This document shows, one piece after another, positions 1 to 64,000 of a DNA stretch of 64,000 bases. Position 1 is the stretch's first letter; each line of letters opens with the position of its first letter. Origin of the DNA: Bryoerythrophyllum caledonicum (lineage: Eukaryota > Streptophyta > Bryopsida > Pottiales > Pottiaceae); assembly GCA_963971425.1 (NCBI GenBank), contig OZ020519.1:1194028-1258027 (forward strand). Direction: 5' to 3'. A model generated the notes under the pieces. That model made no database searches, had not been told where the DNA came from, and saw nothing but the letters and a program-made list of their open reading frames with translations. The position numbers and the translations under genes were made by a program.

Positions 1-446
1 AAAGCATTTCATTGCTACCAACTTTGACACCCTCCCAATGGTTGAGAAATTGTCTATTTACCATGAAATTTTTGGCACAACATGATCTTTATGATAACAA
101 CATTCATGCCAAATTTCAAGATCAAAAAATTTATAAAAAAAAAACATTTACAATCTACCAATGTGTGTAGTTGTGAGATACCTTTTATTAAAGACATTGA
201 AATTGTTGAAGTATGTCAGACAATCATGCTTCTAGATTGAAATTCTCTAGATGATGCAATCTCTAATCATAAATGCTTCTCAAAAAAATCAAGGATAGCC
301 AAATTTAGTTGTGTGCACTTGTCACATCTCAAAGACTGCACTTGTTTAAAAATTGGAGACCATATATGCATGAAGAAGCTTTTTCCTCTCACTAAGAATG
401 CTTGCATTTACAATAGAGCATTATAGAAGGTGCCTCCACTAAAAAA
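1..446. other. Unassigned AT-rich sequence left of the truncated LTR
   Basis: No gene or repeat family was recognised here. The stretch shows no similarity by eye to the left part of the long LTR at 16410-17866, which should continue the LTR that starts at 447. A short repeat (aaggtgcctccact) at about 427-440 recurs at about 494-508 inside the LTR. This microhomology would fit a deletion or recombination junction near 446. Confidence 0.4.
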
Positions 447-1135
447 CCTTACCCTACATACTAAATACTTCCAAGCCACCTTTGCAATAACTAAGGAGGT
501 GCCTCCACTAACCTAAGGATACTTCTACTAATAATTTTAACCTCATGTCACATGATGTGCACATGATGAACAATAAGTGAGGCCCTTTATCATATTCAAG
601 GGTTCTAATTCCACCTACATCAGTCTTACCTTGAATTGCCTTGCATGGGACCATGTTTAATTTACTAGTGATTGGTGGAGGGTTTTGCCTCAAGCCAATT
701 TGACTTCTCTTTTCTAATTTTTAATGGGCTTTTTAAGCCTCATTCTTTTTTCTTCTTCCTCACCATCATTCTTCATTTTTTCCTTTCATCTAACCCCCTT
801 TTAATTGTGGTTAAATCATCGGGGCTACTCGTGGTCTCCGAATTGGTAGGAGGTAATTTCCTTCTCCATTCTTTTGTTTTTTATCATTTCCATTGTTTTT
901 ATTGTTTTAACGTTTATTTTTTCCACCCTATTTATTTTTTGGTTAACCATATAAAAATCTTGGTTGCCATAATATGGCTTCCAATTTTAGAATTAGTAGA
1001 CTAAAAAGGCCAATTGGCCATTTTAGCAAAGAATCATGGGATAATCCAATTGGTGAACCCATTTTACTAATTCCTAACCTCAATATGTGAGTTGTGTGAT
1101 CCTTTCGTCACTGTAAGCTGTTTTTGTGTCTCACA
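447..1135 (-). repeat. Truncated 3' LTR of the Ty3/gypsy element
   Basis: This stretch is nearly identical to 17868-18565, the outer part of the 5' LTR, so it is the matching 3' LTR of the same minus-strand element. Read on the minus strand it starts with TGTGAGAC at 1135. About 1.4 kb of the expected LTR (the inner part with 35-bp tandem repeats) is missing beyond 447. The outermost 27 bases differ from the other LTR at five positions, although the adjoining 400 bases differ at only a few. The 110-codon frame at 672-1004 starts with TTG and is only LTR sequence. Confidence 0.8.
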
Positions 1136-2544
1136 CATGGTAGTCATCTGGGACAACTCGGAGAGGTGGAGACCCGAAAAGGCTCTTGCTCTTGGGCACA
1201 CGGTCAATTCCTATTCCTTCGTGACTAAAAAGGAACTAAGACCGTGAAAAGAACTGGGAGGTCCCATGTGTGTGAAGGTTGTGAATAAATCACACCTTGT
1301 ACTCCTTGCATCGGTTGCCCAATGTTCTTGTTGGGAATTCTTTGCCATTTAGGGTTTGGAGTTGAAAGGAATTGTTGGGGAAAACCTCTTTCACGAGATA
1401 AGGTCCCAACAACAAGGCATCGAATTAGACTGGAAAATCCAACCTCCTCGCGTCTTGGAGGAGGACTAGCATTCGCGTCTTGGAGGAGGACTTAGTGACC
1501 GGACCTTGTTTTGTTTGTCGAAGGCAATTTTCCTTCGACGCTGAATGGCTTCCATGTTCTGCGCGCTCCATCGTCGCATCTCATCGAGCTCCTCTAGTCG
1601 TTCTAAATGATCGGCCAAGGATGTAGCAATGGACCACTATTCGGTCACGGCCACTGGAAGAGAAGGAATCTCAAACTCTATAATTGGCAATATGGCTTCG
1701 ATGCCATAAACCAACGAGAAGGGCGAAGCGTGCGTGGTGACCTTGAAGGTGGTTTGGTAGGCCCATAGCGCAGCGGAAAGCTTGGTGTCCCAATCCCTCT
1801 TGGAATCGGTGACCGTTTTTCTCAAGATGTTCACTAAGGTTTGGTTGACTCGTTTGGAGTGCCCATTTGTTTGAGGGTGATAAGGGGTGGTTTTACGGTG
1901 GTTGATCTTGAATTGGGCGGTCATGGCTTCGATCATCTCGTTCAAGAAGTGTTTTCCCCTATCACTAGTGAGGATTTTGGGACAACCAAACCGGGTGATG
2001 ATTTGCTCAAACAAGAACTTAGCCGCGTGATTAGCGTCATTGGTTTTCACGGCTCGAGCCTCGGCCCACTTCGTGAGGTATTTGGTTGCCACCACAATGT
2101 GTTTCATTCCACTAGATGAGCTAGGGTGCACCTCTTCAACGTAGTCAATGCCCCATTTCTCAAACAGAAGCAAGGGCAAGGATACACGCAAGGGCATACT
2201 CATTCTAAGGTCATTTCGGGCGTATCGTTGACAAGCGTCGCATTGCTTGGTGTACTCGTGGGCATCTTGAAACAAAGTGGGCCAATAATAGCCCGTGCGA
2301 ACGACCTTCTAGGCCGTCAAGGTGCTAAAGAAGTGCCCACCACACGCGCTATCGTGGCAAGTAGGATCGTGGGAATTTCCACGGACGTCACACATCGACG
2401 TAACATTCCGTCCACTCCATGACAGTACAACTTGCCTCCCACAATGGTAAAGTGGCGGCTATGAAGGCGAACCTTCCTACGCTCGTTCTTGGACAACAAG
2501 TCCGGTAGAAGGTGAGTGGTGAGGAATTCGGCCACTAGTCCGTA
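1136..2544 (-). pseudogene. Ty3/gypsy integrase region (3' part of pol), degenerate
   Basis: This is the integrase that inserts the retrotransposon cDNA. On the minus strand, 2544-2280 gives the linker after RNase H and the C-X2-C half of the zinc site (CDAC near 2236). The core follows at 2275-1637 with the first Asp in KWGIDY and the second in LTSDRG. The catalytic Glu is replaced: the segment after PQTNG reads HSKR where the family has a Glu. A TAG at 1637 interrupts the frame. The C-terminal tail continues to about 1290 with FDKQNK and a LLLGPYLVKEVFPNN-like stretch, and contains a 20-bp tandem duplication near 1445-1490. The frame is also shifted near 2300. The element cannot integrate with this protein. 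Confidence 0.85.
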
Positions 2545-3250
2545 TGTTGCAGTTTGTAGAGACAGTATTCCTCCGGAATGCACCCAATCGTCACTAAATG
2601 CTTCCAAAGTAACCGCTCCGGTTTTGTTCCCACAGAGACCTAATGTTCTTTTCCAAATACTCCCAACAACTAAACTACCACACCGGTCGTTCACGGGTTA
2701 GCCATTCTCTTTACTTGTGTATTATAGATCCGGATCCTTCCGGAGCCCGGATTTTGTACAACGGCTTCCGGAAATACTTTCCGGAAGTCCTGAGGATAGT
2801 TTGATTCGTCTTTGTTCCTCCTCAGAGAGTCTTCAAGAGTTTTTAAGCGAGTGGCCGAAGTCCACTGATCCTGTTTTGTGTAAGTGGCTGGATTTCCCAT
2901 TGCCTTGTGACTTTAAGTGGCTAGACACCCACTGCCCGGAACTTATAGTGACTGGACACCACTCTCCCTACTTTGCTAACCGGTGATTTGATGGCTGCCA
3001 CCGGACTTAGACTCTGACGACATCCAGATGGCCTTCCGGACGCGGTCACACAGAGACAAGTCCGGACTACAACGAAATTATGGTAAGTGTGCTTGTGACT
3101 CTCTGGAGCGAATGTTACCACACGCTAGAAGTATTCCGTCTAGACCAATGCATCAGGCTTTTTTCCTATCTTGGGGGAGAATTCCGGTTTTGATCGGAAC
3201 CCAAGTTAACACGGATTCTTCCGTGTCCTAGAGATTACCAGGAACACCTC
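2545..3250 (-). other. 3' noncoding part of the nested retroelement
   Basis: No credible coding frame is visible. The stretch is rich in TCCGG motifs (for example 2729-2790), as is the rest of the nested element. The possible 90-bp terminal repeat is 2545-2634. Confidence 0.45.
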
Positions 3251-4912
3251 TGTGAGCCGCAAAAACGGCTCACGGTGACGAATGGACCACGCATCATGTG
3301 CGTTAAGGTTAACAAGTAGTAGAAATGGGTTATCCTATTGGATTAGCTCATGATTTTTTATCAAAATGGCCAAATAGCCTTTCCTTACACTAATTCTTAA
3401 AATAAGAGCCACATTATGGCAACCAAGAATTTTATGAAGTTAACCAAAAAATAAATAGAAAGAAAAATAAAATAAAGAAAAGGTTAGGAAAACAAAAACA
3501 ATAGAAAGGAATTAGAAATAGAAGGAGTGGAGAAGAATTTACCTCCTACCGAGTCGGGGACCGCAAGTGGCCACGGTGAGGAAACCACGGAAAAAATTAG
3601 GAGAAGAGGAAGAATGATGGTGAGGAGAAAGAAAAAAGAATGAGGCTTTAAAAGCCATTAAAAAAATAGTAGAAAGGGGTCCAAAAGACTTGGGCAAAAC
3701 CCTCACCAATCACTAGATAAATTAGTCATTACCTCACTCAAGGGGAATTCAAGCTAGGTAGAGTAGTTAGATTTAGCATCCTTGAATTAGCTAGATAGTT
3801 CACTTATTGGTGATCATGCGTACACCATGTGGCATAAGGTTAAATTATGAGATTTAAGTATTCATTGGTTAGTGGGACACCCACTTTTGTTAGTGCAAGG
3901 GTGGCGCGGAATTAATTACTTATAGGTTAAGGGTTTTTTATGAAGAAGGTCATTTATGGAGGAAGGAAAAGCCGGAAGGGAACGACCTTGGGAACGACCT
4001 TGGGAACGACCTTGGGAACGCAAGGGGAGCAAGGGCTTGGGGGTTACCCCCTGGGAGAGGCTCATTCGTGCAAGGACTGTGGTGAGGAGACTAAGGGAAT
4101 GTAGGAGAGTGGACTGGAGAGGCTCAGCCGGAAGCCCCGGCCGTAGGACTAAATTTTTGAGTAGCCAGTAGCAAATTCTAGAGAGATGAGGGCAATGAAT
4201 AATTAGTACAATAGAATTAAGGTTTTTCATCAACTTAACAAAAAAACCGATTTTAATATTAAAAAAGAAGTAAACGCAGCTGGAGGTACATGCATGGTAT
4301 GGTGTTCAAGTAGGACTCATTGTGTGAATGTATATGATATGCACGTGATGTATGGTGCATGGTTTTAAATAAACGTATACGTTGAGTGTTGCACTGCTGG
4401 TAGCTGGGTTGTGAGGCCGAGGTTAATCCGGATGAGAAATTGAACATTGCCATTGTGTTAAGTACAAAAAAACGACGAGGATAGGAAAAGAAAACATCAA
4501 AAACGAAGTGATAACCAAGGAGATAATGGGGGTGTAAATTCTGGATCAAGAAAGGAAGCCTGTCTGCTGTCAGCTGCTGTCAAGGTCGTACTTTGGTTCA
4601 AACTCGGTCTTTGAGGATCTAATCAAGTTCAAAAGGCTGGGTTGAATCCATCTAAGCCAAAAAACGCTGAAAACGGAGCCTTGGGGCAAAACTTATGTGC
4701 GTTTGAAGTTCGGGACCAACTTAAGGCTGAATTCAGTCATCACAACACCATTTGTTCACAAATAATCTCAAGTAACCACAACCTAAACCATTATGACCTG
4801 TGCGTGGCATGTATGGTTAGTTCAATGGTGATTGCACACGGGGTTGTATCCCGGTTTAGGGTCTTGTGCTTAAGATAAGCCACCCGCTAGAGAGCGGTTT
4901 ATTTGGCTCACA
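3251..4912 (+). repeat. Solo LTR A of the gypsy family, TSD ACCTC
   Basis: It starts TGTGAGCCGCAAAAACGG and ends TTTGGCTCACA. It is flanked by ACCTC at 3246-3250 and 4913-4917, a 5-bp target-site duplication. The ends match the LTRs at 10034-11918 and 16410-18565, so it is the same family. There is no internal region, which is the mark of LTR-LTR recombination. Length is 1662 bp. Copies differ in length in a low-complexity inner region (here a GGGAACGACCTT repeat near 3980-4020). It sits inside the nested element, so it inserted after that element. Confidence 0.93.
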
Positions 4913-4917
4913 ACCTC

Positions 4918-5504
4918 TGCAGTTCATCTCTTCCCTTCCTGGCTACTTCCGGACCCTGGAGACTACCAGACACACCTCTACAATAGTCCTCTAGCTCTCC
5001 CTCGCAATCTCCTGACACGGATCCAGACCGGTTTCTCTCTTAGCGAACTAATTAACACGCCACTCGCGGAGGGTACTTACAGAAACACACACACAAAAAT
5101 GGATCTGTCACTCACGAAGTCGATACTCCACATCAAGAACACAAGGTAGCAAGTCTAGTGCAAAGGAGCGATGTATATTTCAAAGTGAGAAAGACAAGAT
5201 AAAAGGTTTTTCCCCAAAACTTCACTACTAAGTACTAACTAAGTCCCTTCTAAACTTAGACTTCCTTCTAGCAACATCTACTGGAAATCCGCTAGATCTT
5301 ATCTAAAAGATCCGAGAAATCCGGAAAAGTCCCAGATCGGATCTCAGATCCTATAATTTGGAATAGTTTCCAGCTCCGGAATTCCTATTCTAACTACAAA
5401 ACCGGCAATCGACTCCGTCAGCAGCCGGGTGCACTTGGAGCCCCATCGTTAATCGCTGCTGATCTGGAATCTAAACCCAAAAAGAGTGCTACACCTAAAC
5501 TAAC
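4918..5504 (-). other. Noncoding part of the nested retroelement
   Basis: This resumes the nested element after solo LTR A. No convincing frame is seen. The sequence is moderately GC-rich with repeated TCCGG/GATCC words. Confidence 0.4.
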
Positions 5505-7569
5505 CTAAGTCCGAGCACCCGATGCCCGGTTCCTCCCACTTCTGCGCAAGGGGGAGATCTCCACCGGAACCCTCTGCTTGCCCTTGGCCTTCTTCACTGT
5601 TGCCGGCGAAATGTTGGTCTTCCTGGTTGTCGGTCCGGCCGTTGGAGAAATCCTAGCCACCGGAGTTCTGGAATTAAGAGGTGGAGGTGGTTGTTCCGGT
5701 GAACCTTCTAGAACTGGCGGTGTTGGCTGCTCCGGTCCGGGAGCAGTGTTAGTCTCCCAGACCATGTTCCTGTAGCTTCCAGAGGGGCTGCCTCGTCCAG
5801 GCGCCAACCTCCGGAATATCAACTTCGGTGGTGCCTAGAGGTCGACTCCGGCCGGAGGATCTGGTAGGCGCATGGTCGGTGGCGTCAACAGATCTGGGAG
5901 GTTCTTCAGTATCTCACCTAGGGTTAGGAGATACGATACCGTCCGCCAGTGCCCGAGGTGACGGAGTATCGAGGGACTCCAAATTCGTTGAGGTACCCGG
6001 AGCTAGAATTGACTTGGGCTCTGGTGGTTCCGGAGAGGCCGTGGTCCGTTCCGAGGTTGTAACGTCCTCCGGTATCGGGGTTGCCTAGTCTTCCGGAACC
6101 ACCTGGGTAATGTTGTCGACCAGGAGTCACATCTGCTCCCAGGTATGGCCTATCTTCTCCGCTTGATCTAGGAGAAACCGGATGATGTTGGCCCCGGTCA
6201 CCTTCTTTTCCTTCTCCACCAGTTCGGTGAAGAGTTGGCTCCAGTTGACCACGTCTACCGGAAACTTTGGGGCCTTCCGAACCTCCGTCAGGATAGCCGC
6301 TGATGCATTGGCCTTTGCCTCCGCCTGTTTCCGGGCCACCACCGCCAGTTGTGCCTCCTGGCGAGCGTGCACTACCTTCTTCTCCATCTCCGTGTTGGCC
6401 TTGTACATGGTGGAGATTTGAAGGTGCAACGCCTTCGTGTCAGTCTCCCTTCTCCGGAGATCCTCCATTTTGTTGATGGCGTCCTCCTGCCGGCTGACTC
6501 CCAAACTCCGGAAGAGTTGCTCTACTCCGGTGGTGATGATGAAGTTGGTCTCCTTGAGGACGACCACTCTCCATCCGACCTCACACAGTAAGTCATCCAT
6601 CTCCTTCAACTGACCCTTGGAGTCTTCCGGATCAATTTTCCTCCTCTACCGGCTCGCTTCCGCTGAAGGCCCAGACTTGTCTTCTCCGGACGATGCGGAG
6701 GAGCTCCGGATGTCCGGACTCTCCGGCACCGGCTCTTTCCCTCGAGGCCTCATCTGAGTCCTCCGGTCTCTTTCTGGAGTATCCGAGGTTGTTGCTCCCA
6801 GCACGGCCTCCGCTGCCCCTCCAAATTCTTCCTCAGCCTCTTCACCTCCGTACTTCTAGAGGCTGAGTACTTCGTCATACAATCTCACCTCCGCCGAAGT
6901 GAGTTGTTGGTGGTGACAGTAGAGGTGAACCACATAGGAGGCTAGTGGGGTTGCCGATTGCTTCACCTTCTGGAGGTTGGCTACGAGACGGTTGATCATC
7001 TCGCTCATGAGCGTCCTCCAATCCACGATGATCTTCCCCCGGAGTGCTTCGAGGAAAGTACAAGCCTACTTTGCCACCACCCGCCTCGGCTTTTCCAGAT
7101 GGAAAATAGGGTTTAAAAACCCTAGCACCAACTGGGCATCCCGGTGAAGTAGGTCTTGCAGGTTGTAGCCTTTCTTCGGATCGGCTTTCCCACCGAGTTC
7201 CTCCATCAGAAATTCGTCTCGTCGTTTGACCACCTTGATACGACCGGCCCAAAAATCGTACGTATGGGTCCATTTTGGAACTCCCCAGCATTCCGGATGG
7301 GCTCGTGACAACCCTTCATACTTCGGGTCTGGAGTGCCGATCAACTCCCGGACGTATGTCTCCTTGCGAATGCCCCAGGCGACTTCGAGAAAGCCTTCAC
7401 AACCCATCACCTTCAAGCTCTCCGTCAGCAGGTCGTACTCGTCCGGGTCTGCAAGGATCTCCGGAAGAACCCGCGTCAGGGGCAGAAGCGCAGCGGCCGG
7501 CTCTTCGTCTCGTTTCCCGCATCCATCTCTATGAGTTCTTCTCTTCTTTGCCATGGGGACAGATTTCAT
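5505..7569 (-). pseudogene. Gag-like and coiled-coil coding remnants of the nested element
   Basis: The first segment (7569-7066) reads MAKKRRTH followed by a globular, charged region that resembles the 'putative plant transposon protein' or gag-like ORFs of large plant retroelements. The next usable segment (6609-6127) is an Ala/Lys/Glu-rich coiled coil of about 160 residues. A Ser/Pro-rich segment (5822-5505) ends with a basic stretch. Segments lie in different frames and are separated by stops, so several frameshifts have occurred. No protease, RT or integrase motif is present. The Gag role is inferred from position and composition, not from a diagnostic motif. Confidence 0.5.
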
Positions 7570-7706
7570 GAGGCCTACTTACTTCCTCAGTTTCTCTCAA
7601 GGTTGTCCTTGCACGCACCGACCTCACACAAACCCTCCCTAACGGACGCACGTCCGTTCTAACCATGTAACTAATCAAATCCTAGCACCCAGTGGATAGG
7701 AGAATT

Positions 7707-7748
<42 letters not shown>

Positions 7749-8083
7749 AATAGAGCGGAAGCACCTCACGCGAAAAAGATAAGAAAAGAAAGAGTCTCTC
7801 CTCACGCCCTAACCCTTTGTAGTCTGGCCGTTAGTACAGCTCATGATGACATTTGATGGTGACAGCTCCGGATGACAGTTCCGGGTGACAGACTATCCTG
7901 GAATTTTGTTAACTACTCCGGCTGTCCGTTTCGCAGCTTTTAGGCTCCAGTAGGTATTTCTGCCGGGTCCATCCGTCTTTATTCTTACAACCTGACTACA
8001 GGTTTTATTCTAGCACAAACTATCGTAACTACTCAACTATTTTTTTTGTTTTTGCCGGATTTTTAGGTTAACTTCCGGCACCA
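7570..8083 (-). other. 5' leader of the nested element with a GA microsatellite
   Basis: There is no coding frame. It contains a (GA)n run at about 7710-7747. The minus-strand sequence directly after the 20-bp terminal palindrome reads TGGTGCCGGAAG, as expected of a primer-binding site. Confidence 0.5.
7710..7747. repeat. (GA)n microsatellite
   Basis: An uninterrupted GA dinucleotide run of about 38 bp. Confidence 0.97.
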
Positions 8084-8108
8084 TGTGGGAACGGATTCCC
8101 ACACCGTA

Positions 8109-9649
8109 CCACAAGGGGATGGAAGATACCTTAAACAAATCCTCATCTATCATAGCCTCATCAATGGGGACTACACCGGTTTCCTCTTAGAGACGGGAGA
8201 GGTGATCGGCTTGAAGGTGCATCGTCCTCGGGCGGTATTCGACCGTGAAGTCAAACTCTTCCAAAAGCAAGTCCATCTCGCTAAATGGCCACTTAAATCG
8301 GCCTTGTTGACGGGGTACTTGATGGCCATGTGGTCCACGTAGAACACCACGGGGTTGAGTAACAAGTAATGGCGGAATTTTTTAACCGAAAAGACCATTG
8401 CCAAACACTCACGTTCGGTGGTGGTATAGTTCTTTTTGGCGGGGTTTAATTGCCTCTCGCAAAGGTAATGGGGTGATCCTTGCCGTTAAGGCCCACCGGT
8501 TGGCACAAGGTACTTCCTACCGCGATCGTCGAGGCGTCACAAAAGATGTGGAAGGGCAACTCCCAATTCGAGGGTCTCAAAACTGGGTAGGTGGTTAACT
8601 CCTTCAAAACTTCGAAGGCATCTTGGCAATTTGGGGTCCACTTAAACCTCACATTCTTTTGGATGAGTCTAGTGGACATGGACTTCGTGGCATAGTCGTG
8701 GATGACCTCCCTATACCATCCTATGTGCCCAAGGATCTTTTGAATCTCCTTTACGTTCGTGGGAGGGTTCAACTCCACGATCACCTTCACCTTGTCGGGG
8801 TCTGGCTCTCCCCTCCTTGGAGACCACAAATCCTAGCAAGACCTCATTTTCTTCGGCGAGGAAGATCTTTTCGGGATTGAGTGCAATGCCGGTGCGCCTA
8901 CACCGCTCGAAGCTTTGCCTCACACATGCGAGGTGGTTGTCCTTTGTGGACTGGGTGCTAAAGTCATCAATGAACACCGTCATTGACTTGTGTAAGAGGT
9001 CTAAGAAGGCAAAGGTCATGGCCCTCTGGAACGCAGAAGGGGCATTACAAAGTCCAAAAGGCATGACTAAGTAAATGAACGTGCCCCACGAGGTGGTGAA
9101 GGCAGTCTTGTGATAGTCCTCGGGGACAATGGATATTTGATTGTAGCCCGAGTAACTGTCCATAAAAGTATGAAGCTCGTGACCTCCTACTTCCTCTAGG
9201 ATGGTGTTGATGAATGACAAGGGGATGTGGTCTTTTTGGATGTGGTGATTTAGTTTCCTATAATCGATGCACACCCGTAACTTCCCATTTTTCTTTTTAA
9301 CCAAAACCATGGGGGAAACCCAATCGGATATTTCCACAGGCCTAATGAACCCCGCTTGGAGTAGTTTCTCCAACTCGGCCTTGACAATGAGCTGTAGGTT
9401 AGGGTTCATACGCCGCTCCTTTTGTCTAATGGGGGTGGTGCCACGGAGAAAGGGAATGTGGTGTTGAGTCATCGCCGGGGGAATGCCCTTGAGGTCTTTA
9501 TACGACCACGCAAAAATGTCACGGAACTCTACCATTAGTGACTTGTACTTCACCATCTCCTCCTCGGTCAACCCAACGTCCACCTTAATACTACGGACTT
9601 CCTCCTCTTCATGAGAAACCGCCATCAACTTCCAATCATCGTGATGCAC
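8109..9649 (-). pseudogene. Ty3/gypsy reverse transcriptase and RNase H, frameshifted
   Basis: The frame at 9649-8711 carries the RT fingers and palm, with WVSPMVLVKKKNGKLRVCIDY near 9340-9280, the PFGLCNAPSAFQR segment and the active-site FIDD near 8965. A frameshift near 8800 leads to 8829-8446 with the connection segment (ILGHIGWYREVI) and the start of RNase H (HIFCDAS). A second frameshift near 8440 leads to 8404-8171 with the RNase H end (GHLARW). The frame then runs to 8109, where the nested element interrupts it. Order and motifs fit a Ty3/gypsy pol with RT, RNase H, then integrase. Confidence 0.9.
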
Positions 9650-10033
9650 GTGTGGTTGTTGAGTGGGTCCCTTGTACCAATCATTCGGGACTTCGGGGTA
9701 TGTCGCCTCCTAACCACTAGTTAGAATGCCGGTGGATGTCCTTCTAAAGTGGAGAGATGGGTCGAGAGGGCCTTCGTCGACCAAGACCTCCAACTCTGTC
9801 ACTTGTGTACCATCGACATCCATTCCAAACACCGCTGTGGGTTCTAAGTCATCTAGGAGGGGGACTAGGCTAGGCTCCAACTCGGTCTCCATCTCGATTA
9901 TGTCACTCTCCATGAAGTGCACTAACATAGCTTCATCCGCACTCGAGGTGGGGTGTTTAGTCAACCATTCTACAAATTCCCCGGTGGGGAACCCACTCAT
10001 AGAGCCCCGGTCACATGCTCTTGAACGGCATCA
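9650..10033 (-). pseudogene. Gypsy pol linker between protease and RT
   Basis: A 96-codon acidic frame (10000-9710) without recognisable domain lies between protease and RT. It matches the non-conserved spacer of gypsy pol polyproteins. A stop at about 9710 separates it from RT. Solo LTR B cuts it at 10034. Confidence 0.6.
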
Positions 10034-11918
10034 TGTGAGCCACAAAAACGGCTCACGGTGACGAATGGACCACGCTTTGTGTCCATTAAGGTCAACAAAG
10101 TAGTGGAAATGGGTTATCCCATTGGTTAGTTCATGGTTTTTGATCAAGATGGCTAAATAGCCTTTCCATGCGCTAATTCTTTAATTAGGAGCCACATTGT
10201 GGCAACCAAGAATTTTATGAAGTTAACCAAAAAATAAATAGAAAGGAAAAAAAAACGAGAAAAGGTAGAATAAACAAAACAATAGAAAAGAAGTAGAAAT
10301 AGAAGTGGTGGAGAAGAATTTACCTCCTACCCAGTCATGGGCCGCAATTGGCCACGATGAGGAAATCACGAAAGAAAAAATTGGGAGAAGAAGAGAAATG
10401 ATGGTGAGGGGAAGGAAAAAAGAAGGAGGCTTAGAAAGCCCTTAAAAAAGTAGTTGAAAAGGTCCAAAAGGCTTGGGCAAACCCCTCATCAATCACTAAG
10501 TAAAATTAGGAATTACCCCAAGCAAGGGGAATTCAATCTAGGTAGTTTAATTAGATTTAGCATCCTTGGAATTAGCTTAATAGCTCACTTATTGGAGATC
10601 ATGCGCACCCCATGTGGCATGAAATTAAAGTAGGAGATTTAGATATTCCTTAGTTAGTGGGACACCCACTTTTGTTAATGCAAGGGTGGCACGAAGATAA
10701 GTGTCATAGGCTATAGTTGTTTTAAGAGAAGAGTCATTAATGGAAGGTGGAAAAGGCGGCGGGGAACATCCTTGGGAACGCAAGGAGAGCAAGGGCTTGG
10801 GGGAGTTACCCCCTGGAGAGGCTCATTCGGGTAGTGTGCAAGGAATGTGGAGAGAGAGAGAGCAGAGAGGCGAGACTGAATTTTTTTGAGAGAGAGCCGG
10901 AAGCTCCGGCCACAACAGCAAGTGAATTAGGTTAGAAGAGCACGAGCTGAACCAGAACGAAGAAGATCACAAGAAGACGAGCAAGATCGCAAGAGCACGA
11001 GCTGAACCAAGACGAAGAAGATCACAAGAAGACGAGCAGGATCGCAAGAGCACGAGCTGAACCAAGACGAGCTGGACCCCAAGGGCACAAGGTCAAGGAT
11101 GGAGGGTGAATCGAACTGAATCACGGAGCTTCTCCCTTCTCTTGGACCAGTAATCAATTTCTTGTGCATGAAGGGAACCCTAATTTTCTAGTTACAAGAA
11201 AATCACGCGGAAGCGCTGCCAATTTTTCACTAGGATTAGGGTTTGCTATCCACTCAACCAAATAATTGGTTTAATCTACAATAGTAAGTGAACGTAGTTG
11301 GAGGCCCATGCATGCTATAATGTGCGAATGGATTACTTGTGTGAATGCATGTGATGTACACGTGAATGTGTGGTGCATGATTTTGAATAAACATATGTGT
11401 TAAGTGTGCACTGCTGGTCGTTGGCTGTGAGTTCGTGATTGAGTCGAATGGTTAATTGAAGGCTGCCATTGTGTTAAGCAAGAAGAACCAATAAGATTAC
11501 AAAAAACAAACATCGAAAACGGAGTCATAATCACAAAGAAAATGAAGAAATAAATTTTGATATAAAAGGAAGAGCCTGTCTGCTGGTCGCTGCTGTCAGG
11601 GTCACGTTTAGGCCTGGAGTTGGTTGTTGAGGTTATTATCAAGTTCAAAAGGTTGAACTGAACCTATCTAAGCTTTGAAACGTGGAAAACAGAGCTGCGA
11701 GGTGGAACTCACGCTTGTTATAAGGTTGCGTTCAATTGAAGGCTGAATTCAGCCATCACATTATTAATCATTAACGAACCCTCTTAAGTGACCACACTTG
11801 GGGATCACCATGTTTGTATGAATGGTTGAAGGATGTTGCACAAAGGGCTGTATTCCACATTTAGGGTCTTGTGTTCAAGATAGGCCACTCCATTAGGGGG
11901 TGGTTTATTTGGCTCACA
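10034..11918 (+). repeat. Solo LTR B of the gypsy family, TSD CATCA
   Basis: It starts TGTGAGCCACAAAAACGG and ends TTTGGCTCACA. It is flanked by CATCA at 10029-10033 and 11919-11923. Length is 1885 bp. It belongs to the same family as the LTRs of the element that it interrupts, in the opposite orientation. The inner part has a degenerate repeat of AAGACGAGC / GATCACAAGA words (about 10935-11060), which is the counterpart of the 35-bp repeats in the 16410-18565 copy. Confidence 0.94.
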
Positions 11919-11923
11919 CATCA

Positions 11924-13131
11924 CGTGGGCCATCGATGGTTGGGCCCTTTCCACTGCCTTGTGAGGTGCGAATCTCAGTCTCTTGAGAGGTTCTTTTGCC
12001 AACACCTCTTGTAACTCATCCTCCAAAGAGTTCATGCAACCGTGACACAATTCCAACCTACTTGGTTGGATATGGACCTTGGTAGGGTTCTCCGGCGGTC
12101 CATAGGTGATGTGGGATTTCGGTCCTCCCCATTCTACCATGGCGTTGGCAAGTCTCAATCAAGGCCTACCTAGTGGTAATGGGTATGCCTCCTTGTTGAA
12201 GTGCATTCAAATGACTTAGAAGGTGAGGGAGTAGTCCTCACCCCTCGTGGTAACCTTACAACCACTAATCTGGCCTAATGGGGCCTCTGAGCTTTGATTA
12301 GCCATGATGATGATGTAAGGTGATGGCCTTGTGATGTCTAGTCCCAATTTTTTCCATGGTTGAGAGAGGCATAATGTTCAAACCACTACCACCATCCACT
12401 AGCACATTGGGTACCACCTTGTCCATAATTGAAACCTCAATTTGGACCGCCTTGACCTCAATATTGGGGTGCGCGGACTTAACACGGGCCGCCAATCTAA
12501 CCTTTGTCCTAGGGCGTCGCTTCACTGGGGTTCCCGACCTAAGGGCCTTCCTCATGGGTGGTGACACCTCCAATAGTTGGGCAATGGTGATGTCCGCCTT
12601 AAGGCGACTCAAATCCGCCAATAAATCATGGAAACCTTCCCCTATGTTCTCCTCAACAGGTGGGAACGCGTCAACCTCTGGACTAGGGATTTGTGGATCC
12701 TCCCATGCATCGTGGGAGGTGGATGATGGGTTTCGGGACTTGGCTGCCCCGTGCGAGGGCCTAGAGTTGGCGCGTCGAGTACCTTCCATCGCTTCCTAGG
12801 TGGTCTCGTTTAAGTCAAAGAAGTGGAGTGAATCCTCCTCCGAGGTGACACTATCCTCTGGTACGGGTGGAGGAGGACTAGAGTACTTAGTATCCCGCTG
12901 GTTTGACCGAGTTTGGACCGCTAACGCCGGCAACTCATAAGACTTGTCCTCCTTGGTTGAACTAACCTCGTGGAAGACCACGTTAAGCTCCGTGAGGGAG
13001 GGGGAGTGTGTGGACACTACCTCACTTGACATGGTAGCATATCGAACGTCTTGTGAGCCTTGGTTTTCTTGCCCCCTGTGAGGTTGTCCTTGGCCAATGG
13101 GGATGTAGCCCTCCTTGGTATTTACCCCCAT
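11924..13131 (-). pseudogene. Gypsy protease region
   Basis: At 12789-12298 the minus frame contains NVLVDGGSGLNIMP, an aspartic-protease site in the VDGGS form common in plant gypsy elements. It follows an acidic linker (13131-12796). Downstream, 12158-11924 is further linker, cut by solo LTR B. Stops at about 12796 and 12298 break the frame. Protease would process the Gag-Pol polyprotein in the virus-like particle. Confidence 0.75.
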
Positions 13132-13149
13132 TGGAGGATTTAGATTTTG

Positions 13150-13790
13150 GCGGTTGTTGTTGTATTCGTAATAGAGACTAGATGGCTTGAAGGTTGTTAA
13201 GCGGAGAACTAGGATTAGCAGATCCGGGTAGTAATTTTCATTTTTGGACTCCGGATGAGTTTTTTAGCTCTCCAGTGGATGAACCTGACCACGCGGATGA
13301 TTTCCTTCCTGGGCAACTTTTCATCCATTGAGCTGGCCGGATGAAACCTGGCCAAGTGAATGATTTTTGTCCTAACCAGTTTCATCCATCAATTGGATGA
13401 ACCTGGGCATCAGGATGACTTTCTCCAGCCCACTGTTCATCCGCCGGATGACTCCCGTTAGAGTTTGGTGCACATAGAGGGAGAGCTTGGGGGCTCTCTC
13501 TCTCTCTCTCTATTGCAATTTGGAGCTACAACTTCGATACACTAGGGTTAGAGGGTTTGGTAGTATGTTTTGAGGTCACATTGAGTTGGAGAGACTTTGC
13601 CGTGTACAAACTATGATCTAGCCAATAAAATCCGACGTGATTTGAGGTTTTACAAGGAGTTTTGAGCAAATCAAGGTTTCATTAGGGTTTCTAGGGTTTA
13701 TGTGAAAGTAAGTTTGTAGATCAGCCTCCCTTTAACAAGGGTGTTTTTGGAGGGAGGGTTACGTGCACCTCTCAAGTGATCTTAAGTTTG
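13150..13790. mobile_element. Unresolved insertion between gag and protease, possibly a solo LTR
   Basis: The gypsy frame stops making sense between about 13790 (end of the gag zinc-knuckle segment) and about 13160 (YEYNNN... before protease). The 600-bp insert has inverted GGATGA/TCATCC words (13240-13460), a CT run (about 13494-13512) and a T-rich 3' part. TGTTG occurs at both edges, but a clean 5-bp duplication is ambiguous because the host sequence is itself repeated. The region 58214-58760 looks related (GGTAGTAATTTT, ATGGATGAA words, then CTTGGGAGCTCTCTCTC), so both may be LTRs of one family. Confidence 0.4.
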
Positions 13791-15118
13791 TTGAGGGTAA
13801 TTCCCCGGTGGAATGGTCATCGGAATCACCTTGTCTGGTCTACGACACACGTGAATAGGATGATTACCGCCACAATTACCACATACCACTCCACTCTCGA
13901 CCCAACACTGCCCCGGTGCATGCCTCTTCCCACAAGTTTGATGTATCTCGAAACGTGGTCGTTGAGGTCCTCCATAGCCTTGACTTGGGGACGCGTAGCC
14001 TTGTGGACCATAGTTGGTTCCCACTGGTAGCTGGTTCCTATGGTGAGGCACATAAGGGGGTTGAGTGTTTTGGTGTTGAGGTGCTGCTACTACGGTGGTG
14101 TAGAAGGGGCTCGTGTGGCCCGGTTGGCCACATTGGGTACACCATAGGCCCGAAGCATGCCTACCGGACTCTATGGGTGGAGGACCGGAGGTGTGGGATT
14201 AGGCACTTGGTTCTTAATCAACAAGGCCATTTGGTCTTGCATGGCCTTGATTTGTTGAGCTGGTTGGTCTTGGAAGCCTTGTTGGCCTTGGAGGATTTCG
14301 TTCTTCATCTCCTCTTTTCATGTACCTCGCTCCTCGTGATATGTGAGTTTGGGGAGAGCTACCGGCGGCCTCGCACTCAAAGGTGGTGCATAGTAATTCC
14401 ACATAGGAACTTGAGCACCTATGGGTCCTTGGTTAGGCTCTAGGGCTGGTCCTTTGCCCTTGGCATGGATCGGGATGAAACTAGGGATGTGGTGCTCTTC
14501 CTTCCTCCACATTTGTTCCTGGTCTCTATCGATTTGTTCTATCAACCTAGCTTGCGCCTTGGCAGCTACCAATGAGGTGGGGCGGGCCTTCAAAATCTCT
14601 CTTATGGTTCCCTCATTGTTGAACCCTTGAATGAAGAATTGGGTCAAGGTGTCGTTGGTGAGGAGGTTCCCCACGAACCTTGTAACCACCAGTTCAAACC
14701 TCCTAATGTAGGTCGTGATTTCCTCTCTTGGACCTTGTCGTAGTGCGGCTAGGGTTGTGAAGGCATTACTTTGACCTACCTTGAGCCTTAAGTGCTCCAA
14801 AAAGGCCCTCATGAGACTATCCCAATCCTCAAATGTGCCGGAGGGGTGATTTCTATACCACTCGTAAGCGACATCCTTCAAAGTATACGAGAACCACACT
14901 AGGAAATAACCGGAGTTAGTAATAAGGCATGTCGTGAGGAGCTCTAGAAAACGTTCCACGTATGCGGAAGGGTCTTCATCCTTAGTTCCTCTAAATGTGG
15001 GCAAGTTGGGCGGCATAGGAGCCGCTTGCAAACCCTCGGGTACTACAATGGATAAACCCCTTGGTTGAACCAAGGGATTAATGTGAGGTCAGTCCGGGGA
15101 TGGTTCTCCCGAAGCCAT
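13782..15118 (-). pseudogene. Ty3/gypsy gag with zinc knuckle
   Basis: The ATG at 15118 (MASGEPS) precedes a TGA at about 15090. The main frame then runs 15073-14318 with the retrotransposon-gag core, including VAYEWYRNHP and FEDWDSLMRAFLEHL. After further breaks, 14051-13782 carries two cysteine motifs. The second, CGNCGGNHPIHVC, fits a CX2CX3HX4C zinc knuckle that binds genomic RNA. Gag forms the particle shell. The frame is broken at least twice, so the gene is dead. Confidence 0.88.
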
Positions 15119-16409
15119 GGTAGGGGCTCATTGGGTGGCTTGTGGTTTAGTGGTGTTGGTGGTGTTCACCAAATCAAATGAGGTGGAAGGAAAGGATGGG
15201 GGAAAGGGAAGGAAAGAGGCTGGCTAGGCTTCCAATTGCACCTCTAAGTATCCGTCCACCGTGTCCGCGGTGAGTTCTCTTGACCTACTCCTCATTTCAC
15301 TCGCTGGTTTCCAAGGTGGGGTGAGGGAAGGTCTTTGGGACCTTATGGCACGGGACATCTACTCTAGGGTCCAAGGTTTAGGCCTTGAAGTCCGTTGATG
15401 ATAGTCATGTCCTCCAAAAGGTTTTCCGTCCAAGTTTGAAGGTCGTGGGTGAACTACACGAAGCACGGCCTAACTCGAACGATGGGTGGGTGTTTCCAAC
15501 ACTCCTACTCACGATACTATCACGGGGATGGACTAACCCAAGATTAAGACAAGCTTTCTAGGTGTGAATTTTAGCTCGATGTAGCCGCCAAAGAAACCTA
15601 TTAAGGACTATCCTTTATGGGCAAACGACAAAAAACTAACCAAGTTGAGGAATGTCTCCACAAGCATCACCCAGTTGGAAAGTTGTTCCCCAATTGGCGC
15701 CATACGATACAATACCTTACTGTGGGGCTGACCTAGACTTCAATTTAGTGAAAGGTGGTGTTCATCGGTAACCTTGGTATACCCATTCCACCTTCCACAA
15801 AATTGAGCTAGGCATCACCCACTAGGAGGAAAACGACACAATCACGGGACGGAATACAATCAACCATGTGTGTACAATGTTATCATCGTGAAGAAGACAT
15901 ATCTTGCTGCGTCTCTAGCCACCCTATCACAATTAGTCAAAGGCAGACCGTGGACCTAATCGCACTCTAACGATGCTAATGGCCAACCGATAGTCATACA
16001 CAAGGTTTTAGAAGGGGAGAACTAACCTTTGAGCAATTTCCGCCACTCCACATGTTAGCGCAAGGTTCATTCCATGCAATTCGTGGTTGGCTAGCCCTAA
16101 CGCCCTATGGCAAGTGTTCCACACGGCTCAAGTGGGAATCAAGGTTCACTACTCCTTAATAGGGTCACCATGTCCATTTGATTCTATCTTACTACGAGCG
16201 GTCCTAATGCTAATAAAAAGGTTTAGGGCACTTACCATATGCAACGCTCCTTCCAATCAGCACCCCTACGTCTTGAATACGTCCCCACCTTTGCGGTGCT
16301 CCACGAGGTAGGTGCAAGCCTTTACTGCATTTGTAAACTCATCCAATGGTTAGGGAAATGACAACCTCCAAACAACATACACCTCTCACTCCCGGCAGAC
16401 GCACCAAAA
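15119..16409 (-). other. 5' leader of the gypsy element with primer-binding site
   Basis: No protein frame is convincing. On the minus strand the bases directly after the 5' LTR (16409 downward) read TTTTGGTGCGTCTGCCGGG. The TGG-start resembles a tRNA primer-binding site of plant gypsy elements (compare TGGCGCC...GCCGGG forms). The rest is untranslated leader. Confidence 0.6.
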
Positions 16410-17170
16410 TGTGAGCCAAACAAACCCCCCGCTAGTCGGAGGCTTATCTTGAATACAAGACCTTACTCCAGGGATTTAGCCCCTAGTACAACCCCCAATC
16501 GAGACCATTCATACACACCACATGCTAGGGTATAGTGGCTTATGATGTGACTTCGTGGAGTTTGGTAATCATAAGTGTTTTTACAAATGAGTTCAGCCTT
16601 ACTTCATGCTCAGACTTTAAACACGCATAACTTTTGCCTTATGGCTTCGTTTCAATGTTCTTTGGCTTAGAAAGGTTCAGCACGTCCTTGTTAACTTGAC
16701 TAGACTAGTCAGGACGATATTCAGACCAAGATACGACCCACTTATCTTCTTGTTCATAACTCCGTTTTTTACGTTTTCTTCTTCGGCCCTTACTAGTTTT
16801 TTGTGCTTAACACAATGGCATCATTTAATCAATCAACCGATTGACACCCGGACTCACAAGCATGCGACCAGCAGTACCATTACTCAACACATTCCTCACA
16901 TAAATCATGAACCATTCAATGACATGCACATTGTCATGCAACCATTTTCCCAGTGTGGTTACACCCTTGGTCTTTATTAAAAATTGTTTTTAGGTTAGGA
17001 AACCCTAATTTTGCCCTAAATTCAGCAGCACTTCCGTACGATTGTTGAATACAGTAAATTTAATTGTTCCTTGCTTCGGCATGCACAAGTGCAATACAAT
17101 CACGCAACCATTAAGAGAAATAACAAGTTGAGGAAGGGCTCCATGGTCCAATTGCAATTCACCATTTGCC

Positions 17171-17590
17171 TTCATGATCTTCGTGAGCTGTTGGTCCTCT
17201 TCCTCTTCGTGATCTTTGTGAGCTGCTGGTCCTCTTCCTCTTCGTGATCTTCGTGAGCCGTTGGTCCTCTTCCTCTTCGTGATCTTCGTGAGTCGCTGGT
17301 CCTCTTCCTCTTCGTGATCTTTGTGAGCTGCTGGTCCTCTTCCCCTTCGTGATCTTCGCGAGCTACTGGTCTTCTTCCCCTTCGTGATCTTCATGAGTTG
17401 CTGGTCATCTTCTTCTTCGTGATCTTCGTGAGCTGCTGGTCCTCTTCCTCTTCGTGATCTTCGTGAGCTGCTGGTCCTCTTCCTCTTCGTGATCTTCGTG
17501 AGCTGTTGGTGCTCTTCCTCTTCGTGATCTTCGCGAGCTGCTAGTGCTCTTCCTCTTCGTGATCTACGTGAGCTGCTGGTCCTCTTCCTC
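17171..17590. repeat. 35-bp tandem repeat array inside LTR C
   Basis: About twelve copies of a unit containing TTCGTGATCTTCGTGAGCTG and CTGGTCCTCTTCC, spaced 35 bp (17171, 17206, 17241, ...). Since 35 is not a multiple of 3, the minus strand reads a 35-residue repeat of Arg/Ser and Glu/Asp blocks. That gives a long open frame (17601-17005) that I do not regard as a gene. Confidence 0.93.
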
Positions 17591-18101
17591 ACTAAACCCA
17601 ATCAGTCTCTCTCGCTCGTACCGGGGCGTCTGGCTGTATCCCACACTCTCCTCCTTCCTCAAAAAATTCTCTCCTTAGCTGGGGCTTCCGGCTCGCTCTC
17701 GTGTCTCTCTCTGGTTTAGCCCTTCTCACCCAAATTCTCTCTCTGTCCTTCGAATGAGCTTTCCCTGCGGGGTAACCCTCCAGAGACTCCTCCTCCTCAT
17801 GGAATCACGCGTTCCCTCATCGTTCCCTGCCGCCATCTTCGCTCCACCATCAATGACCTCCACCAATAAAAAAACCTTACCCTACATACTAAATACTTCC
17901 AAGCTACCTTTGCAATAACTAAGGAGGTGCCTCCACTAACCTAAGGATACTTCTACTAATAATTTTAACCTCATGTCACATGATGTGCACATGATGAAGA
18001 ATAAGTGAGGCCCTTTTTACTAATTCAAGGGTTCTAATTCCACCTACATCAATCTTACCTTGAACCGCCTTGCATGGGACCATGTTTTTATTAACTAGTG
18101 A

Positions 18102-18434
18102 TTGGTGGAGGGTTTTGCCTCAAGCCAATTTGACTTTTCTTTTCTAATTTTTAATGGGCTTTTTAAGCCTCATTCTTTTTTCTTCTTCCTCACCATCATT
18201 CTTCATTTTTTCCTTTCATCTAACCCCCTTTTAATTGTGGTTAAATCATCGGGGCTACTCGTGGTCTCCGAATTGGTAGGAGGTAATTTCCTTCTCCATT
18301 CTTTTGTTTTTTATCATTTCCATTGTTTTTATTGTTTTAACGTTTATTTTTTCCACCCTATTTATTTTTTGGTTAACCATATAAAAATCTTGGTTGCCAT
18401 AATATGGCTTCCAATTTTAGAATTAGTAGACTAA
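18102..18434. other. LTR-internal open frame, not a gene
   Basis: The same 110-codon frame occurs unchanged at 672-1004. It begins with TTG, is Phe/Leu/Ile-rich because the LTR is T-rich here, and exists only because the two LTRs are nearly identical. Confidence 0.7.
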
Positions 18435-18565
18435 AAAGGCCAATTGGCCATTTTAGCAAAGAATCATGGGATAATCCAATTGGTGAACCCATTTTACTAA
18501 TTCCTAACCTCAATATGTGAGTTGTGTGATCCTTTCGTCACCGTGAGCCGTTTTGGTGGCTCACA

Positions 18566-20920
18566 GCTTGATAAGTGCAAGGATATGGAATCACCTAGCA
18601 CCCAAAATAAGGTGGTCTGCTTTCGATATTTGAAGCGGTACGGCGTGTTGGACAGCATCACATGACTTAGGGGAGTCAGTACTTGGGCCTTTGTTCAAAA
18701 AAATATGTTCCCTGGTCTAGGTGAAGAATCTGAGAAGGTTTTCGTCTTCAAAATGTCAGAAGTAGGACCTCGTTCGGGTGTTGATTTAGTGAAGCGTATG
18801 CAGCCAGGTGGTGATCTAGAGAATTCATGGTTGATGTTTGATCATGTTAAACGCGTGAAGCAGTGGACCACAATGGCATGTCACGTGTATGATGCTACCT
18901 ATTGTCGGGTTATGAGCATTGCCTGTTGCGACATGTAGTCCGAAGATGCCGAAGCTTAAATGATATGTTGGAAGAACCTGAATGCTATAATGTCTTGATA
19001 CGGATTACCTTCACCTCAATTCAAAGGTTTCATGGCATATAGTGCTCAGGCTAACTGGAATGCCGTACGGATTTTGTATGGTAGCGGACATAAGGACAAA
19101 CCGATGATAGATAGGGAGCGAACCTGCCTATTTCATTGGGCCCAATCGATGGTGAAGCACATTGACAAATACACAATTCAGGGACCATTACGTGATCAGC
19201 ACAAGGCACTTTGTCACCAATATAAGATGGCATGCACAATGGACAAGGCTGAAAAGTTATATCAAAGTATTCGAGCATGGCGGGCATCTTTTGGAGCTGT
19301 TTCCGAGTCTGGATTTCAACATCTTGACCTTTGGTTAGCTTTTCGGCACTTTCGTTACCGGCAGTGGGGTGGATTTATGACGCAGGTATTGCCTTACTAA
19401 CTTCTTCTATTGAAATCGATGTACTCAGAGACATCGTAGTAATTTTTCCTACTCGATTGCAGAGCATGTCGGAGGATGAGCTCGCAGAGATGCCTTCTTG
19501 TAATCTCACTGAATCCATCTACAACAAGTGGAAGCAAGCCTCGGGGAATAACAACGGAGATTTATACGTCACGACAGTGGATGACTACGTTCGTGCTTTC
19601 CTTCAAGTAGTTCATTATTACCAATTTCTGAAGGGTGACGTCGGAGGGACGAGTCCAACAAAATAATAATTGAAACTCCGAACAACCGAACGAAGAGCTA
19701 GGAAGACGGGTGATCCACGTGTTCTTGGTGATCCCATGATGAGGATGCCACGGGCGGACGAATTTTGCACACGTGATTCGTATATGCAAGGCGCGGAGGT
19801 GTTTGGTGCACACAAGCGCAAGGCCAACTTACCTCTCGCCGTCGATGAAGAGTCACACCATCCGGACAGGTAAACTTCTCTCATCCACGCTACTCTTCTA
19901 GGAGGCTTGGTTCTTCTTAAAATCCTCTGCCAACTATTGATGAAGATGACGAGGTTCCACTAGCACAACCGGCACCCCCAATTTCAAGTGCGTCTTTGGG
20001 ATGTAAGGCTGGTATCTGCCGTGTGACTAGTGTACAGGAAACTTATGCCATCCCAACTCAGTGGCATATTGCTCGATTGCCTGCCAACTCGACTAAAAAG
20101 TGTTGGGCTAACCACACTAAAACCAGAAGATGCAAGGAGAAGATTGTAAGAGGGAGGAAGGCTATTGCCGCGTCACTTACAATGGTACTTATGAATGCAG
20201 ACAGAAGATATCTAACGACCCAACGGATTTTTACTTCTGCAATGACAACATCAACCGGTGCGTGAAAGGTTTAAGACGTCCATGGGTCCATCGGTACTCA
20301 ACGGAGCTAGGCATGCCTCCAATCCCGGATGTTGGCATGTTATGGCTTGCACAAATCTCACTCGGGACGAGATTGAAGATTTTCAAGTTGTTGGATTTCA
20401 ACTTCCACAGAAGCAACAGATTTCTCCGAGGCACCTTTTTACGATCGCTAGACCACCATTAGATCTTGGCTCTATTCCCGTGCCCCAATATCGTGATAAG
20501 TACCCGGCGAAAAGGAACAGGAAGCTTCTAAAGCGCTCTTCTGCTAAGTCCAATACAAATCAAAGACGATCAATGGGATCTGCTACGTCTATCACAGCTT
20601 GTATCCGCTCTGTCCGTATGGTTCCTCATCCTGGCTTTGGATGCACTATCTCCCTCGACTTGGGTGTTCCCCCTGATGAGAGGACGTACACAATCACAGT
20701 GAGCTCGTTTCCTTACTGTACGTGTGAAGCCTTCGTGAAGACCATGAGGGAATTTCGAAGACGGAACCTCTTCTCGTATTGTAAGCACATCTACTTCATC
20801 TTCTTGAGAATTTGTAAATTCCAATCCGATATTCACAGGTTCATCCATGCGCCGTCCTTCAACTTTAGCGAGGTGAAATTAGTTCTTGAAAGTGGCGTAC
20901 TGGCACACCCCGGAATTTAA
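18566..20920 (+). pseudogene. MULE (MuDR-type) transposase relic with SWIM finger
   Basis: The segment 18705-19400 reads as a MULE DDE domain. DM-stop-SEDAEA corresponds to the first Asp region, and FKGFMAYSAQANWNAVR at about 19026-19076 is the second, with Tyr at 19038 where the family has Asp. Three in-frame stops (TAG 18936, TAA 18957, TGA 18996) fall where Gln, Gln and Arg would fit. CLFHWAQS follows. Later frames (20130-20920) are shifted. They end with a SWIM-type zinc site, CTC (about 20718) and CKH (about 20782). Transposition function is lost. Terminal inverted repeats were not found. Confidence 0.8.
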
Positions 20921-21800
20921 TGCAATGTCAATTCCTAAACCGTTATGTTGGTTGCGTCCCCTCTCGTTTCTGAGAGGGTACTCTACCATGTTCATTATCC
21001 ATTATTTGTGTACGTACTATTTGTTGTCCCTTGCGATTGATTTTCAGCAATGTAATCTCCTTTCCAAAAATGTAGCTCATAGAGTCCCTTATACCAGTAC
21101 TTACTATGTTTTGACATGTACCGTCTCGTTTCCGAGAGGGTACTCCACCCTATAGTCCTCAATCTCCTTTAGTATTTTTAGACGTATATCCTCTCATAAA
21201 CAAGAGGATATTTGATCCTATTTTTCCTAAATTGTCACCATATTAGTGCCACTATTGCTATCGATTATAGTATATGTTTCTATTTTTATCATCAAGTATG
21301 AACTTATTTTCTCATTTTTTGATTTCTATACTTCAAATTTTGGTATCTTAATCAAGTATGGTATTTTCACATTGTAATTATACTTTAATTGACTCTCCTT
21401 CACGCAAGGCTCCAACTCCAAATTGTAATGTACTTCTGATCTCTCTTCATTGTTGAAAGTGCAATTCTCTTCCAAAGCCGTCCCCTTCGTTGCAGCTCCA
21501 AAATCTTCATCTTCCCTATCAATTTCATTTAGCAATTCTTCTAGCATTTCTAATGGTATGTAGACATCTTCTTAAGACACAACCTCATCTTCACTAGTGT
21601 TTGTCATCTCTTGAGTGGCATTAGTCAATGGCCTTGCAATATCTTTAAACTAAGAATTTTTAGGAAAGCTAAGCAAATCATACTGATAACATGGGCTAAA
21701 GTACTTATCACGTAAATCTAAAAGAAAAAACATTAATGGCAAATTGGGAGGAAGTAATAGGAACTTAAGCAAATTCAGGATAAATTGTTTCACAGGTTTA
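20921..21800. other. Region downstream of the MULE relic with short stem-loops
   Basis: There is no supported gene. A motif of the form CTCGTTTCTGAGAGGGTACTC occurs at about 20960 and, slightly changed, at about 21125; each can form a small hairpin (CCTCTCG...GAGAGG). A third related word is at about 21190. The minus frame at 21547-21326 is acidic and unrecognised. Confidence 0.4.
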
Positions 21801-22800
21801 GGTCCCGAAAATTTATTATTTTAGTAAGAATTCAAATTTTACTAAATGTAAACAGATTATGTGTTGAATATTCGAATATTCGAATAATATTCGAATATTT
21901 TCTACTCCCCGAGGCAAATTTTTCTGCTCTCTGCTCTTCGCTCTCCGCTCACCGCTCACATACAAGACGCGTCCCAATGTGGTCTGCTGTAGGGACCAGT
22001 TCGCAACACTTGAGGATCTATTACAAAGGGGGTCCAAATTGGTAAGCGTCAGGGCCGCTTTCTTATATTGATTAACAGAAGCTCCACACGAATCCACTCT
22101 AGCAGAGGACGGTGGGCCAAAGCAAGTGGGATTTGATAGAGGGGCGTTGCTTTCCGGCGCTTCAAGTTGCAAAACCTTTGACAGAAAGGCAAATCGATGT
22201 CGCACCTTCCCCTGGCAGTTGATGAATGCACAGTGGATGAGCATGTTGGCAACCAACATTTTGCAGGTGGCAATACCAATAGCCGTGCCGTTGAAGATAT
22301 ATCCGAGCCTCAAGGTGGCCAAACATCCGTGTCAGCTTGTCTGCAAAGACATGGTCACAGAGCTTGCAAGAAATTCTTGACCGGTCCAATTCATTGTAAC
22401 ATGCCTTCTACTCCGCCCTCATTTCTTTGAATGCCTCAAGAGTCCCATGCGCGGTGCAAGAGTGGTGGACACAAGCTTGCAGCTCAATGAAAGTACACTT
22501 TTGATACTCCTACAATACCAGCAAGAAAAATGCAGCAGCATCCAAGGATGCCACCACACCCACCCCCTCAACGCAGCTTCAGACACAGCTTCCCAAGAGG
22601 CAAGTTGAACCTTCTAAAGCTAAAGGCAAACAAAGGAGTGGTTCAAAAGGACTCAACAAGCCCATTAAGTAGCACTACTCCCTCCCGGACGCAAGGAACA
22701 TGTTGTAAGGGATATCCCAAACCCAGCACAAGTGCCACATGCCCATGAACAAGGTTGGAGAAATCAATGAACACTCAGACACGGACGGCCGGGACAATTG
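21801..22800 (-). pseudogene. Possible hAT-type fragment with BED-like zinc finger
   Basis: On the minus strand 22389-22300 reads SCKLCDHVFADKLTRMFGHLE. This looks like the N-terminal BED-type finger of plant hAT transposases and domesticated relatives (C-X2-C, then R..xHL). The frame seems to shift to 22322-21900 downstream. There is no dimerisation or catalytic part. The identification rests on one motif and is weak. The remaining bases to 22800 show nothing else. Confidence 0.35.
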
Positions 22801-24554
22801 GGCAGCGACTGCGGCGGCTGGCGGTAAAACATGTATAAAATTAAAAATTTCTCCAAGTTACAAATGTTCCATAAAGCTCCCAAATGAACCTCCTATCCCG
22901 TCCGTCCAAACAACCTAGCATCCGTAGATCAGTCTAGAGGTTGAGACTTAACTTGACCCAATGCACATGAATGAAGTGCTCCAATTGCAATATATATCTG
23001 ACAAAAGACTGATTGGTTTAATGGCTCCTACCGAGACAGACTTCGTCTTGCCCACCAAAACGGCCAATTGAAGGTGACATTACGTCTATGGTGGATGAAT
23101 GTCGCTCAGTAATCATGCTTTAGAGGAAACTAATAACAATCATGGAATCAGTGCCGGAGTAATGAAGTGGTCGTGAAGCCATGGTTGTCAAATGAGTTGG
23201 TGAATGAATGCAATATTCGAGGTGAGTGGTGAAGCATATGGGGAAGGATGTGGATGCTTGCCGCCCACTTCTGAGAAAGCATCATGCTTGGAGGTTGATA
23301 TGTTGAATATTCAAGGGATTTATAGCATTGTATTTGATGAGCTGGGTTTGACTGTTGGAGATTGATGCATGTTAGGTCAAGGGTCTTGATTATGTGATCG
23401 TGATGCCAAACATGCAAGGGGGAAAAATCTCTATTTTTACTTTAAACAAATAATTCTTTCAATCTCTACAATCAAATGCTATGAAAATTTGTAAGCATGT
23501 TTGTTGATGCTATAGATTTTCATTTAATGGTTGGAAATGGATTTAGAAAAATAATACTTTTATGATTTTGTTGTTTAGCAGTATATTGGGCATATTCAAG
23601 TGTTTATTATTAGAAATAATGAAGAAAATTTAGAGGATATTAAATTGATATGAATGATTATAATACAATTTATTGAATCAAAACCTTTTGCATTCATGGT
23701 AATTTTAGGATCTTCTTTAGTTTATGATATTTGATCTCTACATATTTCAATTTGTAAAGATAATTGGCATACCAAATATAAAAGACAATCAACTTTAACG
23801 CCATATTCATTAAAATGAGACATTTCAGAGTCTCAATTCATCATAGTGTCTAATTATAGTCAATTTACTATTTCATTAATTTGAGACTATTTATTATATT
23901 GAGACTTAAGCTCAATTGAAATTGCCAACTACTACATCCAAAAAAATTATCATAGCAAGAATAAAAATACTCCATAAAAATTTAAGCGGCAAAAATTTGA
24001 GCATCCCTAACAGGGCTCAAAATTGGACTTAAATAAGACATATACTCTCATTTACATGCCACCCAAAATGCATGTCTTCTCAATTTGAAGGGAAATAAAA
24101 TTTACCAATTTCAAGAGGTGGTACTTGTTTCAAACAACAAGGTCATTGAAATACCAATCACTAAAAAATTAGCACATATTGTAGAAATACATTCAATTAT
24201 TTATTTTAATAGAAAGTATCAATGCATCAAGGATAAATGTTGATGTGTCAAACACACAATATTAACCACAATTTATCCATCAATAACTTCACAAACAAAC
24301 GGCAACGGTTAATGATATTGAAGCAACACAATACATCACTACATGAAACTACAAATTATAATCTAATTTTTGTCTATAAATATGCTACACAAACATTCAA
24401 CGTCTCAATTCCTTGACAAACCCCCATGTTCAGTACATACTTGGTACAATATCTAGTCTGAAACAACACAAGTTCAAATAAGGACATGCACCCCCACCTA
24501 TTTCAAATGACTAGGATAACTCTTGTCATCAAAAACCACAGAATCTGTTGAAAT
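22801..24554. other. AT-rich intergenic DNA with a dispersed repeat
   Basis: No gene was seen. The segment 23255-23415 (GATGCTTGCCGCCCA... TGTTGGAGATTGATG... TTGATTATGTGATCGTG) is similar to 44140-44305, so both belong to a dispersed repeat. The part nearest 24554 is the 3' flank of the DUF7869-like frame. Confidence 0.5.
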
Positions 24555-27368
24555 CTAATATTCAGTTAAAGATGCCTTGATTATTTCTACCTGTGATTTC
24601 GGAATTTTGAGCCTCGAAGAGCTAGTGTTCCCACGGAACCTAGGCTTCCAAGCTGTTACAATGCAATCTGTATATACCCAGATTGGTTCAAATTCAGATT
24701 CTTCTACCCAATTGTTCCCATTACTAGAATCACACCCTTGGTACGTTTCCAAGTCCACATGACGTTGGGATGCAGGTTTGTAGTATGGTACTTTAATCTC
24801 ATGAGAATGTTCACGATCCGGATGTGGATTAGTCAATGCCAAGGCAATCCAAAATGGGCGCAAATCCCCATCAGTTGAACGCACCGCAAGTACATAGCCG
24901 TCATATACATCTCTACCAACCCGGAAGGATGGAGGCGGACAATGACGTCGTTGTCCAATGAATGGAGGGTCTTCTGTATACTCCTCCCTCAAAGTACCAT
25001 CTATATCATATTCATCAACAATAGACGGAGCATATCTAGATAGTGGCCAAAATCCCTCTTGTAGGGAAGTCGATTCTTCCAATGGCACCTCAAGAGCAGC
25101 CTTTACACCTCTCCAATAGTACATGATATGCTCATTCTTCCTCCTGTATTCACCTGAGATATCCTCATTTGCCATAGATTCCCATGGACTTAGAAACCCA
25201 GAAATACCCTTCATAACCTCATCATAATTCTCATGACGATGCGGAATGAGAGGAAGTGGCTGCCCATGAGGCAATATTGGTCTATCATCTGCCGTCATTT
25301 TCCACAACTAAATTCCTCCATTCTCCTCGGGCAACCAATCCCTATCTATACAAAGAATTTTGTACTGCATCTTTGGCAAACCATCAGAGTCCTTGTAAAA
25401 CTTGAACTGCTGGCCCTTTGTATGACCCGTAAGGGCCTCATTGCCGTTGCACAAATATCCATCAAGAAAGCCCTTGAAGTCAGGCACTTCTTCAATAAGA
25501 TGTGGAATAACCGGCTTCTCTTCAGCATCCATGAATGACTTCATCAAGAGTGGAATCGTTGGATAGCTATTTGACTTAAGTTTGGTACTCCATCTCTCAA
25601 ACATTGCATCAATATCCTCGTGAGTATGACCAACAAGTAAGAAGTTCACATGTACTTCTCGAAAAATACCCAAATGAACAAGTAGGGAGAAGAAAGCAAA
25701 CACAAATCTATTCTTATTGTCTCATGTGGCATTATCCAATTGCATTTGGAGAATTGGTGGTAATTGCCTTGCAGGAACAGGTTCAACCGGTGGAACCGCA
25801 AGAGATCCAAGGCACACATTGGCATCCACAAGCACAGCCTGAGACAAAGGAGAAGCTCTCCCTCTTGCAAATAATTCACGAGAAGAATACACCGGTGGAC
25901 TCTCTAAGTCCCGAAGTAACTTAGCAATGGATCCAACAGTGTGATTCGAGTCGGTGGGGAAGATGTCAAGACTATAATGTGCATAACGGACATCTCCATG
26001 TCCATGAGCAATCATTCCAGTCACAGCTACGGGGAGTTTCATGAAGGACTCCGTTGCCTTATTCTTGTGAGAAAAATGGGGAGATGATGTTTTGTTGTGA
26101 TCCATTTTATCATAGATGATGCAAACAACGTCATCAGGCCTATCCTCCGAGTTCTTCCGGTTCCCATAATATAAAATACAATGAGTCTGTTGGGAAGCCT
26201 GATGCAACTTTAATTTGGTATCCCACATATTGAATGCAGAGAACCCTCGCGTACTAGCCTTCTTCAATTGCTTCAATTGGTCGCATCTACCGCAGCGAGC
26301 AAAGTTGTCACCCGGTTTCTTAGTAGAAAATTGTTCAAATTCGGAGCTCCGAATTCGGCTAAGACCAAATAAAGATATTGGCTTGAGGCCAAATCTTGAA
26401 TTCACCTCGTTTTCTTTGGACAACATTGCACTCCATTGAAAGGAGGAGGGAAGATGTTTCGAAACAACCTTCGCCCTAGTGCCAAGTGTAGTAGTCTTGT
26501 TAGGACTACTATCAGCAGCATCGTCAAGTAGGTCGTGCAATGTAGCAATTGCTTGGAGAGTATGGGTGCGAGGCTTCTTAGTCCCAGAATTGTCGTGTGC
26601 CATCGCTCGCACTTCATCCTTCGCATCACTTTTGTATCGGTAGAATGTGGCTCGGTTGACCCCCATGATTGTACACCATGCATCTTAGCATACATCAATT
26701 CCATCGAGCGTCACCACATGGTTGCCATTGGAGTCAATGTGCATTTGCCTATGCACATCAAGTAAAACATGTTTCCAAAAGTATAGAGCTCCAATGTCAT
26801 TGTGAACTTACGTTCGAAGTACAGAAATTAAACTGCGTGGAAAGCTTTCAGTACAATTTCTTGGACAACAAACAACGCTCGCATCAAGGTTGATTGATTG
26901 TGCAGAAAGGAGTACTTCCTTCTTTGGTGGGGAAGGCAGCACTCGCCTTTGACGATTGCTCTCATACTGTCGAACACCAATTCTTGGACCCCGACGGAAT
27001 ACCTTTAGAGCGACATTGTAAATGCAAGTTTGCTCTTGATCGTACAAACTCACATTACGAAGAAAGACCTGTCGAATTGGCCATGCTCGGAGAGCAAACA
27101 TCCAATTCAAAGGAATATCATCTTCATTTAAAGATTCAGCAATCAGAACCGCAACATGGTCATCTCCAAATGGCCGACCTCCAGTTTCGGGAATTAAGTT
27201 GGAACCAACACTCTGACATAGTCCGATTCCGACGTTATTCCCTGATGTGTTTTGAAGGATAACGCGCTTCGTAAACCAGGCAGCGCAAGGAATACCCTCA
27301 CAAGGAGCAACACCGGGAGGCAAGGTTGGTGGAACTCGATTTTTGACATCAAATGAGTCTTCTTCCAT
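24555..27368 (-). pseudogene. DUF7869-like (RNase-H-fold, transposase-type) gene with four in-frame stops
   Basis: One reading frame of 938 codons runs from ATG at 27368 to 24555. It is broken only by stops at 26808 (TAA), 26685 (TAA), 25722 (TGA) and 25308 (TAG); no frameshift is needed. An N-terminal cysteine segment (CCPRNC) precedes a helix-turn-helix-like MGVNRATFYRYK. A domain with acidic positions follows: YDKMDHNKT, DIFPTDSNHTV, LQLDNAT near 25740 and VGHTHEDIDAMF near 25610. The last two are typical of the DUF7869 family, which is thought to be of transposon origin. The upstream 0.8 kb holds seven copies of the 19-bp palindrome. It is very likely dead, though recently intact. Confidence 0.7.
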
Positions 27369-27513
27369 CTACAAAACATCACATTGAAGCGACATTAGTT
27401 CTGGAATGAAGATAATTGAAATATGCAAATTAATAAGCACCTTATATCCAAAGCAATATAAATTTGGACAAGAGCATTCAGGGACAAAGGCAATATCAAA
27501 AAACTTCACCGAG

Positions 27514-28176
27514 TATTCTCGACTCAAGGATATGAATGGGAAAAATTATAAAAACACATGAAAATATATCCAAAACACTATCCTCGAGTCGAGGATACTA
27601 GTTGTATGAATTCAACAGAGAGAGTGACATCTGTGCACGGTCCCGGGAAATATCATCAAACAACATACTAACATAGTACTCGATAAGATACATTGAAGAC
27701 ACTAAAATTAAGCAGGTTGATAATAGACGACTATAGGTACATTCTCGACTCGAGGATAAAAGGAGTGTAGGCGATCTTTCCATTCAAGTGATCAAGCACA
27801 ATTGATTTTAATTCAGATTGGCATTGATTTTTTCCATAAGTTGGGTTTATCCTCGGGTCGAGGATAGAGCGAGTAATTTTACTTTAGAATACTAGATTGT
27901 GAATCTCAATCGAACAAAAAAATTCAGTCCTTAAATGAGGATTTTTTCATAGGATCCGTTGATCAACTTTAGAACTAGCAGGAGTCAGTGTTATCCTCGA
28001 CCTGAGGATAAATGTAATGAGGATCTCATTCATAGGACTCGTAGACCGACTGCTAAACTAGCAAGAGTCAGTGTTACCTTCGACCCGAGGATAAATATAA
28101 TGAGGATTTCATTCGTAGGATTCGTTAATCGACAGCTGAACTGGCAAGAGTCAGTGTTATCCTCGACTCGAGGATA
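27514..28176. repeat. Palindrome cluster 1 (seven copies) upstream of the DUF7869-like gene
   Basis: Copies of TATCCTCGA-N-TCGAGGATA (perfect or with 1-4 changes) lie at 27514, 27579, 27740, 27848, 27992, 28075 and 28158 (start positions, 19 bp each). They occupy 146 to 808 bp upstream of the ATG at 27368. The last three ride on an 83-bp tandem triplication (about 27940-28180). Confidence 0.93.
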
Positions 28177-28180
28177 AATG
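27940..28180. repeat. 83-bp tandem triplication carrying a palindrome in each unit
   Basis: Three diverged units, each with CATAGGA(T/C)(C/T)CGT, a GACTGCTAAACTAGC-like middle, GAGTCAGTGTTA and then the 19-bp palindrome. The palindromes start at 27992, 28075 and 28158, which is exactly 83 bp apart. Confidence 0.9.
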
Positions 28181-29000
28181 CTTAGTTTCGAAGTAGTTCA
28201 GTGATATGCTACAGTGATCATGAATAGTGTTGGAGCATTCACAGTACACTTTCTTTTAATTGCATGCAAATTCTACAGTGAATTAGAAGTACTACACCGA
28301 TATCTATGACTTCGACGACGAAATAAATACTACACATAGTGTGAACAAACTGCGGTGATGCGGACGGCCTATGGGCTTGGGTCAAGTAGCCCTCGATTGC
28401 TCAAGAACAGCCTCAGACAACAATCTCATGATGTAGAAGTACCTTTGAGAAGAAATCGAGCACTCCACAAGGATGCGCCAAAAAAAAACCGACGAACTTC
28501 AGATAACCTCAGACATAGTATTGACAACTACTGTGAATGTTCTCAAAAGAAGCAAGACACTGAGCGGAGTAGAGAGAGAGAAGAGAGGATCCAGCAGGTG
28601 CAAAAGTAGGAAATGAACTTCTGAAAATGAGCATACGGTAGTCTTCTGCGAAGCGGAGCTCAAAAATTGGCGCTGGGCGGGAAAACTCCTTTCCAACGGC
28701 TCCAGGATTTGGGGGGCGGGAAACGGTATCCACTGTCCAACTTTTTAGCTGCCGCTGTCCTATTTTTGGTTCGACATACGCACTAATTTCAGTACGCCAC
28801 TAGCTCGGAATCCACGCATGCATTGAACAAGTCTTTTGGATAAGAAGTGGCACAAATTTATCGCCTTTAACCTCTATAGGACCAACTGCCCCCCCGGGGC
28901 CAAATTGGATTTCGGGCATGTACCTAAAATTTGACAAAAATTCCATTTTTATTGAAAAACTTATACTAGATTGCCTCTAATAATAGGTACATGGAGATAT
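28181..29000. other. Intergenic DNA upstream of the palindrome cluster
   Basis: No gene is supported. Apart from the GC-rich patch at about 28600-28760 the sequence is AT-rich and merges into the dispersed repeat family at about 28920-29060. Confidence 0.4.
28675..28724. promoter_or_regulatory. Two E2F-like GCGGGAAA sites
   Basis: GGGCGGGAAAAC at 28675-28686 and GGCGGGAAAC at 28715-28724 stand out in a locally GC-rich patch of otherwise AT-rich DNA. They match the plant E2F core TTTCCCGC (reverse strand). The patch lies about 1.3 kb upstream of the DUF7869-like start and could be its distal promoter. Matches to an 8-bp core can arise by chance. Confidence 0.3.
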
Positions 29001-30430
29001 TTGAAGAAAAAAATATTGGATTTGCGGATTGAATGTTCGTACCACTGAAAGTAAAAAATGGGGACTTCGGGAAGCTCCAAATTTTTTGACAAAAGTTTCT
29101 ATTGACATTGAGTTTTTTCACATATAAAGAATATTTCCTTCTTTGGATAATTTTATATAAAAAACTTGTCTATAGTGTAAAAAGGCATTTTATTCCAAGT
29201 CAAACATTTTCACACATTGTCGGGCAACGGGGGAAAAAAACTTCTTTTCTACATAAATTCTAGAAATCAAGATCTTCGTATTTTTCACTTTTTATTTTTT
29301 CATCAAAAATATGTGGTGAAAACCTTCTTATTGACCGTTTGGATTATCATTCAAAAACATACTTAGATAAAAAAACGAAAAAGTGAAATGGCAATTCTTA
29401 AACCTCCACTCCTTGCACGCTTGTTTTGAATATGCTACACTCCTTTTTTACCTCTAATAAATGGTGTGTGGGAAATAACAGCATGCTTAAGACAATGGTA
29501 AAAGATTTAGACCTTGTACAATGCAAAAATTTGATACAAAGTGAAGTCCAATTCTCTAGATCTACTCATCGCAGGGAAGAAAATGAACCATTGTTTTGAC
29601 CTTCGTGGGAAAACAGTTTTTCCTAAATTCAACTTATGAAGAAAAAATTATAGGGTTTTGAATTTCAAAAAAGGAGGGCGGGCACCTCGGTCACCTCCAA
29701 AACTTTTGCTATGACACTATATCAAATGTGAGATTCTCAATACTTGCAAGTAATATTATTTCAATTTGTACCGTTGATAAAAAGTTCTTGTCTTTAGTGA
29801 AAAATAGCATACCAACCCAAGTGAAACATTTTCACATGTTGTCACTTATTGTCGGGCAAGTTACCAAAAAACTTCTTCTTTCCCACATAAAACCTAGATA
29901 TCTTTATATTTTTCACTTTCCTATTTTATCCACAACAATATGTAGTGTATACCTTCTTAATGACCATAAGGATTATCAATGTAAAACATATCAAGTTCAA
30001 AAAAAAAATTAAACCGTGAAACAACAAATTCTGAGCCTCCACTCCTTGCACAGTTGTTTTGAATTTGCTACACCGGTCCTCTACCTCTAAAAATTAGTGT
30101 ATAAGGAACTAACGGCATGTTCACGAAAATCGTGACAGAATTAGACCTTGTGTAGTGAAAAATTTTGACACCAAGTGAAGTCAAAGTCTATTGTTCCACT
30201 GAACGCAGGGAGGAAAACAAACCAATTGCATGACTTTAAATACTATAATCTTTCAATCCGTGCGGTCAAGGTTTATGAAATACTGAGAGTATCTTACTTT
30301 GCAAGTCTTATTTGAGATTGTACGGTTAGGACTAAAAATCAAAGTATTTGTTTCCTTCTTTGTTCATTGCACTTGAATCCAACAAGTTTGAAGTGTTTTT
30401 GGTGTAAAACTGTCACGGTACGCTAGGGAT
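28920..30430 (+). repeat. Dispersed repeat R1, two head-to-tail copies
   Basis: Two diverged copies (about 28920-29620 and 29660-30430) share an ordered set of words: GGCA(C/A)CTC..AAAACTTTTG, GTCTTTAGTG, CAAGT(C/G)AAACATTTTCACA, ACTTCTT(T/C)T..CACATAAA, CCTCCACTCCTTGCAC, GTTTTGAAT(A/T)TGCTACAC. The second copy ends with AAGTGTTTTTGGTGTAAAACTGTCA and a TAGGGATTAAA word. Other copies are at 31686-31860 (partial), 46400-46900 and 48950-49775. There is no coding capacity. Termini are not defined. Confidence 0.8.
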
Positions 30431-30459
30431 TAAATTACTTTTTCAAAGCAATTTACATA

Positions 30460-31000
30460 AACTATTATTTATAATGTAGAACCTATATTTCCTTATCAAT
30501 TTCACTCCAAAAATTCTTCAAATTTGTAAAATCTAGTGCAATAATGAAGGAAGGAAACAAAGATTTGTATATCTAATTCAAACCGTACGATCTCAATAAA
30601 TTCTTAATCAATTACATGCTCATGAAATGTCAAGAACTTTGAGCGCACGTATTGGAAGGTTATAGTGTTTGAAGTAGAAAAAATGGTTCATTTCCATCCC
30701 AACGTTTAGTGGATGAGCGGACTTTGACCTCATTTGGTGTCCAGTTTTTACACTACACAAGGTCACAGCCATTAACATCATGGTATTTAGCATGATATTA
30801 ATTATTGTACACATTTTTAAGAGGTAAAATAGGGGTGTAGCATGTTCAAAAATATAGTGCAAGGAGTGGAGGTTGGAATAATGCCAATTCATGCCTTAAT
30901 ATTTTGGAAACAAAGTATGCTTTAGAATGAAAATTCCCACGGTCACTAAGAAAATTTACACGTCTTGTAATAGAACTAATACAGTGACTCACAAAAGTTG
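30460..31000 (-). repeat. R1 copy in inverted orientation (foldback with 29660-30430)
   Basis: Reverse complement reading gives the R1 words in order: TTGCACTATATTTTTGAACATGCTACACCCC (about 30840-30870), ATGTTAATGGCTGTGACCTTGTG, then TTTGTTTCCTTCC..TGCACTAG..TTTGAAGAATTTTTGG (about 30500-30560). It lies directly beside a plus-oriented copy, so the RNA could form a hairpin with arms of about 0.5 kb. Confidence 0.7.
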
Positions 31001-32220
31001 TTGGCCGCCCTAAAAATGGCTCTCATAAATTGAGAAATTAAAATTATAAAGTGAAATTTGGACATGTTATAATACATAAGGGAATCTACCTTCATGATGA
31101 ATTTCACTTTAAATAGACTATTTTAAGACACATTTTTATTTGAATGAAATTTCTATGGAAATAAAAACTTTTTTGTGAGAAGTCAAAATGTTTCATTTTT
31201 AAAATAGGAAGAATGTGCATCTTGACTTGAGTCACATGTTACAAGTTTCATGAATTTGGGATTTTTATTCATTGAGATCTTATTGATTGAAATTTGACCC
31301 TAAAATTTTGATAGAGTTATAATAATTCAAAAAAGGCATGCCGAATGATTTGGGAAATTATTGAGTGAAATGCTGAAATTGAAGAAAATAGTAACATACA
31401 AAATCTTTGAACACAAAAGACATCAATGGAGAGTTCTGGCTTGGAAAGCCTTGATTCTTGGAAGTGTGTGCAAAAGAGCTCCAAGTAGGGAGCACGAGGT
31501 CTTAGGCTCAATCACCTAGGCCGTCAAAATAGGCTAATTATAGTAATCTATGAACTGCAACGGAAATCTTCTAGAAACTCTTTTAGAAAGCCGAACCCAC
31601 TTTTTTGACTATTATTAATTATTCGGCGTCCAAGTGCCGAAGGTGCCCTTGACCTATGGTATATTCCATTTCTAAAAATTTGTTTATTTACGAGCACCTC
31701 CGGCAACTCCAAAAACTTTTGCTAGACCACACTACTATATTTGAGATTTTCAACACTAGTAAGTTGTATACATTTTCTTTTATATTGTCCATAATCATTA
31801 TTGCTTGTAGCAAAAAGATGCATTTGAAGAACAGTAAAAGATTTTCACACATTGCCACAACTACACTAAAGATGCCTTTTAGTGTAATAGTACAAATTGT
31901 GTATTTACCCTGGTACACTCTTTGTTAACAAGTTACCAAATACTATTAGCTCCAATTATCATTAATATTATCTTTCAATCGTCCACCTATCCTAGTACCC
32001 GTTGTATTTGCCTCAATCATCCACCCACCACAATTTGTAACAAGTTGACAAATAGTGTTTGCCCCCAATCAACCGCCTATTGCCCGCCATGCATTTATTC
32101 TACCCGTCTTGTCCTCAAACTCATCTCCTTATCCTCCCATTCCTAACTATTCCAATTCACATGTCAAGCATTCCTTGAATTAAAAACATGAATATCTAAT
32201 GAGAATTACAAGTATATATC
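31001..32220. other. AT-rich DNA with a partial R1 copy
   Basis: Only 31686-31860 is assigned: it matches the start of R1 (GGCAACTCCAAAAACTTTTG, then TTGAGATTTTCAACACTAG). No gene was seen in the rest. Confidence 0.5.
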
Positions 32221-32238
32221 TATACTGAAGAAAAAATA

Positions 32239-32620
32239 GATGATTTTTGAATGAATGTTTCAAGAATATTTAATGTATATTTTTATATTTTAGAAATGCA
32301 TAGATGATTTGTGAATGAATGTTTCAAGAATATTTAATGTATACTTGTATATTTAAGAAAGGAATAGGTGATTTGTGAATGAATGCTTCAAGAATATGTA
32401 ATGAATAATTATATGTGAAAGAAAATATGGATGATTTGTGAATGAATGTTTCAATAATATTTAATGTATAATTATATGTTAAAGAAAATATAGATGATTT
32501 TTGAATGAATGTTTTCAAGAATAATTAATGTATATTTCTAAATTTAATAGTGTAATAGAAGATTCTTGAATGAATGTTTCAAGAATGTAATATGTATATT
32601 GAAATCTTTAAAGATTAAAC
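32239..32620. repeat. Tandem array of a 63-65 bp unit
   Basis: Six units begin GATGATTTGTGAATGAATG or a close variant at 32239, 32303, 32367, 32430, 32493 and 32558. Spacing is 64, 64, 63, 63 and 65 bp. Each continues with TTCAAGAATATTTAATGTATA. Flanking DNA to 33000 has looser ATTTAATGTATATTT repeats. Confidence 0.93.
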
Positions 32621-33690
32621 AATAGTTAATGTATCTTTGTATCTTTTTAAGAATATTGAAATAAATATACACTAATTTTTAAAGGATATTGGTTTATTTA
32701 AGGTATATTGCTATGTTTGACGAATATTTACTGTACATATGTATATTTAACGAATACTTATTGTATATTATTATATTTAAAGATCATATAGAAAATACTT
32801 CAATAGCATTTAGTAAAAATTTAGAGTTTCACATTTATTTTTCCTAAGACGATTAAAATATCTAAATAAATGTATATTTGCAAAATTATAAAAGAATACT
32901 CAATGAATAGCTAATCATTTTTAAATGTGTATTTAATGTATATTTGAATATTTATAAAATATTCAATGAATTTTTGCTGCATATTTAATGAATATTTAAT
33001 GAGTGTGTAATGGAAACTTCTATTTTTATTAGATATTTATGTTGTTTGTATTCCAATTTTCCTTTCTTTTCCCTCTTTTCTTCTAAATCAAAGTTCTAAT
33101 TTTTTTAATCTAGTAGTTCTAGTTTCAATTTTTCTCCAAATGAACATTTTTTGTTGTCAATTTTTTTGGGATTTCCCATTTGTTCCATATGTACGTTCTA
33201 TTTTTTTTAAACATTCCTTGTGCAATTTTTTTTTTCTACATGCACTCAAAATCTTCTTTATTTTGATGCTTAAAATGTACACATTGTAATTTTCTAGGTT
33301 ACATACACTAAATGTACACAAGTAGAAAACCTAATGTTGCACTACTTATAGAATTGACATTTACTATTGTAGTTGACATTTAGTGTATAGTATTGTCACT
33401 ACATCAATGGATAACTTTTAAATTTGTATATGGGTTTGCATTTGGTGTCCACTACACTAAAAGCCATTGTTATTGTAGAGTGACAAAGAACCACCAAAAA
33501 TTATATTTTTGCACATAAATTTGAGACATTATTTTGGACTTTATATTTTTCAATTACAAGACGTGGTGTAAAACTTTGGAAATAAAAAGTCCCCTTTGCA
33601 GTAAAAGTCCCCTTTGCTGAGTTTATTTTTTTTGGCTGCCCGCTGCCCGATGCTCCTGCCCACTGCGCGCTGCCCGAAACGGCATTTGGC
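32621..33690. other. AT-rich DNA upstream of the large plus-strand gene
   Basis: There is no gene. Degenerate TAATGTATATTT words continue to about 33010. Long T runs follow (33150-33240). A GC-rich patch with GCTGCCCG repeats and TTTGGCGGCGC begins at about 33630, directly before the likely transcription start. Confidence 0.4.
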
Positions 33691-34500
33691 GGCGCGGTGA
33701 ACCACCGCGACTCCCTCACTTCTCTCTCCATTCTCTCTTCCTCTTCTCTTCTATCTTCTCCTCACAGCTCTTCTCTCAATCTATCAAACCCTAGTCTCTC
33801 AATCTCTTCTCTTTCAACCTCTCACCTAGTTTGTTTTTGCGCAACATCCTCTCTCTATCAGTTTGTGTTAGGTCTACGTTGTGAGTTGAGAGGTGTGTGT
33901 GGTGAGGTTGGAGTTGTAGTTTCGTGTTGTGAGGTGTGTATTGTGGTTTGTGTTGTGAGGTGTGAGGTGTGTGTGCGTTGTGCGGTCATAGTGTTGTTAG
34001 GTGAGTGTGTGTTTCGTGTGTGTGTCTCGTGAGGTGTGTGTGTATGTGTGTTGTTAGGTGTGTGTGTGTTGTTAGGTTCTGTGTTCGTGAGGTTTAGTTC
34101 GTTTTAGGGTTGAGTTTAGTTTCGTTTTGGTTAGGGTTTCGATTAACCTTGTTTTCTTGCGAGGGGTTTGTTAATGTGAATGTTTAGTTGCGTTTAAGGT
34201 TAATTGTTTAGTGCGTTCAGGGTTTCATTTGATAGAATTTCGCCATATAGCATAGTGTGAGATTCTGGCAGGGTTTAGGGTTTCTACAACACATTGCAAT
34301 TTCTGTGATAACATTGGAGTGTAGAGTTTGTTGATTTTACATTTCAAAGGGTTTTGTGTTTCATTGTGCATATTTCTGTGTGGATTACTTTTGTGACATT
34401 ACATTGTTCTATAGGTGCACTGTGTGCAATTGTAAAGCTCAAATATACAACATAATCCCATTTCATTCGAAAGGTAATAATTTTCATATCATGTGAGTTG
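33691..34500 (+). promoter_or_regulatory. Likely promoter and 5' untranslated region of the large plus-strand gene
   Basis: A GC-rich patch at 33630-33715 is followed by a CT-rich stretch with TCTCTC runs and AAACCCTAG (33785-33800), a common look of plant 5' leaders. GTGTGAGGTGTGTGT repeats follow (33890-34070). No TATA box was assigned. The ATG of the coding part lies 1.5 kb downstream, so a 5' UTR intron is likely. The open frame at 33697-34032 is composition-driven. Confidence 0.4.
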
Positions 34501-34589
34501 CAATACAGAAGTCTCAATTCAATCTCATCTAAATAATATAATCCGTAATTTCTGGGGTTAGGGTTTCAGATTCAACAGGGATCACAATA

Positions 34590-35276
34590 TATCCTCCAAT
34601 CGAGGATACGAGATAGTCCGTAGGCTTACAGCTTATCCTCGAGTCGAAGATAAGAGTCAATATTCTATTTACAATTTATCCTCGAATCGAGGATAAAAGT
34701 CAGTTAAATACAATTTTACATAAGGATGAAGCTCAAATAATCCCTTCATAGCAGTCCCACATATCCTCGAGTCAAGGATAAGTGTCAACCTTGTGCATAC
34801 AGCTCATTTAAGAATCTAGGGTAATTTGATCCTTTCGAAAACTTACAATAATTCTGTCATTTTATACTTGTGCATGATGTAATATAACAAAAAACACTTT
34901 CGTAACAGATTAAAGTATCCTCGAGTCGAGGATATTTATCAATCCAGTAGTTTCTTGTCGATTCTAAAGTCAAGAACATACCCATTACTATTAAAAAAAT
35001 CAGAATATACTAATTGATCTGTAAAAGATGCATGAAGTAAGTTGACGAGAATCTCATTCCCAAGAGTCCTTTGTATCCTCGAGTCAAGGATACAATCCAA
35101 CCTCTGTCTATTTCACCAAGTATAATTCACGAAAATCAATATATTTGGTCTACGTCATGATATAATATCTAAATTAACAACTTACCGATTGTCTTTATCC
35201 TCGAGTCGAGGATAAATGTGCGAAATGAACTTATTGAAGTTTGAAGCGATTAATATCTATCCTCGAGTCGAGGATA
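34590..35276. repeat. Palindrome cluster 2 (eight copies) upstream of the ParB-like/FCP1-like gene
   Basis: Copies of the 19-bp palindrome start at 34590, 34634, 34677, 34762, 34916, 35074, 35196 and 35258. They lie 34 to 738 bp upstream of the ATG at 35310. Four (34916, 35196, 35258 and, with a changed centre, 34677) have both arms perfect. Spacing is irregular (43-158 bp) and the DNA between copies is not repeated. Confidence 0.95.
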
Positions 35277-36231
35277 ATGTTAGCGTTAACTTTCTCACTC
35301 GATTTCCTAATGTCTCTACGCAGCTCGCCATTCCCGATGGATCCCGTCGACGACTACGACTACTCGGGGTCATCATACTTCATCACGGAGTTTGAAAATC
35401 CTGTCGCCCCGTTGCCTTTCATCGACGACGTCGTCGAGAACTACGGAAAGCTGTGGTCGTTCAACCCCGACATCCTTGGATGGTCCCTCTTCCGGTCGGA
35501 GAAGAACGTTCTTCTTTCTTTCAAATTGAAAGAGGAAATTCCATATGTTCCATAAAACAGAAATGAAAGAGTGACGTTCGTGGAGCAGCGTCGACGCGAT
35601 TACATCGTTCTCGGTATCCAGGCCGTGAACGATGCTGGGGAGGACCTTCCGCACTTTCACTCTATTGTTGTAAAAGTGGGTGATACTTTTGGGCAATTCG
35701 ACTTCAACGAATTGCTTGAGGGTGCCGACAAACATGGGTAGGGGGCGTTGCGTGAAGCGTTTGAAAAATACAGTCTGTGGTCAAATGACGACGTTGAGAA
35801 GGTAAACAGGAGACTGGTATGTATTCACCAACTGCTATCAAACTTTGAGGCCCGTCCGGTTCCGGTCGCTCCACCTCCTCGTCGTCGGCCCAAGTAGAAG
35901 AGCACAATAGCCGGCGAGGTCACCACAGAAGCGGCAGATGCGACTCGAAGTACGAGTCGTGGTGCTCCATGGAGGGCTTCTGAGATGGCCTCCAACCTAG
36001 GCGAACCATCCAAACGGAAGAAGACTGCTACGGCCGGTGGGAGTTCGACTTCGACTGTTACGAGGGCTACAACTCCAGCCAAATCGTGCAATGATCCCCA
36101 AGTAGACTTCGAGAAGATAACGGAGTCCCAGAGATTGTTTTGGGAGGAGTGCAATTCTTGCTTTCCGTTCGAGTCCACATTCACTGTGAACATCGAATAG
36201 TGTGTACCCGCCAAAGCCCAGTTCATGATTC

Positions 36232-36590
36232 GTGGGATGTGGGATCCGGAACTCCATGGACTTTCTGGTCCAACTTGGACAGGTAAACCAGCGTCAGAAG
36301 ATTTGCATCTGCCCGATCGATGACGCCGGAGAACCGATAACGCGGAAGCCCAACTCCTGGGACAATATCAAGGATGGGAGGTTCATGTTGATCAACGGAC
36401 AACACAGCGTCGAAGCTTCCAGAAGACTTCAACGTGTTGAACAATGCGAGGAGCAACGCAAATGGGACTTGTGCCATTGGGATGCATATGTTGTGTGGAC
36501 AACGGATCCTCTGAAGTTGCAGAGGATTTCAAAGTTCTACAACGACACCAACTACCTTGATCATGCCCAGCCTACGTGGGGAACCAGATT
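36232..36590 (+). other. ParB/Srx-like segment of the large gene
   Basis: The frame reads KICICPIDDAGEPIT, then W..IKDGRFMLINGQHSVEAS, then a Trp/Val-rich stretch and KLQRISKFYNDTN. The DG-R-(x)3-INGQHSVEA block resembles the GERRxxA or DGQHR box of the ParB/sulfiredoxin superfamily (here G-Q-H-S-x-x-A). The later ISKFYN resembles the conserved 'N' region. ParB-like proteins bind palindromic DNA (parS) or act as nucleases. The match is by eye on one block, so it could be another fold. Confidence 0.4.
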
Positions 36591-36695
36591 TCAAGTTGCA
36601 GGAGAATTTGGCTCAACTCTGGTAGACCCAGCTACCAATACAACGAGGGCGACTTGCGAATGAATGGTGCCAACTTCGACAAGGAGAAGTACTTG

Positions 36696-36869
36696 GTAAG
36701 GTTCCAATTCCTTAAGTATCGTCGAGTCGAGGATAATCTTCCATGCCTTTCTGTGTACCCGCTTGTTGATATGTTGTATGCTTCTTGTAAAAATATCCTC
36801 GAGCCGAGGATACTCTTCCATGCGATATCCATGATTAATTTTTCTAATGTTGTCTGTACTATGTTGCAG
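36696..36869 (+). other. Intron 1 of the large gene, with two palindromes
   Basis: The donor is TTG|GTAAGG and the acceptor TTGCAG|TTG. The flanking frames join in phase 0. Copies of the 19-bp palindrome start at 36717 and 36794. Confidence 0.75.
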
Positions 36870-37299
36870 TTGTTTGCGAAGTTGATTGTCACGCGCTTCC
36901 AGAACATCGACCCCACGAAGGAAGGGAAGCAAGTAAACAAGTCATCGGACCTTACCAATGAGATTAAGGTCATCACTCTTCCAGATGACATTTTCAACCT
37001 CTGGGAAGAATTCCTCAATCAGCACAGCCGCGAAGACATCATAAACCCCGACACAGCTTGTCCATACAAGGATGCTAGGGGTTTCAAACCTTAGCCAATC
37101 CACCGTGAGTTTTTTAAGAGATTGGGTCATCTGTCCGACCAGGATTTAAGAGATTTGTTCACTTACCTGGTTGACAGTGATCGCGGGCAAGGTTATCCAA
37201 AGGTCATGCTTCGTAGGACTGGCGTGGTACATGGATCGTGCTACCACTACAAGGAGTGGGCTGATCGAAGGAAGAAAAAGCGCGTCGTCATGCTGCATG

Positions 37300-38560
37300 C
37301 AGGAGCTGGTGCACATCGACCCATCTTTATTGTTTTTACTTCCAAATGGGTCAATCGACGACGCAATGTGGAAGGAGTGGAAGGAGAAGCACCGTGGGTC
37401 TTCTGCTACTTACAACATGCTCCTCTGTCAACCCAACAAGGAGTTATGGTCGATGAGGTTGACCAATGCGGGGAAGCTGAAACGAGCATCTCATCTGCTA
37501 AAGAAGTTCCCGAACGTTCTTCCGTTCTTGAAGAAATTTTTACATTTGAAGAACTTGTTCACCCCGCACGATGGATATGTGAAACTTCGCGAGTTTAATG
37601 CAGATAAGCTGGAGTTTGGTGATTACTTCACCGCTCCAGATGATTCTAAGGAGTTTACACTGGGACTTCTCGACCTCCGTGAGGTACCCGGCTGGCTGTC
37701 CAAGGACGACCCCCTGGACGAACCATACTTTGCAGACTTCATGAATGCCATGAAGTTGCAAAAGAGTATCCCAAACATGAGCACTCCTCATGTTTGGATC
37801 TGGATCACCTCCTCTGCCAACCGCGCGTTGCAAGCTGCAAAGTTTGCCGAGAAGCGGATGGCCCGGTATTCGCCCGTCTCCTCGGCGTACCTTTCGTCAG
37901 CCAATGAGCGCCTGTATTACAGGACGTCCAGGGCTAAAGTTACGGATGTGAACCTACTCTTCTTAGTGAAGAAAAGTCATCCCCAGGCTTCCGTGCTCAT
38001 CAACAAAGTGAGGCCGTTCTACTCTCCACCAGATACATTCTTCTACAAAGAGAAGAATAAGTATCTGGAGGCAGAATTCTCCGTCCACGGCTCGGAATTA
38101 CGGATGGAGTTTTACTTGGAGCTACTCCGGGACTTCTGCAATAAAAAAGAGAGGATTTTCAGAATTTTCTATGGTTCCAAATTTATGATGTCCACTCTGG
38201 TACGCTCTCATTTGAATCATTGTAGTCTATCCTCGAATCGAGGATACACCTTACGGTATGCTGTCGTCTGAAACATTGTAGTCTATCCTCGAGTCGAGGA
38301 TACACCTTACGGTATGTTGTCGTCTGAAACACTGTAGTCTATCCACGAGTCGAGGATAGACAGTTATGTCTGATCATTAGTTTTACAGTGGTTTATCCTC
38401 GAATCGAGGATAGACAATTGATTTCATTTCGGATTTTATTTCCCATTATCCAATTTCTAATCTTAATTTTTCATGTCTCATGCAGATGTTTGGAACGTCT
38501 TTCTATGGACTCATTGATGAATCCTTCCGGCTTCAGTGCAAGAATCAAATGCAGCGCATT
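37300..38560 (+). other. Possible DNA-methyltransferase-like segment of the large gene
   Basis: The long frame 37300-38199 plus the start of the next exon reads as a mixed alpha/beta domain. LGLLDLREVPGW (about 37663) sits where N4/N6 methyltransferases have their catalytic DPPY-type motif, but that motif is not conserved here. Near the end, RIFYGSKFM (about 38157-38190) and, across the intron, YGLIDESF could correspond to the FxGxG cofactor loop and following strand of the beta-class order. ParB-methyltransferase fusions are known in phages and bacteria. Without a clear DPPY the call stays tentative. Confidence 0.28.
38200..38485 (+). other. Intron 2 of the large gene, with four palindromes in 56-bp tandem units
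   Basis: The donor is CTG|GTACGC and the acceptor ATGCAG|ATG. Palindromes start at 38228, 38284, 38340 and 38394. The first three lie in 56-bp tandem units (TTGTAGTC-palindrome-CACCTTACGGTATG). Confidence 0.75.
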
Positions 38561-39738
38561 TTTCTGTTGGACATGAATTATTTCATCCACCAAGACTGTG
38601 CTTACCTTCAGCCTTAGCCTTCCAACGCTGGAGATGCATCTACATTGACCGCTCAGGCTACACCTCTGGAATGCGTTCCAAGGGCCCGAATATCGCCAAG
38701 GAGGGCTGAACGTGTTCGCCAACGTGCTCAACGCTCTGGTGCTGGATCGCGGCAGGACTCCCCCGAGACCCAGAGGGCATCTGATAGTGGTGCACCGACT
38801 CAGTAGCCTCCTCAGGATGACTCTCCTTTGCTCGTCAATCCATATGGGAGCAATGACGGCGTCGATCTTTCGATCCTTAGCTTGGATGATAGTGAGCCGT
38901 CATATCGATATCGTAGTAGATCGCCGCCTCGCTGACCTCATGTGCTCGCGGACGAAGACCTTCCGGTGGACGACGAAGCCGTTTATATGGAAGTTCAAGG
39001 CGGTCTTGACATATCTCCTTTGGTTGGTACCGCCCCTGCACCAAGTGTTCCCGTCGCTGGTACCACCCCTGTATCAGATGTTCCCGTCGCTGGTATCGCC
39101 CCTGCAGCAAATGTTTCCGTTGCTAGTACCGCCCCGGCATCAGATATTCCCGTCGCTCGTACCATTGTAAAATATGTCCATGTCATCCTACTGTCCGACT
39201 CCAGTGATGATGAAGGTGGAGATCGTCCCAGTACATCTCAGAATGTGGAGGCACCGACCGTGGTGACAATGATGGTTACGATGGATGTGGAGGACGCTTC
39301 CTTACCTGATGCCGCCTCCGCAGATGCTACTAGGCATGCTCCGGCCCCTCGGCTGCCGGTGGTGGGCGCGTCTTTACCTGATGACACCTTCGCAAATGCA
39401 GCTAGGCATGCTCCGGCCCCTAGGCTTCCTGTGAAGTACGAACCAGGTGCTGGCTTTTATGAGCACCAACGCAACCAATGCCTTTAGGAGCGGCAGGAGA
39501 GGCAAACAATCTTGGCACAGTTAGAGGCTGCCAGAAGAGACACGCTGAGATGGAATCTGCTTTCGAGAAGCAGCGGGCGGAGTCTGATCAAGAGAAAGAG
39601 AGGATGGCGGCATCAATCCGCGCGGAGATCCAAGCGCAGATGTTGGTGGAACTCAATCGACGTCTTGCTGAGCAAGCTCACATTTCGGTTCCCATCCCCG
39701 CTGCTCCATCCGGATCCGTCGTGTCTCATCCCTCCACT

Positions 39739-39916
39739 TATCCTTGCACCGAGGATAACTCTGTGGCTGAGCCTCAGCCTCGTTCAACTGGATTGCAACC
39801 TTGCACTTCATCTAACCCACTTGGAGAAGCCGCCATTTTGATTGAGGTGCCAGTTCTGCTTGGGGATATCCCCTCTTCATCGTCCGGGCCTTCTGAGTAT
39901 CCTCGACCCGAGGATA
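39739..39916 (+). repeat. Two palindrome copies inside coding sequence
   Basis: At 39739-39757 (TATCCTTGCACCGAGGATA) and 39898-39916 (TATCCTCGACCCGAGGATA) the palindrome lies in the open frame. Both read in the same phase, as TYPCTEDN and EYPRPEDT. It looks like the palindrome was accepted into the protein, or arose there twice. Confidence 0.85.
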
Positions 39917-40595
39917 CTCAGCCTTCAATCCCAACTCTGATTACCCCTACGGCAGAAGGGGTCGGCGCTGTTGTTCGTGTGCGTGATGTCTATGTTGATG
40001 GTGCTCCTCTTCCTGGCGGTTCGACTCTATCGGTCCCTGCTCAACTTAAAGAAGAGTCGTCTCATGTGGAAGCTGTAGTGAAGGGAGAGGAGGTGTGCAT
40101 GGAGGAGCGCATCGACTACGAGCCATCTCCAGAGCCTCGCGGACCATAGTCATCAGAGGTGGATAAGGTTGGCTAGCTTTTTAATACATTTTTGCCCGTT
40201 TTATGATGAAGTGCAGCCTTGATTTTTTTGGAATGACTGTCCTCAGACTCAGTAGGTTTTTTCTTGGATGTGTTTCTATGCAGGCGTCGGATCCATACGC
40301 ATTTTGATGTACTTTACAAGGAGTGTATGTTTTTGTATATACAATGTTATCATAATTCAAAGAATTGTTTAACGATTCATTTTCTTCAATTGTTTCTCAG
40401 ATTGGATTGGATGACATTGTTCACCGTCCTCTTGCATTGAAGTCTCCAATTGGGATAGTTGTATCCCAATCGCTATGTGGGGGGGGATTTGTGCAAGCAA
40501 TGGCAATTCCATTGCATATTACTCAATCTGCATTTTATCAGGTACCTACCACTTATTGCTACCATTGACTGTATTGTGTGTTGGTCCTGTCCCAG

Positions 40596-41399
40596 GACCT
40601 TGTTCCTAGAACTGTGTCCATTGTTGAGAGCGTCGGACCAGCAAAGTGGCTAAATCTCGTCATGGATTTGAATGGCATTCTATGCGTGACGGATTCAATC
40701 TCTATTGCTGTGAGGCTTACCGCGCATAGCTCACAACGGACTGATTATTCGTCCACCATTCCTACCTTGATTGGACCGAAGGCGGTCTACTTTCGTCCTG
40801 GTGTTCGTGAGTTTTTATCGATCATCAGAAACTTTCTGAACTTTGTCGTCATCTGGAGCTCTATGAAGAAATCCACAATCGAGGCAATCGCAGCTTGTCT
40901 CTTCAGGGATCTGGGGCCTCCTTTTCTTGTTCTAGATCAAGAGAAATGTTCACAGATAAAAACTTCGCGGAATGTGTACCTCATGGCTAAAGATAATAAG
41001 GAGAAGCCAATGTTTTTGAAAACCTTGTCGAAAACGTTGTTTAGCCTTCGGCATGAGCTGGTAGTCTTTAACTCCGACAACACTCTTCTTATAGACGACA
41101 ACCCGAAGAAGAGTGTTTGTAATTTTACCAGGAACGCCATCCTCTTGCCTCCATGGAGACGCGGAGATACGAATGATAATGTCCTTACCGGGACCCTTCT
41201 TTCGTGGCTTTGCCGCTTGCATTCTGAATGTCCTCTTGGGCAGTTGAAGAATTACGTCGATAGTAATTGTATAGGGGCACCTCCTTTGGTGCGTAATAGT
41301 CCTATAATGAAGCATATCATTGATGGAATGGCGCTCTCCACAAGGAACATGGGTACTGCGTACGAGATTCCCAATGTTTTTAAATCAGCTCCCAAATAA
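40596..41399 (+). other. FCP1/NIF (HAD) phosphatase-like domain of the large gene
   Basis: The last exon reads KWLNLVMDLNGILCV, VYFRPGVREFLSIIRNF, VVIWSSMKKSTIEAI, ELVVFNSDNTLLIDDNPKKSV and NAILLPPW. This is the order of the FCP1-homology fold (NIF family), which dephosphorylates proteins such as the RNA polymerase II tail. The catalytic DLDGT is DLNGI here: Asp at 40665 is kept, and Asn (codon 40671) replaces the second Asp. The second Asp acts as general acid in HAD phosphatases, so activity is doubtful. The 804-bp exon itself has no stop before TAA at 41397. The 54-bp intron before it (40542-40595) is short. Confidence 0.7.
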
Positions 41400-41838
41400 T
41401 TGTAGGAGTAACTCCTACTCAAGATATAGGGGAACTTCATATATGTAGGGGTTTTCAATGTAGGTTTAGTGCGTCGGATACATTTTGTTCTATACTTGTA
41501 GCTAAAACGTACTTGTAAATCTTGTATATATTTTGAAAACTGTTAATATATAAATCTGTTCGTTTTCTCCTTCTACATATTTGTCGTATTTGTCACCTCT
41601 TATGATGCCATGAATTTATCTTCGAGTCAAGCATAATTTCATTGCCTCGCATGTGTTCATGTTCTTTCTCTCATTCCTTGCTTTATTCCAATGATTTCAG
41701 GTTTCAAAGTCTAGTGTTGATCCTACCGCATGCCTGAATATTGGTAGTATGCTGCCCTCAGATGTTAGCGTCATTCCGGAGTACTCTGGGTCTTATGGTG
41801 GTGACATCTCCCAACCCTAGCAATCAAAACCATATCTT
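41400..41838 (+). other. 3' flank of the FCP1-like exon with a degenerate palindrome
   Basis: After the TAA at 41397 the sequence looks like a 3' UTR, with TATATAAATCTG words near 41545. A degraded palindrome, TATCTTCGAGTCAAGCATA, lies at 41617-41635. A possible 3' splice site (TTTCAG) is at about 41700, so the ORF at 41839 may belong to a spliced transcript. Confidence 0.4.
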
Positions 41839-42444
41839 ATGTGCACTGCAACTGATGCTGCCTCTGCTATCATGGACTTCTCCAAGCAGAAGGTCGATGA
41901 TGGTGTTGTGGATAGCCCTCCCGAGCGGAGGGCTAGGATAGTGCATGTTGCATCCCCTTCACCTCTCAAGCGGATGTTTGCTGATGTTCAAGATAGAACC
42001 GATTGTACTCCTCAACGGAAGCTTTACGGAGATGATGGTGTCCATCTGAACATGGAGAAGGAGGATGTGCCTAATTCTTCCGATCGTAGACAGCCGCCTG
42101 CTAAGCAAAGCCGATATTCCGCTACACGTTCTCAAGGTGCTATGAAGGACATAGCCCGTTCCAGTCGTTCAGGGAGGTGTCAAACTCAATCTGTGGGTGT
42201 ACAGCAAAGGCTTCGAAGCTCAGGACCGTCAACGAATCAAGTGAAATCTGTTCCATCTCGAGTTCGTGATGGTCGTGGGGCTCATATTGGTCTGTGTCCT
42301 ATGTCATCACTTTCTGAGAGTGTGCTGGCAGTTGACCCGGGTTGGTGTTTTAAGCCTTATTCTCGGAGAAGGGAAATCATGATTGGTTATGCAAAATTTA
42401 AAGCGCAAGAGGCATTGCGTCTGAAGGCCCTAGGACTTGAGTAA
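41839..42444 (+). CDS. Unrecognised basic, Ser/Arg/Gln-rich protein (201 aa)
   Basis: An ATG-started frame with a TAA stop. The protein is polar and rich in Ser, Arg and Gln, without membrane or signal segments. Notable parts are SPPERRARIV near residue 24 and a C-terminal YSRRREIMIGYAKFKAQEALRLKAL helix. It is not a family I recognise. It follows the FCP1-like exon in the same direction, and a splice acceptor at about 41700 suggests it may be a 3' exon or a second gene of the same unit. Unlike the upstream exons it has no internal stop. Confidence 0.4.
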   Translation: MCTATDAASAIMDFSKQKVDDGVVDSPPERRARIVHVASPSPLKRMFADVQDRTDCTPQRKLYGDDGVHLNMEKEDVPNSSDRRQPPAKQSRYSATRSQGAMKDIARSSRSGRCQTQSVGVQQRLRSSGPSTNQVKSVPSRVRDGRGAHIGLCPMSSLSESVLAVDPGWCFKPYSRRREIMIGYAKFKAQEALRLKALGLE

Positions 42445-44130
42445 AATGTATCTAATAGATACATTTAGTAGACAATATTATATGATGATTCTATATGTTA
42501 GGGTTGATTTTTCTAGAATCTATTCGGGAAGTTGTCTCCGTGTATAGCCAGCAGTGAGTTGTTTGGATTTTATAAATAAAGTTTTTTAAACGATTCATTT
42601 TGTTTGTGCATATTATTCTAAATGCATGTATTTTTGTATGGTGTTCTACTATTAATAATTTGTAGTCGGAACCGTTGCATGTTTACTTCGCTTTTGCCTT
42701 CTACCATGCACCTTTGTTTTGTCACTTGTGATTTCTTGTTTTAGATTGCCATTTTTCAGGAGCATTTAGTTTTGGTGAATGGTTGGTTCTCTATGGTAGT
42801 AGCGAAGATAGATCTATCATGTCATACCACTTTAAATTAACAATTAACTTAATGTCTAAGTCTTTAGTTATTATTTGAAATATAACACAATAGTATGTAC
42901 TCTAAGAGAACTGTCTTCCAATATAGGCACTCCCTAACTTGTTGATAATTGGCCCAAATACAGTATATTACCTTTTCTTCTAAGATAAATATTTAGAATT
43001 TTGCCCTTACAATGTTGGGGGGACCGCTTGGTGATGCTTTTCCTTATGTTGTTTATTGTATTTTATAGTTTGCAATAACTATACACGTTGTTTATTGTTC
43101 CGAAATAATAGGCTTTTAGTCTCGAAATTCACAATTTGTCTCATTTTATTGAATATAGTGTTCTTTCTAGTTTCAATTTGGAATAATATTATTAGTGTGT
43201 ATATTTTTATATTTAAATTTTATAAGAGAAAATAGTTATTGCTATTAAAATGAATCTTTTTAAAAAACTTTTAATTTTTTTAAATAAAGAAAATAGTCTG
43301 TTACATATTATTATTTTGTATTTTATGTTCTTTAAGTCTGTTTTTATTGATGGCCTTCTCAATTTCTTCTATTGCAACTATATGTTGTCATGGCTTTGAA
43401 TAACATTTTATGTCTTGGCTAGTACTACTAATTTACTATATCATTGGAATTATATTTCAAAAATTGAAATTACTTATATTTTCATATAAATATGAGATAA
43501 AATATTTAATAAATACTTGAAATTTCTTATTTAATAGATATTTTATCTCATATTTAATAAATACTTGATTAAATGTTTTAATTTTTTGTACAAAATTTAA
43601 ATAATATGTAAAATCCAACTTTACAATACATATTGAGAGTAATAAAATAATGCAACACTTTTACTTAATCCATCTACGATAAATTCTTAGTTTCATATTT
43701 AAAATTCTTAGTTGAATAAATAACTTTATTTATTGAATTTTGATGCAATAGATGATTTTTACCATCCTCAACATCTTCTTGAATATATAACTCTATAAAA
43801 TCATATATAATAAACATATTTTGTTTAACTGCATTGATTACCAAGACTATTGATAACCTAAGTCAAACAAAGGCAATAATTTAATTGAGCATGGCAAGAG
43901 GAATCTTTTCTATTGTCAGTTCTTTTATTTTTATTTTTTAAATAGCCTTAATCATTTCATTACTCTTTACATTCTTACATTTTGTGTAACACCTCTTATG
44001 TTATATCATTGTTGAATTTTATATATTTTAGTTTGTTCCAAATTAACCAAAAAATGCCATGCCTACAAGATCTTCATTTTTTTACAACTCAACAAAAGAA
44101 CATTGAATACATGAACTCAACACAAGAACA
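42445..44130. other. AT-rich DNA without a gene
   Basis: No gene or named repeat was recognised. Base composition is strongly AT, with poly-T and ATTTAA(A/T) words. Confidence 0.45.
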
Positions 44131-44139
44131 TCTAACGCA

Positions 44140-44305
44140 AATGCTTGCCGCCCAATGCTTAGAAAGTATCATGTCGAGATAATGCATACGAAGAATACTC
44201 AAAAGGGGGAGAAGCATCGTAATCGATGAGCTGCGTTTGAATTGTTGGAGATTGATGTATGTTAGATAATGTGTCTTAATTATGTGGTCATGGTGCCAAA
44301 TATTG
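44140..44305. repeat. Dispersed repeat R2 copy
   Basis: It shares CTTGCCGCCCA, then AGAAAG(T/C)ATCATG, TTGTTGGAGATTGATG(T/C)ATGTTAG, and GTCTTGATTATGTG-like words with 23255-23415, in the same order and orientation. Its ends are not defined. Confidence 0.7.
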
Positions 44306-44330
44306 TTAAATTCGAGACTAATTGATTCCA

Positions 44331-45760
44331 TGTCAACTACATTGAGTAATTAGGCTACATTTGTGTTGCCCTCCTCTATTGCATAACAATACATGATTGG
44401 ATACTTTTTTCTTGCCTACAAAGCTGTGGCTATTTCAATAATGAACTCAAATTTTTGTTAGAAAGTTTTTATATTGATGAGGGTGTTCACAATGCCATTG
44501 AAGAGGGCACAATATGATCAAAGACATACATTCCCGTTCCAATTCAATGATAATAATCTCAACAAATTTGTTAAAAAATACTTTTAAAAATAGGAGGCCC
44601 CATGTTTTTTTCTCTACAAAAATAGAAATTTCAAAATTTATTCATTGCTTTAACCTAAACCATATTACCAAATTAGCAATCTCTGGATTTTGTAAGGTCG
44701 GTCAAAGGTAAGAATCTTAGCTATAAACTATCAATCGTTGCATATTAATATTGTGAAGTGTGCTTAATACAATTGTAAGGTAATCATACAATACCTGACT
44801 CTAAGGAGGGTTTCACACATGGACCATGGTACCAAGGTACCAAGTGCTACTTAATGTTACTTGCAATTTGATTGGTGTAGGACCTCAAAATCGGCCTTTA
44901 GTTTGGACCTTGGAATTTCACACATGGACCAAGGTACTAAGGTACCAAGGGCGTCCAAAATGCCTACATGATAGCACTTTTTGGAGGTTTAGGCGCCGAG
45001 AGTTTGAAAGAAGTTTGGGTTTCTATTTTGTTTTGACCAAACTCTTGCCGAGGTGCGGAACATTTTTTCATTAAAATATTAAGATTTGACAAGATCTCAA
45101 CCGTTAAATTTAAACAGTCACTTTCTTTACCTTGAAATATTTTACCCAAATTCTTTACTCAACTTTTCTACCCGAACTTTTTACTTAAAATTTTTAATCA
45201 ACATTTATAACCTAAATTTTTTACCTAAAACTTTTTATTCAAATTTTCACCTAAATGTTTTTACTTGAATTTTAATGTGCCGGTGCTTGTGCTAGAATTT
45301 TGTGTATTTAGCATTTTGACCAATTTCTTGATTTTTTATGCCAAAAATGTGTTTCCTTGTAGATCCCATGGCTAGTATTTTTTTAGTTTTTGTATCATTG
45401 TTGATTTTTATATAATTTAGTCACTTTAAAATTAGAAAGTACCAACCTGTAATTTCTTCATTTTTTTCCAACTCAACAATAGAACATTGAATAGATGAAT
45501 AAATTTTTCAACAAATAATCATAGAATGCTTCACCTATAATTTCATCTAATTGCACTACATTTATGAAAACTCTTAAATTTTCAATGTTTTAAGATTGTC
45601 TAATTTGTAGTTAAAAATGAGTATTAACCTCTGTAATACAATATCAATAAATTTATTGGAAAAGATAGAGTTTTAATCAAATAAAAATGTATTTATGGTT
45701 TTTTGGCTGTAAAAATAAAAAAATATGAATATTTATAACATTCTTAAAAATAATTAAAAA

Positions 45761-45797
<37 letters not shown>

Positions 45798-46399
45798 GAG
45801 TCATGACTTAATAATGAGATATTGAATATTCAATCTATAAATTATCATATACCAATTAAATTAAAATTGAATATCATGTATAATTAAATTAATATAATAT
45901 TATGATTTCTATGACTTTCATTTCCAAAAAACACCCAATATTAGATAGTGTGATGTAATAAGATTTCCAATTATCTTTTTTTGTTAAAAAATATTGACTA
46001 AAAAAGGGGCTTGAAAACTTACATTGAATTACAGACTTATAAGAAAAATTATATACATTAAATCATATTAAAAAAAATCTAAAGGTATACACTTGAAATT
46101 TTATGAGTTTTAATGAGACAGAAAATAACATTAACATCTAAAAGATCATTTGCCCCTTGAAGAACACTTTTCATTTTGGACGAATTGCTACAATTTCAAT
46201 TATAACTCTAATGATGCCACATAGTAGTACCTTTGTAGAATATAATTGCTAAATATTTAGACCTCTAAAGATATTTATGCTATTCTAAGTGCAATTTACA
46301 CAACTTTAAGCAATTTCAAAAGTCTTGCAACAAGTTTCTATAAAGGTACGCGTTTTCAATACAAATAAAAGTTTTAATTTCATCTAAATTGCCATATTA
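44331..46399. other. AT-rich DNA with small local duplications
   Basis: No gene. GGACCA(T/A)GGTAC(C/T)AAGGTACCAAG occurs twice (about 44820 and 44930). An (AT)n run lies at about 45763-45791. The rest is unassigned. Confidence 0.45.
45763..45791. repeat. (AT)n microsatellite
   Basis: An alternating TA run of about 29 bp. Confidence 0.95.
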
Positions 46400-46900
46400 A
46401 AAATTGTCTTTAATGTAAAAACCCATAATTACACAAGTCAAACATTTTTGCAAATTCTTAGGCAAGGTGCAAAAATACTTTTCCTCTTCCACATAAACAA
46501 TAAAGATCTCAAAAATACTTTTCCTCTTCCACATAAACAATAAAGATCTCAAAAATACTTTTCCTCTTCCACATAAACAATAAAGACCTCAAAAATATTT
46601 ATTTTGATTTTGTTTAGAAACAAATGTGGAATTAATGTTCTTTTAAGCACAGAATTTTCATTTTATAGAAATTAAGTATAAAATTTTGATAATATATTAA
46701 AGCTACTTTTGAACATTGTCTCTTGTACAATTATTTTGAATATGCTACACCCCTCAACTACATTAAAATTTGTTGTACAAAGAACTGACATTATGTATAA
46801 TATTTAGGTATAATATTTAGATCTTGTGTGATGAATTTTTGGCACCAACTGAAGTCATATTTCACTCATCTTCCCTATGCACGGAAAGTAGATGAATCTT
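46400..46900 (+). repeat. R1 copy containing a 40-bp tandem triplication
   Basis: R1 words ACAAGTCAAACATTTTTGCA, CTTCCACATAAA, TTGAATATGCTACACCCC and GACACCAA(C/G)TGAAGTCA-like sequence occur in order. The CACATAAA section is expanded into three 40-bp units (46471-46510, 46511-46550, 46551-46590), each AAAAATACTTTTCCTCTTCC plus ACATAAACAATAAAGATCTC. Confidence 0.85.
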
Positions 46901-48949
46901 TTTCTTCAATTGAAACAGTAAAATCTTTCAATCTACCTTTAAAGACCAGAGTTTTTTTTTTTCTTCTTCTTCATCAAGAAGACTTGAAAAAGAAATACAA
47001 AGTCCTATGTTGCCTCTCAAAATGGTCTATACTAAAGTTATTAATTCTTCCAAGCACTGGCTAAATGATATTTTAACCGTTTAAGGCCTCATATCCATTT
47101 TTGAGTTGTTTCATCACAATATTTTTGATAGAAAATGCTACAGGTCACCTCCATGAAAAAATTAAACTATGACATAGAGGTGGAGGAAGATGGGCATCTA
47201 GTGGGACTGGCGCCACAAAATTCAGTGCAAGCATCAGAGAGCTACAATGATTTCTGTGGAGTGGGGTGACGATGAAATGTACCTTGTACGTAGATGTTGT
47301 TATGTATGATCTAGAACACTCTTAGATTTTCATAGGCTAAAAAAGCTCATCAGCCTTAAAGGATTAAAAATGATAAATAGTGCCACAAATTCTAAGTGCC
47401 TCATTCAATTCTAATTATCAACCAAGGTATCCATATCACCAACTAAATATTTGCAAATTGTGTAATGAGTGATGTGACCCTAATGTCTTTGGAGGAAGTT
47501 ATTTAGCCCTTAACCCCTAAAGTTCCTTGGCAGTTTCCCTCAAAACCTAGTCCAAAACTGCCATAGTAAAAAAGAGGTACAAAAAATCACATTGTCAAAT
47601 AACATTTTGGACTTTTAATTATAAGATATGAAAATAGGCTCATATACAAATATGCCATATTTTTTTGGTTGCAATCCACTGCACAAATATGAAGTTTATA
47701 GAATTTAAAGTGCAAAGAGTAGTTTCCCTCCCGTCTTACTTGGCAAGATCAGCCAACTGTGATTTAGCATATCTTGTAACATTTACGCCAAAGTGTGTTT
47801 AAAACCATTACTAGTATGATTCATATGGTGTTAGCTAGTTGTGTGCAATATTTGGGGTCTAATCAAGGGGTATAACATGTGGAAATGAATACTTTAGTGA
47901 AAGGGGTAATGAAACCATGAGAATGAGTACAAAAGTGGTAAAAAGTTTCTTGTTATATGAAATTTTACAAATTTGAGGATCCCAACGGCTCATTTCAGCC
48001 ATTTCTGTTTCTTCTAATTTAAGAAAGATTTTTTTTAATAGATAAATATCTCATTTTCATGAATTTATTGAATTGTTCAAGCATTATGGGGAAAGGCAGG
48101 GCTTGAAATTGGAGACCCTTCATGAATAAAAGGCCACGTCATTCACCCACTCCCCAAAGAAGTCAGGGTCTTCTAAGATTTGACTTAATGTCAAGAACAT
48201 TATTTTTTATCTAATTTTTATTGGTCCATACTTCTTGGACTTCATAAGGTCTTCCCTTGGAATTTTCTCTCCCATGATTTGGGTTTCCCATCCTTCCTCT
48301 ACCCTTTGTGCCCCTACTTACTACCCCTCTGTGACAATTTTGTATCATTGGTTCATAGTAGAGTCCACGTTGCCCGACGTTCCCATCTTTGGCTTTGAGT
48401 GGTACTAACTTTCAAACCATGAATCCAAAAAAAATTACCTCTACAAAGCTTTTATCAAGGACAATCTAGAATAAAAAAAGTTTTTTTTTCAAATTTTAGG
48501 AACCTTATCTAAAATCAAAATCGTCCTCCCAAAGAGAATGTCCTTTAGGGGTTAAAAGGCCCAATGACCCGCTATTGGCCATAGTATTCTACATGTATGG
48601 TATCGTATTTAAACATGATAAGGTTGAAAATATTGAATTGACCTCCAAATGAAAGATGTTAGTTGAAGATTCTTTGATCCAAAGATGTGAGTCTTGCTAA
48701 ACTTTAATCCCTAAACGACCAAGTGTCCCTTTGGAGGAATTTTTTTTCACTTTGACTACAATTGTTTTTCAAGCGGCATGGTCAAAATTCACTATTTGTT
48801 TACCGCATCATCTCATATAAGTTAACCTCTAAATTTCCAAGAGTCCCATCGGGGGACGCTAGAAGGTTTGGGCAAGTTCCCATGGTGTAATTTTATAAAA
48901 AAAATCTTTGATAATTTTTAATGTAGATGAACATTACTAAAAGCTTTGT
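46901..48949. other. AT-rich DNA with repeat R3 copy 1
   Basis: No gene. The stretch 48582-48712 (TTCTACATGTA, CATGATAAGGTT, GAAAGATGTTAGTTGAAGATTC, GTCTTGCTAAACTTTAAT) is a copy of a repeat also found at 50262-50395 and 50490-50640. TTTAGGGGTTAA-type words (47510, 48547) recur at repeat edges. Confidence 0.5.
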
Positions 48950-49775
48950 GCGAGTCCAATTTTTTCCTAAATTTGACATTTAATGAAAAGGTTATAGGAT
49001 TTTGAAGTTCAAATGGGGAGAGCAGGCATGTTGGGCAACTCCAAAAACTTTTCCTAGGACACTCTAATGAATGTGAGATTTTCAATACTAGCTAATAATA
49101 TTATTTCCTTTCATATTGTCAAAAAAAATCTCTTGTCTTTAGTGAAAAAAAGCATATAACTCCAAGTCAAACATTTTCAAACATTATCGCACATTGTCAG
49201 GCGATGGACCAAAAAAACTTCTTCTTTTTCACATAAAACTTTAAGATCATCATATTTTTTACTTTTTATTTTTTCCGCACCATAATGTGGTGTAAACATT
49301 TTCATTGACCATTCGGATTCTCATTCTAAAACATAACAAGTTCTCAAAAAAATATAATGCAAGTTGACAATTTTTGAACCTCCACTCCTTGCACATTGTT
49401 TTGAATATGCTACACCCTTTTTCTACCTCTTAAAATTGGAGCACAAGGTACTAATATCATGCTTAACATGATAGAAATGAATTTAGACTTTGTATAGTGC
49501 AAAAATTTGACACCAAGTGAAGTCAAAGTCTGTTGATCCATGAAACGTGGGGAAGAAAATGGACCCTTTTTTCTACTTCAAACACAATAGTATTACAATC
49601 TCTGTAGTAAAACTTTATGAATTTTTTTATGTAAGTTACTTAGTATGTCTTAATTGATATCCTACCGTTAAAAATAGGAGTGAAAGTTTTTTGTTTCGTC
49701 GTTACTCATTGCACTAAAAGAAGCAATTTTGAAGTGTTTTTGGTGTGAAATTGTCAAAGAAATTTAGGGGTTAAG
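48950..49775 (+). repeat. R1 copy, the longest plus-oriented one
   Basis: It contains the full R1 word order from GGCAACTCCAAAAACTTTTCC (about 49033) through CAAGTCAAACATTTTC, CCTCCACTCCTTGCAC and GACACCAAGTGAAGTCAAAGTC, to GAAGTGTTTTTGGTGTGAAATTGTCA (about 49730) and TTTAGGGGTTAA (49766). The last two words also occur at 57995-58045, so a further R1 end is there. Confidence 0.8.
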
Positions 49776-50850
49776 ACAAAGATCTTATGGTTACATTCTC
49801 AGAAAGTTCATCTTGGGAGGTTTTTAATTTTAATCAATGGAGTAGAGATTCTTCTAAAATGCATTGGTCCTTCAAGAGTTAATACATATTTTGTGTTCTA
49901 TAAACGTGCCTATATATACAATTCCCTAGGGGCATTTAACAATTAGACACATCAATGAAATGAATGAGATTGGCAATGAGATACATCATTGGAAGATCAC
50001 ATACCACCATAAACAAACAATCACAAACAACAGTTCACAATGGAGAACACAATAGAAATTAGAGATCAAGTTTAACCCTTAAAGGTCTTAGAAGCCACAT
50101 TTGGGTTGCAACATGATGTATTCTATGTATTTAATATACATAGTGTAAAAATTGGTATATAGTATACTTACAAAAGTTTATATTTGTATTGAGCCCAATC
50201 CCTTGGAAAACACGTCAATTTTAATTTAGATGAGTATTGCACCTTACGAAGTTGCAAAGTGGTCATGTATTTTACATATATTGTGTCGTATATTTGAGCA
50301 TGACAAGGTTATTGAAATGACCTCCAAAAAAAAGATGTTATTTGAAGAATATTCAATCCAAAGGTGTATGTCTTGCTAAATTTTAGTACATTTTTTTATA
50401 TTGCAAGTAAAACACATGACCATATTTCTGGTCCCCCACTGACCTTGAATCCTTAAATGTCAAAAGGTGCCACTGGTGGCCACCATATTCTACATGTAGA
50501 GTACCGTACTTGAACATGATAAGGTTCAGATATTGAAATGACACTCAAATGGAAGATGTTAGTTGAAGATTCTTCAATCCAAAGGTGTAAGTCTTGCTAA
50601 ACTTTAATACATTTTTTTGTATTCTACAATGTAAAATACGGTCATGTATATACAGTTCCCAACTGAGGTTTAAGGGGTTAAGGAATAATAAAAAACCTGA
50701 ACTAAAACCTGGTGCCGAATATGTACACAGTCCGCTTCCAGCGACGCAACTCCTCTGAAATCAAATCAAGAATGCAACGCCCTGTTGACAAATACGTCTC
50801 TAAAATGGAGCAGTTGACAAACACGTCTCTAAAATGGAGCCACCATGCGA
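49776..50850. other. AT-rich DNA with R3 copies 2 and 3
   Basis: R3 copies lie at about 50262-50395 and 50490-50640, in the same orientation as the one at 48582. No gene is seen before the small-protein gene. An 18-bp duplication (GACAAA(T/C)ACGTCTCTAAAATGGAG) is at about 50785-50840, just behind that gene's stop. Confidence 0.6.
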
Positions 50851-51301
50851 CTAAACAACAGTCCTGCGGCGACGGCCGGCACCGGTGAGATTGCGCTTGA
50901 TGCGGCGGAGGTAGAAGAGCGGGTTGATGTAGTTGAGCCGCGCCCGGGACTTGGCCTTCTGGTGTCCCACCGGGTGCGCCACCCGGTTCTTCTTCCACCG
51001 CAGCCTGGCCAAGGGGTTGTACCTGAACACACAACAAACTTCAAACCATCAACACAACCATCTCAATATGCATCTGACATCGTACGTTACAAGAGCTTCA
51101 TCTGGCTAGTACACTCCCCAGAACATCGTATTCCAGATTCCTGCTGTACTGCTAACTAGTACAACCGTCTTTGACCTGTTGGATCAACCAAGTGGATCAA
51201 CCAAGCTGCACAATGCATCACCTGTTCATCCTCCACCGGGCGGTCCCACGGGGGTGCGTCGCAGCCTGCACCTTGGCGTCAGCATGCCGCAATCCGTCCA
51301 T
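50851..51301 (-). CDS. Two-exon gene for a small basic protein (83 aa)
   Basis: Exon 1 is 51301-51222 (ATG at 51301) and exon 2 is 51022-50851 (stop TAG). The 199-bp intron has GT and AG ends and splits an Arg codon (AG|G). The spliced frame is 252 bp. The protein starts MDGLRHADAKVQ, has a basic WRMNRYNP..RLRWKKNRV centre and a conserved LNYINPLFYLRRIKRN block, and ends in arginines. No transmembrane or targeting signal is evident and I do not recognise the family. The start is supported by the matching start of the inverted copy at 52230. Conservation between the copies indicates protein-level selection. Confidence 0.8.
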
Positions 51302-52229
51302 AGCTCAAAATGAAAGTGGAAATGAAACAACGAGAGCGAGAGTCTTGTCGATCGACACAGATCAACTGGATCAATACACTGTCGCTAGAACAGAAGCTGT
51401 AACCCTGGTTGTGACATACTCGTCACTACAAGGTCACGTTCTTAAACTTTTAAGTGGGTTTCAGAGACAGTAGGTGTAAGTTTGTGAGGCGGTAGGTACG
51501 TTCCCTGGGCTCCAAGAGAGCGCAGCGGACCGACAAATGGCGCGTTTCCTGACGTGCGTTGTCACGTCGGTAAGTTTCTGTCCCGAGTCAGCTTTCTGAG
51601 TGCGTCAGTGATAGGATGGTTTAGGCGCCTGATATTTTCGCAGAAATGGTGACTACGCAGGATAGAGACAACGGTATACAATATTATGCGAGGTGGGGTC
51701 ATGACGTTCTCTCCTTTGCAAGGTGTACAGTTCTGATTGGCAAGAATTGTGGGTCATTTCGCTTGAGAATCTGCCACCTCTACAACACGACACTGTGGGC
51801 CATACTAAACGGGAATTCTTACCAAACAACTCTGTTGGTGCTGTGATACACGTACTTTATCGTGCAACCCCATCGGACACGCGAGATGCTCTCCAATCCT
51901 GGAAGACTCCGCCGCCGTACACTCCCACTCATCCACCACCACCTCAGCGGGTCAAAAACATCCAGTCACGCCACCGCCGGGCGCCGTCCACGGCACACCC
52001 CTCCCGCCCCAGGTGTCATCTCTCACTCCCAGCCAACTGGCACTCCCACCCACCTGGCACCGCCCACGTGGGACCTCTCCCGCCAAGCAACTCCCCATAA
52101 GAACAATCGATGCACCTGCATCCTCATTCATCTCATTATTTCCTACTCACTACTACTGCTACTGCACACTTCCTTCTCAGTTCAGTCAGCTGCGAGCTCT
52201 CTTTGATTTTCTGCGCTTCGTTTTGAGCC
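51302..52229. promoter_or_regulatory. Divergent intergenic region between the two small-protein genes
   Basis: The two genes are transcribed away from each other across 928 bp, so both promoters should be here. The right side is GC-rich with ACGTG-type words (GCCCACGTGGGACC at about 52061-52074, a perfect G-box-like palindrome) and a CT-rich leader before the ATG at 52230. No TATA box was assigned with confidence. Confidence 0.4.
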
Positions 52230-52487
52230 ATGGACGCCCTCAGGCATGCCGACGCGCGGGTGCAACATGCGACTCACCCTGCGGGAACTACTCGTTGGAG
52301 GATGCAGAGGTATAACCCGATGAACAGGCTGCGGTGGAAGAAGAACCGGGTGACGCACCCCGTGGGATACCAGAAGGCCAAGACCAGGGCGAAGCTGAAC
52401 TACATCAACCCGCTCTTCTATCTCCGTCGCATCAAGCGCAACCTTACGGGTGCTGGCCACAGGCACCGCACTACCACTGTATATTAG
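52230..52487 (+). CDS. Intronless inverted copy of the small basic protein gene (85 aa)
   Basis: An uninterrupted ATG frame to TAG at 52485. The protein is about 80% identical by eye to the spliced product of 51301-50851, with the LNYINPLFYLRRIKRNLTGAG block unchanged. The exact intron position is closed (CAGAGGTATAAC), so this copy lost or never had the intron. Since it lies inverted 0.9 kb away, retroposition or an inverted duplication followed by intron loss could explain it. A poly(A) tail was not identified, and the CT-rich leader (52140-52229) looks like a usable 5' UTR. Changes are mostly conservative, so it may be expressed. Confidence 0.75.
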   Translation: MDALRHADARVQHATHPAGTTRWRMQRYNPMNRLRWKKNRVTHPVGYQKAKTRAKLNYINPLFYLRRIKRNLTGAGHRHRTTTVY

Positions 52488-53015
52488 ATGATGATGCAGG
52501 CTTCGCGCTAGAGCTCGATGAGCTTCTTCTGTTTAGTGATTTTATGTGAGGTCAGGTGGTTTCTAAGGTGTCAGTATAGGAACGGCCCTGGATAGAAGAA
52601 TTCCAGGCACGTTGCTAGAGTGTACATATGAGGCAGTATTATCATCTGTAAATTCAAGTATCTGGATCATTTGCGAGTAAAATACTACATTTTCTTTTAT
52701 ATCTGTTCATGTATTTATGCGAAGTTCTGGGTCACTTACCTTTGTAAACCGGATGAGTTCACAAAGGACTCCGATGTGCTTTGATATCGTGGGAAACCGT
52801 TGTTTGACGATGCAGTTCTACTAAGTTATATCTACGACACCCAATTCACAGAAACTTTGCATGGTTGACAAGGTTAGTACAAGTAACAATCAATAAAAGA
52901 ACGATCAAATACAAAATAAAAGACTTTGTAAGACTGGATTTCTAACTATAAATTTGAACAAGCTGCACAAAAATATGTGTAAGAATGACACTGATGAGCC
53001 CTCCTACTACGCTAC
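52488..53015. other. 3' flank of the intronless copy
   Basis: No gene was seen between the TAG at 52485 and the KAS stop at 53016. The two genes are convergent here. AATAAA-like words occur on both strands (for example AATAAAAG near 52892). Confidence 0.4.
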
Positions 53016-56000
53016 CTACTCCTCATTAGCCTCAATGTACGGGGCAAAAAGGATGGACGAATTTTGACCACCAAAGCCAAAAGAATTGGACAAAGCCACC
53101 TTGATATCCAACCTCTTCTTCTCTCCTCCAACGACCACCTTCACATCCAGTACAATTGACGCAGAAAGATAAAAATGGAAAGGAAATATGGCAACTTCTA
53201 CGATACACGTCACACAAATTAAGGACATGAGGCGTGTACAAGTGAACATTCCAATCGAGTCTTAATTAGCAGCAAATGGACGAAGATGGAAAATTTAAGT
53301 CTCTGCTTCAACAATTGACTCAGAAGATCCTTGAGGAGCATAACTTACAATAGCACTTTCAGGATTTTCAAGATTGATAGCTGGGTGTATCCAGCCACTT
53401 CGTATGGCCTGCACATACGGAAATTCCGACGTGAAGAAATGAAAATTAGTCAAACCACAAAGGCATATCTTGTTAACACTGAAGCTAAAGCAGAGAAACT
53501 TATGGGAAGCTAGAATGGCTGGACATTATAGAAGTAAAAATGTAGGTCTTTAGAAAGACACTAAAAGAACTGGTTTGTTACGGACCTGAACAGTAGCGAT
53601 GGCTTCCACGGCACCAGAAGCTCCAAGCAGATGTCCAATCATCGACTTCATTGAATTGATTCGTAGCTGTAAATATTGAAACAGAATAATAAATGTTTTG
53701 TACAAGCAAGAACATATGTAAACAGCGCAAAAACTTCATCAATTTCAACAAGAATAATAGACCAATTCTGACTCTAAAGTTATGCCTCCCCAAATCATGG
53801 GCCGTTAATTAATTTAGAGGTGAAATGAAGACCTGTTACTGTACAAGTTCTAATCTACTAATGTTCTATGTCCCTTATGACTTTCAGAGAAGGAATTACA
53901 CCAAATCTTCAGATGTGAACAGTTTGTCGAAAGGCTTTCTAACCACACTAAAGTGACCATCGACTTTGTTGAAACACTATGATGTAAGTTGCTTGTATTG
54001 CAGAGGCAATGTGCCGCAATATATACAGAGAGATGACAGCTTGACTATCCTAAACCTAGTTGACAAGTAGCAGTAGTGTTGCTACAATGTAACTGTACAG
54101 GTCATGATTTACAGTGTAGTGAGAGGTCAAACGATATGGTTTGTTTCTCCAACACCCCTGCTCAAACCAGATCGTGAGAGTAAAAGAATTGTAGGATTAT
54201 GGGAGCAAAATGAAATAGGTTCCCTTAGGCCAAGGACTAATTTTGAGAGATGCGTGATGGAACTTGTCGAAGACCTGCAAGATTTCTATTATCAATTAAA
54301 GGACCTCGTTCTAATGATTTGGTCAAAACGTCGGCTTGTTGTAATTTGGTGGGAACATATGAAATAACAATAGTGCCATCCTCATATTTTTCGCGAATGT
54401 AGTGATGTTCAAGTTCAATGTGTTTAGTGCGTTGATGCATCACCGGGTTCCGAACAAGCTTGATACTACTCAAATTGTCACAAAAGATAGGAGTAGGCTC
54501 CTTGGTTCCAATTTGAAGTTCGGTTAAAAGTCGTCGAAAATAGGTGATATTTCGAGCTGCCTCAAACAACATGCGATACTCGGCCTCAGTAGAAGATAGT
54601 GCCAACGTGGGTTGTAATTTATTGGACCATGCCACGGGAGAGGAGCCGATTTTATATAGAATTCCAGAAGTTGAGCGTCTAGTATCACTGTCCCCCGTCC
54701 AATCGGCATCCGTAAAAAGAGAGAGATGTGCATCACCTTGTGAGGGATAAAAAATGCCATAGTCAAGAGTCCCTTTGAGGTAACGAAGAATGTTTTTAGC
54801 AGCTGTAAGATGAACTTGTTGTGGATTGCTCATATATCGTGAGACACATCCGACGGCATATTGAATGTCCCACTGTGTTATGGTTGCGTAAAGAAGTCCC
54901 CCAACAAGACTTTGATGTGTAAGTTTGCCAACAGGGTTTGTGTTCGTGTCTTTGCAGAGTTTAAGTTTAGGATTCATAGGAGTAGACAACGGGTTACAAT
55001 CCTGCATGCCAAAGCGTTCCAGGAGGCGCATAATATACGTGCGTTGATGAAGGTAGATACCGTCAATGCTATAATAGAATTCGGCACCAAGGTAAAGTTG
55101 AGCAAGACCTAGATTCGTCATTTTGAATCTGGATTCTAGTTGGACACGAAGGCGTTTGATATGTGAGGTATCATCGCTTGTAATGAGAATGTCATCCACA
55201 TAAAGGAGAATAATCGTATATTTACCATTGGGCTCCTCGTTACTTTTAGTGAGACCTTGGTTTTGAAGATATCTGTCAATTTCACCATACCATGCACGAG
55301 GAGCTTGCCGAAGGCCATACAGTTCTCGATGAAGCTTGCAAACTAGACCAGAATGTTGAAGATCAGATTCAAAACCAGGGAGTAGAGTCATATAAACATC
55401 CTCATCGATTTTTCCGTTTAGAAAGGCCGTTTTGACATCTAAGTGTTGAATGTCCCATTTCTTCTGTGCGGCTAAGGCAACTATACTGCGAACAGTAGAC
55501 CATCAAACGGCTAGGGCAAAGGTTTCGAAGAAGTCAATGCCTTTTTGTTGCTCGAACCCACGAGCAACTAGACGAGCCTTGAGTTTGTCTGTTGTACCAT
55601 TAAGGCCTTGTTTAGCTTTGAAAATCCATTTGGCGGAGATAGGTTTCTTGCCTTCTGGAAGGTCAACCATTTTCCAAGTGTGATTTTCTCGAATAGAATC
55701 TATTTCTTGTTGGATAGCATTTTCCCAACCTGGATGTTTGATAGCCTCTGTAAAATTTCGTGGCTCTATGAAAGTGCCGGTTTCTGCAGAGAAGAGATAG
55801 GTGTCTCTAAATTTGGTGCTTGGTCTACGTTCACGAAGTGGATATCTTCGTGGAGGAGGAACTGGTGGTTCGGCTATGGGATTTGCTAGTGGAGCTTGAG
55901 GTGTAGTGGATTCATGTACTATGGGTAGATCTGGTAAATCGGGTGCAGATGGAGTGGTAGGGGGAGAGATTGACGTTGGTGTAGGAAATAAATTGTCAGT

Positions 56001-57849
56001 GAATGGATTGTCTTGAATGGGAACATTGGTTTTGACAATTTCATAGCCTACTTGTGTTTCGTCAAAGACTATATCTCTACTCCTGTGGATTTTCTTTGAT
56101 TGCGGATCATACAACCTATACCCTTTGCTCTCGGTGTCATATCCTAGAAAGATACACTTGATAGTTTTACTATCAAGTTTGGTTTGTCTAATGTCAGGGA
56201 TATGAACATATGCCAAAGATCCAAAGATCTTTAGGTGTGAAACAGAGGGTTTGATATTGTAAAACTTTTGGTCGGGTGTCATACCTTGATTTGCGCGTGT
56301 AGGACTTATGTTGACAAGATAATTCGTTGTATTAACTGCCTCTGTCCATAGAAATCCAGGAAGATGACCTGCAGCGGCCATGGATCTCGCTTTTTCGATA
56401 ATAGTTCTATTCCGCCGTTCACTCATACCATTTTGTTGTGGTGTTAATGCAATTGTGAGTTGCCGTTGAATTCCTTGATTGAGAAGATAGGAGTCAAATT
56501 CATGAGATAAGTATTCCCCCCCTCGATCAGATCGTAGTGTCACTATTCTTCTACCCGTCTCATTTTCAACTCTTGTTTTAAATTCAATAAATTTAGGCTC
56601 TTTCTGTGTGTTTCTGTGAGGAGTTTTTCCATTACAACATAAAAAGTAGGATTGGTGAGATAGGTGATACCTCATATGATCATTTTGTAGCTCTTGGGAA
56701 GACCGTTGAGAACAAAGTTGATCTGTGTCTTGTCAGGTAATACAGGTATCTCTTCTCCATAACCCCTCAGTTGGTTTCGCAGATCCATGGCTTCAGTGAA
56801 GTAAGCGTTGATATCTTCACCTTCTCGCATGGACATTCCATACAGCTTGTTTGTGAGCATTTGGATTTGCTGCTAATCTCCAGTTGAAAACATTGACTTG
56901 AGCATGTTCCATGTCTCTGCAGGGTCTTCGTGTTGATTGACTGCTCCAAGCAAGTTGTCCCCTACAGACATTGTAAGTCCTGTTTGTGCACGTTGTTTAG
57001 CTTCTAGTAACTTTGTCTCTCCATATGCTACACCACCAATAGTAAGTGGGTATGAGGCTAAGCTATATACTGTTTCCACAAGTGGCCAAAGGCCCTCTCT
57101 CTTTAGAATCAATGTCATCTTAATCTGCCATACATTGTAATTCTGTGGTCCTAAAAGTTTGTTGGATTCACTAACTTCACAGTTGTTGCTTCTGCTCCTA
57201 CTACTTTCAGCCATCTTTCTCAATTTCTAGATCTAGATCTGAATCTGAGTTTCTATATCTAAGTTGTATAAGGGTAGCGCTCACTTCTCTCTACTATGTT
57301 TTACCTTCTGGGTCTCTTCTACTGCACTCTAGATCACCACAAGAAGTAAGATGCACTTGTCTGATCTAAGTCTTATACATCTAGATCTACTCCAAGGAAG
57401 ACTGCTCACTTGTTACTCCTACTACCTAGCTCTCATACCATGTTGAAACACTATGATGTAAGTTGCTTGTATTGCAGAGGCAATGTGCCACAATATATAC
57501 AGAGAGATGACGGCTTGACTGTCCTAAACCTAATTGACAAGTAGCAGCAGTGTTGCTACGGTGTAAATGTAAAGGTCATGATTTACAGTGTAGTGAGAGG
57601 TCAAACGATATGGTTTGTTTCTCCAACAGACTTGATACACGTAGCAACCAGAAAATATCGGGTACTTAGCAATCGCAGTCCAAAGTACTGATTTTCTTAC
57701 CTCTCCGAAGGAACGCATGAGAGCTTCGTATTCACGAAGATCACCAGCTTTAGTCGACGTTGCATGGACGTTCACATAATTGACGTCAAGCCCAGTGCTA
57801 ACTCCTGCTTGTGCAAGAGCCTTCTCTATGCAAAGTAGCACACCAGCAC
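53016..57849 (-). CDS. 3-oxoacyl-ACP synthase (KAS I/II type), four C-terminal exons only
   Basis: This is the condensing enzyme of plastid fatty-acid elongation. Exons on the minus strand: 57849-57701, 53666-53586, 53408-53349 and 53138-53016, all with GT-AG ends and consistent phase. They encode about 136 residues with GAGVLLCIEKALAQAG, the catalytic His of NVHATST, the second catalytic His in KSMIGHLLGASG, AIRSGWIHPAINLENP, and LSNSFGFGGQNSSILFAPY before TAG. The last acceptor (53139) is less certain. The upstream exons with the active-site Cys were not found between 57850 and 64000. That makes it a 5'-truncated copy, or a gene whose 5' part lies elsewhere. A copia element sits in the first of these introns. 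Confidence 0.85.
53967..54154 (-). repeat. Copia 3' LTR
   Basis: 188 bp, the partner of 57441-57628. It lies on the left because the element is on the minus strand. Confidence 0.95.
54237..56675 (-). pseudogene. Copia integrase (partial), reverse transcriptase and RNase H
   Basis: The integrase core starts after its first Asp. It has LRSDRGGEYLS (second Asp) and QQNGMSERRNRT (Glu), then the C-terminal part with KCIFLGYD. RT follows with WKMVDLPEGKKPI, a TGA at 55503 (ALAV-stop-WSTVR, Arg in the family), LYGLRQAPRAWY and the active-site YVDD (about 55200). RNase H has FTDADWTGD, SSTEAEY and HIELEHHYIREK. Zinc knuckle, protease and the N-terminal half of integrase are missing. Both frames are in the same phase, so apart from the TGA the RT region is open. 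Confidence 0.92.
56672..57223 (-). pseudogene. Copia gag remnant
   Basis: The frame starts MRKMAESSRS at 57223 and contains LLGPQNYNVWQIKM and a DPAETWNMLKSMFSTGD segment. A TAG at 56873 follows, and the same phase continues with QMLTNKLYGM and LRGYGEEIP to 56672. The expected CCHC zinc knuckle is absent: the sequence jumps directly into integrase at about 56675, so about 1 kb or more has been deleted. Confidence 0.88.
57441..57628 (-). repeat. Copia 5' LTR
   Basis: 188 bp. On the minus strand it runs TGTTGG... to ...CAACA and is followed at 57440 by the primer-binding site. Confidence 0.95.
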
Positions 57850-60351
57850 CTACACGTTCCAAAGGCTTTAGTACAGAACATGCTTGGATAATAATAAGCT
57901 AAGAATAAATTGGTTGTGTTACTCCTTAACTTTGAGAAGGTGTATGATTACGTGTAAATTTTTTTGTTTCCCTTCTAACTCATTGCATTAGAACAAGCAG
58001 TTTTGAAGTGTTTTTGGTGTGAAAATGCCTTGGGCCTTTAGGAGTTAAATGGCTATTGAAGGACTCTCTTACTAAATATTTGGAATTTCCTTTGGGGTTC
58101 AATACTTCCAGAGCGGATAAAGACAATAAAATATTACAATCGATGAGAGTGAAATTGGCGATCTAGTCACTGAAGAAGTTTCTATGGCTGTTGTTAACCG
58201 GAGATTTGGACTTATTGTAAGGTCTCGGTAGTAATTTTTTGATGTTACTAAGTAGTTAACACTAAAAAGTAAAACAGTGGATGAATCCGGACTGTGGATA
58301 ATATGTCCAAACTGACAATAGATGAAACTATCTGGACTTTGGATGGAATTGTCCGGACATCTCCATCCATTGTGGAGGATTAGGGTTTGAAGGGTACACC
58401 ATATTCATTATATTGGGAGATTGGGAGCCTTCCAAAATATTATATGAAGCTTAAGTCGACCTAAACATGCAAATGTTTAGTGAATTTACATAATGAAATT
58501 TGTCCTATATGTACAATATGGGTACATATTCAGCTCGAGTCGAGTTGAATGAGCACAAAGAAGTTCTGTTGGGAAAACCATTCATACCTTTCAAAGTCCT
58601 AGAAATCTTCCAATATAATGAATATGGTGTTAGGGGGTAATGAGCCACCCTCTTGGACTTGGGAGCTCTCTCTCTCTTTTTTGTGCGGATCTCTCTTGAT
58701 GCGTTAGAACTAGAGTGGAGAAGTGTGGTTAGAGAGCTAGGAAGTGAAGATATTGTATGTATTTATATATTTATATTTATTTATTTATTTATCTTTATTT
58801 ATTTTGATTTTTATATTAAAAAAATTATATTCAGATATTTATATTTTTACATTTAAATGATGTATGATACACCAACAAATCATCAAATTCAGAGTTCCAT
58901 CAGCACCCATCATGTTACTAATGTTTGCCACAAACCATTGTTCACACTAGACCACATGTTTGTATGAACATGTTGGTTTCAATTTCATCATACGCTAACA
59001 ACAAGCACAAAAGAGGAAAAATAGGGATTCAAGCAGGAAAAAAAATTACAACTTGAGTTAAATTAAGTTAAGTATTTTTGTACCCTAGGGGTATTCTTGG
59101 TCATTTAGGGATTAAAAGAGGACCACATACCTTGTGCCAACTCTTGTGGCCTTGGGCAAAACAATCATTTAGAACCAACTTCAGATTTGATTATTACCAC
59201 CATCACATGTATAAAATTACAAACCAAAACAACAAATGTCAGTGCAACATGCCAATATAAAATCTTTTAAGGTCAACGAAGAGATGCTTCTAAAGAAAAA
59301 ATAGTATGCAAGAACACTCAAGCCCCTTCCAAGATCATTGCTTCAACACATGTGGCCCAAAGTGAATAAGAAAATAATCATGGAAATACCTTGTCTTCTG
59401 CAGACTTGAGCTTCTCACAAATTTGTGGCATAGCTAGATAATTGTCAAGCTCTATTGTAAACCGGTAATTAACCAAAACTTATCACGATTCACCGACACC
59501 TCTAAACTTGTTGGAGTATATATCCAACCCACTTTGATTCCATTACCACCCATTCACCCATCCAAAGGGAGGTTTGCTATTTGTCAAGACTCCTCACTTT
59601 TTAGTTGGCACTTAGGAGTACCTATTGGCAGGCTGCAGCTACCAGCTAAACATGGCAGGACACTTTGAAAATTAAAAACTAAATCACATCTCATTGGAAA
59701 ATATGTGGCAGCCAATAAAATAAAAGCATAAAACCAAAAGCGTGAAATCTTCCAAAAGCGTCTCAAAGCAAAAGTTTGTCAAATAAGAGCCTCAAAGGAA
59801 AAGCGTCAAATCTTACATAAGCTTGACATAATCTTACATAAGCTTGACGGCACGGACGTTAATATAGGTAGGTAGATAATGACAAATCCGGGTCACCACA
59901 GTGGCAAAATGAAGCCATGAGCACAAATTTCGGCAGCCCCAGTGACACCACATAGAGGGACCACGGGACTTAACTTGAGATTAACTGCAAGTTATACACT
60001 GAAGTTTGCCAAGGAGGACAGGGACTTAACTGGACACTTGGAATTTACTACTAAGGACTATATTTGGATTGCTCAAACCCCGTTGAGCGTACATAGCTGC
60101 GGTGCACGGTAAACAAGGGTGGGGAGAGCAACCTGACCTGAAACTCCAATATCTCGCTGGTAGTGACCGAGGACAGCTTGCACAAGTACAGAACAAGGAT
60201 AACAGGCGTTGATATGGTGAAAGCGGATGTCGTCACAGGGCTGCTGTTTGTTTGCGCCAGTGCCATGATATAGGTCTTCACGCCACCATCCCCTAAAGCT
60301 CAGCGCCATCGCACGTCGCATGCTAGCGCAGGGATCCGGGGCTGCCAACCT
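57850..60351. other. Repeat-rich DNA where upstream KAS exons would be expected
   Basis: No KAS exon motif was found on the minus strand. An R1 end (about 57955-58045) and a possible LTR-like block (58214-58760) with GGATGAA/TCATCC words and a CTCTCTC run were seen. The latter resembles 13150-13790. A TATTTATTTATT run lies at about 58763-58810. The rest is AT-rich and unassigned. Confidence 0.45.
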
Positions 60352-63200
60352 TCAATGCTCGTAAGGCTTGAGGTCCGGGTGCGTTAGCGCTAGAGTAACC
60401 AGCATGTCAAAGTTGGCACTCATATCGTCCAGCTCTTCCTCTTGCGGCTGTTGCGCCTGGTGATCCTGCACCTCGTCTATCATCATGTCACTGTCGACGC
60501 GCAGCATTTCGTCGATCCTCTTGGTGATATCGGCCTCGTGATCCCTCCAAAGCTTCCCCATGTTGTGTTTCTTTGAATTCAGCGCCAGCGGAGTCGCCTT
60601 TGCTAGGCGCTCGAGTAAAGTTTGCTTGAGGAAATCGCGCAAGGATGTCACCTTCTCGGAGGTGGTGGCCTTGGCCTTCCCCTCCGACAGCTCAGGGAGG
60701 TTCCCCCGAGCCTGCTCCTGGTCCAGAAACATCTGCAGGCCTGAATGATACATACAAGTGGAGCATGTAAGAGCTACGAGCACAAAGCGCTGCAAGTAAG
60801 TAGTGAGGTGTGCGGGTGTTCGTTACATTTCGTTCGCTCCACTTTCGAGTAGCAAGCTCGGGCTTCCCCTTTGAGGAGGTCGATGAACTCATCGTCCGAT
60901 AGCCCGTTCCTCTGGATTGCACATGACACATAAACAAAGGCTGTCAAGGCTATGCGTCGGTACAGCTAGCCATGTGAGGCGTATTCATGTTGATCTCACA
61001 CAAGTATGTACCCATTTTTCCGATTCAAAACCAAGTAGTACTCCATATGCAACAGTTAATCATTACGAAAGTACAATCACAGTTAATCAATACTAGATCA
61101 GTTTGAGTACGAATGAGGGGCTTAGCAGCAGGTGGTACAGCAGAATATACCAGCTTCTCATCGGAGGCATAATCCGATTCGGGGAAGTTGAGCCAGATGG
61201 GCTGCTTCGTTGCAAGACGTCGGTGCTTGAGGAGGGACCTGTCTTGGGCCCTGCGCAGCATCACACGCACGGTTGTTTTTTTTCACATGAATATCAAACC
61301 GATCAGATCATCAGTACCGAAAAGCAGAATGACGACGACTTGGCACCAAGATGAAGTCGAGTCTGAAATTACCTCGCTGCTAGGATTTGAGTCGAGTGTT
61401 GCCCTGCACGGCGAGATACATCACACACAACAAATCCCAGCCAGTTGGCATGTCAACAAGCGGTGACAATCAACACAGTTCCAGATATTTGTCCGACAGG
61501 CAATATAACATATCTATAGGGTCTGCAATTCATCTATAATTATATGAATGTAATCCAGCCCTCAATATACTGCTTCACATGGAGTTCATGGCAACATCTA
61601 TATCGTATACCGACATCAAATGGCTGCATGCTGGAAAAACCTTACCGATATATGGCCCGCGGGTGTCGTCTTTGGTGGCCATGCAGCTGCAATCATTCAT
61701 ATCCAATCAGAAGTCAGTTTGCGGCTTTGATCAGCAGCTTGCACGTCTCGACGACATACTGAACTATCATTGGACTTCAGAGTTGCATCCAGAACATGCG
61801 TATATGGCATATGAAATTTGGAGAAGAACAGTAAATAAAGACTCAACCAGGATGATGCACATTTATTGCATGGAACCAGTTTATGTGAACTTGTTTCAAG
61901 AGCAATCTCTTTGTTGCTAGAACTGCGCCTTTCTCAAGAATATTCATATTGTACCACTCAAACACATGCTTGAGGAAACTCACTTTGTCCAGGCCTGCCA
62001 GCGCCCGGTGCTGCGGTTCAGTGAGATGTTCTGGAACTTCCTCTCGTCCTTCACGATCACTCTCGAGCTTCTGGACACGGGCGGAGCTGGGGCCCGCGAA
62101 ACAACCGCGGCTTTGCCCTTGGACTTCGTCATGATTAGTCTTGAGCTGCATCCGACCCACAAAACAAGGTCAGAGCCAGAGGAGATTCAAACATCACGAC
62201 GGCATGCAAACATCAAGTGAAGCTATTATCATCTACTGCATTGTTGAACATGCTACTTTGTGATATTGCCATTCGGAAAGGGATACCAACTCTCACACCA
62301 ATCTTACACAGAGCTGAACAAGAACACACCCTGCTCATCTCAAGTGTAAAAAAGCAGAAACACGAAAACCTAACCGTACCAGTTCGATGTCATGCCGCCG
62401 AACCCAAACACAAGGTCAGTCATACAATCATCTATACATGGAAACAATGCAGACTTCACGGTTGTTTTGTGATCACAACAACACCACTAGCACCTCGGTT
62501 TCCGAAACTCTAGCCTCAATGCTTCGCAGATGACTCGACAGCTAGCGAAAGAAACAAAGAAACTTATCACCAGTAGACCTCAATTCAACCAACAATGAAC
62601 CACCACAGAAACGCAAAGCGTATCAACAATTGAACCTGAAAGCACAATTCAGCCACCAATGAACGGACTCGCAATCACCTGCCACAACAGCGCTGTCCAC
62701 AAACTCCGGTAGCACACAAACTCCGGTAGCACACGAACTTCTGACAGTCAATCTGCAATCTGCTCCTCAGCACCAATTCACCGGGAATCGATAACTAGTC
62801 TACAATCATCGTCCAACTGAATCAATCGAACAGTTTTCTACCAAGGGAAAAGCTGGAAAAAGCAGAAGGACTACATTAACATCTTACTATGCACAAGGGT
62901 TCATGTGCACAAACTTTCACAGCACCCACATGCCCACATCCCTTCTACAACAGCGAAGACAACAAACTCAAGGCTATTCAGACAAAAAGACTACAATAAA
63001 GCCTGGTCAGCTGCATGCTACAGTAACTCTAATACAGTGATTCCTTGCGCTAGCTAGAAGAAAAGACGTAAATGAAGATGTGTCGCCAAGATTGCTTACC
63101 TCGCTGTTGTGATCACCCTCTCCGCAACGATCGCGCACCTCCTGCAAGCACCTCCTGCAAGTCTCCTCCGCAGGCTCTCTCCTGACGATCAAACGAGCGA
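60352..63200 (-). CDS. Intact seven-exon gene of unknown function (264 aa)
   Basis: Exons on the minus strand: about 63200-63100 (5' UTR), 62145-61984 (ATG at 62132), 61686-61646, 61403-61373, 61250-61151, 60911-60827 and 60740-60352. All introns have GT-AG ends. The coding parts (149, 41, 31, 100, 85 and 389 bp) total 795 bp, or 265 codons with the stop, and phases agree at every junction, including microexons of 31 and 41 bp. The protein has a basic N-terminus (MTKSKGKAAVV), a central LATKQPIWLNFPESDY, a GLSDDEFIDLLKGEAR segment and a Lys/Glu-rich helical part. It ends in an acidic DEVQDHQAQQPQEEELDD stretch and LTHPDLKPYEH. There is no signal or membrane segment. I do not recognise the family; the charged helical make-up would suit a nuclear or scaffold protein. 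Confidence 0.75.
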
Positions 63201-63368
63201 GAGCAGAAGACAGGTGAGGCCTTGAGCGGATCGATGGGCTTTTTATTCAGTTGTGGTGTAGCTCTCTCCCTCTCTCCGAGACCTGCAGCAGCCGTCGAGA
63301 CCAGAATGGCACCGACTTCTTGGAAGCCTCCACTTTGTCATACCCGGCATACATCCGGTGTGCATGTT

Positions 63369-63560
63369 GGACGTGACTTTACCCGGTGTATATTTGGGAG
63401 CACCGTATACCCGGCGCTTATATTCGGGGAACATCTTGGACGTGGTCATGACCGGCATGGACGTGACTTTACCCGGTGTATATTTGGGAGCACCGTATAC
63501 CCGGCGCTTATATTTGGGGAACATCTTGGACGTGGTCATGACCGGCATATATTTTGGACG
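63369..63560. repeat. 90-bp tandem duplication in the promoter of the 264-aa gene
   Basis: Two nearly identical 90-bp units start at 63369 and 63459 (GGACGTGACTTTACCCGG, then TTTGGGAGCACCG, CCCGGCGCTTATATT, GGTCATGACCGGCAT). A partial third follows to about 63575. They lie about 170-375 bp upstream of the inferred transcription start. ACGTGAC and ACGTGG words within each unit resemble bZIP target sites, so they may act as duplicated promoter elements. The open frames across them are not regarded as genes. Confidence 0.85.
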
Positions 63561-63599
63561 TGTTCACACCCGGTTTATTTCGTGGTTACTATTACGTAA

Positions 63600-64000
63600 A
63601 ATACCGACAAATCTTACAGAGTCTTGGTTATTTTTTAAATCGTCATCAATGATCGAGAAATTATTAGCTGGACGTTTCATTTATAGTGAGCTTTCTTATT
63701 TGTAGCTGACAACCAATGATACGAAGTCCTTTCCACTACAACATTTTACAAGCAGCTTCTTACATTCACACAGGACCTGAATAAAATAGTTTATCTTCTC
63801 CTAATAATCTTCAATACTGTAATCAAGAAATGATGTTCCTCTGAAGCCTCACCTTCAAGATGGTTTAGGGTTTTGGGGTTTGGGTTTAGGTTATAGCGAC
63901 CTAAGTCCTAAACCCTAAACCTAGGTCGAAATGAATAAAATTCAGAGTTACGTGAATAAACTCGTAAGCACAGTGTCCATACTCAAAGATGATCGAAATG
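63600..64000. other. Right end of the window with telomere-like words
   Basis: No gene. At about 63864-63925 degenerate TTTAGGG words (GGTTTAGGGTTTTGGGG, GGGTTTAGG) are followed by inverted forms (CCTAAACCCTAAACCTAGG). This is an imperfect inverted interstitial telomere-like tract. Confidence 0.55.

What the first reader, a model, noticed from the sequence alone, without database searches (positions are those of the whole stretch)
27514..41635. Twenty-four copies of a 19-bp palindrome confined to one 14-kb block
The sequence TATCCTCGA-N-TCGAGGATA occurs, perfect or nearly so, at start positions 27514, 27579, 27740, 27848, 27992, 28075, 28158, 34590, 34634, 34677, 34762, 34916, 35074, 35196, 35258, 36717, 36794, 38228, 38284, 38340, 38394, 39739, 39898 and 41617. 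I saw none in 1-27500 or 42000-64000 except one half-like word near 58540. Spacing is irregular and most copies share no flanking sequence, so they are not simply a tandem repeat. Arms vary in compensating or symmetric ways less often than the centre does. No plant repeat class that I know has this form. Candidates are protein-binding sites of an element-encoded protein, or mobile mini-palindromes like the RPE of Rickettsia.
Basis: partly seen in the sequence, partly recalled or inferred. Interest (0 to 1): 0.88.

Follow-up and report, generated by a model that had tools for sequence, protein, structure and literature searches.

The report
Transposon studded with its own palindromes
A 19-kb jumping gene in a plant-like genome carries 24 copies of one short mirror-image DNA word in its control regions and introns, most likely landing sites for a DNA-binding protein that the jumping gene itself encodes.

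Summary
In detail: 24 copies (0.02 expected), all inside a 19,366-bp DNA transposon that I could delimit (26-bp inverted ends at 23797 and 43162, 4-bp duplication CTTT). It has two divergent genes: DUF7869 (probable transposase, inferred) and a gene whose exons have a ParB fold and a DNA-amino-methyltransferase fold with changed catalytic motifs. Sites lie upstream of both genes and in introns, none in mapped exons. Genome-wide there are 4,265 sites (reversed-pattern control 4); in the part listed they cluster, and 4 of 4 scored ParB-exon copies there are flanked by perfect sites. A relative whose synonymous sites are saturated against the window has 5 of 5 perfect sites. In distant relatives the two arms change together, and the site type follows the protein tree. 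Best reading: dimer-binding sites of the element's own ParB/methyltransferase-like protein, used to regulate or de-silence the element, as VANC does in Arabidopsis VANDALs. Binding is not shown. ParB-methyltransferase genes in giant Sola-type transposons are already reported in algae; the site arrays and their co-variation with the protein were not found in my searches.

The parts
23793..23796 (.). target-site duplication CTTT, left
   Evidence: same 4 bases at 43163-43166, directly outside the inverted ends
23797..23822 (+). left terminal inverted repeat
   Evidence: 23 of 26 complementary to 43137-43162; 0 of 200 dinucleotide shuffles reach 23
24558..27368 (-). gene 1: DUF7869 protein, probable transposase (inferred); this copy has in-frame stops at 25308-25310 and 25722-25724, and more between 26685 and 26810 unless an intron lies there
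   Evidence: Pfam PF25273 E 1.8e-32 and 1.2e-7 on two pieces; open pieces; same-lineage hits elsewhere in the genome, several with 937-aa open frames
27514..28176 (.). array 1: 7 palindromes upstream of gene 1
34590..35276 (.). array 2: 8 palindromes upstream of gene 2
35337..36695 (+). gene 2 exon 1: N-terminal beta-rich domain and ParB-fold domain; this copy has 4 in-frame stops and two changes of frame
   Evidence: tblastn with P0028; stops; fold of the relative in L001
36696..36869 (+). gene 2 intron 1 (GTAAG...CAG) with palindromes at 36717 and 36794
   Evidence: exon ends from P0028/P0003 alignments and the sequence itself
36870..38199 (+). gene 2 exon 2: amino-methyltransferase fold with changed catalytic motifs; this copy has 1 in-frame stop (37092) and one change of frame
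38200..38485 (+). gene 2 intron 2 with palindromes at 38228, 38284, 38340, 38394
   Evidence: donor and acceptor read from the sequence; exon end from P0003
39739..39916 (.). palindromes 39739 and 39898 in a stretch without a mapped exon, between exon 2 and the NIF exon (an unassigned open frame, 39463-40146, runs across them)
   Evidence: a second copy, L027, has two sites between its exon 2 and its NIF region
40569..41396 (+). NLI-interacting-factor-like (NIF) phosphatase exon, shared with L027
   Evidence: Pfam PF03031 E 1.6e-12; 40114-41371 aligns with L027 at 69%
41617..41635 (.). palindrome with 3 mismatches, the last one before the right end
43137..43162 (-). right terminal inverted repeat
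43163..43166 (.). target-site duplication CTTT, right
58395..58631 (.). 237-bp MITE-like element with related ends (duplication AGGG) and a related central palindrome at 58528-58550

Best explanation
The palindromes are dyad-symmetric binding sites for a dimer of the transposon's own ParB/methyltransferase-like protein (gene 2). They lie in the two promoter regions and in the introns, so that the protein can coat the non-coding parts of its own element and of close kin only. The likely purpose is sequence-specific control of the element's chromatin and transcription, most probably anti-silencing of the kind shown for VANC proteins of Arabidopsis VANDALs; the ParB fold would suit loading at a palindrome and spreading from it. 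Shown here: sites belong to the element, are conserved, co-vary arm with arm and follow the protein family. Inferred: which protein binds, that it is a dimer, and what binding does.
Against: No binding data. Gene 1 travels with gene 2, so site/protein co-variation does not by itself say which protein binds. ParB's nucleotide motif (GxRR, recalled) is replaced by INGQHS, so CTP-driven loading or spreading is doubtful. No HTH was identified. Profile searches alone found no ParB family. 14 of 39 tails carry no site by the strict test, and 2 of 6 gene-1 hits in C1:1-16.55 Mb have no perfect site within 3 kb. P0057 (type A) falls inside the B group, P0035 has both types, P0053 is mixed, and the window's own site 36717 is mixed. 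The A/B labels include near-copies, which inflates clustering. The palindrome would also fold as an RNA hairpin. Only the first part of the genome's site list and the best-scoring gene copies could be compared.
Confidence: 0.62

Rival explanations
1. Operator sites: the element's protein (gene 2) binds to repress or tune its own two promoters, without any role in chromatin silencing.
For: Sites cluster upstream of both genes; self-limiting transposons are common (recalled).
Against: A simple operator needs few sites; here there are 24, six of them in introns, and intron sites are kept in relatives.
Confidence: 0.15
2. Binding sites of the DUF7869 transposase (gene 1), used in transposition or self-regulation.
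For: Gene 1 and gene 2 travel together; the MITE-like element keeps related ends and one central palindrome of a related type.
Against: The ends themselves hold no site: the first is 3,717 bp from the left end, the last 1,527 bp from the right end. High-scoring DUF7869 copies of other lineages were not near ParB exons in the part compared (nearest 47 kb; 76 of 150 against 60 of 92 places), and the four on C1:1-16.55 Mb are not near listed perfect sites.
Confidence: 0.1
3. RNA hairpins: the sites act in the transcript (splicing, stability, or recognition by an RNA-binding protein).
For: Each of the three site forms folded gives an 8-bp hairpin, -8.3 to -9.1 kcal/mol; paired arm changes suit RNA too; intron sites lie close to the splice donor.
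Against: The exact sequence is kept, not just the pairing: two arm types account for 21 of the 22 sites whose arms could both be read. Gene-1 arrays lie 0.8-2.0 kb upstream of the hit start, that is roughly 0.1-1.3 kb upstream of the start codon if laid out as in the window; whether the far ones are transcribed is unknown. No Rfam match in the window. Nearness to the donor is partly a reading effect, as tails end at the first stop.
Confidence: 0.08
4. Mobile mini-palindromes (RPE-like) or satellite drift: the 19-mer spreads on its own.
For: Two short tandems contain 7 of the 24 copies.
Against: Sites keep matching places in copies of the element and in relatives, avoid mapped exons, and follow the protein tree.
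Confidence: 0.03

Closest known systems
Sola-1 giant transposons with a ParB-like plus DNA-methyltransferase accessory gene (Ectocarpus Sola1-1_Ec32; PMC12477816, passages read)
   Same: Large DNA transposon (21.5 kb there, 19.4 kb here), ParB-like and N4/N6-methyltransferase domains in one accessory gene, transcribed opposite to the transposase; [quoted passage not shown]
   Different: The word stem 'palindrom' does not occur in that paper and no binding sites are given in the passages read; here dense palindrome arrays co-vary with the protein and the methyltransferase motifs are changed. Whether DUF7869 is a Sola transposase was not tested.
VANDAL elements and VANC anti-silencing proteins of Arabidopsis (PMC5735166, PMC10398659; passages read)
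   Same: An element-encoded protein; a short motif repeated at high density in non-coding parts, upstream of one gene and in introns of others, in tandem repeats; motif and protein change together between families.
   Different: The VANC21 motif YAGTATTAY is not palindromic and is arrayed in one orientation; VANDALs are Mutator-like (recalled). No VANC or Mutator match was seen in the 10 ORF pieces scanned against Pfam.
Bacterial ParB/parS, Noc/NBS and the anti-silencer VirB (VirB passages read in PMC10653881)
   Same: ParB fold; palindromic sites; in VirB the function is anti-silencing on a plasmid by binding a parS-like site and spreading.
   Different: Eukaryotic element, no GxRR nucleotide motif, no HTH found, methyltransferase-like domain added, many sites per element.
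ParB-methylase Bce_0392 of Bacillus cereus (passage in PMC5512222)
   Same: ParB domain fused to a DNA amino-methyltransferase domain.
   Different: The bacterial protein is described there as a fusion to an adenine methylase whose ParB part nicks DNA non-specifically; here the methyltransferase motifs are changed, and palindromic sites accompany the gene.

Membership tests
ParB superfamily | ParB N-terminal (ParB/Srx) fold | tested here: met
ParB superfamily | CTP-binding GxRR motif (recalled) | tested here: not met
   INGQHS invariant in the 39-row alignment A4; NGQHS in the 19-row A2, where P0019 has V for I; equivalence of the positions judged by eye
ParB superfamily | HTH that reads a palindromic parS | tested here: inconclusive
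   palindromes present; the stretch after the ParB domain (start of exon 2) is modelled with low confidence
ParB superfamily | sequence match to a curated ParB family | tested here: not met
   no ParB hit in Pfam or PHROGs for 19 members at E up to 10; NCBIfam not tried
beta-class DNA amino-methyltransferases | methyltransferase fold | tested here: met
beta-class DNA amino-methyltransferases | catalytic D/N/S-P-P-Y/W/F | tested here: not met
   D-[LVF]-[RS]-x-x-P at the matching strand end in 8 of 9 rows of A1, P0005 with S for P; position judged by eye
beta-class DNA amino-methyltransferases | SAM motif FxGxG | tested here: not met
   [YF]xG[STAG]K in the 8 of 9 A1 rows that reach it
Sola superfamily | 4-bp target-site duplication | tested here: met
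   CTTT at both ends; AGGG at both ends of the MITE-like element; 4-bp duplications for Sola in PMC10741241 (passage)
Sola superfamily | Sola DDD transposase | not tested
Sola superfamily | ParB plus methyltransferase accessory gene opposite to the transposase (as in Sola1-1_Ec32; not a feature of all Sola elements) | tested here: met
VANDAL/VANC | motif arrays in promoters and introns of the element | tested here: met
VANDAL/VANC | non-palindromic motif in one orientation | tested here: not met
VANDAL/VANC | loss of DNA methylation caused in trans | not testable with these tools
   needs methylation data
Rickettsia palindromic element (RPE) | insertion inside protein-coding frames (recalled) | tested here: not met
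   no site in mapped exons; two sites lie in an unassigned open frame (39463-40146)

The most novel reading that the evidence does not exclude
A eukaryotic ParB/parS-like system: a transposon-borne ParB-fold protein with a disabled methyltransferase domain loads on about two dozen palindromes in its own promoters and introns, spreads over the element and keeps host silencing off. Site and protein switch specificity together (arm type A to B), so each lineage protects only its own copies and non-autonomous kin. It would be an independent invention of the VANC principle from bacterial parts.
Probability: 0.3. Interest if true: 0.9.

Novelty: new variant of a known kind. Interest (0 to 1): 0.74.

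Why it matters
ParB-methyltransferase genes have been noted in giant algal transposons and guessed to bind their own element, but no target was given in what I could read. The palindrome arrays are a concrete candidate target, with two naturally matched protein/site types, so binding, spreading and effect on methylation can be tested directly. If it proves to be anti-silencing, it is a second, unrelated case of a transposon that evades silencing by coating its own non-coding DNA.

Tried and rejected
Mobile mini-palindromes and satellite drift: rejected (see rivals). Host regulatory sites: not favoured because listed sites are strongly clustered (70 perfect sites in 14 clusters, 67 expected at random) and, where checked, sit beside the element's genes. 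My sample of 19 other stretches of the genome (190 kb) held no site (A up to 3, B up to 2 mismatches), but at the genome's average density only about 2 would be expected there, so this tells little. Profile searches for ParB gave nothing and for methyltransferase two weak arginine-methyltransferase hits (E 0.25 and 0.29); only folds did. IMG/VR: the exact pattern had 0 matches; the looser A and B patterns had one contig each, GC 61-62%, which I take as chance; relatives of the ParB exon 0. Rfam 0. Literature: DUF7869 0 papers; ParB with plant transposons or moss, nothing fitting in the rows listed; the search led to the Ectocarpus paper; the 9-base half words hit 351 papers, and the ten listed do not concern transposons by title. 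CpG observed/expected is higher in the arrays (1.09, 1.25) than outside the element (0.67-0.68), 0.90 with sites masked, but exon 1 has 1.02 too: weak support for low methylation. Not answered: genome counts of the inverted ends and of the MITE-type palindrome. A first co-location check of DUF7869 with ParB exons used 76 of 150 and 60 of 92 listed places; the later one with the window's own gene 1 used 125 of 125 and 92 of 92. Only 92 of 1,880 ParB-exon candidates and 125 of 3,611 gene-1 candidates were scored by the tool, and only the first sites on C1 were listed, so genome-wide association is sampled, not complete; of the 14 site clusters there, 4 contain a scored ParB-exon hit. From I used the 70 distinct perfect sites listed and dropped the repeated minus-strand rows. 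Alignment A4 took 38 of the 45 proteins; the tree used 25 of 63 exon-1 relatives (those with a readable site type).
Full report
Observation. The 24 positions are exact, against 0.02 expected in shuffles. The invariant part is TATCCTCG-N3-CGAGGATA: 12 of 24 perfect. Seven copies lie in two small tandems.

The element. A 26-bp inverted repeat (23 of 26) at 23797 and 43162 brackets the whole block; 0 of 200 shuffles of the two flanks reach 23. CTTT is duplicated directly outside. So this is a 19,366-bp DNA transposon and all 24 sites are inside it, the first 3.7 kb and the last 1.5 kb away from the ends.

Where the sites are. Seven lie upstream of gene 1, eight upstream of gene 2, two in intron 1, four in intron 2, and three further downstream in stretches without a mapped exon (two of them in an unassigned open frame). 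None is in a mapped exon.

Conservation. L001, a contig filed under a cyanobacterial MAG (presumably eukaryotic contamination, as it has an intron and 79% protein identity to the window over 116 residues), has 5 of 5 sites with perfect arms, 4 upstream of the gene and 1 in intron 1. Its synonymous sites against the window are saturated (pS 0.77-0.82) while pN is 0.12-0.24. blastn finds nothing else in common outside the exons but the first bases of intron 1. L027, a copy on another contig of the same genome (pS 0.68, pN 0.14 to the window over 128 codons), has 9 sites, 6 perfect: 4 promoter, 1 intron 1, 2 intron 2, 2 further on.

Co-variation. Database gene predictions often read from the exon into the intron. 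Of 63 exon-1 relatives, 39 have a tail of 8 or more residues and 25 of these encode the palindrome; the same test finds 1 match in 21,294 residues before the exon end. Several of the other 14 tails hold near-misses. Two arm types occur, TATCCTCG (A) and TATCGTCG (B), fitting 15 and 14 of 72 proteins without mismatch; 299 symmetric scrambles fit 0.017 proteins on average, at most 1. In frames where both arms can be read, 12 sites are A/A, 9 B/B, 1 mixed (counted; P 2e-5; near-copies included). On a tree of 25 proteins the type needs 2 changes (shuffled 7.9; 0 of 500 as low); in the group that holds all B rows, P0049 (B, long branch) comes off first, then P0035 with one site of each type, and P0057 (A) lies inside. 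The window's genome has 4,265 A sites at up to 1 mismatch but 1 exact B site, and its 92 scored gene 2 copies are 70-76% identical to type-A L001.

Association in the genome. The first 70 perfect sites listed (C1:1-16.55 Mb) form 14 clusters (67 expected at random). The 4 scored ParB-exon hits there have perfect sites on both sides (4 of 4), the intron site 16-19 bp beyond the exon. 4 of 6 scored gene-1 hits there have arrays 0.8-2.0 kb upstream of the hit start, which lies about 0.7 kb inside the gene. Genome-wide, 65 of 92 scored ParB-exon hits have gene 1 within 25 kb, 64 divergent, median 11.7 kb; random 2.3%. The strongest DUF7869 hits of the Pfam search were not near ParB exons in the part compared.

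Mechanism. A perfect dyad with a 3-bp centre, held in promoters and introns, with arms that change together and track the protein, is what a dimeric DNA-binding protein of the element would produce. The ParB-fold gene is the first candidate because palindrome loading is what ParB proteins do and because VirB, a ParB relative, is an anti-silencer (PMC10653881, passages read). The layout (upstream of one gene, in introns of others, family-specific motif) is that of VANC targets (PMC5735166, PMC10398659, passages read). Anti-silencing is therefore my first choice; self-repression comes next. RNA hairpins and transposase sites are not excluded.

Known or new. ParB-methyltransferase accessory genes opposite to the transposase are reported in a Sola-1 element of Ectocarpus, with mention of green and red algae (PMC12477816, passages read); the two works cited there for this are not held. 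No palindrome is mentioned in that paper ('palindrom' 0 occurrences). Searches for the sites or for ParB with anti-silencing in transposons found nothing closer.

Noticed in passing
genome contig C1 (65 Mb): C1 carries 30 of 92 scored ParB-exon and 52 of 125 scored gene-1 hits but is 15% of the genome (P 2e-5 and 5e-13); it may be a sex chromosome or a refuge for transposons.
   Followed up: no
58395-58631: 237-bp MITE-like element with related ends and a different but related palindrome (core CTCGANTCGAG); other lineages may have their own site words.
   Followed up: partly
G000: DUF7869 is very abundant (3,611 first-look candidates, 150 scored), with several copies of equal score and open frames of about 1,066-1,087 aa, so it looks recently mobile.
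   Followed up: no
28200-34580: A 6.4-kb AT-rich stretch with its own inverted and 64-bp tandem repeats lies between the two arrays; some genome clusters on C1 show a gap of about 6-9 kb at the matching place, so it may be an old part of the element or an inherited nested insertion.
   Followed up: partly
40569-41396: NIF/CTD-type phosphatase exon inside the element, in a stretch conserved in L027; a captured host gene or a further accessory domain.
   Followed up: partly
L001: A eukaryote-like transposon fragment with an intron is filed under a Synechococcales MAG (AVDCRST_MAG81) and its protein is named as cyanobacterial in public databases (P0028); P0013 is named as Nitrosocosmicus in the same way.
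   Followed up: partly
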